This document shows, piece by piece, positions 1 to 64,000 of a stretch of DNA of 64,000 nucleotides. The DNA lies in the NCBI GenBank assembly GCA_963402885.1, contig OY727099.1:21161001-21225000 (forward strand), given 5' to 3'. The notes under the pieces are model-generated. The model saw only the letters and a list, made by a program, of their open reading frames with translations. It searched no databases and was not told the DNA's origin. How positions within the stretch are numbered: position 1 is the stretch's first letter; each line of letters begins with the position of its first letter. The position numbers were made by a program, and so were the translations under genes. Source of the stretch: Antedon bifida (taxonomy: Eukaryota; Echinodermata; Crinoidea; Comatulida; Antedonidae).

Positions 1-889
1 CTGTTTTAAAATAAAACATACGCAGCATAAACATTAAAGAAGATTAACATGCAGTATAGGTTATTAAAAAAAACACGAATGCATTTAGATGTTGATTTTA
101 CATAAATCACTATCACTGAACTATGTAAACGCTTGTTATACATACTCATGATATAATGAATGATTTTGAATTTGCAAAACTAAAGGGTTCGCCTGCTTCG
201 CTCGTGGGTGTACCCGAATGACTCTCGAAAACATGGCCAACGCCTCTGGAAATTGAGGCCCGGGTAACACCTATGCATATGACTGATGAGTAATGCATGT
301 TGATTTTGTGATGTGTCATGGTGGTCCGTAAATTATGTACGGCAAAAATATCGCTTTCAGGGTAATGAAAAGTTACTCAATAGATTTAATTATTTGTAAA
401 CGAAATGTACATTAATTCTACTGTAATGATGTAAAAATTTTACAGCAAACGTAAGATGCAAATAATATAATTGTAAAGAACAGTATACATAGGCCTATAA
501 CATATATATTATATATATTATATGAACGTTACACACAGGAGGAAACCGTTAATAGGGGTCATCAATCACTGAAACAGTCTTTAACGTGACCGTACCAAGA
601 GACCAAAAGCATAGTTTATCAAGTGGGTGACAGTTAGCGGTGCCTTCACATTTTTATCACAATATATCATGACAACAGCATCTTGTTAATTTTTGAACAA
701 AATGATCAAAATAACAACTTTCGTAGCCTACTTATATATCGGTCGTAGTAGACACCATTTATAATTATAAACAGAGCAAGCAGCAAATAATCGATAATAT
801 AAACACAAAAGGCGTGTCCCTGGTACCAGGCCTCCTGTAGTAACATTGAATAGCACCTAAATTTGATTACGTGATTAATACATAGCATA

Positions 890-1290
890 AATAATTAATT
901 AAATTGCTAAAACAAATTTTATTGCACATAAAGTAAAGGCCTTTATATTGATTAGTTGAATATCTAAAACAAATAAATTGTAGTTCACCATTCAGTAAAT
1001 CACTAAAATCACATTGTAGTTCACGTAAAAGTAAAGGCCTTCAATAATAGTTAAGTTACTAAAAGAAATTGTAGTTCACGTAAAGTAAATGGCTTTAATC
1101 AATATAATTGATTAGTTGAATATCTAAAACAAGTTAATTACACTAGTTCACGATCAGTTGAATCACTAAAATCACATTGTAGTTTACGTAAAAGTAAAGG
1201 CCTTCTATAATTAAATAAATCATTAGTTACTAACTAATTAGTTACTATTAACTAACATCAAATTTTAATTAGGACGTAAAGCAAAAGCCT
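890..1290. repeat. Tandem repeat, about 160-bp unit
   Basis: The segment starting near 949 recurs near 1110 with matching order of short blocks: a TTAGTTGAATATCTAAAAC block, a TAGTTCAC block, an AATCACTAAAATCACATTG block and an AAGTAAAGGCC block. Shorter partial units sit between and around them. No coding frame is preserved. It reads as a degenerate minisatellite; no function is suggested. Confidence 0.65.
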
Positions 1291-2035
1291 GTCATTTCAG
1301 CCCCCCTATTTCATAATTCAAATTATATCATTATAATATTATTATTTTCTGGACTTATCGACGAATAAAAATATTGAGTGTCGCCACCAACGGCCATTTT
1401 GCCAGAAGTCACGGGACAATGGAACAATAGCGTAATACTGAAAACTCATGTTATCAAATCTACGTTTCGCGGTACATTTGAGATAGATAAGGTTGGTATC
1501 CAAGGCGGAAATTTATCCCGAAGTTTGTTCATTGTGCTCGCCTATGTCAGAATTAACCATAATTTATATAGATACACTTCGTCTTGTCTAAAACACAGTA
1601 ACACATTTTATTTACCAATATGTAAACCTAATTAAAAGGTCAAAATCATTTAATACAAACCATTTTGTTTTCATGAACTGGTAAAATACTGCATAGCCCG
1701 GCGTGTGTATTTAATTTGTTCTTTGTGTATCTTGTTTATTTTTGATTACGTGTTGAGTGCTATGTTTTGTATTTTTACGACGCAATAGTTCACTATGTCG
1801 GTCTGTCTTTTGTTTTGATGTACAGACAAGTTTTAAAGTACATTACTTTTTGAACGCGATTTATGGCTATTGGCCTTGTTTTTATATGCATATGCGGTAT
1901 TTTATGTTCAACTTCAATTTATTTATATAATGAATTGCGATAATAAAGTTCAAGTTAAGTTAAAATGTTAGCAGCACAACCATCAATAGAGCAATAATGA
2001 GCTTTTTAAGTTCCTACATAATGTTTTCTCAAACT

Positions 2036-2130
2036 ACTAAAACAAACAAAGAAAGACAAATAGTTGCACTTTATTTGTAAAATAAATAACACACATATCA
2101 TCTGGTTCCAACATTAATTTGTGTTAATCA
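2036..2130. repeat. Dispersed repeat copy 1
   Basis: About 90 bp around the block ACAAATAGTTGCACTTTATT is nearly identical to 3566-3660 (same orientation, 1.5 kb away). The unit has no tRNA head and no visible inverted ends. It is either an old interspersed repeat or a local duplication. Confidence 0.6.
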
Positions 2131-3316
2131 ATATTATATGTCTATCAAGATGAATGAATTTTCACATTAACTTTCATTCCACAAAATCATCCTCTGTAAT
2201 GCTTCTTTCTTTACTTCCTTTCATTCATACAGTATTATTTGCTCCACTCGTGCCCATTCTTCTTAAAACCTCTCCATTTCCAGCAAAATGTCATTAATTG
2301 ATGATCCTATACATAAATTTAAATACAATTTGAATAAATCGATTGTATATATAAGGTGTGGAAAAATGTGTTTTTGGTTATAAATGTAATACATTTTGCG
2401 TTACACATTGTATGCCGTTATAAACTTAAAACATACAAGGTTTCGCATTTAAACATTGATCTCTTTCCTTTGGAATCAAATCCAATCAAATCGTACACAA
2501 AATTAGTGAAATAGACTGAATAACATACACAGTTACTAATTTTGAATAATATTAACTGAGGCATTTTCTTAAATCAGATAATGATTAATTATTTTTAAAA
2601 CTAATAACAAGTTACTGAAAAGTGTAATGTATTAAAAAACACTATTTTCTGACCGATTTTAAAGAAATTAGTTTTTGGAAAATATTGCCATATTTTCTCT
2701 GTTTATTTAAAAAAATGTAATCCCTTTCAATTAAACATACTTAAACATAATATAGGCTGAGAGAGTCTGAGTGGAGCCGAACTTTGTTTAGTTTATCTTC
2801 ATTATGACATTTATGTTTGTAAAGAGACATTAATTATGTTTATTTTTAATTTAATATAATAAATGTTACACGTTGTGTGAATCACTTCCAGTAAATAATA
2901 AACCATTATGATTGTCTGATGATTCAAATGGTGGCAATGATGGCAAATTTGTCTATAAGATATATGACTATGTAAAGTTTGTGAATGTCATAGTCAAATA
3001 CTGAATTCGTGAATAGAGGATTTAAAATAATTTATTAAAAATTTTTAATGAAATTATTTGTAAAAACAAAAACAAAAATGTATTGTAACAAAATGTTATT
3101 TTAGTTTAATTAAATATATATAAACATCCATGCTATGGAATCTATAAAAATCCAAGACTTTGTTATTAATTAGTTATTGAAAGCATTTTTAATTTGTCAG
3201 TTTGTACTTAATTAGCCTCTACTATCTACTTAATAATACTTTAATTTCAATACTATATATATATATATTAATGTTAAAGAGTCTTTATCCAATCGAGTTC
3301 GAACAATACCATGAAA

Positions 3317-3502
3317 GCCCCAGTGGTCTAATGGTTAGGACATATGCATATCAAGCAGGCGGTCCGAGTTCGAGTCTCGGTTGGGGCGACTTTTTCTCAT
3401 TCTCACAGATTTCCTCATCTTTATCGTTTCAAATTAATTAATTAAATTTCAGTATATCACCGGGCGGTTTAGAATTAATTTTCTTTGCCTCTTGTGTTTA
3501 TA
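3317..3502 (+). mobile_element. tRNA-Glu-derived SINE, complete head
   Basis: Positions 3317-3388 fold like a tRNA: a 7-bp acceptor stem (GCCCCAG with TTGGGGC), a D-arm containing GGTCTAATGGTTAGGA, and a perfect T-arm (CCGAG-TTCGAGT-CTCGG). The A and B boxes resemble tRNA-Glu. The anticodon stem has a mismatch and the loop would read ATC, so this is not a sound tRNA gene. A T-run follows at once (3391-3395), then a roughly 110-bp body and tail that recur at 55291-55413 and, inverted, at 47708-47743. Recurrence of the body shows it is a SINE rather than a lone tRNA. It contains internal RNA polymerase III promoter boxes. Confidence 0.85.
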
Positions 3503-3565
3503 TATATATTAATCATATACAAATAATAAATTACTTTTAGTTTTCTAAATAATATTGTATTAAAC

Positions 3566-3660
3566 CAAACAAAGGAAGACAAATAGTTGCACTTTATTTG
3601 TAAAATAAATAACACGCGTATCATTTGGTTCTAACAATAATTTAAGTAACTCAATATTAT
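3566..3660. repeat. Dispersed repeat copy 2
   Basis: Second copy of the roughly 90-bp unit at 2036-2130, with a handful of substitutions. It lies just after the tRNA-derived SINE at 3317-3502. Confidence 0.6.
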
Positions 3661-3775
3661 TATAGGCCTATCAAGGCATATTGAACTTTTTGAAGGAATC
3701 CCCTGTTATACATTATGTAAGGGAATCTATTAAAATAACCGTGTCTAAAAAGTTAGATATTTTTTGGTTGTACAG

Positions 3776-3820
3776 ATACCCCAGTTAATCCAGCAAAACC
3801 TCCACATGCATCTGATGAAG
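3776..3820 (+). CDS. Possible 45-nt exon of NLR-A
   Basis: A pyrimidine/G-rich stretch ending in TACAG precedes position 3776 and GTATGT follows 3820. Read in phase 1 it is fully open and encodes a proline-rich linker (TPVNPAKPPHASDE), and it ends in phase 1. That is exactly the phase needed to join the NACHT exon at 4615 (G plus AC gives Asp). Other frames contain a stop or break the phase. It would be a hinge between an N-terminal effector domain, not seen in the window, and the NACHT domain. NLR-B has no recognisable counterpart in its intron. Support is only splice-site fit and phase, so confidence is moderate. Confidence 0.4.
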
Positions 3821-4375
3821 GTATGTATATTATTTGTTTATGATGATCAGTAAACAACGGTATAAATAAGGGCAAGCAAGGCGGTAGACATTAAAAACAA
3901 TTTGACTAATATAATCAATGCATATTGCTCTATATACAACTTTCGATTAATCGATTTTATGGAAAGCAAACAATAACTTTGAATTATATTTTTGATATGC
4001 AAATTACACCGAAAGCTCTTCTTGATTATCATTACTTAATTGTAACTTGTCACAAAGATATATCAGAAGATTACCTAATCCGTCGAAAAGTGAAAACAAA
4101 ATGCATGATGGATGGGCGTCGAGAATATAGGGTGGTGTGTATATTTTACAAGTCTCCAAACGATGAAGGGCTAGTTTTGTCCGAATGCTCTGTTAATTTT
4201 TGTATTATTATTATTTTTTATTATTATATTGTGTTAATTGTTATTAATAATACTAAAGTGTGAGCTCGCTCTTCTAGTAAGTGTGTAGACAATGGTTCTC
4301 GGAATGTTAATTAATGACTTGGGTAAAAATCTCCGTGTTTATTGTTTGGTAGGGGTTTTTGAATACATATATTAG

Positions 4376-4460
4376 GCCTTAGTACATTATTTAGTTTAAA
4401 GATCTTGTAAAACTTGATAAAACACCACACGACACAGTGGGCCATTTCGGACGGATCTGC
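4376..4460 (+). repeat. Dispersed repeat, inverted partner at 15285-15362
   Basis: Shares TACATTATTTA, an AAACNT run and a CAGNGTGGGCCATTTCGG-like block with the reverse complement of 15285-15362. It lies in the putative intron directly upstream of the NLR-A NACHT exon. Identity is partial; the element type is unknown. Confidence 0.45.
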
Positions 4461-4614
4461 CAACTCAAAAACTTGGCTACCATTATTCGGCTTCAAAAGT
4501 TTGTCCATTGTGCTCACCAGAATTCAGCATAATTTGTATATAGATACAGTATATAGTCGGAAATACAGTAGACACATTCAATTGCATTGATTAACATACT
4601 CTTTATATGTATAG

Positions 4615-7600
4615 ACAAGATAGAAAAATACCTGCTTGCAAGACAAAAAATGCTGTGCCAGACTGAAAATGAGATGTTTACACCTTCAATAATGAATAGT
4701 ATATACAGTATCGACATTAACATATTCACGGAGTTAGATCTCTTGAAAGAAAACACTAAGAACGCAACCAACCAGGAGCCAACGACGTTGCAAGAATTAT
4801 TAACCACTATTGAATCTACTAGTGCATGTAAAGTTCTCATAGATGGCGAGGCTGGCATTGGCAAAACAACTCTACTGAAGCATTTAGCACACAAAACATC
4901 TCTTGATGAACCAATTGCATTTAAAGGTAAAATTGTATTTTTATTGTCTGTGCGAGATTTAGAAAAAGGCCACAGCATCTTTGATCTGATTGAAAAACAA
5001 CTGGATATGGGCGATTTCAATCGGAAAACCGATCTTCCAAAGGATTCAAAGTTGATTACAAACTTTGTAGACAAACATGATGACAAAATTGTTTTGTTAT
5101 TAGATGGTTTAGATGAATTACGTTGTAAGAAAGACATCTTGTTAGATATTTTTAAGAAGAAAACGTTAGGAAATAGTGTTGTGCTACTTACATCACGATC
5201 AGAGAACACAGAAGAATTCATAAAAAGGTGTACAGTAGGCCTACATGTAAGGGTAAAAGGGTTTAATCCAGATAATATTGGGAAATACATTGAGAACCAT
5301 TTTCAGTATTTTGGAAAACCTAAATTGGGAATTTCCCTTAGGCGGGAATTAGAGGGTAATAGTAATGCAGCATATGAATTATGCAAAAATCCATTGTTAC
5401 TGCTTTCAGTATGTCTTATTTGGGAAGACAAACAAATTATTCCTTCTAATAATGCCGACCTGTTTAAAGAAAGGTTCTGCTGTAATTTAAAGCAATTCCT
5501 TGCCAAGCATGAACAGCCTAACATTGCTTTTGAATTTGAAAATATTCCAGAAAAATATGCGAAAGCTATGACTTTCTTAGGAAAGTATATGTATGATAGC
5601 TTGAAAGACAACCAACTTTCAATTGAAAAGAATGATTTTGACGCTGACAAAGACAAGGGCCTAGTTGATCTGGCACTTAAATTGGGTTTTGTTTATGAAA
5701 AAGCACCATGTTCAAGGTCTAATTCTGAAAGTGTGGTTTACATGCCTACTCACAAATTAATACTAGAATCATTAGTAGGGTTTTATTTATATACATGTTG
5801 TATGGAAGATAAAAGACAACATGAAAGCGAGTGGAAGGTAATAACAGAGTGTCCATATTTAACAATGGCAAACACGTTTGCGGTTGGATTTCTTGGTGTT
5901 AATGCTGGTAAATTCTTACAGCATTGGATTACACATGATGTATCAACATATCGTCCTTTGATACATAATTACTTAAAATGTGTTAAAGACGAACATCATG
6001 ATTGTGTTAACAAGACCCTTAGAGATCACATGGACACAATTAATTTAAAACACAGTGATAATATATCAAACTCATTAAAAATGTGTATTGATTACATAGA
6101 TCAAACATTAGTTGTGGGTGAGCATTTTATCGATCGTTTATGGCAATTCAGTAGAATGAATCTGAATGAGCTTGATTTAAGAAAATTCTGTATTTCATTA
6201 CCAATTAATGGACAGCTACTTGCACACATAACACATTTTTTTACACCCACATTGGACTTAAGTAATTGCAATCTATCAGGTGATGTAATTAATGACATGA
6301 TTAGAGAGTGGTCTGAAATGGGTGGCGGGTTGATAATAAACCGCCTCAATATCAGCAATAATAATCTCGGGAACGTCAATCCCGAATTACTGCATCGTTT
6401 AATGAGGTTGTCTTCTTTTTATATTTCATTTGAAATGATTGATTGCAATCTATCAGGTAAAGTATTTAATTATATCAGTGAGTGTAATGAGGGAGATACG
6501 CCAAAAATGTTAATGTTCAACTTAGCTAGAAACAATCTAAGCGATATTAATGGTACATCATTTGGTACTTTCTTGAGTAAGATTCCTGCATTACTTAGAC
6601 TTGACATGCATGATTGCAAACTAACAGGTGAGGTAATGAATGATATGATGAAAGTGTATTCAGGTAGTATGATACAATTACAAGAGCTATGTGTTGAAAA
6701 CAATGACCTCAGTGACATTAAAGGTACTCTTCTTGGTACTTTATTGTGTAAGTCTCCTAAGCTTCTTAAACTTGACATGCATGACTGTAGACTATCAGGT
6801 AAGATACTGAACAAAATTATGACAGAGTATACAGTAGATGAGTCAGAAATACAAGTTCTTAATATTGGGAACAATAATATCAGTGACGTTGATGGCACTT
6901 TACTTGGTACATTCTTGAGTAAATCTCATAAACTAAGTATACTTGATATGCATGCATGTCAATTATCAGGTAATATAATGAATGAAATAATTGAAATGTG
7001 CAAAGCACATACGTTGCAATTACGAGAACTTAATATTGGAAATAATGATAAAAGTGACATTATAGGAACATCAATAGACGGATTCTGTAACTCTCCAAAA
7101 TTGTTTATCGACATGCATGATTCCGAACTATCAGTTAACGTAATCAATGAGGTAATCACGGTCAATGCAAGAAAGGATATTATTATTGAGAATGATAATA
7201 TACCTAGAACTGTCTTAAGTAATTCTCCAAATGATTACAATCTATCGAGTATACCTAAACTTAATACTAGAAATAATTTCAGTAACATCGATGGTACTTT
7301 ACTGGGTGAGTTTGTGCATATGTCTTCCAAACTGAATAAACTTGTTATGCATGATTGCAAACTATCAGGTCTCATAATGAATGAAATTATAAAAGTATGT
7401 GTAAATGATAAGCTAGACTTACAGGAGCTTTTTATTGGAAACAATGACATCAGTGACATTAATGGTTCCTTACTCGGTACTTTTTTTAATAATTCTCCTA
7501 AGCTACGTGTACTTAGCATGTATAATTGCAAAGTATCTGGAAATGTAATGAATGAAATGTTGAGAGTGTATGCAGGAGATAAGTATCAGTTACAAGAACT

Positions 7601-10600
7601 GTTTTTGTTGGGTAATGATTTCAGTGACATTGACACAACTTTACTGGCTAACTTCTTGAGTAAGTGTCATCAACTTCTTAAACTTTCTATGTGTGACTGC
7701 AAACTGTCAGGTGAGAAAATGAATAGAATTATAGCAGCTTATGAAACAGCTGGAGATAAGTTTGAATTACAAGAGCTTTATATTTCAATTAATGATTTCA
7801 ATGACATTGATGGTACTTTACTGGGTACTTTCTTGAGTAAGTCTCCCCAACTGCGTAAATTATACATGCATACTTGCAAACTATCAGGTGAGAAAATGAA
7901 TGAAATTATAGCAGCTTATGAAGCAGCTGGAGATAAGTTTGAATTACAAGAGCTTGAGATTTCAATTAATGATTTCCGTTACATTGATGGTACTTTGCTG
8001 GGTACTTTCTTGAGTAAGTCTTCTCAACTGCGTAAATTATACATGAATACTTGCAAATTATCAGGTGAGAAAATGAATGGAATTATAGCAGCTTATGAAG
8101 CAGCTGGAGATAAGTTTGAATTACAAGAGCTTTATATTCAAAATAATGATTTCAATGACATTGATGGTACTTTGCTGGGTACTTTCTTGAGTAAGTCTCC
8201 TCAACTGCATAAATTACACATGCATACTTGCAAACTATCAGGTGAGAAAATGAATGAAATTATAGCAGCTTATGAAGCAGCTGGAGATAAGTTTGAATTA
8301 CAAGAGCTTGAGATTTCAATTAATGATTTCCGTTACATTGATGGTACTTTGCTGGGTACTTTCTTGAGTAAGTCTTCTCAACTGCATAAATTATACATGA
8401 ATACTTGCAATTTATCAGGTGAGAAAATGAATGGAATTATAGCAGCTTATGAAGCAGCTGGAGATAAGTTTGAATTACAAGAGCTTTATATTCAAAATAA
8501 TGATTTCAATGACATTGATGGTACTTTGCTGGGTACTTTCTTGAGTAAGTCTCCTCAACTGCATAAATTACACATGCATACTTGCAAATTATCAGGTGAG
8601 AAAATGAATGAAATTATAGCAGCTTATAAAGCAGCTGGAGATAAGTTTGAATTACAAGAGCTTGAGATTTCAATTAATGATTTCCGTTACATTGATGGTA
8701 CTTTGCTGGGTACTTTCTTGAGTAAGTCTTCTCAACTACATAAATTATACATGAATACTTGCAAATTATCAGGTGAGAAAATGAATGAAATTATAGCAGC
8801 TTATGAAGCAGCTGGAGATAAGTTTGAATTACAAGAGCTTGCTATTTCAATTAATGATTTCCGTTACATTGATGGTACTTTGCTGGGTACTTTTTTGAGT
8901 AAATCTCCTCAACTGCATATATTATACATGCATACTTGCAAACTATCAGGTGAGAAAATGAATGAAATTATAGCAGCTTATGAAACAGCTGGAGATAAGT
9001 TTGAATTACAAGAGCTTTATATTTCAATTAATGATTTCAATGACATTGATGGTACTTTACTGGGTACTTTCTTGAGTAAGTTTCCCCAACTTCGTAAATT
9101 ATACATGCATACTTGCAAACTATCAGGTGAGAAAATGAATGAAATTATAGCAGCTTATGAAGCAGCTGGAGATAAGTTTGAATTACAAGAGCTTGAGATT
9201 TCAATTAATGATTTCCGTTACATTGATGGTACTTTGCTGGGTACTTTCTTGAGTAAGTCTTCTCAACTGCATAAATTATACATGAATACTTGCAAATTAT
9301 CAGGTGAGAAAATGAATGGAATTATAGCAGCTTATGAAGCAGCTGGAGATAAGTTTGAATTACAAGAGCTTTATATTCAAAATAATGATTTCAATGACAT
9401 TGATGGTACTTTGCTGGGTACTTTCTTGAGTAAGTCTCCTCAACTGCATAAATTACACATGCATACTTGCAAATTATCAGGTGAGAAAATGAATGAAATT
9501 ATAGCAGCTTATGAAGCAGCTGGAGATAAGTTTGAATTACAAGAGCTTGCTATTTCAATTAATGATTTCCGTTACATTGATGGTACTTTGCTGGGTACTT
9601 TCTTGAGTAAATCTCCTCAACTGCATATATTATCAATGCATAAATGCAAATTATCAGGTGAGAAAATTAATGGAATTATAGCAGCTTATGAAGCAGCTGG
9701 AGATAAGTTTGAATTACAAGAGCTTTCTATTTCTAGTAATGATATCAGTGACATTGATGGTACTTTACTGGGTACTTTCTTGAGTAAGTCTCCCCAACTG
9801 CGTAAATTATACATGCATACTTGCAAACTATCAGGTGAGAAAATGAATGAAATTATAGCAGCTTATGAAGCAGCTGGAGATAAGTTTGAATTACAAGAGC
9901 TTGAGATTTCAATTAATGATTTCCGTTACATTGATGGTACTTTGCTGGGTACTTTCTTGATTAAATCTCTTCAACTGCGTAAATTATACATGCATACTTG
10001 CAAATTATCAGGTGATAAAATGAATGGAATTATAGCAGCTTATGAAGCAGCTGGAGATAAGTTTGAATTACAAAAGCTTTATATTCAAAATAATGATTTC
10101 AATGACATTGATGGTACTTTGCTGGGTACTTTCTTGAGTAAGTCTCCTCAACTGCATAAATTACACATGCATACTTGCAAATTATCAGGTGAGAAAATGA
10201 ATGAAATTATAGCAGCTTATGAAGCAGCTGGAGATAAGTTTGAATTACAAGAGCTTGCTATTTCAAATAATGATTTCCGTTACATTGATGGTACTTTGCT
10301 GGGTACTTTCTTGAGTAAATCTCCTCAACTGCATATATTATCAATGCATAAATGCAAATTATCAGGTGAGAAAATGAATGGAATTTTAGCAGCTTATGAA
10401 GCAGCTGGAGATAAGTTTGAATTACAAGACCTTTCTATTTCTAGTAATGATATCGGTGACATTGATGGTACTTTACTGGGTACTTTCTTGAGTAAGTCTC
10501 CCCAACTGCGTAAATTATACATGCATACTTGCAAACTATCAGGTGAGAAAATGAATGAAATTATAGCAGCTTATGAAGCAGCTGGAGATAAGTTTGAATT

Positions 10601-10973
10601 ACAAGAGCTTGAGATTTCAATTAATGATTTCCGTTACATTGATGGTACTTTGTTGGGTACTTTCTTGACTAAATCTCTTCAACTGCGTAAATTATACATG
10701 CATACTTGCAAATTATCAGGTGAGAAAATGAATGGAATTATAGCAGCTTATGAAGCAGCTGGAGATAAGTTTGAATTACAAGAGCTTGCTATTTCAATTA
10801 ATGATTTCAGTGACATTGATGGTACTTTACTGGGTGCTTTCTTGAGTAAGTCTCTTCAACTGCGTAAATTATACATGCATACTTGCAAATTATCAGGTGA
10901 GAAAATTAATGGAATTATAGCAGCTTATGAAGCAGCTGGAGATAAGTTTGAATTTGAAGAGCTTTCTATTTAA
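4615..10973 (+). CDS. NLR-A: NACHT-LRR receptor, large exon ending at a premature stop
   Basis: Predicted cytosolic innate-immune sensor of the NACHT-LRR family. The exon starts after TATAG at 4614 in phase 1, matching the start of the paralogous exon in NLR-B. Near residue 78 is a Walker A motif (GEAGIGKTT, 4845-4871), then the Walker B region LLLDGLDEL (about 5094-5120) and the LTSRSE sensor stretch. A helical region follows, then ribonuclease-inhibitor-like LRRs from about 6160. LRRs come as bipartite units of about 59 residues, with a CKLSGEKMN-type half and an ELQELxIxxNDFxxID-type half. From about 7700 the units are nearly identical 177-bp repeats. The frame stops at TAA 10971-10973, where every other unit has TCA. 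No N-terminal death-fold exon was found upstream, so the protein is incomplete at the 5' end. The family call is firm; the ligand is unknown. Confidence 0.9.
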
Positions 10974-11100
10974 ATTAATGATTTCAGTGACATTGATGGT
11001 ACTTTACTGGGTACTTTCTTGAGTAAGTCTCCTCAACTGCATAAATTATACATGAATACTTGCAAATTATCAGGTGAGAAAATGAATGAAATTATCAGGG
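7700..11100 (+). repeat. 177-bp coding tandem array of NLR-A (about 19 units)
   Basis: Each unit encodes 59 residues, two LRRs. Units differ at a few diagnostic positions: LYMHTC, LHMHTC, LYMNTC or LSMHKC, and EISINDFRYID, YIQNNDFNDID or SISSNDISDID. These markers show higher-order repeats. Units 7-10, counted from the first LRR unit, match 14-17 (period 7, about 1,239 bp), and 17-20 match 21-24 (period 4, 708 bp). That pattern indicates repeated unequal exchange within the exon. The array runs past the stop codon. Confidence 0.9.
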
Positions 11101-11210
11101 CTTATAAAGGAGAAAAGTTTGAATTACAATGTTGGTGGATAAGACTTACAATGTTATTATTTATAGTACATATTGTAGTTTATTTCCTACCATTTAAAAT
11201 TTGCAGATGA
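10974..11210 (+). pseudogene. In-frame continuation of NLR-A after the stop
   Basis: Beyond TAA the same frame stays open for a further 78 codons to TGA at 11208-11210. It encodes most of one more LRR unit, then a non-LRR tail with a WWI motif and a hydrophobic stretch (LLFIVHIVVYFLPF). NLR-B also carries IIWWID shortly before its C-terminus, so this tail is probably part of the ancestral C-terminus. A single C-to-A change (TCA to TAA) explains the loss. It could be a polymorphism, an assembly error or a fixed truncation. Confidence 0.7.
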
Positions 11211-12360
11211 ATTTGTGTAACTATGTTAAATATTGTACTATTATTAAAGTAATAACATTTCATAATATATCAAATAATAATTTAATTAATAATACTGTTA
11301 ATATTGCATACTTTCTAAACATACTTTTTATTGCATTTTATATGAAAAAAAAGTGCATAAACGGATTTTTATTTACTTTACATTTTCCTACAAAAGACAA
11401 AATAAATTATTACTGTAGATAAGATAACCGTTTATACTGTCTCCATGATCAATAACATTTTGCATCGTATGATTTGTTTTATTTCTTTGTTTTTTTAAAG
11501 AGAACAATGTAATATTTATCTTTTTTTAACTTTGATCGTCATCGTATGTAGTATAACGGGCCTTAAGTGTATACAATAGTGTAATTATTTAAAAGACATA
11601 ATACATAATTATAATATTAATAATAAAGAATTATAGCATTTTAATCTAATTGCATTTTTGTTAACCTATATCGCTATCATTACTCATTACCATCAATATT
11701 TCATTCATGCACATACTATTACTAATACAATTATAATATTACTTTCATAAGTTTAGATAGTAGTAAGCATATCTTTTAAATGTATTATCGTATAAAATAC
11801 TTTATGCCTTGTATTGCATGTAGTTAGACGTAAAGATTATATACAATGTTTTTGTACGATGGTATACTTGAAATAAAAAATAATACAAACAATTCAAACA
11901 GAAAATAAATACAACACGTAATGTTAGGGTTTTAAAACTTAAGCATGCCTAAGTAGTGACGTTTTAGATTAGAAAACTTCCTCGCGGATAGAAGTAGCAC
12001 AACACACTTTTAGTAGTTAAATCATTAAGTAAAACGTGTGCATTGATAAGACATTGTCTGTATAATAATGTTTGTTTGTATAAATTATATTTTATTACTA
12101 CTTATGGTTTAATAATAAATAAATAAAAATTGAAATGATTGCCTATATTTGTGTTAAATCGGTAAATATTATATGAACCATATCAAGGTTTAAACCACTT
12201 TTTTCCAGACCAAGTAGCCTAACGTGCGGACAGACAAAACACTATTTTTATTTCCTCCATACAATAACCCACGTAATAGATAAAGCACTGTTTCCTATTT
12301 TTAAATATGGCGATGATAAGGATGATGTTCAATACGTGATGATGTACTTACACATGATGG
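11211..12360. other. 3' flank of NLR-A, shared with NLR-B
   Basis: No exon is seen. The part from about 11820 to 12200 matches about 55660-56060 downstream of NLR-B in the same order: a TGTAGTTAGA block, an AAGTNGCACAACACAC block, a TTGAAATGATTGC block and an ATCNNGGTTTA block. The similarity shows that the NLR duplication included the 3' flank. Confidence 0.6.
11401..11406 (+). promoter_or_regulatory. Candidate polyadenylation signal of NLR-A
   Basis: AATAAA lies about 190 bp after the ancestral TGA stop and about 430 bp after the premature stop. It is the first canonical hexamer in the 3' flank. Other AT-rich hexamers follow, so this is only the nearest candidate. Confidence 0.4.
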
Positions 12361-12399
12361 TTATAAATATGACGATATTGAAGTCAATTTAAATATGAC

Positions 12400-12600
12400 T
12401 ATAATGAGATGATGTTGAATAGAATGATAATGAGATGATTTTGAATAGAACGATAATAAGATGATTTTGAAAAGGACGATAATGAGATGATTTTGAATAG
12501 AACGATAATGAGATTATTTTGAATAGGACGATAATGAGATGATTTTGAATAGGACGATAATGAGATGATTTTGAATAATATGTGAGATGATTTTGAATAT
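12400..12600. repeat. Minisatellite, about 29-bp unit, left part
   Basis: Repeats of GATGATTTTGAATAGGACG followed by ATAATGA. The array resumes at 14396 on the other side of a LINE fragment, so the LINE was inserted into it. Confidence 0.8.
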
Positions 12601-14395
12601 TTCATTTCATTTCATTTATTTATTCGACCAATACACAGATACAGAACAGAAACAGAGCACAATGGTCAGAGGCAACTAAAGCAAAACAATTACTATAACT
12701 CAAAGAGTCAGTTGCCCCTTAAAAAAATCGAAATACAAAAACTATTGCACCAAGTAAAACAATTGTACAAGCTCGGTACATAAATATACACATTTAAAAG
12801 ATAAAAAGATTAAAAATTGGAAAAACATCCTTTCAATGAGGTAATGTCGGACTTTCGAAAAAAAAAAGCATGTTAAAGAGACCTCAACTGCTGAATTTCT
12901 TAAATCATCAGGAAAAACTGCCTACACACGTGGAAATAAATTGACAAGAGAATTACTCACGGCTGTGGTGCGGGCAAATTGGTGTCTAAACAAAAGTGAG
13001 TCGGAATGCCTTGCATTGACCGAGACACCTTCGACGATACATGAACAGTCAGTTATACCATAGAGACATTTAACAACAAAAGAAATCAGCATGTAATCAC
13101 GCCGGGAGTTCAAAATTAACATACCAAGCCGTCTAAGTCGATCAGTGTATGGTATTTCCCCCTTTTTAACTATGATAATCCGTCTGGTGGCAAACCTCTG
13201 AATATGTTTGTGTTTGGGGCAGCCCATATTCAATTATTGGTAAAATTAAAGATTTATAAAGGCAATTTAAAACAACAGAATTGGCACCTCCTGTAATTCT
13301 GAAGATTAAACCAGCAAATTTGTTAGCTTTTGAAACAACGTAATCTACATGATTATTCCATGACAGTCTGCTGTCAAGAATAACACCAAGATACTTATGC
13401 TCACGTGTTGCATCTAATTTAAGACCATTCATAAAATACATATTTTCATTTTCATAACTTTAGTTTTGCTGGCATTAAAAATCATTTGGTTATTATCAGC
13501 CCATGTATTAAGGTGATCAAGATCATCTTGTAATGCCACTGCATCGCATGCAGAATTAATTGGCTGATAAATCAGGGCATCATCAGCAAAACGAACACAA
13601 TGAGATTTTAACAATAGCGACAATTCATTGACAAAAATGTTAAACAGTAAAGGGCCTAGTACACTTCCCTGGGGATACACCAGATGTAACGGGCAGGCTT
13701 TGAGAGCACGTACCTCCAAACTGAACAGATTGAAATCTATTCGTAAGGAACGAACATATCCAATTCCAAACTGGGCCTTGGATATTGTATTGAGATGACA
13801 ATTTATTAAGAAGGAGGTGGTGGGGTAGTTTATCAAACGCTTTAGACATATCTAGAAAAATAACTGAGGTTGTCGTTGATCCAGAATACACATGCACATG
13901 ATTTTCGTTTAATAAAACCATGTTGGTTAGGTGACATCAGGCAAAGCTTAGTTAAGTGGATATTAAGGGAATTAGAGACATTTTTTTCCATAGATTTGCA
14001 AATTATTGAAGTTAATGCTATGGGCCTATAATTAGTAAAGGAAGACGGATTACCAGATTTTAGAACAGGGACGACAACGGAATGCTTCCAGTCATTAGGT
14101 AACTGCCCTATACTTATAGAACATTTGAAAAGGGAGCAGAGAAGGTAGGCAATTACAGGAGATATCGCTTGCAGGAACCTAGCGGATAAGTTATCTCGGC
14201 CAGGGGACTTATTGGCTGAAAAGGAGTTAATAACTTTAAAAACATCGTGGGGTGTAATATCTATACTTCAAGTGGGGGGAAATCAGTAGAACTGAAAGGA
14301 CAAGGAAGCGCGCTAACAGGTAAAGGACCAGGCAGGTTAAAAACAGAGGTAAAATAGTTCTTAAACTCGTTTGAACTATCAGCAGGTGATTTAAG
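12601..14395 (-). mobile_element. 5'-truncated non-LTR retrotransposon (CR1/Jockey type), decayed
   Basis: On the minus strand the reverse transcriptase can be followed in pieces over several frames. First comes a fingers region (KSPGRDNLS, LPNDWKHSVVVPVLKSGN, NYRPIALTS), then LDMSKAFDKLPH, then PQGSVLGPLLFN and the catalytic FADD motif at about 13575. Thumb and C-terminal parts follow (KYLGVILDSRLSW, IEYG, then a YTDRLRRLGML block). Frameshifts and stops separate the pieces, so it is dead. The 3' end, at the low coordinate, is a short ATGAA-rich tail. Both sides are flanked by the same GATTTTGAATA minisatellite motif. Confidence 0.85.
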
Positions 14396-14470
14396 ATTTT
14401 GAATAGGAAGATAATGAGATGATTTTGAATATGACGATAATGATGATTAGGATATTGATAAATATGGCGA
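14396..14470. repeat. Minisatellite, right part
   Basis: Continuation of the roughly 29-bp array interrupted by the LINE. GATTTTGAATAGGAAG and GATTTTGAATATGACG units are followed by degenerate GATGAT repeats to about 14640. Confidence 0.7.
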
Positions 14471-15434
14471 TGTTAGCGGTGATGAGGATGATGAAGAATA
14501 AGGGATGATGGATATTGTGATGATGAATGTGAAAAAGAAAATGAGCATGGTGATGGTGTTGGATATGGTGATGAGTATGTAGATAATGAATGCTTATGAG
14601 GCTGATGATAGATATGGTGAAGATGATGTTGTTGATAAGTAGGTCTATAATGCATACGGATGAGCCTAGAGTAATTCAGCCAAATAACTCCACTAAATTT
14701 AAACATGGTAACTGAATCAATGCATTCATCAACTAACATTGATGCACGGTAAAAGACAAAAATAAACTTTAAATGTGCATGCGGAATCACGTGTATGCAA
14801 TACGTTAGATGATACCTTACGAAGTGAACCAGTTAAAATTCAAACACAAAAGAAAGTGTCCCTTTTGAAGACGGAAGAAAAAAACAGATAGTGGGACTGG
14901 AGCTTAAGTTGGCCATTAGTCGTAGCCATTTTAGTTTTTTGTTTATTTTATGAACGGACCGCGCGTGTGAAAGGTACAGTAGTTTAAAAATAACAATTAT
15001 ACTGCAAATTAATAAAGATTATTAAATATTCGCCATAAAGAATCGGAATATATTGTGGGGAATAGTATTATAAAATTACATAGGGAGATTTGATGATAAG
15101 ACATTAATCGAGTGAAATCCCGATAGCTGAGTTTTATCATGGAGGAAAAAATAAATTAAATTATAAATAAATTATTTATTGTTTCCTCCATGGTTTTATT
15201 AAGTAAGCTGGCAGGAATAACTGTAGGCTAACTGTGTCCTGTTAGGACCGAGATGTCTGCCCATGTTGCAAGCCGTAATGTCTTCTTTCTTGGGCCGAAA
15301 TGGCCCACTCTGTCACGGCAGTTAGTTTCAAAAGATGTTTAAATTAAATAATGTATTAATACTTATTAGGATGATATTTATTTGAATAAACGCCTCTCCA
15401 ATAAAACATCACTTTGAATAATAATCAATTGGAG
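14471..15434. other. Intergenic or intronic sequence
   Basis: Degenerate GATGA repeats extend to about 14640; after that I see no exon. In particular I found no Rab39 first exon with a GDSxVGKS P-loop here. The segment 15285-15362 is the reverse complement of a repeat also present at 4376-4460. Confidence 0.4.
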
Positions 15435-15826
15435 TATTGCTCGTTTTTGACATTTCAAATCGTAAAAGTTTCGAGCATCTACAGGAATGGTTCCTAGAGG
15501 CTCAAGAAAATGTAATTTACCCAAGAAGCGTTGTGTACATGATAATCGGTCACAAAAGTGATTTAAAAGAATTACGGCAAGTAGCTGTGGAAGAAGGCGA
15601 GAAGTTTGCGAAAGCTTACGGAATGAAGTATATAGAAACATCCGCAAAAGCATGTATTAACGTAGAGGCTGCGTTTTCGGTGATGGCTAAAGAAATTTAC
15701 GTGAAACTTCAAGAAGGAGAAGTGGAGATGCATGAGGGATGGGATGGCATTAAAGGTGGTTTCTCAACTCCGAGAGAAACTCTGCGACTAGAAGAGCCAC
15801 CACAAAGACAACGGATATGTTGTTGA
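15435..15826 (+). CDS. Rab39-like small GTPase, C-terminal exon
   Basis: Encodes the second half of a Rab GTPase involved in vesicle traffic. Visible are LLVFDISNRKSFEHLQEW, the G4 guanine-specificity motif in Rab39 style (GHKSD), AYGMKYIETSAK (G5), INVEAAF, the Rab39-typical EGWDGIKGGF near the C-terminus, and a terminal Cys-Cys for geranylgeranylation before TGA. The P-loop and switch regions are absent, so at least one 5' exon is missing. The best acceptor is the AG at 15433-15434, giving phase 1. Its pyrimidine tract is poor, and a stop lies just upstream in frame (15422-15424). In human RAB39B, as I recall it, the intron lies earlier, after codon 71. So this is either a lineage-specific intron position or a 5'-truncated copy; the intact frame favours a functional exon. 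Confidence 0.75.
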
Positions 15827-17543
15827 TGAGTATATAAATATACTAAAGAACATTTGAAGTATTATTTTTAATTGGTTTGCATGTAGGTTATCAGTGTATT
15901 ACGGTATACGCTGTGAAGGATGTTTCTGAACATAGTAGTTTAATGTTAATAGGTAAAATCTGTGTTCGTGACATTTCCCATAAAGTACTAAATCAAATTG
16001 AATTGCTTCACATGAGTGAACATAAATTATATTTAAACTAAAACAGATGACCATATTTGGTCAGGTTGTAAATATTCAATGTTTAAAAAAAAAAAAAAAC
16101 TCCCGAAATTATATAAAAATCATGTAAATTTATTAATAATAATTATGTTTTTAAAAGATTGATTTATATTATTACTCAAGAAATTGTGCACCGAATCATA
16201 ATGTATTAAATTTTCCCACAGACAAACCAAATTATAGTAAACTATTATGAATTGCAGTAGAGATATTTCCCATGTGTATTATCATACTTGCTCAGATAAG
16301 CACCGTCCCTGTTAGAAAAGGAACACTCTGAGCTGGCCTATGATTAAATTTTATCAAAGCCTTTTTTTTGTATTAAAAAAATCTGCCTAGATAGTACAGT
16401 AGCTGTTGACATGGCCTAGCTAAGAGCACCCTTTTCATTTTAAGTGCCAATCGCACATTTTTGCGAATCTGGTTTTTCACATTTTATGTTATAAATACTA
16501 ATAAATGATACTTAATATGAAAGTATCATTTCTCCCACCTAAACAAAAATATATTTATTGAAATTAAAATCATGTGTATTTTGTTTTTATAAATCAAATT
16601 TTAACTAATATTTACTATTAAATCTTGACATGATTGTCCAATGTTCCATAATGAATCTTAATTTTAAAGAATGAATGGGATAGTCTACTCATCTTGTAGT
16701 TGGTGATTTGCCTAGCTATAAGAAATAAAAAAAAATGTTCAAATTATTTTGATAATTATTAGAACCTTAAAATTAAAAAAAATTAAAATCAATTTTAGAT
16801 AATTGAAACCTTTCAAAACATTATGGCAATATTTTGTATTTACAGTATTTTTAATTTTTATATTATATCTAAAACTCGACTGACTTACACTTATATTATT
16901 TAGCCAACTTATAAAATAATTATACTTCAATACATATACAATATTTTGTTTAACTATATTAAAATCTATACAGTAGATTATCTTAGATATTTTACATAGT
17001 TTTTTGCATGTATTTTTAGATTTAAATTTCTATTATTTTATATGAATTATATGGGTTTGCTTAGTTGTGTGATATACATCAATTAGTTTTAAGTATAATT
17101 TGTAAATGCATGTTTGATAGAAACTAAATATTATTTTTACAATTTTTTTTTACTTAAAAAAAATAATAATAAATAAAAATGACCATAAAATTATCCTAAA
17201 CAATATAAAACATACATTTATTAAAAAATTATTTTAAAAATACTGTGAAGTACTATTTTTCATTCCCAAACTTAACACAATACTATTATAAAGTTAATTT
17301 AAAATTATACAATTTTATGCGTATTGTTTTATTATTTTCAATTTAGTTAAGGAAAAAAATACATTTTAAATCATTTTAAATTTAAATGATCATGAATCAT
17401 TTTGTTAAAGCACAAACTCATAAATACATATTTATTATTTATGTTAACAATTTACATAATAGATTGAAGTGTGTGCAATGGTTTGCCAATAACATTGTGA
17501 AATATAACAGGAAACCACACCCACCAATAGCCAGGTTAACTAC
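15827..17543. other. AT-rich intergenic sequence
   Basis: No exon, tRNA or clear repeat was recognised. The stretch has homopolymer runs (for example 16087-16099) and AT-rich simple sequence. Short open frames have no domain content. Confidence 0.4.
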
Positions 17544-17711
17544 TTAAAGCTCTGTCCACACTATCAAACCAGTTTGATGAAAAAAGTGTGATGTGCCCAA
17601 ATATGGTAGTCATTGATATGCCCAAATATGGTACTGATATAACATCATCGTGTCTATGTGCACATCACATTTTTTTGTCACATAAAATTTGATAGTGTAG
17701 ACAGAGCTTTA
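17544..17711. mobile_element. MITE family 1, copy A
   Basis: Terminal inverted repeats read AGCTCTGTCCACACTATCAA at the left and its near-complement, ending GATAGTGTAGACAGAGCTTT, at the right. The sub-terminal block GTGTGATGTGCCCAAATATGG is also mirrored. TTAA abuts the left end and TTTA the right, suggesting a TTAA target. No coding capacity. Confidence 0.85.
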
Positions 17712-18954
17712 GTCTGTGTTCATCAAATATATATAAGATGCTTATTAAATACTACTATTGTTTTGTTTGTATTTAATTCATTTGTTTGTATTATGGAATG
17801 TATATGCAAACACAACTATCACCCCAAAATTAGCAAATAGTCTTTAAAACTTCAATTGTTGTATTCGATTGGGAACTTTCGTAGTCAACCAAGGCCGTGC
17901 GAGAGGTTATAAACAGACGAGGCAAAGATGCTTTATATATAATTATTTATATAAAATATGATGATCTGTGCTGGGGAATTGTGGTGGTGGTGAAAATTGA
18001 AAATGCTGGCCACGGCCCTGTCAACATAAATATTTGTTGAGTACTTTTTGTACTTGAATGGCAAGTTGTAAACAGATTGTGCATGATTAAAAAAAAAATG
18101 TTAAACAATGCAAGCCTTTTTCATTGACTGCAATCTCAACGCTCAAAATACTCCGTTAAATAAATAACGAACAGAAACATTTTACTCAACGGTAAAGTTC
18201 CAATCGAATATGAAAAATATGTTGAGGCTGTATATAGTGATACTGTATCTAAAGCAAAATGTGAAAATAACTCTTGTGAAGGAAAGGCCTGAATAGAAAA
18301 TAAAATTGTATATATTATGAAAAATATATACCTACACTTCCCATGTGCTTCTCTTATAATGTACCGTTATCTTTTTTATTTCCATGCCCAGACCTAAGAA
18401 ATATGTATTATATAACACCTAAATAAATTCCTGTCATTTTGATTGGACGATTGTGGGTCACATGGCATGCAATAGTACACACTATTGAATGGTCGTACTA
18501 TAGTATATAGTAGTATTCTAGTGGGTATTTATTAACAATTAGTAACAGTACCATATTGGTACCTTTTAATTATATTACAGCTTCTTCCCTTAAAAGTTGC
18601 CAAATATTAAATAAAAAAATCATATTTTGTAAAATTATAAAAGGTGTGGTATTTTTAAATGTTTTCTGTAAGTCTCTCTGTAATTTATTATATTTAATAT
18701 ATAATAACAAAGATGCCAAGGTCTTTTGAGTTGGGTAGAAACAGCTGCAATGATGACCACTAACATACTGTATACTGTACTTATTTACATAAAAAAAACA
18801 GCAGCATACTGTATGCCTGAATTGTACAAATTACATAATACAAATATAGAAATTTCGCTGAGGAAAAACATAATGTACGAAACTTTTATATATTCCTATT
18901 ATTTTAATTATCTGTTTCAGAAATAATGATAAATCATCAGTCTCTCTGGAAGTC

Positions 18955-19092
18955 TTAAGCTCTGCTATAGTATCAATTTGACAAAAAAGTGTGATGTGTC
19001 CAACTATGGTAGTGATATGACAATATCGTGTCCATATATGGTCACACATTTTTTTGTCACATAAAGTTTGATATCGTAGACAGAGGCTTTAA
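18955..19092. mobile_element. MITE family 1, copy B
   Basis: 138 bp, bounded by TTAA on both sides (18955-18958 and 19089-19092), with the GCTCTG...CAGAGGC termini and the GTGTGATGTGTCC block. This copy best shows the TTAA duplication expected of piggyBac-type transposition. Confidence 0.8.
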
Positions 19093-19815
19093 ACGTTATA
19101 TATGTATCATTGGTACAGTACGATTGGTCTTTCACAAACAAAAACAACTTGGCACCTCTGTTATGACAATTACATTGACACTGATTTGATTCTGTTTTAC
19201 TGTATCATATTTGTATGAATTTAAGTTAATATGGAGTTGTACTGTATGAACTATAAAATAATTTATGCAATGGATTTATTATATAATCTGTATTCATTAT
19301 CTTCATGTACTGTAAAAATTATGTCATGTTTTTTGTGCTCTGAAAATAGCTAAATCTTTAAAATCATAAAAATAACGTTTTATAGTAGAATTGGCAGTTT
19401 ATTAGTTTCCATTGACATAATTTCCGATGTTCTAGTTTTTATAACAAACAGTACACTGCCAATTTACAAATCGATGTTTGTTCATAGGCTGTTTATGTAG
19501 GGTCTACTGTGTCTTTTGGTCTTTTTTCAGGGTACAACAAATAATAGAGAATTGCAATATAAAATTTGTTTTGTGTTAATAACAATATTGAATGGTACTC
19601 ATGTTTGTGGTACAGTATAATCATAGAGGTATTATACAATTAGAGATTTAACTCAAAACATACTCCGAATATTGACCGCCAATCAGTTTGAAGCCGCACC
19701 AACTATGCAGTAACTAATGCACTAGACCTGCATTGCAGCATGTTGAGTGTATCCTATAAACGATAGTCGTATACGAATTTTTTTAATATTTACCAAACAA
19801 TTATTCTTTTCAATG

Positions 19816-20130
19816 CTAAAGATTATTGTCCCCCCTAAAAAAATATTTTTTTTACAATTTTTTTGTTGAATATTCCATTTTAATGTTACATAATAGTTAT
19901 TCACTTTGACCAAAACTGGATCGAAAAAAAATTATTTTCCTGAAAAAAATGTACCTGTAATTTAAACAAAAAATACCAAAATTGTCTGTCAGACAATGGT
20001 TTATTTTGTCTTTTTTTAAGTGAAATAACTTTTTTTTTCTACAGAAGTGAATAACTTTAAACTGCATGGCCTATTCAAAGTCTGATTCTATAAATATTTT
20101 TCATGTTTTTGGGAGACAATACATCTTTAA
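19816..20130. mobile_element. MITE family 2, copy A
   Basis: Ends read TAAAGATTATTGTCCCCCC and GGGAGACAATACATCTTTAA. The interior shares a GTCTGNCAGACAAT palindrome and the block GGCCTATTCAAAGTCTGAT with other copies. No coding capacity. Confidence 0.75.
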
Positions 20131-20523
20131 CGATATTAGTAATTTATAAAAACGGTACTGTGTTTAAAAAAGAAACATGTATACTGATTTGTGGTTTTCA
20201 AAATATTTTTGAACAGATAACGTGGTCATTTTGAAGATTCCCTACCCTGTTGGCATCACTTCACTATCTACAGTATTTAACTCTTTAGTTGTATAATACT
20301 CTACCTCTGGGTATAATATTTGTACATTAGTGGTATACCGACTATGTCCAGTTGTAGTACAAGTATTGTTAAGTGTGTATGTGTTACATCCCTCTATGCT
20401 GCTTTAGGTGTAACAATTAGTCCATAGACAGAAATGTGTTGTCTATGTACGATCCTCATTTAAATAATTCATATTCTTTATTTGAATAATCCTCACACCT
20501 GTAATAACACTAATATATCCATG

Positions 20524-20684
20524 CTAAAACTTTGTCTACACTATCAATCTTTATGTGACAAAAAATGTGCCCATATATGGACATGATGATGTCATATCAC
20601 TACCATATGTGGCCATATCACTACCATGTTTGGGCACATCACACTTTTTTGTCAAACTAGTTTGATAGAGTAGACAGAGCTTAA
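20524..20684. mobile_element. MITE family 1, copy C
   Basis: Inverted ends TTTGTCTACACTATCAAT and TTTGATAGAGTAGACAGAGC, with TTAA at the right edge. The internal ATATCACTACCAT motif is duplicated. It lies about 280 bp beyond the proposed last exon of the TPP1-like gene. Confidence 0.8.
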
Positions 20685-20862
20685 CAAATGCATCATAAAT
20701 GAGTTAACATAGAACAACCTCTGATTGAAATTCATAAACAGCAGTTGTATTATTTTGGTTGTTCTTTTTAATGACCTACATTTTCATGACAAATCAAGAA
20801 TTTAAACAAAAATGTTGGCAATGTCTATGGGCCTGTCTCAATACTACTAAGTAAAAAAAATG

Positions 20863-20868
20863 TTTATT
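20863..20868 (-). promoter_or_regulatory. ACD: Candidate polyadenylation signal of the TPP1-like gene
   Basis: AATAAA on the minus strand, about 95 bp after the proposed TAG stop. Confidence 0.45.
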
Positions 20869-20963
20869 TTATGATACAGTAGTTAAAACTATACTATACA
20901 ATATTCATGAAGTATAACATGTTTAAAACATTTTACTGGTACCCAGTCCTACATTTGATATTA

Positions 20964-21113
20964 CTATAAGCCACTTTGTAGCATTTTAGAAAGGAACGAT
21001 AAATAACTCCTCTCTATTTTATTATTGTTTAATGAGAATCGATGAATTTGTGAATAAATGTCTTCTGAAATGATAAATGCACTTATTTTGTCAATATCTT
21101 GTATCTCCATACG
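20964..21113 (-). CDS. ACD: Candidate terminal exon of the TPP1-like gene
   Basis: After an AACAG acceptor (phase 0, as exon 11 requires) the frame runs 49 codons to TAG at 20966-20964. It encodes RMEIQDIDKISAF and a leucine-rich end, SYLSFLSKMLQSGL. A short helical C-terminus would fit the TIN2-binding end of TPP1, but the similarity is too weak to claim. An AATAAA follows at 20868-20863. The pyrimidine tract is poor, so another terminal exon could be used instead. Confidence 0.4.
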   Translation of the reverse strand, partial: RMEIQDIDKISAFIISEDIYSQIHRFSLNNNKIERSYLSFLSKMLQSGL

Positions 21114-24100
21114 CTGTTTACTGATGATATTATTATTAGGGACTTTACGAAACACGACAGGAATCCACAGGACGGTGCTCATGAATAATTTATTCAAGAG
21201 CAACAAAGGTGGCAGAGCTTAGGGTGAAATTCCGTCGGCGTAAGTTTTTGAGGACGATAAAGTTGCCATTTTCCCGTTTACGGAGAACGACTAGAAATAA
21301 TGTACATATACTGTAACCTTACAGTTCAAATTACACTTAAACGTGGAAATTTCAAAACTCTAAATAATATTTGAACTTCTTATTTAATTGTTCAACGAAA
21401 TAACATTTTTATTGGGTTAAAATGGCTGTATTAAAAGCAATACATTCTGCACGGCGTTTGAATGCAAGGCTCCTAGCTAGGAAGGCTAGGCCTATGCTGT
21501 TCCTCCTCGCGCAAGGGTGCGTAACTAATAAAACGGCTATGTTGACTGTATTGATTTTATGCTCTAGCGAACACAGGATATTCGTCTTCCTCCTGTAACC
21601 GTCATGTTTCGTCCCAATTAGCGAGCTTTTGATTTGCGAAGATTAACAACCAAACTATGTTATTGTAAGTTCATTGTGCGCATGCTGAAATATTGGGACG
21701 TCTGTACTTTATCCTCACCTCTATGGACTTAGTGGGCTATTCTTGGCGTGTATGACCAAAATAACAACATGGTTTCCAGCCGACATTATTTGACCTAACC
21801 TAGGCTGGTCGTTGATCATTGGGCCCCGCAAATCAAAATCTCCCTAATAGTAGTGATGGTAGATCGCTCTAAATGTTATTTATCAGATCTTGAGATACTC
21901 AATACACCAGAGAAACAAGTCTTGCGAGGATTCGTCTTGCTGCTTGTGCTAAGTAATAAACAAAAGTAAGTTGATTTGATTACAGTAAACAATAGTAGGA
22001 ATAACAGTAAATAATTAGTATAATAATTACTATACCTAAAAAATGCCCAATGGCCTTCAACGCACATTGTCATCCAAACTGATTCGTGTACTGTATGTAT
22101 ATGCTAATTCACTTTATGAGTGGGGTTTGCCGAGTGGTTAAGACAGTGGAACCATACTCCATAGCATTATGACAAGAGGCACAATCGATCCATGGTTCTA
22201 ATGGTAGAATGAGTCTTCTCAGATAAGGATTATAAACCGTAGGTCCAGTGTACACATAATGCTCATGTGCACTTTAAGGAACCTACTTTTGTACATCTTT
22301 CGAGACAAGTAGGAGGTTACCAGAGCGTACCTCCGTACACAACCACTGTCGGGGACAGACCAAATAGCGCAGAACCGATGCGGTAGCCCTTAGGAAAGAA
22401 GCATGTACTTGAAGTACGTAACATTTAAGTCCACAATACATTAAGACGACATTATTTGTGGAATGCGCTTTATACAGTATATACAATTAACATTATATAC
22501 AGTAGTTATGAATATGATAAAATATTATTTTCCTACCTTTTGTGAAGCATGGTTGGTTTTAGGCTCTTTGGCAACATGATTGGTTTTGTGCTTTTTAAGA
22601 TTAGACTGTTCAGTTTGTTTTCTTGAAGTTGCAGCGATTTGATTGGACGAATGTGGTATATCATTCCCATCATTCACTTTACTGGTGCTTGAAATAGATA
22701 AATTAGTCTTTCGTTTTTTAGCTGGTTGTGAGCATGAAATGTCATCAGCTTTTTCTAAATGTTCTAATTTTTTTCTTTTTGCGGTAGATTGTGAATCTTG
22801 TAATCGAGCGCAATTTGTAACATTGTTCATTCTATCCAAACTTTGTTCACAATTTGTTTTCCGAGACCCGCTTTGGGTTTCAGTTTTCTGATTTTGATCC
22901 TCTGAACATTTTTCCGTGATTACCGCAGCCATTTCAAGATTTGTAGATTGGTTACGATTTGATTTGTTCATCGTGGGCGTATCTTGTATCAATATCATGC
23001 TATCCTGCGTCCAATCTTCCAACAAAGTATGTTTCACTTGGTTGCTCTTTAAACATTCTTCGTGGTTTTTGTTGGTACTTGAAACATCTTGCTGTGAAAC
23101 GGTCGAACAAGTTCTCACACAATCTGGTAAATTGCTGTCAAACGTGAAAGATGCTGAACCAAAGACGTTAGATTCTGAAATCAGAACAATTTACATTTTG
23201 TTGACACTGAAATTTGGTTTGTTTTGAAGATGGTGTTTTGGATTTCGAACATTGATGTTGGGGCGTAAATGTTTTGTTTTGGTTGTTAAGAATTGTCTGC
23301 GAGAAATCAGGCTTATTATTTAATAGTAGAGAGTTTTCCTATTCCTGACTACATGTTCTTGACTATTTGGATCTTAATCATTTTGGTTAGGCTATTTTAG
23401 TTAAGTGATTTAAACCTTAAGCCTGTAGTTTTTACTGTAGCTGCTACGCTGAATAGTGTTGCGGTTGTTTGCACACACAGCTGTGCTATCTTGTGCGTGT
23501 TTTAATTGAATTTGTGTTTTCAGACTCTACCAAAGAATAAAGTACGGTTAAAGTAACTACCACAAGTTTGTGTATCAATAGGGAGGTTTCGCAATGCTAC
23601 GAATATGAAAACGGATACGTCACACACACATATTCGTTTTTATAAGCTAGTACAAATTTGTTTCGCATGGTAACGAAATATTGAGGGCACCGTCCAAAAT
23701 ATGAATTTAGTAAGTAATTTGAACGAAGCAGGTATGTGTTGCTTGGCTGCTTAGGCCTAGCGCAACATCAAAGCGAGTGAGGACTTTCAAAACTGCCATT
23801 TATCAAAATTGACCTGGCAGTTTAGTAAATTACTTTCAATAAATCTATAATTATATTATAATCATGAATCTTTCCTGATTCAAATGAAAAATGTGCAAAA
23901 TATATCAAAAACTATACTTGTTTTGTAGTTACGAATATGACTGGTGATATTCGTCAACACGAATAAGCTTTACAAATATGAATTGGGGATCAGCTCAAAA
24001 GTTTCACAAATGTGTAACATATATGTTTTTCGTATTCGTAAGGTTACGAAACCTCCCTATTGTCTGGATTAGACAGGCTTTACTGAAGTAAATGTAGTAG

Positions 24101-27100
24101 GTTACATTACAACCACATTTTTATATGAAAATTATTTCAAATTTTTTTTTTTAAATCCAAGCTTCACTTTATCATATAAAACATCTCACTAAAGAGTTGT
24201 TGAAAATTGAAAAAGATTAGCTTTATACCTTTTTGACTTGGGTTGAGTGAGGAATCACTGGCACTTATATCGAATGAGTCGCCGGCCTCAGAGTCGCACT
24301 CGATGATGGAGTCCGAGCGAATCAATTCAGAAGATTCATCAGCATATTCTTCATCATCCTCAATCAACTCAAGCTTTGAATAAAATATAAAGATGTAGAT
24401 TTTTAATAATCTGTCTCAGAAATAAAATATTTATTCTACTAGGACTAAAACTACAGTATTGTATCATATACTCGGCATACGATGCAATACACCTACATAC
24501 AGTATACAATGATTGTAGTTTATTATTACTTGCAACAATTCATTGATCGGAGAGCTGCATATATTTTATTTCAGAGAATGTCAGTCTGCTCTCTATCCTT
24601 GTTACCCAAAAGCTAAATTTTTAACAAACTATTACCTGCAAGTCTTCCTTGTAAATTATTACAATATTTTCCAGTTTTAAACTATCATCTGCCAATTCAT
24701 GCTGTATATCATCTGCCAATTCATGCTGCATATAATCTGCCAATTCATGCTGTATATTGTCTGCCAATTCATGTGGTGTATCAACTGCCACTTCATGTAG
24801 TGTATCGTCTGCCAATTCATGTGGTGTATCGTCTGCCAATTCATGTGGTGTATCGTCTGCCAATTCATGTGGTGCATCATCTGCCAATTCATGTGTTGTA
24901 TCATCTGCCAATTCATGTTGCATATCGTCTGCCAATTCTGGTGTATCGTCTGCCAATTCATGTTGTATATCTTCTGCCAATTCATGTTGTGTATCATCTG
25001 ATGTTTTATGTCTGTTATCTGCCGAACAACGTTGAATATTATATGCTTTTTTATCAGTTATCTCAAGAAGTCTGCGTTTGTTTCTATATTTTCTTGTAGA
25101 AAAATATATTTTACTCGCTTGTGAGGCCATACTCGATGATTGGTTACTTGTATCACAGTCTTCTTCTAAACCTTCAATAAAAATTAAGTGATAGGATAAA
25201 AATATTTAAATGAATGTAATATATACTGTATTTGAATCAACTTAATTTTAATTATTTTAACAATAGATGTTTCTAATAATTCAACTTCTTTCTAACAAAT
25301 CTGTCCTCTATTTCTTTCTTTTTTTTTACCTTTCCATTCTTTGGTTCCATTTTCATTTCGATTTTCTACCACTTCTCCCAAACTGGAAGCCTCCAGTTCA
25401 TTTAGTTCTACTACTTCAAATGAATTTAGTCCTTTTCTTGTTTTAGTATTGTTTGTGGTATTTTCTTCATTTAAGTTTCTCTGTAAAATATTATTATTGT
25501 CTATTCTTTTACTTCCAAATTCTTCTTCACTTTCTTCTTCAACCACTTCTCCCTCAGAAGACAGAAGTTCAAGCTTGATAAAAACCACTCAATAAATAAA
25601 AGGTCATGGTAAGGTCAAATACACCAACCTGGCTGGCAAGTCTGAACTTGCCTTTGAAACAAATGCTATTGGCCTCATTGAATTATGCCAATCAGATGTG
25701 CTTTAATGAACTTCTTAGTAATTACATTGTTTAGCTATCAAGGGTCAAGGTCAGTTGGGTAAACTATTGTTCATAGCATGGACTAATATACCTCCATGCT
25801 CATACAGTAATATCTATATTATTATTATAAACATGACCAGAAAGAAGCAAAAGTACATTAGATTTACTCTCTCTCACTTGGGTTTCTTCATCATGTATAA
25901 GATACATGTTTGCTATTGGACAGTATTCTACTATTAGGTCTAACTATATAAAAACATTATAAAATTGTACACAAAATTAAAATTTACCTGTACGTTTCTT
26001 AGTAATACAAGTTCTGGGTTTTCTAGTTTTCCACATCCTAAATCGTCTTGAATTTCTTCTTCAACCAGTTCTCCCTCAGATGATAGAAGTTCAAGCTTGA
26101 TAAAAACATAAAATAAGTAAAAGACCATGTTATAATGAATACACCATTCTGATTAGCAAGTTTAAACTCTCTCACTTTGGGACACCCCTGTTCATGAAAC
26201 AAATAATGAGCAATATACGTTTCAACCAATGATTTTATATAGCCGAAGGCTAGATAACAAACTGCAATGTTATCGCAGTTCAAAAATTGATTCTCCATGG
26301 AGAGGGAACCAACAAGACTGCAATCGACCAATCAGATATACCCTACGCAGTACGCACTGCTAAACGCCTGTGTTGAGCCTATCTGCGTAAGAACAATACG
26401 CAACGCAGCGTGTTAAGCGTATAAACGCGAATGCATTCTATATGATCCTCGTATACAAAAAATGGTAGATTACCAAGAACGATTTCAATATATTTAATTT
26501 CATAAAAACTTCACTGTTCTTTGACAAGAATATGTGTTTATGTGGTCTTAATGTATTATATTAGATTATTATTTTTTATAATAAATAATATTTTTGAACA
26601 CATTTACGGCTGCCATCTTGTTGGTTCCCCTCCTGTTGGAATCACTTTTCAGTCTGGAGTACACACTCTAGCCTTCGGCTTATTACATCTCTCTTGTTTT
26701 AACACAAAGGCCAACCACTATCCAGGAGATACCCCTATTAAGGTGACAGGTTTTTGTTTGGTTCTAAAGTTGTCCCCTTAATAGAGTTACTTTATCTAAC
26801 ATATTTCTACATTGTTCTTAATTTTGTATGCTGTTCTATTAAACCATAAAGCCTGTTTTCCAGTCGACGTTGAGTTGCGGTGCATCACGTTGAATAAACT
26901 GGATCCAACGATTTTCCAGGAAAACGGTGCAAAATCTGTAAATATTAGTAGTCTGGCTCGATCATCGTTATTGTTATTTATTTTAAACTTGACAATTTGA
27001 AAATTCAACGCAACTTGCCTTAACGTTATGTCAACTGGAAAAAAGGCTTAAGAAGCATGCTTTATAGAAGATTGTACAAAAAAAGTAACATTTACGTTTT

Positions 27101-30100
27101 TTAGTAGTACAATTTCTGGGTTTTCTAGTTTTCTAATTCCCAATTCTTCAACTTCTTCTTCCAGTAATTCTTCCTCAGAGGAGGACAAAAGCTCAAGCTT
27201 GATAAAAACATTAAGAAAAGGTCAGAAAGTAGTTTGCTTTGCTTTGCTTGGCAAGCATCATTTATTTAATACATAGTTTTTACGTTATTTTTACATTAGG
27301 CCTTAATACTACTGTACTAGACTGTTCATTAACAATCAGATCGAAGGGAACTCAGAGTTTGAAATGAAAAACTTAAGCTCTGTCTACACTATCAAACTTG
27401 ATGTGACAAAACAAATGTGATGTGCCCATATATGGACATGAAGATGTCATAACACTACCATATTTGGCCATACCACTACCATATTTGGCCATACCACTAC
27501 CATATTTGGCCATAACCACTGACCATATTGGGCACATCACATTTTTGTCACATAAAGTCTGATAAGACAGAGCTTTACACATTGTTTAACATTAAATGTA
27601 AAAAATAGTACAGTATTAATGTGCTTTTTACACACTGCAAAGCAAAAAAAAAAGGAAGAAGAAAATCCAAGAAGAAGGTTTAGATTATGTCTGCCCCACA
27701 AACACTTACTGTGCCATCATTAAGCTCCATCTACACTACCAAACTTTATGTGAAAAAAATATGATGTGCCCATATATGGAAACAATGACGTCATATCACT
27801 ACCATATTTGGGCACATCACACTTTTTTTGTCAAACTAGTTTGATAGTGCTGGATGGATTGGTATTGGTATGGATTCCACCATCTAACCAATCCCAAAAA
27901 GTTGGGAAGAGGTGGTGAGACACAAAGATAGAGAATAAAATGATTTACCTCTAAATCGTCTTTGTAAATAATCAGCCCACCTGTTTCTGCTACGTTTATA
28001 GTACCAACGTTTTCCATGGTATTGTTAGATTCTTGCGTTTCATACTCGGAGTTCATTTCCATACGAGAATCATTCGCAAAATTGCATAAGTTGGATAAGT
28101 TGTAAATACTGTCTTCAGAATTATTTCCTACAAACTTCACACGTCTAAATACAAATGAGATTTGTTATTACAAATGACGCAAAACAATTTAGCTATTAAA
28201 GATGAAACTAACGTTGGACCCAACAAGACATAAAGCTCTGTCTACACTATCAAACTTTATGTGACAAAAAAATGTGATGTGCACATATATTGACATGATG
28301 ATGTCATACCACTACCATAATTGGCCATATCATTACCATATTTGGGCACATCACATTCATAGGGATTGCAGAAAATGTTTGTTTCCACTTAAGAATGACA
28401 GTTCTCTTACCTTTTGTCTAATATGTAATTCTCATCATCGACATTCATTTGAGAGAATTGTTCAGTACTGAGTAAGCTAAATTCCATCACTTTGAGGTAG
28501 AATTCTGTCTTTTTTTCCTGAAGAAGATAAAAAGCTAAATATACTGCAAGTGTAAACAATGTACAGTGGAGTCGAATGGCCAAGCAGTTTGGCAGTGACG
28601 CCGTAAAATATATTTAAAAAATCAGCTCTCCTCATCAAATTTAGTTCTGGTGGTAGAACACATTTTCTTGGATATAAGTACTTAAAACTGGAGCTCCAGT
28701 GTACACATTTAGATTGTGTGCATTTTAAAGAACCCAGTGCATCTTTTGGAAGACAGAGGGTTGACCTGCATTCCAGTGGCATAATACAGGAGGAAAGGCC
28801 GATGGCTTAGCACTCCTAAGGAGCCCTCAAACGCTGGGTAGTTGCATTTGAGCTGTCAATCTGGGTTCCCTTAACCTATGAGGCCCCTGGGTTTAGAAAA
28901 TGAATGCTCATAGCCACTGCTACATTTAGGATTGGTAGTGCTCATTAAGCCTCATCACAGTGCAAAGTTATACTGTACATACCTCATGGTAATTAGTTCC
29001 AATTTCGTATTTGGTAAGAGTAATACGTGATTTGGCAAGGTCTGCGAATGTACATCCTGAAATACTGTCTTGATCACTGAAAATATAATGACATTATTGA
29101 AAAAGAAATGACATTTATTGACAAATCAATGACATTATTGACAATGACATTTAGTGACAAAGCAATGACATTATTGACAAATAAATGACATTATTGACAA
29201 AGCAATAATAATAATATATTCACTTTACTCCAAAAAGTATAAATAAATACATATTAACAAAGAAATGACATTATTGACAAAGTAATAACATTTTTACACT
29301 GCATTATAGGAGAAGAAAAAGAGAATTAAAAGTATAAATAACTTTTAATTTCAATTTTTCTATTCACAGCCAACAGAGATATGAAACCTGCACTAACAGG
29401 CTGAGAGAAAACAAAGCAATTTCATTAAATTTAGATACAGATATGGATAAATTATCATAAAATATATAAATACCATTAACATCCAAAGTATTAAGATTAG
29501 GGTGAAAATGGTAGGCCTTTAGTAGGCTACACAGCCAGTGGCCTAAGGCAGAGGCCTGAGGCTCTTTTTTCTTACTTTGTTACAACTACAAAATGGCCTA
29601 TTCAAAGTCTGATTTTATTAAACTTCATTTTCATGTTTTTGGACAATACATCTTTAATTAAAATAAAAGGTAGTAATTACCAATCATAATTGTTTACACA
29701 ATTTTTGGTGAAATATGCATCAATATTCTGATACTTATCGGTCAAAATTCCATGTCCAAAGTAAATATCTTCAATTGGAGGATCTAAAATCTAAAGAAAA
29801 AGATTACTTCTCTAATGAAACATTGTATTTGTTCAGTATTTATTAGTATTCTACTTTTACTTCTGTGTTTCATTAATTTTTCAATATTATCAAAAGTCAG
29901 TGTTATTTTCAATGTTAAGTGGCTGTGCTTATAAATAATCACTATTCTATATTTATTATTATCATCATTATTGTAAATAAACACTGTAAATAATCACTGT
30001 ATATCTTATAATTATTATTGTTGTAAAAATCACTATACTACATGTTATTATGGTTATCATTTTTATGAAAAAAATAAATTATTATTTTGTTATGATTGAT

Positions 30101-30254
30101 TGAATAAAGTTCACTGAGACAAAAACAAAATTTCAAATCATACAACCTCCACAGAAACAATTTCCGCCATCAAATATTGAGTTGTATCAAAGCCAGCATG
30201 GCTCAACCAGTAAATCCAGGGGAAACCAACTGGGTTATTCCTTGCAACTTCCAT
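20964..30254 (-). CDS. ACD: TPP1-like shelterin protein (12 coding exons, span)
   Basis: Predicted telomere protein TPP1 (ACD), which in vertebrates bridges POT1 to TIN2 and recruits telomerase through its OB-fold. Coding exons, high to low coordinate: 30254-30147, 29790-29681, 29076-28983, 28517-28411, 28144-27949, 27197-27096, 26095-25988, 25573-25330, 25171-24636, 24373-24229, 23174-22537 and, tentatively, 21113-20964. Every junction is GT-AG and every phase agrees (0, 2, 0, 2, 0, 0, 0, 1, 0, 1, 0), giving about 845 residues. Human ACD is shorter (about 460-540). The identification rests on exons 1-4, especially EFYLKVMEFSLLSTEQ, which matches the vertebrate TPP1 OB-fold pattern as I recall it. 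The ATG at 30254 starts just before the fold; the frame is open upstream to the acceptor at 30270, so an extra N-terminal exon is possible. The rest is acidic and fast-evolving, as expected for TPP1. Confidence 0.75.
21114..22120. other. Intron 11 of the TPP1-like gene, with a CpG-richer part
   Basis: Between proposed exons 11 and 12. Around 21230-21660 the sequence is less AT-rich, with several CpGs and a 58-codon + strand open frame (from ATG at 21422) of no recognisable family. It could be a second promoter region. Nothing else was seen. Confidence 0.3.
22121..22390 (+). mobile_element. tRNA-derived SINE of a second family, copy 1
   Basis: Starts with a Leu/Ser-type A box (TTGCCGAGTGGTTAAGACAG) and has a weak B box (GGTTCTAATGGTAGAATG). 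It is followed by TCCAGTGTACACATAATG, then a GTGCACTTTAAGGAACC block and an ACATCTTTCGAGAC block. The last blocks recur at 28690-28770. It lies in intron 11 of the TPP1-like gene. Confidence 0.6.
22537..24373 (-). CDS. ACD: TPP1-like exons 10 and 11
   Basis: Exon 10 (24373-24229) starts LELIEDDEEYADE after an AAG acceptor, echoing exons 6-8, and ends in phase 1. Exon 11 (23174-22537) restores the frame (Glu split) and encodes 212 residues of low complexity rich in Ser, Asn, Gln and Lys. It has basic clusters that look like nuclear localisation signals (TAKRKKLEH, PAKKRKTN). It ends at AAAG followed by GTAGGA, phase 0. The intron between them carries a 477-bp TA-flanked inverted-repeat element. 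Confidence 0.65.
23581..24057. mobile_element. 477-bp TA-flanked inverted-repeat element
   Basis: Ends read GGGAGGTTTCGCAATGCTAC and, at the other side, the complement of GGGAGGTTTCGTAACCTTAC. Both continue into TACGAATA-type blocks, about 35 bp of imperfect inverted repeat in all. TA dinucleotides flank both ends, suggesting a TA target as in Tc1/mariner-like elements. No transposase frame. It lies in the intron between exons 10 and 11 of the TPP1-like gene. Confidence 0.75.
24636..25171 (-). CDS. ACD: TPP1-like exon 9 with an 8-residue tandem repeat
   Basis: Starts in phase 1 (Gly split), has a basic stretch (KYRNKRRLLE), then about 13 copies of the octapeptide HELADDTP or variants (HELADDIQ, HELADNIQ, HEVAVDTP), and ends LKLENIVIIYKEDLQ at the donor. 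The repeat is a 24-bp minisatellite at 24690-24990. It is strongly acidic and probably disordered or helical. The same 24-bp periodicity leaves several other frames and the opposite strand open; these are artefacts. Confidence 0.75.
25330..27197 (-). CDS. ACD: Three paralogous acidic exons 6, 7 and 8 of the TPP1-like gene
   Basis: Exons 27197-27096, 26095-25988 and 25573-25330 all begin directly after an AAG acceptor with LELLSS, then a glutamate-rich run (for example EGEVVEEESEEE). Exons 6 and 7 also share KLENPE(I/L)VLL near their ends. Introns before them share the ending TTTTATCAAG. This is clear tandem exon duplication. All are phase 0 at the start, so copies can be added or skipped without changing frame. 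Exon 8 is longer (81 codons, ending in phase 1). The repeated LELLSSE core could be a binding motif; that is inference. Confidence 0.7.
26847..27051. mobile_element. MITE family 3, copy A
   Basis: Ends AAAGCCTGTTTTCCAGTCGA and, inverted, TCAACTGGAAAAAAGGCTTA. It is related to the better preserved copy at 56244-56450. It sits in the intron between exons 6 and 7 of the TPP1-like gene. Confidence 0.7.
27373..27577. mobile_element. MITE family 1, copy D
   Basis: In the intron between exons 5 and 6 of the TPP1-like gene. It has the same termini, but the centre is expanded by three tandem copies of an ACCATATTTGGCCAT motif, making it longer than its relatives. Confidence 0.8.
27720..27850. mobile_element. 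MITE family 1, copy E (right end damaged)
   Basis: TTAA then GCTCCATCTACACTACCAAA at the left; the right part ends after AGTTTGATAGTGC without the final GTAGACAGAGC. It lies about 100 bp downstream of exon 5 of the TPP1-like gene. Confidence 0.75.
27949..28144 (-). CDS. ACD: TPP1-like exon 5
   Basis: Follows the OB-fold in phase 2 (Arg split across the junction) and begins RVKFVGNNSED. It is serine/asparagine-rich and ends IIYKDDLE at the donor. That ending is repeated at the end of exon 9 (IIYKEDLQ), suggesting that an exon pair was duplicated. By position it may correspond to the POT1-binding linker of TPP1, but no diagnostic motif is visible. Confidence 0.65.
28231..28358. mobile_element. 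MITE family 1, copy F (right end missing)
   Basis: Left terminus AAGCTCTGTCTACACTATCA is intact; the copy breaks off after GGGCACATCACATT. It sits in the intron between exons 4 and 5 of the TPP1-like gene. Confidence 0.75.
28411..30254 (-). CDS. ACD: TPP1-like OB-fold exons 1-4
   Basis: Together about 140 residues. Exon 1 has a GFPWIYWL segment, comparable to the PWI..L start of the TPP1 OB-fold, and ends YLMAEIVSVE. Exon 2 has GILTDKYQNIDAYFTKNCV, a strand-turn-strand like the 'VSDGTHSVRCLVT' part of human TPP1. Exon 3 has CTFADLAKSRITLTKYEIG. Exon 4 has EFYLKVMEFSLLSTEQFSQ, the strongest match. Phases 0, 2, 0, 2 link them exactly. The intron between exons 3 and 4 contains a SINE; the one between exons 2 and 3 contains a minisatellite. 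In vertebrates this domain contacts telomerase; whether that holds here is inference. Confidence 0.78.
28562..28770 (+). mobile_element. tRNA-derived SINE of a second family, copy 2
   Basis: A-box-like GAATGGCCAAGCAGTTTGG, B-box-like AGTTCTGGTGGTAGAAC, then CTCCAGTGTACACATT, GTGTGCATTTTAAAGAACCC and GCATCTTTTGGAAGACAG, matching copy 1 in order. The 5' end lies just beyond the acceptor of TPP1-like exon 4. Similar unclassified sequence continues to about 28950. Confidence 0.6.
29088..29290. repeat. Intronic minisatellite GACATTATTGACAAA
   Basis: About nine degenerate units of 16-24 bp built on GACATTATTGACAAA, starting about 12 bp from the exon 3 acceptor of the TPP1-like gene on its intronic side. 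Confidence 0.75.
29590..29658. mobile_element. MITE family 2, one-ended fragment
   Basis: Carries the block GGCCTATTCAAAGTCTGAT and the right terminus GACAATACATCTTTAA only. It is in the intron between exons 2 and 3 of the TPP1-like gene. Confidence 0.7.
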
Positions 30255-30807
30255 TGCCAAAGTGCTAAACTATAAATATGATTGCTTATTTTATTTTTTT
30301 GCTGATATTAAAATATTGATGCGATATGAATACATTTCAAACTCTGCAAAATAAAAATTTAATTTAAAATTTTTAATTTATAATTAACAATACAAGGCAT
30401 GATTTATTATCATAATTATTAGTCTTATAAGTCTTAATGATAGGGTTAAGTAAGGGGCATAGTACAGTAGTAGGGCCTAGCTAGCTATCTATCTATGCCT
30501 GAGTTACTCCTACTATATAGCTAGGATAGTCAGGCCATGCCACGTGTTCTGGGCCTGCAACTAGCCTAGTTTAGTTCCTACCTAGCCTAGGCCTAGCCCT
30601 CCTAGGTTTATTTTTAGGTTAATTGATTAGGCCTACAACTAATTATAGGATGCCTAGGCTAGAACGTTTATATAGTTCAATTGTGATTAAAATATTAACA
30701 TAAACAAATGTATGTATGTAAACTAAAAGTAAAACGGTAACAAAATTGCATAATTATTCAGTTCTTGTTTTCATCGTCACGCTTTGCTGATTTTAGATAA
30801 AATTTAC

Positions 30808-30845
30808 CGCGCGCTCTCTTCCCCTCTCGCCGCCCTCTACAAATA
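30808..30845 (-). promoter_or_regulatory. ACD: GC-rich island: probable 5' UTR exon end and promoter of the TPP1-like gene
   Basis: This is one of the few GC-rich spots in the region. On the minus strand it reads GAGGGCGGCGAGAGGGGAAG, then AGAGCGCGCG followed by GTAAAT, a good donor. The intron would run from 30807 to the acceptor at 30270, upstream of the ATG at 30254. No ATG lies in the visible part of the leader. A MITE family 2 copy begins about 55 bp further upstream. Confidence 0.4.
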
Positions 30846-30899
30846 AAAATTACGGTGGCCTGTAAGTGTCACGGCAACTTCCAATAATATCATGGCAAT

Positions 30900-31243
30900 T
30901 TAAAGATGTATTGTCCCCCAAAAACATGAAAAGTAAAGATTAATAAAATCAGATTTTGAATAGATTATTTGTAGTTTTAATAAAGTTAATCACTTCAGAT
31001 GAAAAATAACCAGAAAAAAATATATGTTTTCACTTATAAAATGACAAGTTAAATTCAACCAAAAACCCATTGGCTGGCAGACAATTTGACCATTTTCTGT
31101 TTTAAAATTACATTTTTTTCAGGTAAATACATTTTTTCGATCCAGTTTTTTGTCAAAGTGGATAACTATTGTTACATTAAAATGGCATATTCAACAAATA
31201 TTGTGTTAATAATTATTTGTTCAAGGGGACAATACATCTTTAA
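30900..31243. mobile_element. MITE family 2, copy C
   Basis: About 344 bp, flanked by TTAA on both sides, with ends AAAGATGTATTGTCCCCCA and GGGGACAATACATCTTTAA. It lies next to the GC-rich presumed 5' end of the TPP1-like gene. Confidence 0.8.
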
Positions 31244-31820
31244 ATAAAAAAAAGCCACGGCATTTTTTTTTAAGTCACATTAATAAAAAAAAACCTCCCA
31301 CGGCAATTTTAAATAAAAAATCACGGCAAATTTAAAAAAAATAGCAATTTAATCAAAATACCACGGCAACTTAAAAAATGAATTGTTCACCATCTTTGAA
31401 TTGCGGTGCGGTCCAAGAAACAAGCAAGAATACACATAGCCATAGGACTATCTGATCAACCCCGATATCTCAGTACAAGAAATCTGTTTGTGGAAAATAA
31501 CGTTCCATCTTTGTATGAATTCTTAAGGCTCAACATTAATTTATATTTTTCTTTACAGAAGTATTAAATGCAAAAATAGAATCTGAATTTGTATAACATG
31601 AATATTTATTTTTTGAGTCCAAAATGTATTTTAAGCGGAGAAAGGCCCTGTCAACAAATAATTCTTGGTCCACTCTCCATAACGGTTGTCATATAATGCT
31701 TTTGTATTTCTTTTTTTTCTTATTATCTTATTGTATAGAATATGTTCATATGCACAGTTTGTCTAAAATAAAGTTTAACATTTAATTGAATATTGTATAT
31801 TTGCTATTGGTATTTTAAAA
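31244..31820. other. Upstream flank of the TPP1-like gene
   Basis: Contains four or five spaced copies of CACGGCAA(A/C/T)TT in A-rich DNA (31255-31375; another near 30867). No exon was recognised. The large duplicated array starts just after it. Confidence 0.35.
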
Positions 31821-32247
31821 TTATTATTATTATTATTAGGGTGCACTACCGATATGTTTTTGCCGCTGTTGCAAAAGCGTCATTCAAAAGATTATTAGTA
31901 CATAGCAAAAAATAGGCCTATCATGGATTTCAACATGTTTGAATATCAAAAACTGTAGCTAATAAAGAGCTGCATATGAAATTGTGGTGGTGGTTGATTT
32001 ACTGCCAACTAAATAAGTCCGGGCCTATTAGGCCTAGTTTGATAAATTAATATTAGTTTACTATTTTCAACCAACACGCTTACTTTAGATTATGATTCAT
32101 CACTGTTTTGAGTCATCACTGTTTTGGGTAATCACTGTTTTGAGTGCCGCCGTCCTAAAGGTAAACTATCTCTCAATCGATAATGAAATCATCAAACAAA
32201 ATAAAAGAGAATATTATCAATCAGAAAGCAAACACCATTGTATTCAG

Positions 32248-32288
32248 ATAGACCATTTTGCTTGTCGTATCTGCTTGTACATTCAAAG
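32248..32288 (+). other. Exon-like 41-bp core, copy 1 of 12
   Basis: Preceded by TGTATTCAG and followed by GTAAAG. The best frame would encode ILLVVSACTFK, hydrophobic like a signal peptide, but here it begins with TAG. An upstream donor-like site (CCTAAAG then GTAAAC, 32158) and a downstream acceptor-like site (ATTTCAG, 32648) are also present. Coding status is unproven. Confidence 0.4.
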
Positions 32289-35183
32289 GTAAAGTTTCGA
32301 AAATGATAAGGTGCACGAGTTGTGGGGGTGAGAGTCAAGGTGTCATTGATTGAATCGAACTGCAAAGTACTGAGTGGGGGTGGTTTCGAACATAATATTT
32401 TGTTATATTTTCTGACAAGCAACAAGTTTGCTAGAGATTTTTTTTGTTTAATTGGCTACTTCTATGTAATATAATGTAATTTGATGAAAAGAAGCAACCG
32501 AAAAGAAAAAAATAGTCCTATTAGATTTGATTAAACCTTTGATATAAATTTCAATAGAGAAATAATTTCCATGTTTCAATAAATTAAGCTGAAGCGGTTA
32601 TTGTAGATATAAAAACATAATGTATTATTTCATTTATCTTTATTTCAGACTTCATTTCCATAGAAAACAGTAAAAGACAATACTCTTTTAATATAAACAT
32701 TTGAAAATTACATTAATAAAAGTAGTGGTTAACGGGTAAGTTTAAAGTGATTTGATTGAATACGTGGTGCATCAAGTGGATAATGGTTCTGAAAGTAAAT
32801 TTCATTGTTAATTTTCTAACATGTTGAGATGTCGAAAGCCATATTAACATCACATAATTTATATTGACGATGAATAGAAAAATAACACATTATAATTGAA
32901 ACATATTTATATCTCATAGTTCAGAAAAGGTATGGATAACAGAGAGACAGCTTTGCAAGACTGAACTGAATATATCCTGAATGTTAATTAACATGTTTCA
33001 ATAAAAAAACTGTATATAAAGTAAACGTATGCGGTGGCGGTTGGCTTATGGCCTCTGTAAAAGAAAATCACTATGAATGCTGATAGTTTGAAAAGAATCA
33101 ATTATGCTTGTCATATCTGCTTGTAAATTCAAAGGTAAGTTTTGAATATTATGATTAGATGCACGGAACGAATTGTGGGTGTGTGTCAAAGTGACATTGA
33201 TTGACCAATCAATGATGTGCAAAGTACCGAGCGCGAGATGGTTTTAAATAGAGCAATACTTTCTTTAATAATTTTGACACATGTTTGTGTGATGGATTTG
33301 AAGAATCTCGATCTTTTTGGATGAATTGCCTACAGTACATCTATGTATTGTTATTTAATTTGTGTGAATCGTATAATTGTTTATGTCTAAATATAACCAT
33401 ATACATAATCTTCAAGGGTCTATAAGGAAGACCTATAAAATCATAAAAAAAGAATTGCCCAATTTTTTTGTCTAATGGCCTAAAATTGAAAATCTTATTG
33501 TCTGACAGGAACAACATATCAATATAGACATATGATATATTGCTTATTGGATTTAATGACAAACACCAAATAACTGATAAAGAGAAATAATCGAAAGAAA
33601 AAAATACATCTTTTTGGTATACATTTCAATGGAGAAATAAGTACCATGTTTCAAATAATAAAGCTGAGGCGGTTGTCGTAGTTGTAGAAACATAACGAAT
33701 TCATTTAATTTCTATTTTTCTTTATTTCATTTCCATAAAAACAGTACAAGACAATAATCTTTATAAAAATTAATTCTTATCTCATGTTTTTCGAGCGTTT
33801 TCCGTTCTACCGAATTACTAATTCGTTAAAACGAATTAGTAATCCGTTCAAACGGATTAGTATTTTCTTGTTTGTTGTTCGTGGGTACATCCATATTGAT
33901 ATACTGGTACCCACAATTTTCTTTTTGTTCAGATTGTTCTGCCTTCATTTCATTTGGATTGTCTCACATAATAATATTTGAAAAGAAATTAAACTAATGC
34001 ACTAATGTTGGTGTTCGTATCCCGAGAAACACAAAATGTGAATTGTTGAAATCATTATGTTTTGTTATGGTTTGATTGGCTTTAATTCTAAGTCCGGTTA
34101 GTAATGTTATTTTATCTAATACATTGTTTGTTTTGCCTACGTATATTTATTAAGATTTCGCAACGACTGTATTGTATTATTGTACAATTATTTTTATTTA
34201 AATTGATTTCACAAAAATAAATGAATTAGTCGAAAACAATATTTGTATCCTATTATTTCTGTTTACTGTTCACGCATATATCGCAACATGATTACAAATT
34301 TGTCGTGTTTCAATTGGATACATAAATATACAAGATAAAGAAAATCTCATCGATCAGAAAACACCATTGTATTCAATTTTGCTTGTCATATCTGCTAATT
34401 GTATTTTCAAACGTAAAGTGTCAAAGATGACACGGTGCACGGGAACCATTTGGGGACGGAGGTCAAATTGACATTGTGACAAGTTGACATGAAATGGAAA
34501 TGCTAATTTGGACATCCTATCATGTATTTGTTTTGGTCAATTGCTCTCCTTGAACACCATGTCCTAGCGGAACAGAATAATTGATCAGAAAGAATAACGG
34601 AAAAACGATTCGATAACAATAAATACACACTTGCACCTTATTTGGTTTTAGTTTGTGATTCAAACGATTTTATTTGTTACAAATATCGTAAAATTAACGT
34701 TAACTCTTGGTAACTCTGACTACTTTATTAATGACCCAAAGTTTTATCTTCTTTATGATATTTGACAAGTACCATGAAAACTTAAGTACTTACTGTAATA
34801 TTTATGTTTTCTTCTTGTTTTTTGATTGCATTTATTTATTGAATTTTTAATTGGCATTTTATGACTTTCATTATCATGGTGCACTACCGATATGTTTGTG
34901 CCGCTGTTGCAGAAGAGACATTCCAAATAAATTTAATGTAATGTGGTGGTTGTTGACTTACTGCAAAAATAAATAAGTAGGCCTAGTAGGCATGGTTTTA
35001 TAAATTAATTTAGTAATATTTACTCTTTTAACCAACACGCTTAGTTTAGGTCGTTTAATTCAGCACTGTTTTGAGTGCCGCCGTCCCAACCAAAGGTAAA
35101 ATATCTCTCAATTCGATAATGAAATCATCACACAAAATAAAAGAGAATATTATCAATCAGAAAGCAAACACCATTGTATTCAG

Positions 35184-35224
35184 ATGGCCCATTTTGCTTG
35201 TAATATCTGCTTGTATATTCAAAG
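35184..35224 (+). other. Exon-like 41-bp core, copy 4 of 12 (best preserved)
   Basis: TATTCAG precedes and GTAAAG follows. One frame reads WPILLVISACIFK and ends in phase 1; another starts with ATG. An acceptor-like TTTCAG at 35769 is followed in frame by DFISMEKRE and a stop. The upstream donor-like end differs by 4 nt between copies, so a conserved frame across three exons is unlikely. It may be a non-coding RNA exon or a relic. Confidence 0.4.
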
Positions 35225-38186
35225 GTAAAGTTTCGAAAAAGATAAGGTGCACGAGAGTCAAGGTGACATTGTTCGTTTGATAATTTACTGTAAAGATTTC
35301 GAACATAATATTTTTTTAATTACATTTTTTGACAATCAACAAGTTTGTGAGAGATTTGTTTTAATGAATTGACTACTTCTATGTAGTGTAATGTAATTTG
35401 TTGTTAATCGGATTATTGCTTAGGTCTAAATATAAACATATTAGGTCCTACTATTAGCGTCTATAACGAAGACCTAATATAAAAAAGAGTTTCACTATCA
35501 TTATTATGACCTAAATTTTGAACATTGACATGAACAGGATATCAATATAGGCCTATCATTTACTGATTGTTAGGTTTAATGACAAACACCAAATAACTCA
35601 TGAAGAGAAGCAACCGAAAGGAAAATATAAAGTCATATTAGATTAACATCTTTGATATAAATTTCAATGGATAAATAAGTACCATGTTTTCAATAAATTA
35701 AGCTGAGGCGGTTATTGTAGATGTAAAATCATAATTGTATTAATTTCATTTCATTTCTCTTTCTTTCAGACTTCATTTCCATGGAGAAAAGAGAATAGAG
35801 ACAATAAAGACTTATAATAATAATCTTAAAAAACTAATTCTCATTTTATGATCGATATAATCAATTAATGCTAGTTTATTAAACAATATTACAAGATAGA
35901 CAAATATATTATTTTAAAATAGTTATTTATAAAATATAATAAATGACATTAGGTGGTTAATATTTATCTTGATATTAACGTTTTGCTGAGTAGTTCGATT
36001 CCAGAACGACACTCATTCAAATGTAAAGTGTAAATAAACACACACAATAAAAAAAGAATATTATCAGAAAACATACACCATTGTATTCATATGGCCCATT
36101 TTGCTTGCCTTATCTTCTTGTACATTCGAATGTAAAGGTTTGAAAATGATAAGGTGCACGAGAACGAATTGTGGGTGAGAGTCAAGGTGACATTGATGAA
36201 ACGTGGTGCAAAGCACTAAGGGAGGAGAGTTCCTTACACTGAGGCATTTATTTTCCTTCGTTGTAATTTTTCTGCAACCAACAACAAGTTTTTGAGAGAC
36301 ACCAAATAACAGATGAAGAGAAACAATCGCAATGAAAAATTAGGTTAAACATCTTTGATATAAATTTCAATTGAGAAATAATTTTCATGTTTAAATAAAT
36401 TAAGCTGAGATGTTTAGGCCTAAACTAAGTTATAAAAACAGAATGTATTCATTTCATTTCTCTTTATTTTGGATTTCATTTACATAGAAAACAGTAATAG
36501 ACAATACTCTTTCTAAAACTAATTTTCAAAAATATTATTTCTATTTAATTGTCATGCTTAGTTTAGCTCATTAAAATTGCCTGTATTGTCACACAACAAT
36601 TTTATAGTGACTGTCTATCAATGATGGAATGTATCAAATGAAATAAAAACACACAATAATACAGAACGCTACCTTTTCGGAAAAAAAAGCATTTTACAAT
36701 ATAGCGCATACAGAGAGTCCAGTTGATTGTCACTTACATAATTAAAAGAAGAACTAATGTAGCTGCAGCCTACTTACGGTAACATGTAGGCCTATCTAAA
36801 ATGATTCATTCACACAATAAACTGAACACCATCTTACCGATGATAACAAATATAAATGTTACCATAAAATTAAACGTAACATATCTATTTCTTTCTTAAT
36901 TTCACGATTTTCGAATGACACCCTTTCAAAAGTAACGTGTAAAAGAGATAATATGTAAGAGAATATTAATAATCAGAAAGCAAACACCATTGTGTTCAGA
37001 TGGCTCATTTTGCTTGTAATATCTGCTTGTATATTAACAAGTTAAGTACCAAAAATGATAAGGTGCACGGAAACGATTTTGGAGATGGGGGTCAAAGTGA
37101 CATTGATCGAATAACGAATGGTTCGAAAATTGTCTAAATTTCAGAAAAGCGTTAAAGATGTCGAATATAATAAAATTGACCTAACATAATTATTGTGTGG
37201 AGGGAAAACGCCTTCTTTAAAACGTCTCTAAAAAATGAAGTTGCTTTTTTCATGTTTTAGTTACACCGTTATTTTTACTTTACTTGTAAAAGAATATGTA
37301 ATAAATAGTAATATTTCTGATTAATAAAGCTTAGTTTAGTGCGTATTCGTTAAAATAGCTTTTTATAATCACATCACCATTTCAGAGTTAAGTTAATCCA
37401 CAAAGAGATGTACATAATAGTTATTAATCAGAAAGCTTACACCGCCACTGAATTTATTGCTGTTAAAAAATGATGCCCTTTATGTGAGCATCGTTAACAG
37501 GATGTACTATTTTTGCTTAGTTTAGTGTTTTGTTAAAATTACTTGAATAGTATATGATTTTAGAGTTGAGTAGAGTTCTAAATCAGAAAACATACCCTAT
37601 TTCAAATTTCGAAAATGAAGCTGATCGTGAACGAATTTTCACGTATTCTGAATTCATTTCATTTGAATTGGCTCAAATAGTCGTATTTGGTGTCCTGATG
37701 TAACCAATATGTTGTATATTTGTATACCGAAAAACACAGAAGTTAAATTGTTAAAATTATTATTTTTTGTTTATGGTTTGACTGCCTTTAGTTTTAATCC
37801 GAGAATATAGTTAAAGTTATAAAGTAAAAATAAAGTTTTTTTTATCTAATAATTGTTTGTTTTGCCTAATATATATATTATATAGGCCTATCATGGATTT
37901 CAACATGTTTCAATAACAAAAACTGTAGCTAATAAAGAGCTGACATAAAATTGTGGTGGTAATGTGGTGGTGGTTGACTTACTGCAAAATCAAATAAGTA
38001 GGCCTAGTAGGCATGGTTTGATAAATTTATATTAATATTTACTCTTTTTAACCAACTAGCTTTGTTTTGGTCGTTTGATTCAGCCTTGTTTGCGAGTGCC
38101 GCCGTCCCAACCAAATCGATAATGAAATCATCACACAAAATAATAGAGAATATTATCAATTAGAATGCAAACACCATTGTATTCAG

Positions 38187-38227
38187 ATGGCCCATTTTGC
38201 GTGTCGTATATTCTTGTACATTCAAAG
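38187..38227 (+). other. Exon-like 41-bp core, copy 7 of 12
   Basis: Block 2 partner of copy 1. TATTCAG and GTAAAG are kept; the hydrophobic frame reads WPILRVVYSCTFK. Confidence 0.4.
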
Positions 38228-41200
38228 GTAAAGTTTTGAAAAAGATAAGGTGCACCAGAACGATTTGTTTGAGTTAAGGTGACATTGATCAAATAATTTA
38301 CTGCAAAGTACCGAGAGGGGATGGTTTCGAACATAATATTTTTTTAAATATTTTCTGACAAGCAACAAATTTGTGAGAGATTTTTTTGTTTAATTAACTA
38401 CTTCTATGTAATATAATGTAATCTGTTGTTAATCGAATTATTGCTTATAGGTCTATATAACAATACTAATTCTTAGCGTCTAAGAAGAACTAAAGTAAAA
38501 CAAAACAAAAAAACAAATGTTATTTTCTAAAAAGGAGACACGGACAAAAATATCAATATAGGCCTACTATTTATCGAATCTGTTATTTAATGACAAATAG
38601 CAAATAACTGATGAAAAGAAACAACCGAAAATAAAAAAATAGTCGTATTAGATTTCATTAGACCTTTGATATAAATTTCAATAGAGAAAACATTTCTATG
38701 TTTCAATAAATTAAGCTGAAGCGGTTATTGTAGATATAAAAACATAATGTATTTATTTCATTAATCTTTATTTTAGACTTCATTTCCATAGAAAACAGTA
38801 CAATACAATAATCTGTTAATATAAACATTTGAAAATTACATGAATAAAAGTAGTGGTTAACGGGTTAGTTCAAAGCGATTTGATTGAATAATGTGGTGCA
38901 TCAAGTGGATAATGGTTCTGAAAGTAAATTTCATTGTTAATTTTCTAAGCTGACATGAACATGTTCAGATGTCGAAAGAACATAAACCTCACATAATTTA
39001 TATTGAAGATGAATAGAAAAATAACACATTATAATTGAAACATATTTATATCTCATGGTTCAGAAAAGGTATGGATAACAGAGAGAAAACTTTGCAGGAC
39101 TGAACTATATTCTGAATGTTAATTAACATGTTTAAATAACAAAACTGTATATAAAGTAAATGTATGCGGTGGCGGTTGGCTTATGGCCTCGGTAAAAGGA
39201 AATCACTTTGAATTCTAATAGTTTGAAAAGAATCAATTATTAAACAATATTATCAATCGCAAAGATTATATTGCTTTCAAAGAACCAATTATGCTTGTCA
39301 TATCTGCTTGTAAATTCAAAGGTAAGTTTTGAATATGATTAGGTGCACGGAACGAATTGTGGGTGTGTGTCAAAGTGACATTGATTGACCAATCAATGAT
39401 GTGCCAAGTACCCAGCGGGAGATGGTTTTAAATAGAGTAATACTTTCTTTATTTTATAATTTTCTGTGTTGCGCAACATGTTGTGTTATGGAGTTTGAGA
39501 GTTTCTTTTTTGGATGATGATTACAGTACTTCTATATAATTTTTTATGTCTAAATAACCATATCCATCTTCTTTTTGGGTCTATAAGAAAGACCTATAAA
39601 AACATTTTAAAAAATTGCCCAATTGTTTTGTCTGATGGTCTAAAATTGAAAATCGTATTGTCTGACAGGAACAACATATCAATAGAGATATTTTGATATA
39701 TTGATTATTGGATTTAATGACAAACACCAAATAACTGATAAAGAGAAATAATCAAAAAAAAAAATACATCTTTTTGATATACATTTCAATGGAGAAAGAA
39801 TTACCATGTTTCAATCAATTAAGCTGAGGCGGTTGTCGTAGTTGTAGAAACATAACGAATTCATTTAATATCTCTTTTCCTTTATTTCATTTCCATAGAA
39901 ACAGTACAAGACAATAATCTTTATAAAAATTAATAGTCTCATCTCATGTTTTTCGAGCGTAATCCGTTCTCCCGAATTACTAATTCGTTAAAACGGATTA
40001 GTAATTTCTTGTTTTTGTTTGTGGGTACATCCATATTGATATACTGGTATTTTTATATACTTTTTGTTCAGTTTGTTCTGCCTTCATTCCATATGAATTG
40101 TCTCACATAATAATATTTGAAAGAAATTAAACTAATGCACTAATGTTGGTGTTCGTATCCCGAGAAACACAAAAATGTGAATTGTTGACATCATTATGTT
40201 TGGTTTGGTTTGATTGGCTTTAATACTAAGTCCGGTTAGTAATGTTATTTTATCTTAATAAATTGTTTGTTTTGCCTACGTTAGGCCTATTCATTACGAT
40301 TTCGCAACGACTGTATTATTGTAAAATTATTTTTATTGAAATTGATTTCACAAAAATAAATGAATAAATGAATTAGTCGAAAACAATTTAATATTTGTAT
40401 CCTAATATTTCTGTTTCATGTTCACGCATACATCGCAACATGATTACAAATTTGTCGTGTTTCAATTGGATACATAAATATACAAGATAAAGAAAATCTC
40501 ATCGATCAGAAAACACCATTGTATTCAAATTGCCCATTTTGCTTGTCATATCTGCTCATTGTATTTGCAAATGTAATGTGTCAAAGATGATACGGTACAC
40601 GGGAACCAAATTTAGGGACGGAGGTCAACTTGACATTGTGACAAGTTGGCACGAAATGGAAAGGCTGATTTTGACATCCTATCATGTATTTGTTTTAGTA
40701 AATTGTTCTCCTTGATCACCATGTTCTAGCGGAACAGAATAATTGATCAGAAAGAATAACGGAAAAACTAATCAATACAGTAACAATTTATACACACTTG
40801 CACCGTATTTGGTTTTAGTGTGATTCAAATGCTTGACAACTATCGTAAAATATATAGGATCTATTCTTTAAAACTTGTTAATTTCTGGTTAAAATTAACG
40901 TTAACACTTGGTAACTATGATTACTTTATTAATGACCCAACGTTTAATCTTCTTATGACATATTTGACAAGTTAATAAAAAGATAATATCAAAAAGACAT
41001 TGTTATTACGATCTACCATTAACAAAACTTACTTACACATTTACTGTAATTATTTATATTTTCCTCTCGTTATTTGATTGCATTGTTTTATATTGTATTT
41101 TTGTTATTGGTATTTAAAGATTGTTATTATTAGGATGCACTACCGATATGTTTGTGCCGCTGTTGCAAAAGCGTCATTCCAAATAAAGTTAATATTGCAT

Positions 41201-41549
41201 GACAAGAATATATGCTGGATTTCAACATGTTTCAATAACAAAAACTGTAGCTAGTAAAGAGCTGCATATGAAATTGTGGTGGTAATGTGGTGGTGGTTGA
41301 CTTACTGCAAACTAAATAAGTCCGGACCTATTAGGCCTAAGTTTTTGATACATTATTATTAGTAATATACTTACTATTTTCAACCAACACGCTTAGTATA
41401 GATTATGAGTCATCACTGTTTTGGGTCATCGCTGTTTGCGAGTGCCGCCATCCTAAAGGTAAACTATCTCTCAAATCGATAATAAACATCACATCACACA
41501 AAATAAAAGAGAATATTATCAATCAGAAAGCAAACACCATTGTATTCAG

Positions 41550-41590
41550 AGAGCTAATGTTGCTAGTCGTATCTGCTTGTATATTAAAAG
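41550..41590 (+). other. Exon-like 41-bp core, copy 10 of 12
   Basis: Block 2 partner of copy 4, with both splice-like borders retained but the core more diverged (GAGAGCTAATGTTGCTAGTC). Confidence 0.35.
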
Positions 41591-42432
41591 GTAAAGTGCA
41601 GAAAATGATAAGGTGCACGAGAACGAATTGTGGATGAGAGTCAAGGTGACATTGATCGAATCGAACTGCAAAGTACGGAGTGGGGATGGTTTCGAACATA
41701 ACATTTTCTGACAAGAAACAAGTTTGTGAGAAAAATTTGTTTTAATGAATTGACTACCTATGTAATGTCAATTTGTTGTTAATTGTAGTATTGTTTAGGT
41801 AAACATATTCCTCATCTTCTTGCGTCTATAACGAAGACCTCATATAAAAAAGATTGCCACTTTGGTACAAAATATCAATACAGGCCTATCATTTATCGAA
41901 TCTTTTATTTAATGACAAACACCAAATAACTGATGAAAAGAATCAACCGAAAGGAAAATATAAAGTCATATTATATTTAACATCTTTGATATAAATTTCA
42001 ATGGATAAATAAGTACCATGTTTCAATAAATTAAGCTGAGGCGATTATTGTAGATGTAAAAACATAATTGTATTAATTTCATTTCATATCTCTTTATTTC
42101 AGACTTCATTTCCATGGAAAAAAGAGAATAGAGACAATAGAGACTTATAATAATAATAATCTTAAAAAAACTAATTCTCATTTTATGATCGGTATAATTA
42201 ATTAAAATGGCATGCTAGTTTATTAAACAATATTAAAAGATAGACAAATATATCATATTAAAATAACTATTTATAAATTTTAATAAAATGACATTAGGTG
42301 GTTAATATTTATCTTGATGTTAACGTTTTGCTGAGTAGTTCAATTCCAGAACGACATTCTTTAAAATGTAAAGTGAAAAACACACACAATAAAAAAAGAA
42401 TATTATCAAAAAGCAAACACCATTGTATTCAG

Positions 42433-42473
42433 ATGACCCATTTTGCTTGTAATATCTGCTTGTATATTCAAAG
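42433..42473 (+). other. Exon-like 41-bp core, copy 11 of 12
   Basis: Block 2 partner of the copy near 36091, which has lost both borders (TTCAT and AATGT). Here both borders are intact. A TTTCAG at 42103 followed by GAC-TTC-ATT-TCC belongs to the preceding sub-unit. Confidence 0.35.
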
Positions 42474-43110
42474 GTAAAGTTTCGAAAATGATAAGGTGCA
42501 CAAGGACGAATTGTGGGTGAAAGTCAAGATGACATTGATCATTTGATAATTTAATGCAAAGTACCGAGTGGGAATGGTTTTGAACATAATATTGTTTTTT
42601 GTTTTGATTTTCTGACAAGCAGCAAGTTTATCATAGATTTTAATTGACTACTTCTATGTAATGTAATTTGTAATTTGTAATTAATTGTGTTATTGCTTAG
42701 GTCTAATAATAATATTAGTCATCCTCTTAGGGTCTATAACGAAGAACTAATATAAACAACATTGCCAATATCATTATATGGTATACAATTTGACATGAAC
42801 AATTAGGCCTATTATTATTAAATCTTTTGTGTAATGACAAACCAAATAACTGATGAAATATGAAATAAATAATAAAAAAAATGTTTCATGAGTCTAAATA
42901 TGTAGGCGGTTATCTTTTGTCATAAACGAAATATGTATTAGTATTATTTATGTTTAATTTTCAGGCTATAGTAAAAAGTAAATAAAAGAAAATAGACTCT
43001 TATCAATCAGAAATATTGTATTACTTTGAAAGAGCTCATTTTGCTTGTCATATCTGTTTGTATATTCAAATGTAAATTTTGAATATGATTAGGTGCACGG
43101 AATAATTTTT

Positions 43111-43903
43111 GGAAGTTTTTCTTTTTTCTTTGATGATTTAACGTGACTGCCATTAGTTTTAAGTCTGTTGTGTATCATTATCTTATTTATCAGTAATCTA
43201 GTAATTGTTGTTTTATCTATTAATTGTTAGTTTTGACTAGGCCAACGTCAGTTTATTACGATTTCGCAACGGGTGTATTTGTATACAGAATCAGGGGTTA
43301 GATACAGAGATAGGAACAGTGATATAAAACTGCAAGTATACTGTAATTACGCCACTTAGCCACAACATTCAGCGATGACAAATCTTGGAAGAACGTGGTT
43401 TATCCCACTCTAAAAGTGAGGTGGGTCTTAACATAATTGCAATTGATAGCTGGGTTATTCTACATCATCTTAAACAGTATAAGGTTAGTAGCATTTTTTG
43501 AACATTGAAACATTTGTAAAATAGTTCTTTTGTTCTTTATCATGTCTTCTTTTAAAAGTAAATTTTTTTAATTTAGAGGTGGCAAAAGATGTATTAATGT
43601 AATACATATGTAAACGGTAAACGAACACATTGTGAATGAGGAAAAGGCTGTCTCAATTATGATTCAAACTCAACCTTTCCCCATAGAAGTGAACCTTGTT
43701 TAATATACCATTTATCATACACCTAACCATTTCTTCTACATCAGGTAAATTTCTCGGCCCATAATGCATTTCCTTTCTAATATTTAATCATGTCCTCAAC
43801 ATGCGACTGACTGACTTTAAAATCTTCTCTGCACTCTTTCATTTCTGTTTTAGACCTTCCATGTGAGTCTCAATCTTAATTTGTTTATACTGTAAAGTAC
43901 TCA
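43111..43903. other. Intergenic sequence
   Basis: No exon recognised. A small perfect-arm hairpin (CCCACTC ... GAGGTGGG) occurs near 43415-43437. The rest is AT-rich. Confidence 0.35.
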
Positions 43904-44188
43904 TCATTTAAACATATTAGCAGCAGTGTCATCATGTTCTACAGTACCAATGCAGCACTCCATCGATCCATGATTTATGGTATCATATAGCTTTTTTGAA
44001 ACATTCTGACAATAACACTGGTACCAGAATTTACAAAGTTCGCATTCGATAGCTTCATCATCCTCGCAAACCTCTTTATCACAGCTTCCACAATTGAATT
44101 TCTCTTTATCATTTACTTTCTTGCGCTGCCTATCTACATTTTGTTGGCTAAAGTTTTCTTCCGATTGGACGCCATATTGTAAAATCAA
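43904..44188 (-). pseudogene. Decayed PHD-finger fragment
   Basis: The frame contains a PHD-type pattern: C-x2-C (CGSC), then CELCKFWYQCYC, then NVSKKLYDTI, typical of PHD fingers in invertebrate gene-like and transposon-derived ORFs. The expected His before the CxxC-like pair is Gln (WYQC). The natural-looking ATG at 44174 is in another frame and soon reaches a stop, so an upstream frameshift is likely. No neighbouring exon was seen. Probably a gene relic or a retroelement ORF1 remnant. Confidence 0.5.
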
Positions 44189-45035
44189 TCAACTTTATTT
44201 TGTGGCGCTTGCTAAAATAGAAGTACGTCAATTTACCTTTTTGATGTAACAACTTAATCATTTACCCATCAAAAAAGCTTAGAAGAAAACACTACCAATA
44301 TACAAACGCTAGGCCTGCATTTATGTTGTTATAAACTGGTACGATGGTGCCGATTTGTTGGTCAAGAAAACGAACGGACTGGCTTGGCAACCCTTTTAAA
44401 TCTTTCCAATCTTAATGTTTCGAAAATCAAAAGCTCCAAAAACCACTCTAGTTCATTAAATATCGGTATTTATTAACATCATGGCGGTAGAAACATACTC
44501 TTTAAGACGTAATTAAGACACTAGTTAATGAGGACCAAAATGGCTATATTAAAGGTCGATTCTCATACACAACAAAGTAAAAATATTTATCATACAGTAT
44601 AAAATATTATTGTTTTACTATTTAGGTCTAATCCTGATGTTCTTGATCTTGATATTTTATATAGCTATTTTATATATACTAATGTATATACTATACTGTA
44701 AAGATATTGTTGTTTGAAAATTAGCTATTATGCACCTTTGATTTACTATAATTATGAGTAAATTCAAGAAAGTAATGACAAAAAGAGGGTAATTTAGAAA
44801 GAAAAATATTAACGAACATCTATAATATGTATTTGTGATATATAAAAGTGTTAGTTTACACCAAAAAAGAAAAAGAAACATATAAACTCTCCAACAAGAA
44901 ACTAACACAATACAAATCATTAGACATACATAATCAGTACACAATTAACATAAACAAACAAAAAACAACATTACAAATAATTATGTTCTATTTACTGCTG
45001 TCATTTAAAATGTGTAAACCTTATTTTTTTTGCAG
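44189..45035. other. Upstream region of NLR-B
   Basis: No coding exon. The end (45021-45035) is a T-rich tract closing with TGCAG, a good acceptor 21 bp before the DED exon ATG, so a 5' UTR intron is likely. The upstream UTR exon was not located. Confidence 0.45.
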
Positions 45036-45056
45036 ACCGTAAACACACATAGCAAA

Positions 45057-45588
45057 ATGTCAGAGCTTGAAAATAAATTTACCAATATGAAGTCTGAACT
45101 CAGTAAACATTATGGAGGTACACACTACAAGTGGTTAAAATTTTGCTTATTTGAACACTTGGCACTAGCAGACCTTACAAACGAGAGGAACATAGGTCAT
45201 ACTTTATTCAATAAACTCGATAGCACTGGTGGTCCTGGTTTGATCACACCTCACGATGTCACATTGTTGTTGGAGATTACAAAACTAACAGGTCTGAAGG
45301 ATGCCGAAAATCTTGTAACTCAATATATGGAAGACAACAATATTCAACATGTTGAACAGAATAAGTTGTCATCATACAGGAGACAACTGTTTAGGGCTGT
45401 CAGACAAGCTGAATCTCAAGCATTTGAGAGAGTTACTGCCTTTTATCGACTAGAAGCTTTCCGGTATACCAGTCTTTGGGATGTAGTATGGAAATTGGAA
45501 ACCGACAACATTTTACCAGACAAGGTATATGAGTTTGGAAATCTTCTTGGAAAACGTGCACAGAACGAACTAGATCTACTGTTTGCTG
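45057..45588 (+). CDS. NLR-B exon 1: death-fold (DED-like) domain
   Basis: 177 codons plus one base. Residues of about 20-100 fit a death-effector domain: HYKWLKFCLFEHLALADL (helix 2), NIGHTLFNKLD, then TPHDVTLLLEITKLTGLKDAENLV in place of the helix 4-5 region. A second helical segment (AFYRLEAFRYTSLWDVVWKL to LGKRAQNELDLLFA) may be another death-fold. The start is the ATG at 45057 because it lies directly after the T-rich acceptor; the frame is open upstream only within the intron. The exact subfamily (DED or DD) needs a profile search. Confidence 0.65.
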
Positions 45589-48500
45589 GTATGTATTTGG
45601 TTTATTGTTTAGTTATATATTATTTACTTGTAGTTGTTCTTACTTACTAATTGAATCGAAAGTAAAGGCCAATTTACACAAACGTAGCGGAAACCAGCGT
45701 AGCTTGTGGGCGTGTTTTTGCTCAACCACCCGCCAGGTCCGCGTTTTGTGCGTAAATGGTCATAAAAAATACCGCTTACATGTGGGTCTGGGGTAACTAG
45801 TTCCTGGACAACTACCACACAGACAACTACCACCCGGACAATAACCCCTCGGACAATCACCCTTCTAGGACAACTACCCCAGGACAACTAACCCCTAGGA
45901 CAACTATCCCCTAGGAAAATTACCCCCTAGGACAACTATCCCCTAGGACAACTACCTCCTATGACAATTACCCCTAGGACAATTACCCTCTAGGACAACT
46001 ACTCTTTAGGACAAATACCCTCCAAGGACAATTACCCCTAGGAAAACTACCCTCTAGCTACCCATTAGGAAAATTACAATTTGCCCACAACTACAGCTTC
46101 GGACAACTATGATTGGTAACCAAATTAACAAGCTGCTTCTTTTGGTGCCAATTGTATTGTAAATCAAATTGTGTGTAAAGAGGGGACTACGAGGGCGGTG
46201 TACCACACTATACATTTTACAATATTTGACGTGGAATTATTCTACCGGCGACGTATGTACCTAAGATTTGTAGTCTTTTGTAATAACTGTAGCGATATTT
46301 ATTTAAAAAAAACTTCTAGGAGGACAATGGAAACGATTTCCTCAATTGGCACAGTTAGCTATGTTTTCATAATAGGAAGACTAAGAACACGTCAAATGGG
46401 GGGAAAGTGAGATTGATTTTCAAATCGTCTAATGTAATTAATTAATTAATAGTGTAGGTTTTTTTTAAATCTAAAGTATAATTAGGAGGTTCTTTGCTGT
46501 AGAATACGAATTGGAATAAAATGAAATACGTAGAAATGGTTAGGTTAGACATAAACACATCATGGATATAATTCTTTAGGTCATATTTTCTCAGGAGTGG
46601 GGAGAAAATGGAAAAAAAAAATCAATTAAAGTTGCCAAACCAATATTCCATTATTACTGGACTTGTAATAGTAAACGTATAATGTCATTAAACAGCATGA
46701 CATAAGCTCTTACGGTAAAACCTTTGTTTTGAAAAAGAAAAGAGATAACAAAATCGGTCGATCGATATTAAGGGTCTGATGATTGTTTATACGATTTTCG
46801 ATAGGTAAACTGTATGTTCTTAGATTTATATACGACATCTTCATGTCACGCAAGAATAAAATAAGCCCACCCCTTTATTTTTCAGGATTGGAATACGCTT
46901 TAATAATTTGGAGCGTTATCGATTCTCGTTTAATGTCAAATAACTACTCGAATACGCAATGATTCAAAAGCTCACAATAATAGTTTATAAGATCAATTTG
47001 TCTCCCTATGTTTTGAAGTTCAGTAAGTTTTACAAGATCATAATCATAACCTAAGTTGTAGGTGTTATGATATAGGTGTGGTTGTTCAGAGAGTGTTGTT
47101 GTTCTAGAGGGGTAGTTCTTAGGGGCATAGCAGTTGTCCTAGATAGTGTTTGTCCTAGAGGGTAATTGTCCGGGTGGTAGTTGTCCTGGCGGTGTAATTG
47201 TCCGGGTGGTAGTTGTCCGGATGGTAATTTTCCAGGGGGTAGTTGTCCGGATACGTACCGTTATCGCTCGTCTGTACAAATTGACGTTAATAGTACCCGT
47301 TGCGATTCAGTTTTACAATCTATATTATATACTTCTGAACACCACGACATCGGATCGCATTCAATCTCAACGGATTACACAGGCGCTGATTGGTCATCAA
47401 AGCAAATGACAAAATGTTTAAAGACCCCTTACCTGCAATTTTGGACGTTTTTTGGAAAATAATACATATATATCACTTTAAAAACATTAAACCATGTCAT
47501 TCCTTGTCTTAAATGTACGTTTTATGGTAAATTATGAAAAGCTCTGCTAACTTTTCTGGCTGTTTACTTTATCGTTTTGATTTAGCTTTTCGCTTTTTTT
47601 ATTTGTATCTCCATTGAGATCCAGCCACTGATACCCACAGCATTGTCATTTTTTTCAGTAATTTGCCTTTGGATTTATATATATATATATATATATATAT
47701 AAACACGTTAGGCAAAGAACATTAATTCTAAACCGCCCGGTGACTTCCATTTAATAGTGTGCTTATTTGTTAGGAATCATAGAAAAGTATCTACATGAAA
47801 GACAACCATCATTGTGCCAGAAAGAATATGAAGAATTTACACCGTCAACAATGAATCCAGATTACACTGTCAACATGGAAGTCTTCACTGATTTGGATCT
47901 TTTAACAAGAAATAAAAATGAGAAAGACAGCCAGCCAACAACACTGTCATCATTTCTAACCAGAATACAACCCAAATCTTCATGTAAAGTCCTGATAGAT
48001 GGTGAGGCTGGCATTGGAAAAACAACATTATTAAGGTACTTAGCAAACAAAAGCACATCTGGTGAAAAACCGTTTAAAGGTAAAATTGTGTTTTTATTTA
48101 ACGTAAGAGATTTAGAAGAAGGCAACAGTATTTTTCATCTGATTGAAAAACAACTGGATATTGAAGATTTTAATTCAAATACTAAACTTCCAAAGGATCC
48201 AAAGTTGATTACACACTTTGTAGACAAACATGATGACAACATTGTGTTATTATTAGATGGTTTAGATGAATTACGAGTTAAGAATGATAAGTTGGTAGAT
48301 CTGTTTAATGGGAAAACATTAGGAAAGAGTGTTGTGCTACTTACGTCTAGATCAGAATACGTCGACATAGATAAATTCATAAGAAAGTCTGATGTGCAAA
48401 TGACCGTGAAAGGCTTTAACAAAGATAGCATTTGGTGGTATATTGAGAAGCATTTTGGGCATTTTAACAATCGTGATAAGATAAATGACCTTAGGCGGAA

Positions 48501-51500
48501 ATTAGAGGATGACCAGAACCTTTTAGCATTGTGCAAAAATCCATTGTTACTTCTCTTAATTTGTAATATTTGGGAAGACAAACAAAATCTTCCGTTTAAT
48601 TATGCCGACCTTTTCAAAGAAATATTTCGATGCATAATAAATCAATACATTGCTAATCATGGCCTCCCGATTATTGTTGATCATAACAATCAAGGAAGCG
48701 TTTTTGATCGTTTAAAGCAAAATTGTTGCTGTGTATTGAGCATACAGACAAACCAATACATTGAATTTAAAGACCACGAAACAATTACCGACTTTAACTG
48801 TATTCCTATACAATTTGTAAATGCTATGACTTCCTTAGGAAAGTGTATGTACGATAGTTTAAAACAAAATCAACTTTCAATCAAAAAGGATGATTTGGAA
48901 GCTACTTTAGATAAGGAAATTGTCCTTAACCTTGGATTTGTATATAAAAAGAAATCAAGTTCAAGATCTAAACCAGAGAGTGGAATTTACATGCCTATAC
49001 ACAAATTAATACTAGAATCACTAGTGGGGTTTTATTTATACACACTTTGTAAAGAAGATGTAAGTCTCATTGAGTGGGATGTAATAACAGACTGTAAACA
49101 TTTAACAATGGCCAATATGTTTGCAGTTGGGTTTCTTGGTGCTGATGCAGGTAAATTCTTAAAGCACTGGCTTACAGACCATTTATCAACATATCGTTAT
49201 TTGATACATACTAACTTGAAATATGTTAAAGATCAACATCGTGTTGTTGTGGCAGATACATTAAAACATCACATGGTTAGTTCAGGATTAAATCAACATA
49301 CAGATGTCTCAAAGTCATTGAAATATGTTGTTGCCTACTTTAATCCGAATTCTAATTCAAATGTGGGTGATCATTTCATACATCGTATATTGCAACTCAG
49401 TAGCATGGATCTTAATGAGCTTGATTTGAGAACATTTTGTAATACATTATCATTTGCAAGCAAAGGCAAAATTCTTGCACACATTGCATTTTTTTTGACA
49501 TCTACACTTGACCTACATAACTGCAATCTGTCATGTGATGTAATGAAATGTATGATTGATGAGTGGGATAAAATGGGTGATAAGCTGGAATTAAAACGTA
49601 TTATAATCAGCCAAAATAATCTCAATAACATTGATGCCCAATTACTGCATAAATTAATAATGTCGGCCCCTCATTACCTTTCATTTGAGATGATTGATTG
49701 TAAACTATCGGGTGAAGTAATGAATGACATTAGCATTCAAGAAGATATGAGAATATTTATGCTTAATATCGCTAAAAACAATCTCAGTTTCATGAATGGA
49801 ACTTCACTAGGTAATTTTTTAAGGAAAATTCCTCAGCTGCTAACACTTGACATGCATGATTGCAAACTATCAGGCAAAATATTGAATGAAATGATAAACG
49901 TCTATACAGGAGGCGAGTTACAAGAGATTTGTATTGAGAAAAATGACATCAGTGAAATTGATGGTACTCTTTTGGGACGTTTCTTGCATAATGCGCATAC
50001 GCTAATAAAACTTGACATGCACGATTGTAAACTATCGGGTGACGTAATGAATAAAATGATGATAGAGTATATAAGAGATGAGTCAAAATTACAAGTTTTT
50101 GATATTGGGAATAACAATATAAGTGGCATTGATGGTACTTTACTGGGTACTTTCTTAAGTAAATCTCCTAAACTGAGTGTACTTGACATGCATTATTGCA
50201 ATCTACCAGGAGAAGTACTGAATACATTAATGATAAAATTGAATGAGAGAAATGAGCTACAATTACGAGAGCTTAATATTGGGAATCAAGATATCAGTGA
50301 CATTGATAATACTTTATTTGGTAATTTCTGGAGTAACTCTCCTAAGCTGCGTATATATGATCTCCATGATGGCAATCTATCAGGTGAGAACCAATTGCAA
50401 GCAAATTACATTAGAAGAATTGCCGGTACCACAATGGGTACTTTCTTGATTAAACCTCCCGAGTTAAAAATGAACGAAATAAAGGATCATAATGTAATAA
50501 GTGAAATGAGCAGAGTGTATGCAAAAAGAGAGTCCCAATTTAAAAACTTTGATATTCTGAAAAATGATATCAGTAACATCAATGGCACTTTATTGGGTTG
50601 TTTAGTGCGTAAGTCTCCTCAACTAAGTAAACTTGTCATGCATGATTGCAAATTATCAAGCGACGTAATGAATGAAATGATTCGGGCGTGTGAAAGAGAT
50701 AAGTTGGAATTACAAGAGATTTATATAGGGAATAATGATATCAGAGACGTTGATGGTACATTATTGGGTACTTTCTTAAATAAGTCTAGGTTGCGTGATC
50801 TTCACATACATGATTGCAAACTATCAGGTGACGTAATGAATAGAATAATGAGATCGTATGCAAAAGATAAGTTGGAATTACAAGTGTTGTACATTGCGAA
50901 TAATGATTTAAGTGATCTTGATGGCTCATTACTGAGTACTTTCTTAAGTAAATCTCCTAAGCTTCAAACACTTGACATACATGATTGCAAACTATCAGGT
51001 GACGTAATTAATAAAATGATGGGTGCGTATACAAGAGATCAGTTAGAATTAGAATTGTTGTCCATTGCCAATAATGATATAAGTGACGTTGATGGTACAT
51101 TACTGGGTACTTTCTTAGGTAAGTCTCCTAGGTTGCGTGATCTTCGCATGCATGATTGCAAACTATCAGGTGACGTAATGAATAGAATGATGGGTACATA
51201 TGCAAGAGATAAGTTGGAATTACAAGTATTGTACATTGCGAAAAATGATATAAGTGGCATTGATGGCTCAATACTGGGTACTTTCTTAGGTAAGTCTCCT
51301 AGGTTGCGTGATCTTCGCATGCATGATTGCAAACTATCAGGTGACGTAATGAATAGAATGATGGGTACATATGCAAGAGATAAGTTGGAATTACAAGTGT
51401 TGTACATTGCCAATAATAATATAAGTGACGTTGATGGTAAATTAATGGGTAATTTCTTGGGTAAATCTCCTAGATTGCGTGATCTTCGCATGCATGATTG

Positions 51501-54459
51501 CAAACTATCAGGTGACGTAATGAATAGAATGATGGGTGCGTATGCAAGAGATCAGTTGGAAGTACAAGTATTGTCCATTGCAAAAAATGATATAAGTGGC
51601 ATTGATGGCTCATTACTGGGTACTTTCTTAGGTAAGTCTCCTAGGTTGCGTGATCTTCGCATGCATGATTGCAAACTATCAGGTGACGTAATGAATAGGA
51701 TGATGGGTACATATGCAAGAGATCAGTTGGAATTACAAGTGTTGTACATTGCCAATAATGATATAAGTGGCATTGATGGCTCATTACTGGGTTCTTTCTT
51801 AGGTAAGTCTCCTAGATTGCATGATCTTCGCATGCATGATTGCAAACTATCAGGTGACGTAATGAATAGAATGATGGATGCGTATGCAAGAGATCAGTTG
51901 GAAGTACAAGTATTGTCCATTGCGAAAAATGATATAAGTGGCATTGATGGCTCATTACTGGGTACTTTCTTAGGTAAGTCTCCTAGGTTGCGTGATCTTG
52001 ATATGCATGATTGCAAACTATCAGGTGACGTAATGAATAAAATGATGGATGCGTATGCAAGAGATCAGTTGGAATTACAAGTATTGTCCATTGCGAATAA
52101 TGATATAATTGGAGTTGATGGCTCATTACTGGGTACTTTCTTAGGTAAGTCTCCTAGGTTGCGTGATCTTCGCATGTATGATTGCAAACTATCGGGTGAC
52201 GTAATGAATGCAATGATGGATGCGTATGCAAGAGATCAGTCGGAATTGGAAGTGTATTCCATTGCGAATAATGATATAAGTGGCGTTGATGGCTTATTAC
52301 TGGGTTCTTTCTTAAGTAACTGTCCTAGGTTGCGTGATCTTCGCATGCATGATTGCAAACTATCGGGTGACGTAATGAATGCAATGATGGATGCGTATGC
52401 AGATCAGTCGGAATTAGAAGTGTTGTCCATTGCGAATAATGATATAAGTGATGTTAATGGCTCATTACTGGGTACTTTCTTAGGTAATTCTCTTAAGCTG
52501 CATACACTTGACATTCATGATTGCAAACTATCAGGTGACGTAATGAATGGAATGATGTATGAATATTCAAGAGATCAGTTAGAATTACAAGTGCTGTTCA
52601 TTGAGAATAATGATATTAGTAACGTTGATGGTGTTCTACTTGGTACTTTTTTAGTTAAGTCTCCTAAGTTGCGTGATCTTTACATGCATGCTTGCAAACT
52701 ATCAGGGAATGTAATGAATGCAATGATGGGTGAATATGTAAAAGATCAGTCGGAATTAGAAGTGTTGTCAATTGCGAATAATGATATAAGTGGCGTTGAT
52801 GGCTCATTACTGGGTTCTTTCTTAAGTAAGTCTTCTAACCTGCTTAAACTGTACATATATGATTGCAAACTACCAGGGGATGTGATGAATGACATTATCA
52901 AAGAGTTTGCAGGAGATGAGTTACAATTGCAACTGATTTCAATTTTCAATAATAATGTTGGTAACATTGATGGTAAATTACTGGGTACTTTCTTAAATAA
53001 ATCTCCTAAGCTGCATACACTTTGCATTCATGATTGCAAACTATCAGGTGACGTAATGAATAAAATGATGGATGCGTATGCAAGAGATCAGTCAGCATTA
53101 GAAGTGTTGTCCATTGCGGATAATGATATAAGTGACGTTGATGGCTCATTACTGGGTACTTTCTTAAGTAAATCTCCTAGATTGCGTGTTCTTCACATGC
53201 AAGATTGCAAACTATCAGGTGGCGTATTGAATACAATGATGGATGCGTATGCAAGAGATCAGTCAGAATTAGAAGTGTTGTCCATTGCGAATAATGATAT
53301 AAGTGACGTTAATGGCTCATTACTGGGTACTTTCTTAGGTAATTCTCTTAAGCTGCATACACTTGAAATTCATGATTGCAAACTATCAGGTGACGTAATG
53401 AATGGAATGATGTATGAATATTCAAGAGATCAGTCAGAATTAGAAGTGTTGTCAATTGCGAATAATAATATAAGTGACGTTGATGGTACAATATTGGGTA
53501 ATTTCTTAGCTAAGTCTCCTAGATTGCGTGATCTTTTCATGGATAATTGCAAACTATCAGGTGACGTAATAAATAGAATGATGGGTGCATATGCAAGAGA
53601 TCAGTCAGACTTAAAAGTGTTGTCCATTGCGTATAATGAAATAAGTGACGTTGATGGCTCATTACTGGGTACTTTCTTGACTAAGTTTCCAGATCTACGT
53701 AAACTTGCCATAAATAATTGTAAAATATCAGGTGACGTTATGAATAAAATGATCAAAGTATATACAACAGATGATTTAAAATTACAAGAGCTTCATGTTA
53801 ACAATAATAATCTTAGTGACATCGACAGTACTTCATTTGGTACTTTATTATATAAGTCACAAAAGCTGTGTGTACTTAACATGAATAATTGTAAACTACC
53901 ATGTAACGTTGTAAGTAATATGTATGCAAGCGGATTACAAGTGCTTGACATTGGAAATAATAATATTAGTCACATTGATGGTACTTTACTTGGAACTACT
54001 TTGTATAACTCGTCTAAGTTGCGCATACTCAACATGAATAATTGTAAACTACAAGGTGATGCAATGAATGAAATTATCATAGAGTTTGCAAGAGACGAGT
54101 TACAATTAAATAAGCTTAATGTTAGGAATAACTACTTCAGAGACATTGACGCAATTCTACTGTGTGTTTTAGTGAATAACTCTCCTAAACTGCGTACGCT
54201 TGATATAAACAATTGCCAACTATCGGATGATGTAATGAATGAATTGATCAGAGCTAAACCAAATTATTTGCAATTGTTTACTGACAAGAATGATATCAGT
54301 GATAATGAGAGAGATATGATTATTTGGTGGATTGACTCGGGTAATGACATTTTGAGAACTTCGTCATTAGATGAGTTAGAGAGCCTTGAACAACTGTGGT
54401 CTATACTAGAGACTTTCGACCCGGATTTGGTTAATGAGTTAAAAAGAACATTAATTTAA
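45057..54459 (+). CDS. NLR-B: DED-like/NACHT/LRR receptor, two coding exons (span)
   Basis: Joining 45057-45588 (phase 1 donor, CTG then GTATGT) to 47774-54459 (acceptor TTGTTAG) gives a continuous frame of about 2,405 residues with Gly at the junction. Order: death-fold N-terminus (about 1-178), NACHT, long LRR array, short acidic C-terminus. This is the standard layout of a cytosolic pattern-recognition NLR; the DED-type effector suggests caspase-8/FADD-like signalling, which is inference. It is paralogous to NLR-A from a few residues after the junction (IEKYL.RQ shared). Unlike NLR-A it has no premature stop. Confidence 0.85.
45803..46110. repeat. Fold-back minisatellite, left arm
   Basis: About 17 degenerate units of 16-17 bp on the consensus CCTAGGACAACTACCC. 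Confidence 0.8.
47093..47250. repeat. Fold-back minisatellite, right arm
   Basis: About 10 units on GGGTAGTTGTCCTAGA and variants, the reverse complement of the left arm. The two arms enclose about 980 bp with no coding sequence, so the whole (45803-47250) looks like a fold-back type non-autonomous element. Confidence 0.75.
47708..47743 (-). mobile_element. SINE tail fragment, inverted
   Basis: Reverse complement of the 3' end of the SINE at 3317 (CACCGGGCGGTTTAGAATTA then ATGTTCTTTGCC). Only the tail is present. It ends about 30 bp before the NLR-B exon 2 acceptor, and an AT dinucleotide run lies at its other side. Confidence 0.75.
47774..54459 (+). CDS. NLR-B exon 2: NACHT and LRR domains
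   Basis: One 6,686-bp exon. Walker A is GEAGIGKTT (48001-48027), Walker B region LLLDGLDEL (about 48250-48276), then LLTSRSEY. Helical NACHT-associated segments follow, then LRRs from about 49390 to 54300. The LRR region has about 27 bipartite units; the central ones are 57 residues (171 bp) with RLRDLRMHDCKLSGDVMN and LEVLSIANNDISDVDG halves. Several units are near-identical, and a marker unit with LGNSLKLHTL (LHTLDIHDC, LHTLEIHDC) occurs twice, five units apart. The C-terminus (IIWWIDSGND, then LWSILETFDPDLVNELK) is not LRR. Stop TAA at 54457. Confidence 0.92.
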
Positions 54460-55275
54460 CTGAATTGACATGAATATATTACAAAGTGACCTATTCAATG
54501 AAATAGGTAATGTAAATGAGCGGTTCGAGGAGTTTTTACACCAGCTCGGCTTACATAATACGCACATTAATTACTCATTAGATTAATATTTCTTTTACTT
54601 TATCACACATTCTAAACAAAGAAAAAAAGAAAATTTATGTGATTTTAACATGCCAACTTCGTTTTGAACAATGTGCATTCTCATATTTTACTTCCTGTCA
54701 AACATTACAATACTATTGCCTAGTAATACCGATTTTAATAACATAAAAAATAATAACATGAATGCGTGGCGGGAAGTTGTGGAGTTAGATTTAAATATAT
54801 TTAGATGTTTTGTTGCTTTCAATACTCACATGATTGTGCATTAGGCCTAATACTAAGGCACGGCTTATAGGAAACCAGAAAACAATTTCTAATTTATTTT
54901 TTATATACATTTTGTTTGTTAATATGAACCAGAAATAAAATTTTAAATGATTATTACCGTAATTAAAAATACAACTTGCAAATGCTTCATGGGGTTAATT
55001 GAATGAACGCGTTCGAGTTAATGACACAAACTACGCCCTCAATTTAATTATTCACGGTACAGTAGATATTGTAGTTTACTATCGTTCTAAACATTGTAAT
55101 TGTGTAGGCCCTAAATACGTTCAAAAATATTATTGTGAATTATAACATTATTTAACTATATATTATATCAAACTATATTATAATAAGTGATAATGTAACT
55201 GTATACGTTTTTAAATTAATTTTCCTGTATTCAATAAGAATGAATATGTGTATAATTATTAGAAAATGTATACAT
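54460..55275. other. 3' flank of NLR-B
   Basis: AT-rich, no exon. The part further downstream (about 55450-56060) is related to the 3' flank of NLR-A. Confidence 0.45.
54934..54939 (+). promoter_or_regulatory. Candidate polyadenylation signal of NLR-B
   Basis: AATAAA about 475 bp after the stop; the first canonical hexamer seen in the 3' flank. Confidence 0.4.
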
Positions 55276-55290
55276 TATAGTTATATTAGT

Positions 55291-55413
55291 CTCGGTTGGG
55301 GCGACTTTTTCTCATTCTCACAGATTTCCTCATCTTTATCGTTTCAAATTAATTAATTAAATTTCAGTATATCACCGGGCGGTTTAGAATTAATGTTCTT
55401 TGCCTGTTCTGTT
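55291..55413 (+). mobile_element. 5'-truncated SINE copy with target duplication
   Basis: Begins inside the T-arm of the tRNA-like head (CTCGGTTGGGGCGAC) and runs to the tail. It is nearly identical to 3375-3495. Flanked by a perfect 15-bp direct repeat TATAGTTATATTAGT (55276-55290 and 55414-55428), so the insertion is recent. Confidence 0.9.
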
Positions 55414-55428
55414 TATAGTTATATTAGT

Positions 55429-56090
55429 GTTATATGCTGAATAGTAAGACTTGTATAGAGTATTTCCATGAAATAATATTTCTTTTTAGCAAACTATATA
55501 TTACAGTACTCGTTTTACTACATTTACGCTAAGTTTTCATTAATTTTTCATGTTTTTTTGTTCACACACAGATCTCAGAGTAATAATATGTTACAATTTG
55601 CGTGTTAGTAAGAATAAGCTTTAGTAAGAATGTAAGTTATCGTATAATATACAGGAATATGTAGTTAGAGGCAAATATGTTATAGTGTAGTTTTTTGAAC
55701 GAATATCCACAGTATAAAAATTAATTCAATACGTACTTGTTAAGAAGGTTTAAATAGGTCTATGTTATACTTATTAATAGATTTTAATTATCGTGAAACG
55801 AAGTGGCACAACACACCATTAGTACAGTATAGTAGTAGTAGTTAGTAGTAGTACAGTATAGTAGCTAGCAATAAGTTTACATTACATTTATGCCGTGTTA
55901 ATGGGCATAGTTTGTTCATGTTTAAGAATGTTTGTATATACTATATTATTAGTTATGATTGAATAATGATAATAAAAACAAATTGAAATGATTGCACACA
56001 ATGTTGTTAAATTGTTAAATGTATACGAATCATGTCGTGGTTTATGATCAAGCAAATGAAGCCAAACGTATGTAACACAGATACAAAAAT
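55429..56090. other. 3' flank of NLR-B, shared with NLR-A
   Basis: No exon. Blocks at 55660-56060 match 11820-12200 in the same order. Confidence 0.55.
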
Positions 56091-56094
56091 ACCA

Positions 56095-56240
56095 TGACGA
56101 TGATGATGACGATGATAATGATGATGACGATGACTACGATGAACGATCAACGATGACGATGACGACGATGATGATGATGACGACGATTATGATGATGATG
56201 ATGACGATGACTACGATGAACGATCAACGATGATGATTAT
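56095..56240. repeat. GATGAC-type microsatellite
   Basis: Imperfect GATGAY trinucleotide runs; a segment containing ACTACGATGAACGATCAACG occurs twice. A related GATGA-rich spot sits at the matching place after NLR-A (12310-12360). Confidence 0.8.
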
Positions 56241-56243
56241 TTT

Positions 56244-56450
56244 AAGCCTGTTTTCCTGTCGACGTTATTCGACGCTATCGCTAACAATATTTGGCGATCT
56301 CCTACGTAATCATTGAAATGTTAACGATTTACAGGAAAAGGTACTCGCTATCGTTATCATTTCAACTTGATTGTTTTCAAACGATCGTCGTTGAACTGTA
56401 AACGACCAATGACGATAGCGTCGAATAACGTCGACAGGAAAATAGGCTTT
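56244..56450. mobile_element. MITE family 3, copy B (long inverted ends)
   Basis: About 207 bp. The left end (AAGCCTGTTTTCCTGTCGAC, then GTTATTCGACGCTATCG) is matched at the right end as reverse complement over 37 bp with one mismatch. No frame of interest; the short open frame across it is fortuitous. A family 3 copy is also inside the TPP1-like gene. Confidence 0.9.
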
Positions 56451-56499
56451 AGTGGTGAGGATGATGATATTAAATATAATATTCAAAGAGCGTATTCAG

Positions 56500-56905
56500 T
56501 ACTCCAAAACGCTTATGGCTGTCAGCTGAATGTTTTCTATACTTTGACGATAAGCTTTGAAAATTAATTACAACGTATACTATAACGGTACAGTAACGGA
56601 ACGACGTCTGATCACGGTGAACTAGCTACAGGCGTATCGTAATAGCATACACAATACGCTTATACATGCTGAACGTCTCCTATACTTTGACGATAAGCTT
56701 TGAAAAGTAACTACAACGTATACTGTAACGGTACAGTAACGGAACGACGTCTAATCACGTCAAACTGCAGACGTAGCATAATAGTATACACAATACGCTT
56801 ATTATAATACATGTCAGCTGAACGTTTTCTATACTGTGGCAATCAGCTTTGAAAAGTAAATACAACGTATACTATAACGGTACAGTAACGGAACGACGTC
56901 AAACT
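56500..56905. repeat. Three tandem copies of a roughly 150-bp unit
   Basis: Each unit has a TTTCTATACT block, ACAACGTATACTATAACGGT and ACAGTAACGGAACGACGTC (ends near 56608, 56749 and 56900), separated by an ACACAATACGCTTAT block. It immediately precedes the hairpin satellite. Confidence 0.8.
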
Positions 56906-58296
56906 ACCACTGTGCACTACTATACCCATTTTGGTGGCACTATGGCACAGTGATAATAAATATGATTAGTTTACCACTGTGCGCTCCTATGCCCTTATTG
57001 GTAGCACAGGACGCACAGTGATAATAAATAGGATTTAGTTTACCAATGTGTGCTACTATACCCATTTGGTAGCACTAGCGCACAGTGTTAATAAATAGGA
57101 TTAGTTTACCACTGTGCGCTACTATACCCATTTTGGTAGCACTACGCACAGTGATAATAAATATGATTAGTTTAACACTTTGCGCTACTATACCCATTTG
57201 GTAGCACTAGCGCACAGTGTTAATAAATAGGATTAGTTTACCACTGTGCGCTACTATACTCATTTTGGTAGCACTACGCACAGTGATAATAAATATGATT
57301 AGTTTAACACTTTGCGCTACTATACCCATTTTGGTAGCACTAGCGCATAGTGATAATAAATATTATTTAGTTTAGCACTGTGCGCTACTATACCCATTTG
57401 GTAGCACTAGCAGACATTGTTAATAAATAGGATATAGTTTACCACTGTGCGCTACTATACCCATTTTGGTAGTATTTGCGCACAGTGATAATAAATAGGA
57501 TTTAGTTTAGAACTGTGCTCTACTATACCCATGTTGGGAGCACTAGCGCACAGTGTTAATAAATATGATTTAGTTTACCAATGTGTGCTACTATACCCAT
57601 TTGGTAGCACTAGCGCACAGTGTTAATAAATAGGATTAGTTTACCACTGTGCGCTACTATACCCTTATTGGTAGCACAGGACGCACAGTGATAATAAATA
57701 GGATTTAGTTTACCAATGTGTGCTACTATACCCATTTGGTAGCACTAGCGCACAGTGTTAATAAATAGGATTAGTTTACCACTGTGCGCTACTATACCCA
57801 TTTTGGTAGCACTACGCACAGTGATAATAAATATGATTAGTTTAACACTTTGCGCTACTATACCCATTTAGTAGCACTAGCGCACAGTGTTAATAAATAG
57901 GATTAGTTTACCACTGTGCGCTACTATACTCATTTTGGTAGCACTACGCACAGTGATAATAAATATGATTAGTTTAACACTTTGCGCTACTATACCCATT
58001 TTGGTAGCACTAGCGCATAGTGATAATAAATATTATTTAGTTTAGCACTGTGCGCTACTATACCCATTTGGTAGCACTAGCAGACATTGTTAATAAATAG
58101 GATATAGTTTACCACTGTGCGCTACTATACCCATTTTGGTAGTATTTGCGCACAGTGATAATAAATAGGATTTAGTTTAGAACTGTGCTCTACTATACCC
58201 ATGTTGGGAGCACTAGCGCACAGTGTTAATAAATATGATTTAGTTTACCACTGTGCACTACAATACCCATTTAGTAGCATCAGCGCACAGTGTTAA

Positions 58297-58815
58297 TATT
58301 TATTATTATTATTATTATTACTTGTATAGCGCACATTTATACAACATTTAATTATAATCAGCGGCGCTTCACATCAATTAGTATCGTAACATTGTTTGAA
58401 ATATAGTGCTTTTAAATGTTTTTTAAACTGATTATAGTCGTCTAAGTGTTTAATGTGACTTGGTAAACTGTTCCAAATTTTGGGTCCTGCTACGGCGAAC
58501 GAACGGTCAGCAAATGTCTTTCGTTTAGTTCGTGGGATTGTCAGGTTATAATTGCTGGTGCTTGAACGAGTACTGCGAGAAACATTCCGCACAGTAAGAA
58601 TATCTCTCAGGTAACTTGGAGCGGAACCTTTAAGCGAACGCCATACAAGACACGCTATTTTGAATTGACATCTATGAGACATCGGAAGCCAGTGCAAGGA
58701 TCGCATGGCGTTGGTTGCACAGTCATACCGACCTTTCCTGACAATTATTTTCGCAGCTTGGTGCAGTAACCTCTTCATTGGAGCAAGGGTATTAGCAGGT
58801 AGACCATAATACAAT
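58297..58815 (-). mobile_element. 5'-truncated LINE 3' end (L2/CR1 type) inside the satellite
   Basis: The minus strand holds 146 codons (58814-58374) of a reverse transcriptase C-terminus: MKRLLHQAAKIIVRKG, LHWLPMSHRCQFKIACLVW, GSAPSYLRDIL, and FAVAGPKIWNSLPSHIK, the usual end of L2/CR1-type ORF2. Then come a GCGCTATA tail and a TAA microsatellite, as in L2-type elements. The frame is intact, so the copy is fairly young. The insertion splits one satellite unit. Confidence 0.85.
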
Positions 58816-59445
58816 ACATAGGATTTAGTTTACCACTGTGCGCTACTATACCAATTTGGTAGCACTAGCGAACAGTGATAAGAAATATGATTAGTTTAAC
58901 AATGTGCGCTACTATATCCATTTTGGTAGCACTAGCGCATAGTGATAATAAATAGGATTAGTTTACCACTGTGTGCTATTATATCCATTTTGTTAGCACT
59001 AACGCATAGTGATAATAAATAGGATTTAGTAAAGCACTGTGCGCTACTATACCCATTTGGTAGTACTAGTGCACAGTGTTAATACATAAGATTTAGTTTA
59101 CCACTGTGCGCTACTATACCCATTTTGGTAGCACTAGCGCATAGTGATAATAAATATTATTTAGTTTTGCACTGTGCGCTACTATACGCATTTGGTAGCA
59201 CTAGTGGACATTGTTAATAAAAAGGATATAGTTTACCACTGTGCGCTACTATACCCATTTTGGTAGTATTTGCGCACAGTAATAATAAATAGGATTTAGT
59301 TTGGCACTGTGCCCTACTATACCCATTTTGGAAGCACTAGCGCACAGTATTAATAAATAGGATTTAGTTTACCACTGTGCGCTACAATACCCATTTAGTA
59401 GCATCAGCGCACAGTGTTAATAAATAGGATTTAGTTTACCACTTT

Positions 59446-59525
59446 GCGTATTTGGCCATCTTTGTTCATTATACATCTTTCCCATGGTTTTATAGAGTCA
59501 AAGTCAAGTTTCAGTTGTTTATTCA
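59446..59525. repeat. Non-satellite segment within the satellite, copy 1
   Basis: About 80 bp unrelated to the satellite (TTTGGCCATCTTTGTTCATT onward, ending GTTGTTTATTCATC). It recurs exactly 1,590 bp away at 61036, which marks the higher-order repeat. Confidence 0.85.
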
Positions 59526-61035
59526 TCAGCGCACAGTGTTAACAAATAGGATTTAGTTTACCACTGCGCTACTATACCCATTTGGTAGCACTAGTGCACA
59601 GTGTTAATAAAAAGGATTAGTTTACCACTGTGCGCTACTATACCTATTTTGGTAGCACTAGCGCATAGTGATAATAAATAGGATTTAGTTTAGCACTGTG
59701 CGCTACTATACCCATTTGGTAGCACTAGCGCACAGTGTTAATAAATAGGATTTAGTCACTGTGCGCTACAATACCCATTAAGCAGCATCAGCGCACAGTG
59801 TTAATAAATAGGATTTAGTTTACCACTGCGCTACTATACCCATTTGGTAGCACTAGTGCACAGTGTTAATAAAAAAGATTAGTTTACCACTGTGCGCTAT
59901 TATACCTATTTTGGTAGCACTAGCGCATAGTGATAATAAATATGATTAGTTTACCACTGTGTGCTACAATACCCATTTGGTAGCACTAGTGCACAGTGTT
60001 AATAAAAAGGATATAGTTTACCACTGTGCGCTACTATACCCATTTTGGTAGTATTTGCGCACAGTAATAATAAATAGGATTTAGTTTGGCACTGTGCCCT
60101 ACTATACCCATTTTGGTAGCACTAGCGCACAGTGATAATAAATATGATTAGTTTACCACTGGGTGCTACAATACTCATTTGGTAGCACTAGCAGACATTG
60201 TTAATAAATAGGATATAGTTTACCACTGAGCGCTACTATACCCATTTTGGTAGTATTTGCGCACATTGATACTAAATAGGATTTAGTTTAGCACTGTGCT
60301 CTACTATACCCATGTTGGGAGCACTAGCGCACAGTATTAATAAATCGGATTTAGTTTACCACTGTGCGCTACAATACCCATTTAGTAGCATCAGCGCACA
60401 GTGTTAATACATAGGATTTAGTTTACCACTGTGCGCTACTATACCCATTTGGTAGCACTAGCGAACAGTGATAATAAATATGATTAGTTTAACAATGTGC
60501 GCTACTATATCCATTTTGGTAGCACTAGCGCATAGTGATAATAAATAGGATTAGTTTACCACTGTGTGCTATTATACCCATTTTGTTAGCACTAACGTAT
60601 AGTGATAATAAATAGGATTTAGTTTAGCACTGTGCGCTACTATACCCATTTGGTAGCACTAGTGCACAGTGTTAATACATAAGATTTAGTTTACCACTGT
60701 GCGCTACTATACCCATTTTGGTAGCACTAGCACATAGTGATAATAAATATTATTTAGTCTTGCACTGTGCGCTACTATACGCATTTGGTAGCACTAGTGG
60801 ACATTAATAAAAAGGATATAGTTTACCACTGTGCGCTACTATACCCATTTTGGTAGTATTTGCGCACAGTAATAATAAATAGGATTTAGTTTGGCACTGT
60901 GCCCTACTATACCCATTTTGGGAGCACTAGCGCACAGTGTTAATGAATAGGATTTAGTTTACCACTGTGCGCTACAATACCCATTTAGTAGCATCAGCGC
61001 ACAGTGTTAATAAATAGGATTTAGTTTACCACTTT

Positions 61036-61115
61036 GCGTATTTGGCCATCTTTGTTCATTATACATCTTTCCCATGGTTTTATAGAGTCAAAGTCAAGTT
61101 TCAGTTGTTTATTCA
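61036..61115. repeat. Non-satellite segment within the satellite, copy 2
   Basis: Second copy of the segment at 59446, apparently identical, embedded in the same unit context. Confidence 0.85.
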
Positions 61116-61808
61116 TCAGCGCACAGTGTTAATAAATAGGATTTAGTTTACCACTGCGCTACTATACCCATTTGGTAGCACTAGTGCACAGTGTTAATAA
61201 AAAGGATTAGTTTACCACTGTGCGCTACTATACCTATTTTGGTAGCACTAGCGCATAGTGATAATAAATAGGATTTAGTTTAGCACTGTGCGCTACTATA
61301 CCCATTTGGTAGCACTAGCGCACAGTGTTAATAAATAGGATTTAGTCACTGTGCGCTACAATACCCATTAAGCAGCATCAGCGCACAGTGTTAATAAATA
61401 GGATTTAGTTTACCACTGTGCGCTACTATACCAATTTTGGTAGCACTAGCGCACAGTGTTAATAAATAGGATTTAGTTTAACACTGCGCTACTATACCCA
61501 TTTCGTAGCACTAGTGCACAGTGTTAATAAAAAAGATTAGTTTACCACTGTGCGCTACTATACCCATTTGGTAGCATTAGCTCACAGTTTTAATAAATAG
61601 GATTTAGTTTTACCACTGTGTGCTACTATACCCATTTTTGTAGCACTGGCACAGTGATAAGAAATAGGATTTTATTTATTATACAAGATGCGATGCTAGC
61701 TGAACAACAAATGTTGTAGTCGCATAACAAAAAATCACTTAATTGCTCTATTATTACTAACTACGGCATCCAACTCTTCAACTATTTTATATAATAATAA
61801 TAATACAT

Positions 61809-62769
61809 ATGATGTCAACTAGATCGAGCTCTAAATCTAAACGATCTACGGAAAAATCAACTGAACTGATGTCGGAGCCTACTGTCAATCCAAGTACGAA
61901 TAAGGATGGAGGTCAGGCTAATAAACAGCCTACTGAGTCACCTGGCATACCAAAAGCCGGTACCTCGGAACAACAACAAGGCCTACGGACAACGGACTCA
62001 TCGACAATGCGAGATGTTGAGCTTCTTCTTTCCGACGATAAAGAACTCGTAAGTATTGTTGCTACGACAATAAGTAAACACATTCTATCATCTTCCAATC
62101 TTATGGATAAAATCATAGCATCAATATGTGGAAACGAAAGGGTCATCCGATCAATAAGTGACGCCATTCTTGACCAGGTCAGTCAAAATATTTATAGTAG
62201 CGTTGCCCTTGACAACGAGAGTATCGCAGGTGAAATTACGTCACTACAAGAGAAGAACAATAAGCTGACGAACGATCACAACAACTTACTAGAAAAACTA
62301 GATGACCTTGAGCAGTATAGTAGACGTAATTGCCTACTATTACACGGCGTACCCGAGACAGATAATACCGAAAACACCGATAAGATAGCCTTAGAAATAA
62401 TATCATCTCGTATTTGTGATGACATAGAACTAATCGATATGGATCGCACACACCGTCTTGGACGAAAGAAAGCAGGACTACACCAGGATAAATCACGTTC
62501 TAAAACTAAACCACGTCTAATTAATTAAATTCTCAACCTACCGCGCAAGAGCAGAGGTATTTCGAAATAAGAAATTACTTAAAAATTCGTCCTTTTCTAT
62601 AACTGAAAATCTAACGCCACTTCGCATGAATCTACTACGCGAAACGACAGCACATGACGCAGTGGAAGCCGCGTGGTCCCTCGATGGACGGATAAACTGC
62701 ATACTGAAGAAAAATAAGAAGAAGATTGTTATTAGATCAAAAACAGATCTCCGTAATCTCCGAATGTAA
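61809..62769 (+). pseudogene. LINE ORF1 with a frameshift
   Basis: Nucleic-acid chaperone protein of a non-LTR element. The first part (61809-62528) has a Ser/Thr-rich start, a coiled coil (EITSLQEKNNKLTNDHNNLL) and the hallmark LEQYSRRNCLLLHGVPE, then MDRTHRLGRKK. It stops at 62526-62528 (RLIN then stop). The continuation is in another frame from 62527 (KFSTYRARAEVFRNKKLL, then SLDGRINCILKKNKKKI) to TAA at 62767. A small deletion near 62520 explains the break. The element lies right after the satellite. Confidence 0.85.
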
Positions 62770-63273
62770 CTTTATTGACGATATCAAACCTAACTTTTTA
62801 TCTTGCTCCCGCTGTAGTCCAGTTTGGCCCTACGTTGTAAATTAATGTTTTAGTTTTCACTATGAATAGTAATTATTACCACTACTATTTATTACCATTA
62901 TTATTGCCATCTCTTCTTTCTATTGTTAATACTGCATTATCATCATTATTATTGTTATTATTACATTATTATTATTATTATTATTAACAACATTATTATT
63001 ATTCCCACATTTTGTTATTATCACTATTACACTAATAGTAATGGTACTGTATTAGGCTAATATTAAAACCAAGCCTAAACGATTTTACAATTCTTATTAT
63101 AAATTATATACACGTAGCCTACATATTCATTTTATTACGATTAATATTCTACCGATGCCCCAATATCCATATTACGCAATTTAGTGTTTTTTGTTTTTTT
63201 TTTGCATGCATTATTATTTATACTATTTATCTGATTAATGAACATTTACAAACCCAATTGTATTATTAACATT

Positions 63274-63304
<31 letters not shown>

Positions 63305-63445
63305 CTTTTTAACGGCAGTATGCGTTAACTTGTTCCTTCTTTTTTGTTGTTTATTTTATGTAGTGTACTGGTATCATTTTATTTATTGTAGGTATAAAAT
63401 CATTAACACTTGGGTATTTATATTTTTGGAATTGACTATATTATT
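62770..63445 (+). other. LINE ORF1-ORF2 spacer
   Basis: AT-rich, with ATT trinucleotide runs (about 62940-63000) and a TTTA run (63272-63304). No exon. Confidence 0.6.
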
Positions 63446-64000
63446 ATGTTATCATGTGATATGGCTTGTTCAGTAGCAACTCATAATACAAAGAGCAACC
63501 CACCAGTTACTACTACTGGTAGCGATTCAGATTCAGGAATTAATGGAAATACCAATAATACAAATCGACTAAATGAACTCAAATTTGATGTGTTTGAGTC
63601 CATTACAAATTTTGCAGGAAACTTTGATCTAGATCCTGACCAAAATTTCTACAAAAACTGCACAAACCTTTCTAATTATTTTCTTTGTGATCAATTTGCA
63701 TGTAAATTTAAAACAGTAGATACTCAAAAAAGTTTTTCTAGTATCCACTTTAATGCAAGAAGTCTCGTAAAAAATTTGGATGCTATCATGGAATTTATTG
63801 AAACTCTACATTTTCAGTTTGATATTATTGGTATCTCGGAGACATGGTGTAATGAAAATAGTCCACCGTTAAATATACCTAACTATACATTGTTATCTAA
63901 AAATCGAAACGGTAGAGTAGGTGGTGGGGTTGCTTTGTATGTAAGTAACTTAAGATCATATACTCAACGAAATGACATTTCCTTGACAAATATTTCATGT
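63446..64000 (+). CDS. LINE ORF2, endonuclease start (partial)
   Basis: From ATG at 63446 the frame is open for 185 codons to the end of the window. After a low-complexity leader it shows apurinic-endonuclease motifs of non-LTR elements: SIHFNARSLVKNLDAI, FDIIGISETWCNE and GGGVALYVSNL. The missing rest would hold the reverse transcriptase. Because ORF1 is broken, this copy may not be autonomous. Confidence 0.85.
   Translation, partial: MLSCDMACSVATHNTKSNPPVTTTGSDSDSGINGNTNNTNRLNELKFDVFESITNFAGNFDLDPDQNFYKNCTNLSNYFLCDQFACKFKTVDTQKSFSSIHFNARSLVKNLDAIMEFIETLHFQFDIIGISETWCNENSPPLNIPNYTLLSKNRNGRVGGGVALYVSNLRSYTQRNDISLTNISC

Follow-up and report, generated by a model that had tools for sequence, protein, structure and literature searches.

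On the minus strand of the window (by which we mean the whole stretch of DNA analysed, 64 kb in length), 11 exons running from 30254 down to 22537 join into an open frame of 796 codons with no stop, where all 10 of the 10 junctions are GT-AG and the phases match throughout. The frame starts at the ATG at 30254 in exon 1 (30147..30254), which encodes the N-terminus of an OB-fold (aa 1-36) and whose start lies near the position of Met87 of human TPP1-S. The OB-fold continues through exon 2 (29681..29790, aa 37-73) and exon 3 (28983..29076, aa 73-104) and ends in exon 4 (28411..28517, aa 105-140), which carries the motif EFYLKVMEFSLLSTEQ at 28505-28458 and the equivalents of human L212 and E215. 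Exon 5 (27949..28144, aa 140-205) lies behind the OB-fold, at the expected place of the POT1-binding domain. It is followed by an acidic linker encoded by exon 6 (27096..27197, with LELLSSSEEELLEEE...), exon 7 (25988..26095), exon 8 (25330..25573), exon 9 (24636..25171, aa 357-535, containing an HELADDTP repeat) and exon 10 (24229..24373, with LELIEDDEEYADESSE...), among which exons 6 and 7, both of phase 0-0, are duplicates of each other and the 5' part of exon 8 is a third copy. The frame closes with exon 11 (22537..23174, aa 584-796), the product of which is rich in Ser and Lys and has KKRK runs resembling nuclear-localisation signals.

A candidate exon 12 (20964..21113, minus strand) can also be joined in phase. 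The sequence-only reading of this DNA had proposed twelve exons joined in consistent phases; exons 1-11 stand, with their GT-AG borders, matching phases and 796 open codons, whereas exon 12 is in phase but unproven. Ranked with approximate splice-site weights against the 581 GT and 607 AG sites of the region, six of the 11 donors score above the 97th percentile, while the donor of exon 1 is weak (67th percentile). The acceptors of exons 2-11 fall between the 76th and the 99.8th percentile, that of exon 12 is mediocre (75th percentile), and a rival acceptor at 21064, which would yield a short C-terminus different from that of exon 12, reaches the 91st percentile. An AATAAA lies at 20868, about 96 bases past the stop of exon 12, and is not significant by itself, the strand holding 111 of them in the window.

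A MITE-like palindromic element, with GGGCACATCACA ends and inner 21-bp repeats, is present at 20500-20680, 27390-27565, 27735-27850 and 28235-28360, three of these copies being within introns 4 and 5 of the gene. Two stretches, at 22109-22420 (in intron 11, provided that exon 12 is real) and at 28570-28890 (in intron 3), look SINE-like by eye and share the word TTTAA[AG]GAACC.

The window also has two long open frames of the NACHT-LRR (NLR) type on the plus strand, at 4572-10970 and 47758-54456, the first ~2 kb of which match Pfam NACHT with E-values of 8.5e-21 and 9e-20 and the later parts of which are tandemly repeated, in units of 177 bp (91% matches) and 171 bp (84% matches). With codon usage trained on these two genes and approximate splice weights, we scanned positions 20500-31000 for the best chain of exons. 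The best chain on the minus strand has a score of 100.7, compared with 20.5 for the opposite strand, with 8.8 and 5.0 for the neighbouring 31-41.5 kb stretch and with 30 dinucleotide shuffles, which average 11.7 (sd 3.9) and do not exceed 21.5. The chain reproduces exactly the borders of exons 3, 4, 5, 7 and 8 and one border each of exons 6, 9 and 10. It does not include exons 1, 2, 11 and 12, it begins at a different ATG (30927), and its tiny terminal exon is taken for noise.

In each of the 12 exons the in-frame codon score exceeds those of the other five frames, which partly reflects openness because stops in the other frames are penalised. The in-frame score itself is negative for exon 1 (-1.1 bits), exon 11 (-13.1 bits) and exon 12 (-3.6 bits), and the GC content by codon position is similar in the joined frame to that of the NLR genes, with exon 11 being unlike the remaining exons. 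Exon 11 is supported by its length, not by its codon usage: based on the local stop frequency, the probability that 213 codons stay open is 4.8e-8 to 3.5e-7 per start, and the stop-free runs within 31000-43500 reach 98 codons at most.

The family of the gene is assigned by the OB-fold. The joined exons 1-4 (the first 145 residues) match the Pfam profile of TPP1/ACD, PF10341, with 33.2 bits (E 5.5e-8), above the curated cut-off of 26.5 bits, the match spanning profile positions 60-145 of 158; the 844-residue version, in which exon 12 is read from its Met, still has 28.5 bits (E 1.5e-6). The earlier claim that the first four exons encode an OB-fold with the TPP1 signature is thus borne out, with EFYLKVMEFSLLSTEQ in exon 4 and the profile placing the fold in TPP1/ACD. 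It is noted that the parts score little: exon 2 alone has 13.1 bits, exons 2 and 3 together 15.5 bits and exons 3 and 4 together 16.7 bits, the exons in the shuffled order 4-2-3 have 17.9 bits, and exons 1, 3 and 4 singly have no match up to E 10. Because the part scores are small and the whole in the right order has 33.2 bits, the match is colinear and spread over the exons, and since the score needs several exons in order, the splicing of exons 1-4, of which the chain model retrieves just half, is also supported.

The only other Pfam match of the OB-fold at E ≤ 1 is that to TEBP_beta (PF07404), with 14.6 bits (E 0.027), below its cut-off of 26.6 bits. It can therefore be asked whether the OB-fold should be placed in a different telomeric OB family, for example of the TEBP-beta type, for which it also counts that with exons 2 and 3 alone TEBP_beta is slightly ahead of TPP1 (16.1 versus 15.5 bits). 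Over the whole OB-fold, however, TPP1 is ahead by 18.6 bits and is the only one of the two to pass its cut-off. Moreover, the OB-folds of TPP1 and TEBP-beta are aligned together as relatives in a figure of PMC4936895, according to its legend, so that a weak second match of this kind is to be expected. We regard the assignment to another family as extremely unlikely and the assignment to TPP1 is kept below.

Pairwise comparison points mainly to exon 4. With human TPP1-S as the tblastn query (a sequence that agrees fully with PDB 2i46_A over the OB part and with 7qxa_O over the rest), the top match in the window is exon 4, with 12 of 16 residues and E 0.12, which would not be significant on its own; the next match has E 6.8. 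The local alignment of the OB-fold with its human counterpart has a score of 58, which was reached by none of 2000 shuffles (highest 54). A phmmer search of PDB with the 145-residue OB-fold gave nothing up to E 10, and with its last 92 residues it gave no TPP1 chain, the matches being three designed knot proteins with E 2-3.6. Because phmmer retrieves no TPP1 chain, the pairwise similarity is marginal beyond exon 4, and outside this exon the likeness to TPP1 is visible to the profile only.

Where human TPP1 has EFYLQVDRFSLLPTEQ, the protein here has EFYLKVMEFSLLSTEQ, and L212 and E215 of the TEL patch are common to both. Besides E169 and E215, the human TEL patch is taken by us to comprise D166, E168, E171, R180, L183 and L212. 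The equivalents of L212 and E215 are retained in FSLLSTEQ and are the sole TEL-patch positions within the reliably aligned stretch. In one global alignment, where the loop is unreliably aligned, five of the eight TEL-patch residues are identical (D166, R180, L183, L212 and E215), and the other three are changed, E168 conservatively to D, E169 to Q and E171 to S. According to PMC4359370, E215 of human TPP1 directly contacts K78 of TERT, and the E169K change strongly reduces stimulation.

Behind the OB-fold, residues 141-583 (443 residues) contain 9.9% D and 16.5% E, that is, 26% D+E, with a net charge of -83, by contrast with the Ser/Pro-rich human linker (20% S and 19% P, 39% together, net +4 in the 140 residues compared). 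Exon 6, exon 7 and the beginning of exon 8 are copies of one exon, with a DNA identity of 73-78% and a likeness that extends into the intron flanks. Exon 9 contains a 24-bp tandem repeat (24683..25000, minus strand) of 13 HELADDTP-like units, one of them a whole codon shorter. The sequence-only reading had described the region after the OB-fold as much longer than in vertebrates and made of repeats, and so it proves, with the exon copies, the 24-bp array and a protein of at least 796 residues, compared with 458 residues for human TPP1 from Met87 and, according to PMC3032778, 487 for zebrafish TPP1, which is far shorter than the protein here.

For pairs of copies, each compared over 27-33 codons, dN/dS is 0.14/0.55 (ratio 0.26) for exons 6 and 7 and 0.28/0.62 (ratio 0.45) for 6 and 8, but the pair of exons 7 and 8, with dN 0.30 and dS 0.23, has a ratio above 1; the constraint on the duplicated exons is thus at most partial. 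In the 24-bp repeat, 11 of the 34 changes in the 12 full units are synonymous, compared with 18% expected, which is a weak sign. If the gene were a decayed copy of TPP1, the expansion of the acidic region by repeats, the weak donor of exon 1 and the lack of purifying selection between exons 7 and 8 would find an explanation. Such a pseudogene would not, however, readily keep 796 stop-free codons and GT-AG borders at all 10 joined introns, nor would the only indel in the repeat be likely to be a whole codon or the ratio between exons 6 and 7 to be 0.26, and we consider it very unlikely that the gene is decayed.

The linker has probably grown through tandem duplication of a single exon together with slippage of the 24-bp unit, and would be a disordered spacer the length of which is little constrained. 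A more specific role can be imagined for it. A run of LEL(L/I) followed by Ser and acidic residues, which resembles a SUMO-interacting or phospho-acidic docking site, occurs four times in the linker (aa 206, 240, 276 and 536), each time at the start of an exon. This number is equalled in 13 of 1000 shuffles, and the occurrences are not independent, because three of them stem from the same duplicated exon. Exons 6 and 7, being of phase 0-0, are skippable without frameshift. On this basis the linker might be a multivalent docking array (SUMO-interacting or phospho-acidic) with its valency tuned by skipping of exons 6 and 7, regulating telomerase or CST, a notion to which we give little credence. 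If it were true, the lineage would regulate telomerase or CST at telomeres through exon copy number.

The other partner-binding regions of TPP1 are unrecognisable here by comparison with the human segments. According to PMC8262337, the human POT1-binding domain has a helix ending at L279/L281, and the TIN2-binding region, 496-527, comprises D496, F500, Y502, Y504, P507, L520, L524 and W527. When the human POT1- and TIN2-binding segments were compared with the expected places in the protein here, the observed scores were reached by 1742, 1631 and 1418 of 2000 shuffles, and the score for the whole regions behind the OB-folds was reached in 854 of 2000. Exon 5 has no detectable match to the human POT1-binding domain, and profile searches with exon 5 alone and exon 12 alone gave only unrelated matches below the cut-off. 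The strict TIN2-binding pattern F.[YFW].[YFW]..P, searched in six frames, occurs three times in the window and not at all on the gene's strand within the gene; a looser pattern has three minus-strand matches in the gene (25981, 25210 and 28686), all of them intronic. Divergence of the two binding segments could account for these negatives, as could a last exon located elsewhere. A likeness between the Y..F...ML spacing of exon 12 and human L524..W527...FL was dropped, the alignment being no better than shuffles, and the single match of exons 11 and 12 to PDB (E 0.27) is ascribed to chance.

With no TPP1 signature found in exons 5-12, alignments behind the OB-fold at the level of shuffles and the codon usage of exon 11 poor, the OB-fold gene might be thought to end early, after about exon 5, exons 6-11 then being another gene or untranslated or alternative transcripts. 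This would leave it to coincidence that the phases match across all the joined exons and that the chain model, which is blind to TPP1, spans exons 3-10 in a single chain, and we consider an early end improbable. We thus conclude with high confidence that the gene is an animal TPP1 (ACD), probably of an invertebrate, with an OB-fold recognised by profile, a long acidic linker built of repeats and a Ser/Lys-rich end. Within this known family it is ordinary, apart mainly from its long acidic linker.

TPP1 recruits telomerase to the ends of chromosomes. By analogy with the family, the OB-fold would dock telomerase (TERT) through the TEL patch, the diverged segment behind the OB-fold would heterodimerise with POT1 and the C-terminus would tie the protein to TIN2, with the result that telomerase is recruited and the chromosome end protected. 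Of this proposed mechanism, the sequence supports the OB-fold part only.

As in human TPP1/ACD (PDB 2I46 and 7QXA chain O), the OB-fold here is N-terminal and starts close to where the short isoform does. Related OB-folds, combined with different partner domains, are present in fission yeast Tpz1 and ciliate TEBP-beta. A working TEL patch is described for Tpz1 in PMC4936895, and the order given for zebrafish TPP1 in PMC3032778 (an OB-fold, then the POT1-binding RD, then a TIN2-binding domain at the C-terminus) is the order expected here.

TPP1 diverges quickly, and every distant sequence that is securely assigned is therefore of use in telling which of its regions are fixed. In the present one the end of the OB-fold that contacts telomerase (FSLL.TEQ) is kept while the region behind the OB-fold is without detectable human likeness, which is in line with the inference that docking of telomerase may be the most conserved task of TPP1. 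The gene is also a natural experiment on the length and acidity that are tolerated in the tether linking telomerase recruitment to the remaining shelterin. TPP1 is an old animal protein, and TPP1 outside vertebrates is reportedly already in print, in a paper by Myler on metazoan shelterin evolution (in Genes Dev, 2021); because this paper exists, the presence of TPP1 in an invertebrate is probably no new finding in itself. Among the literature matches listed, no title or opening of an abstract describes an invertebrate shelterin TPP1. The novelty is a further TPP1 with an expanded linker in a known family, and the view of the shelterin/telomerase system is unchanged by the finding.

Finally, we note other features of the window. 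Downstream of the TPP1 gene the nearest recognised gene, convergent with it, is part of a small GTPase of the Ras/Rab type at 15425-15823 on the plus strand (Pfam Ras, E 3.3e-23). A reverse-transcriptase fragment at 13845-14267 (minus strand) matches Pfam RVT_1 with 23.5 bits, below the cut-off of 29.6, and an open frame at 45018-45647 (plus strand) resembles a death-effector domain by eye, with no Pfam match at 0.01. The Rfam scan of the window gave one tRNA and nothing else. A satellite with units of 66-67 bp forms long arrays at 56905-61672, the arms of which look inverted by eye. Near it lie frames that are LINE-like by eye, at 58377-58829 (minus strand) and 61761-64000 (plus strand), the sole Pfam match in their support being to an endonuclease, below cut-off, at 63407-64000.
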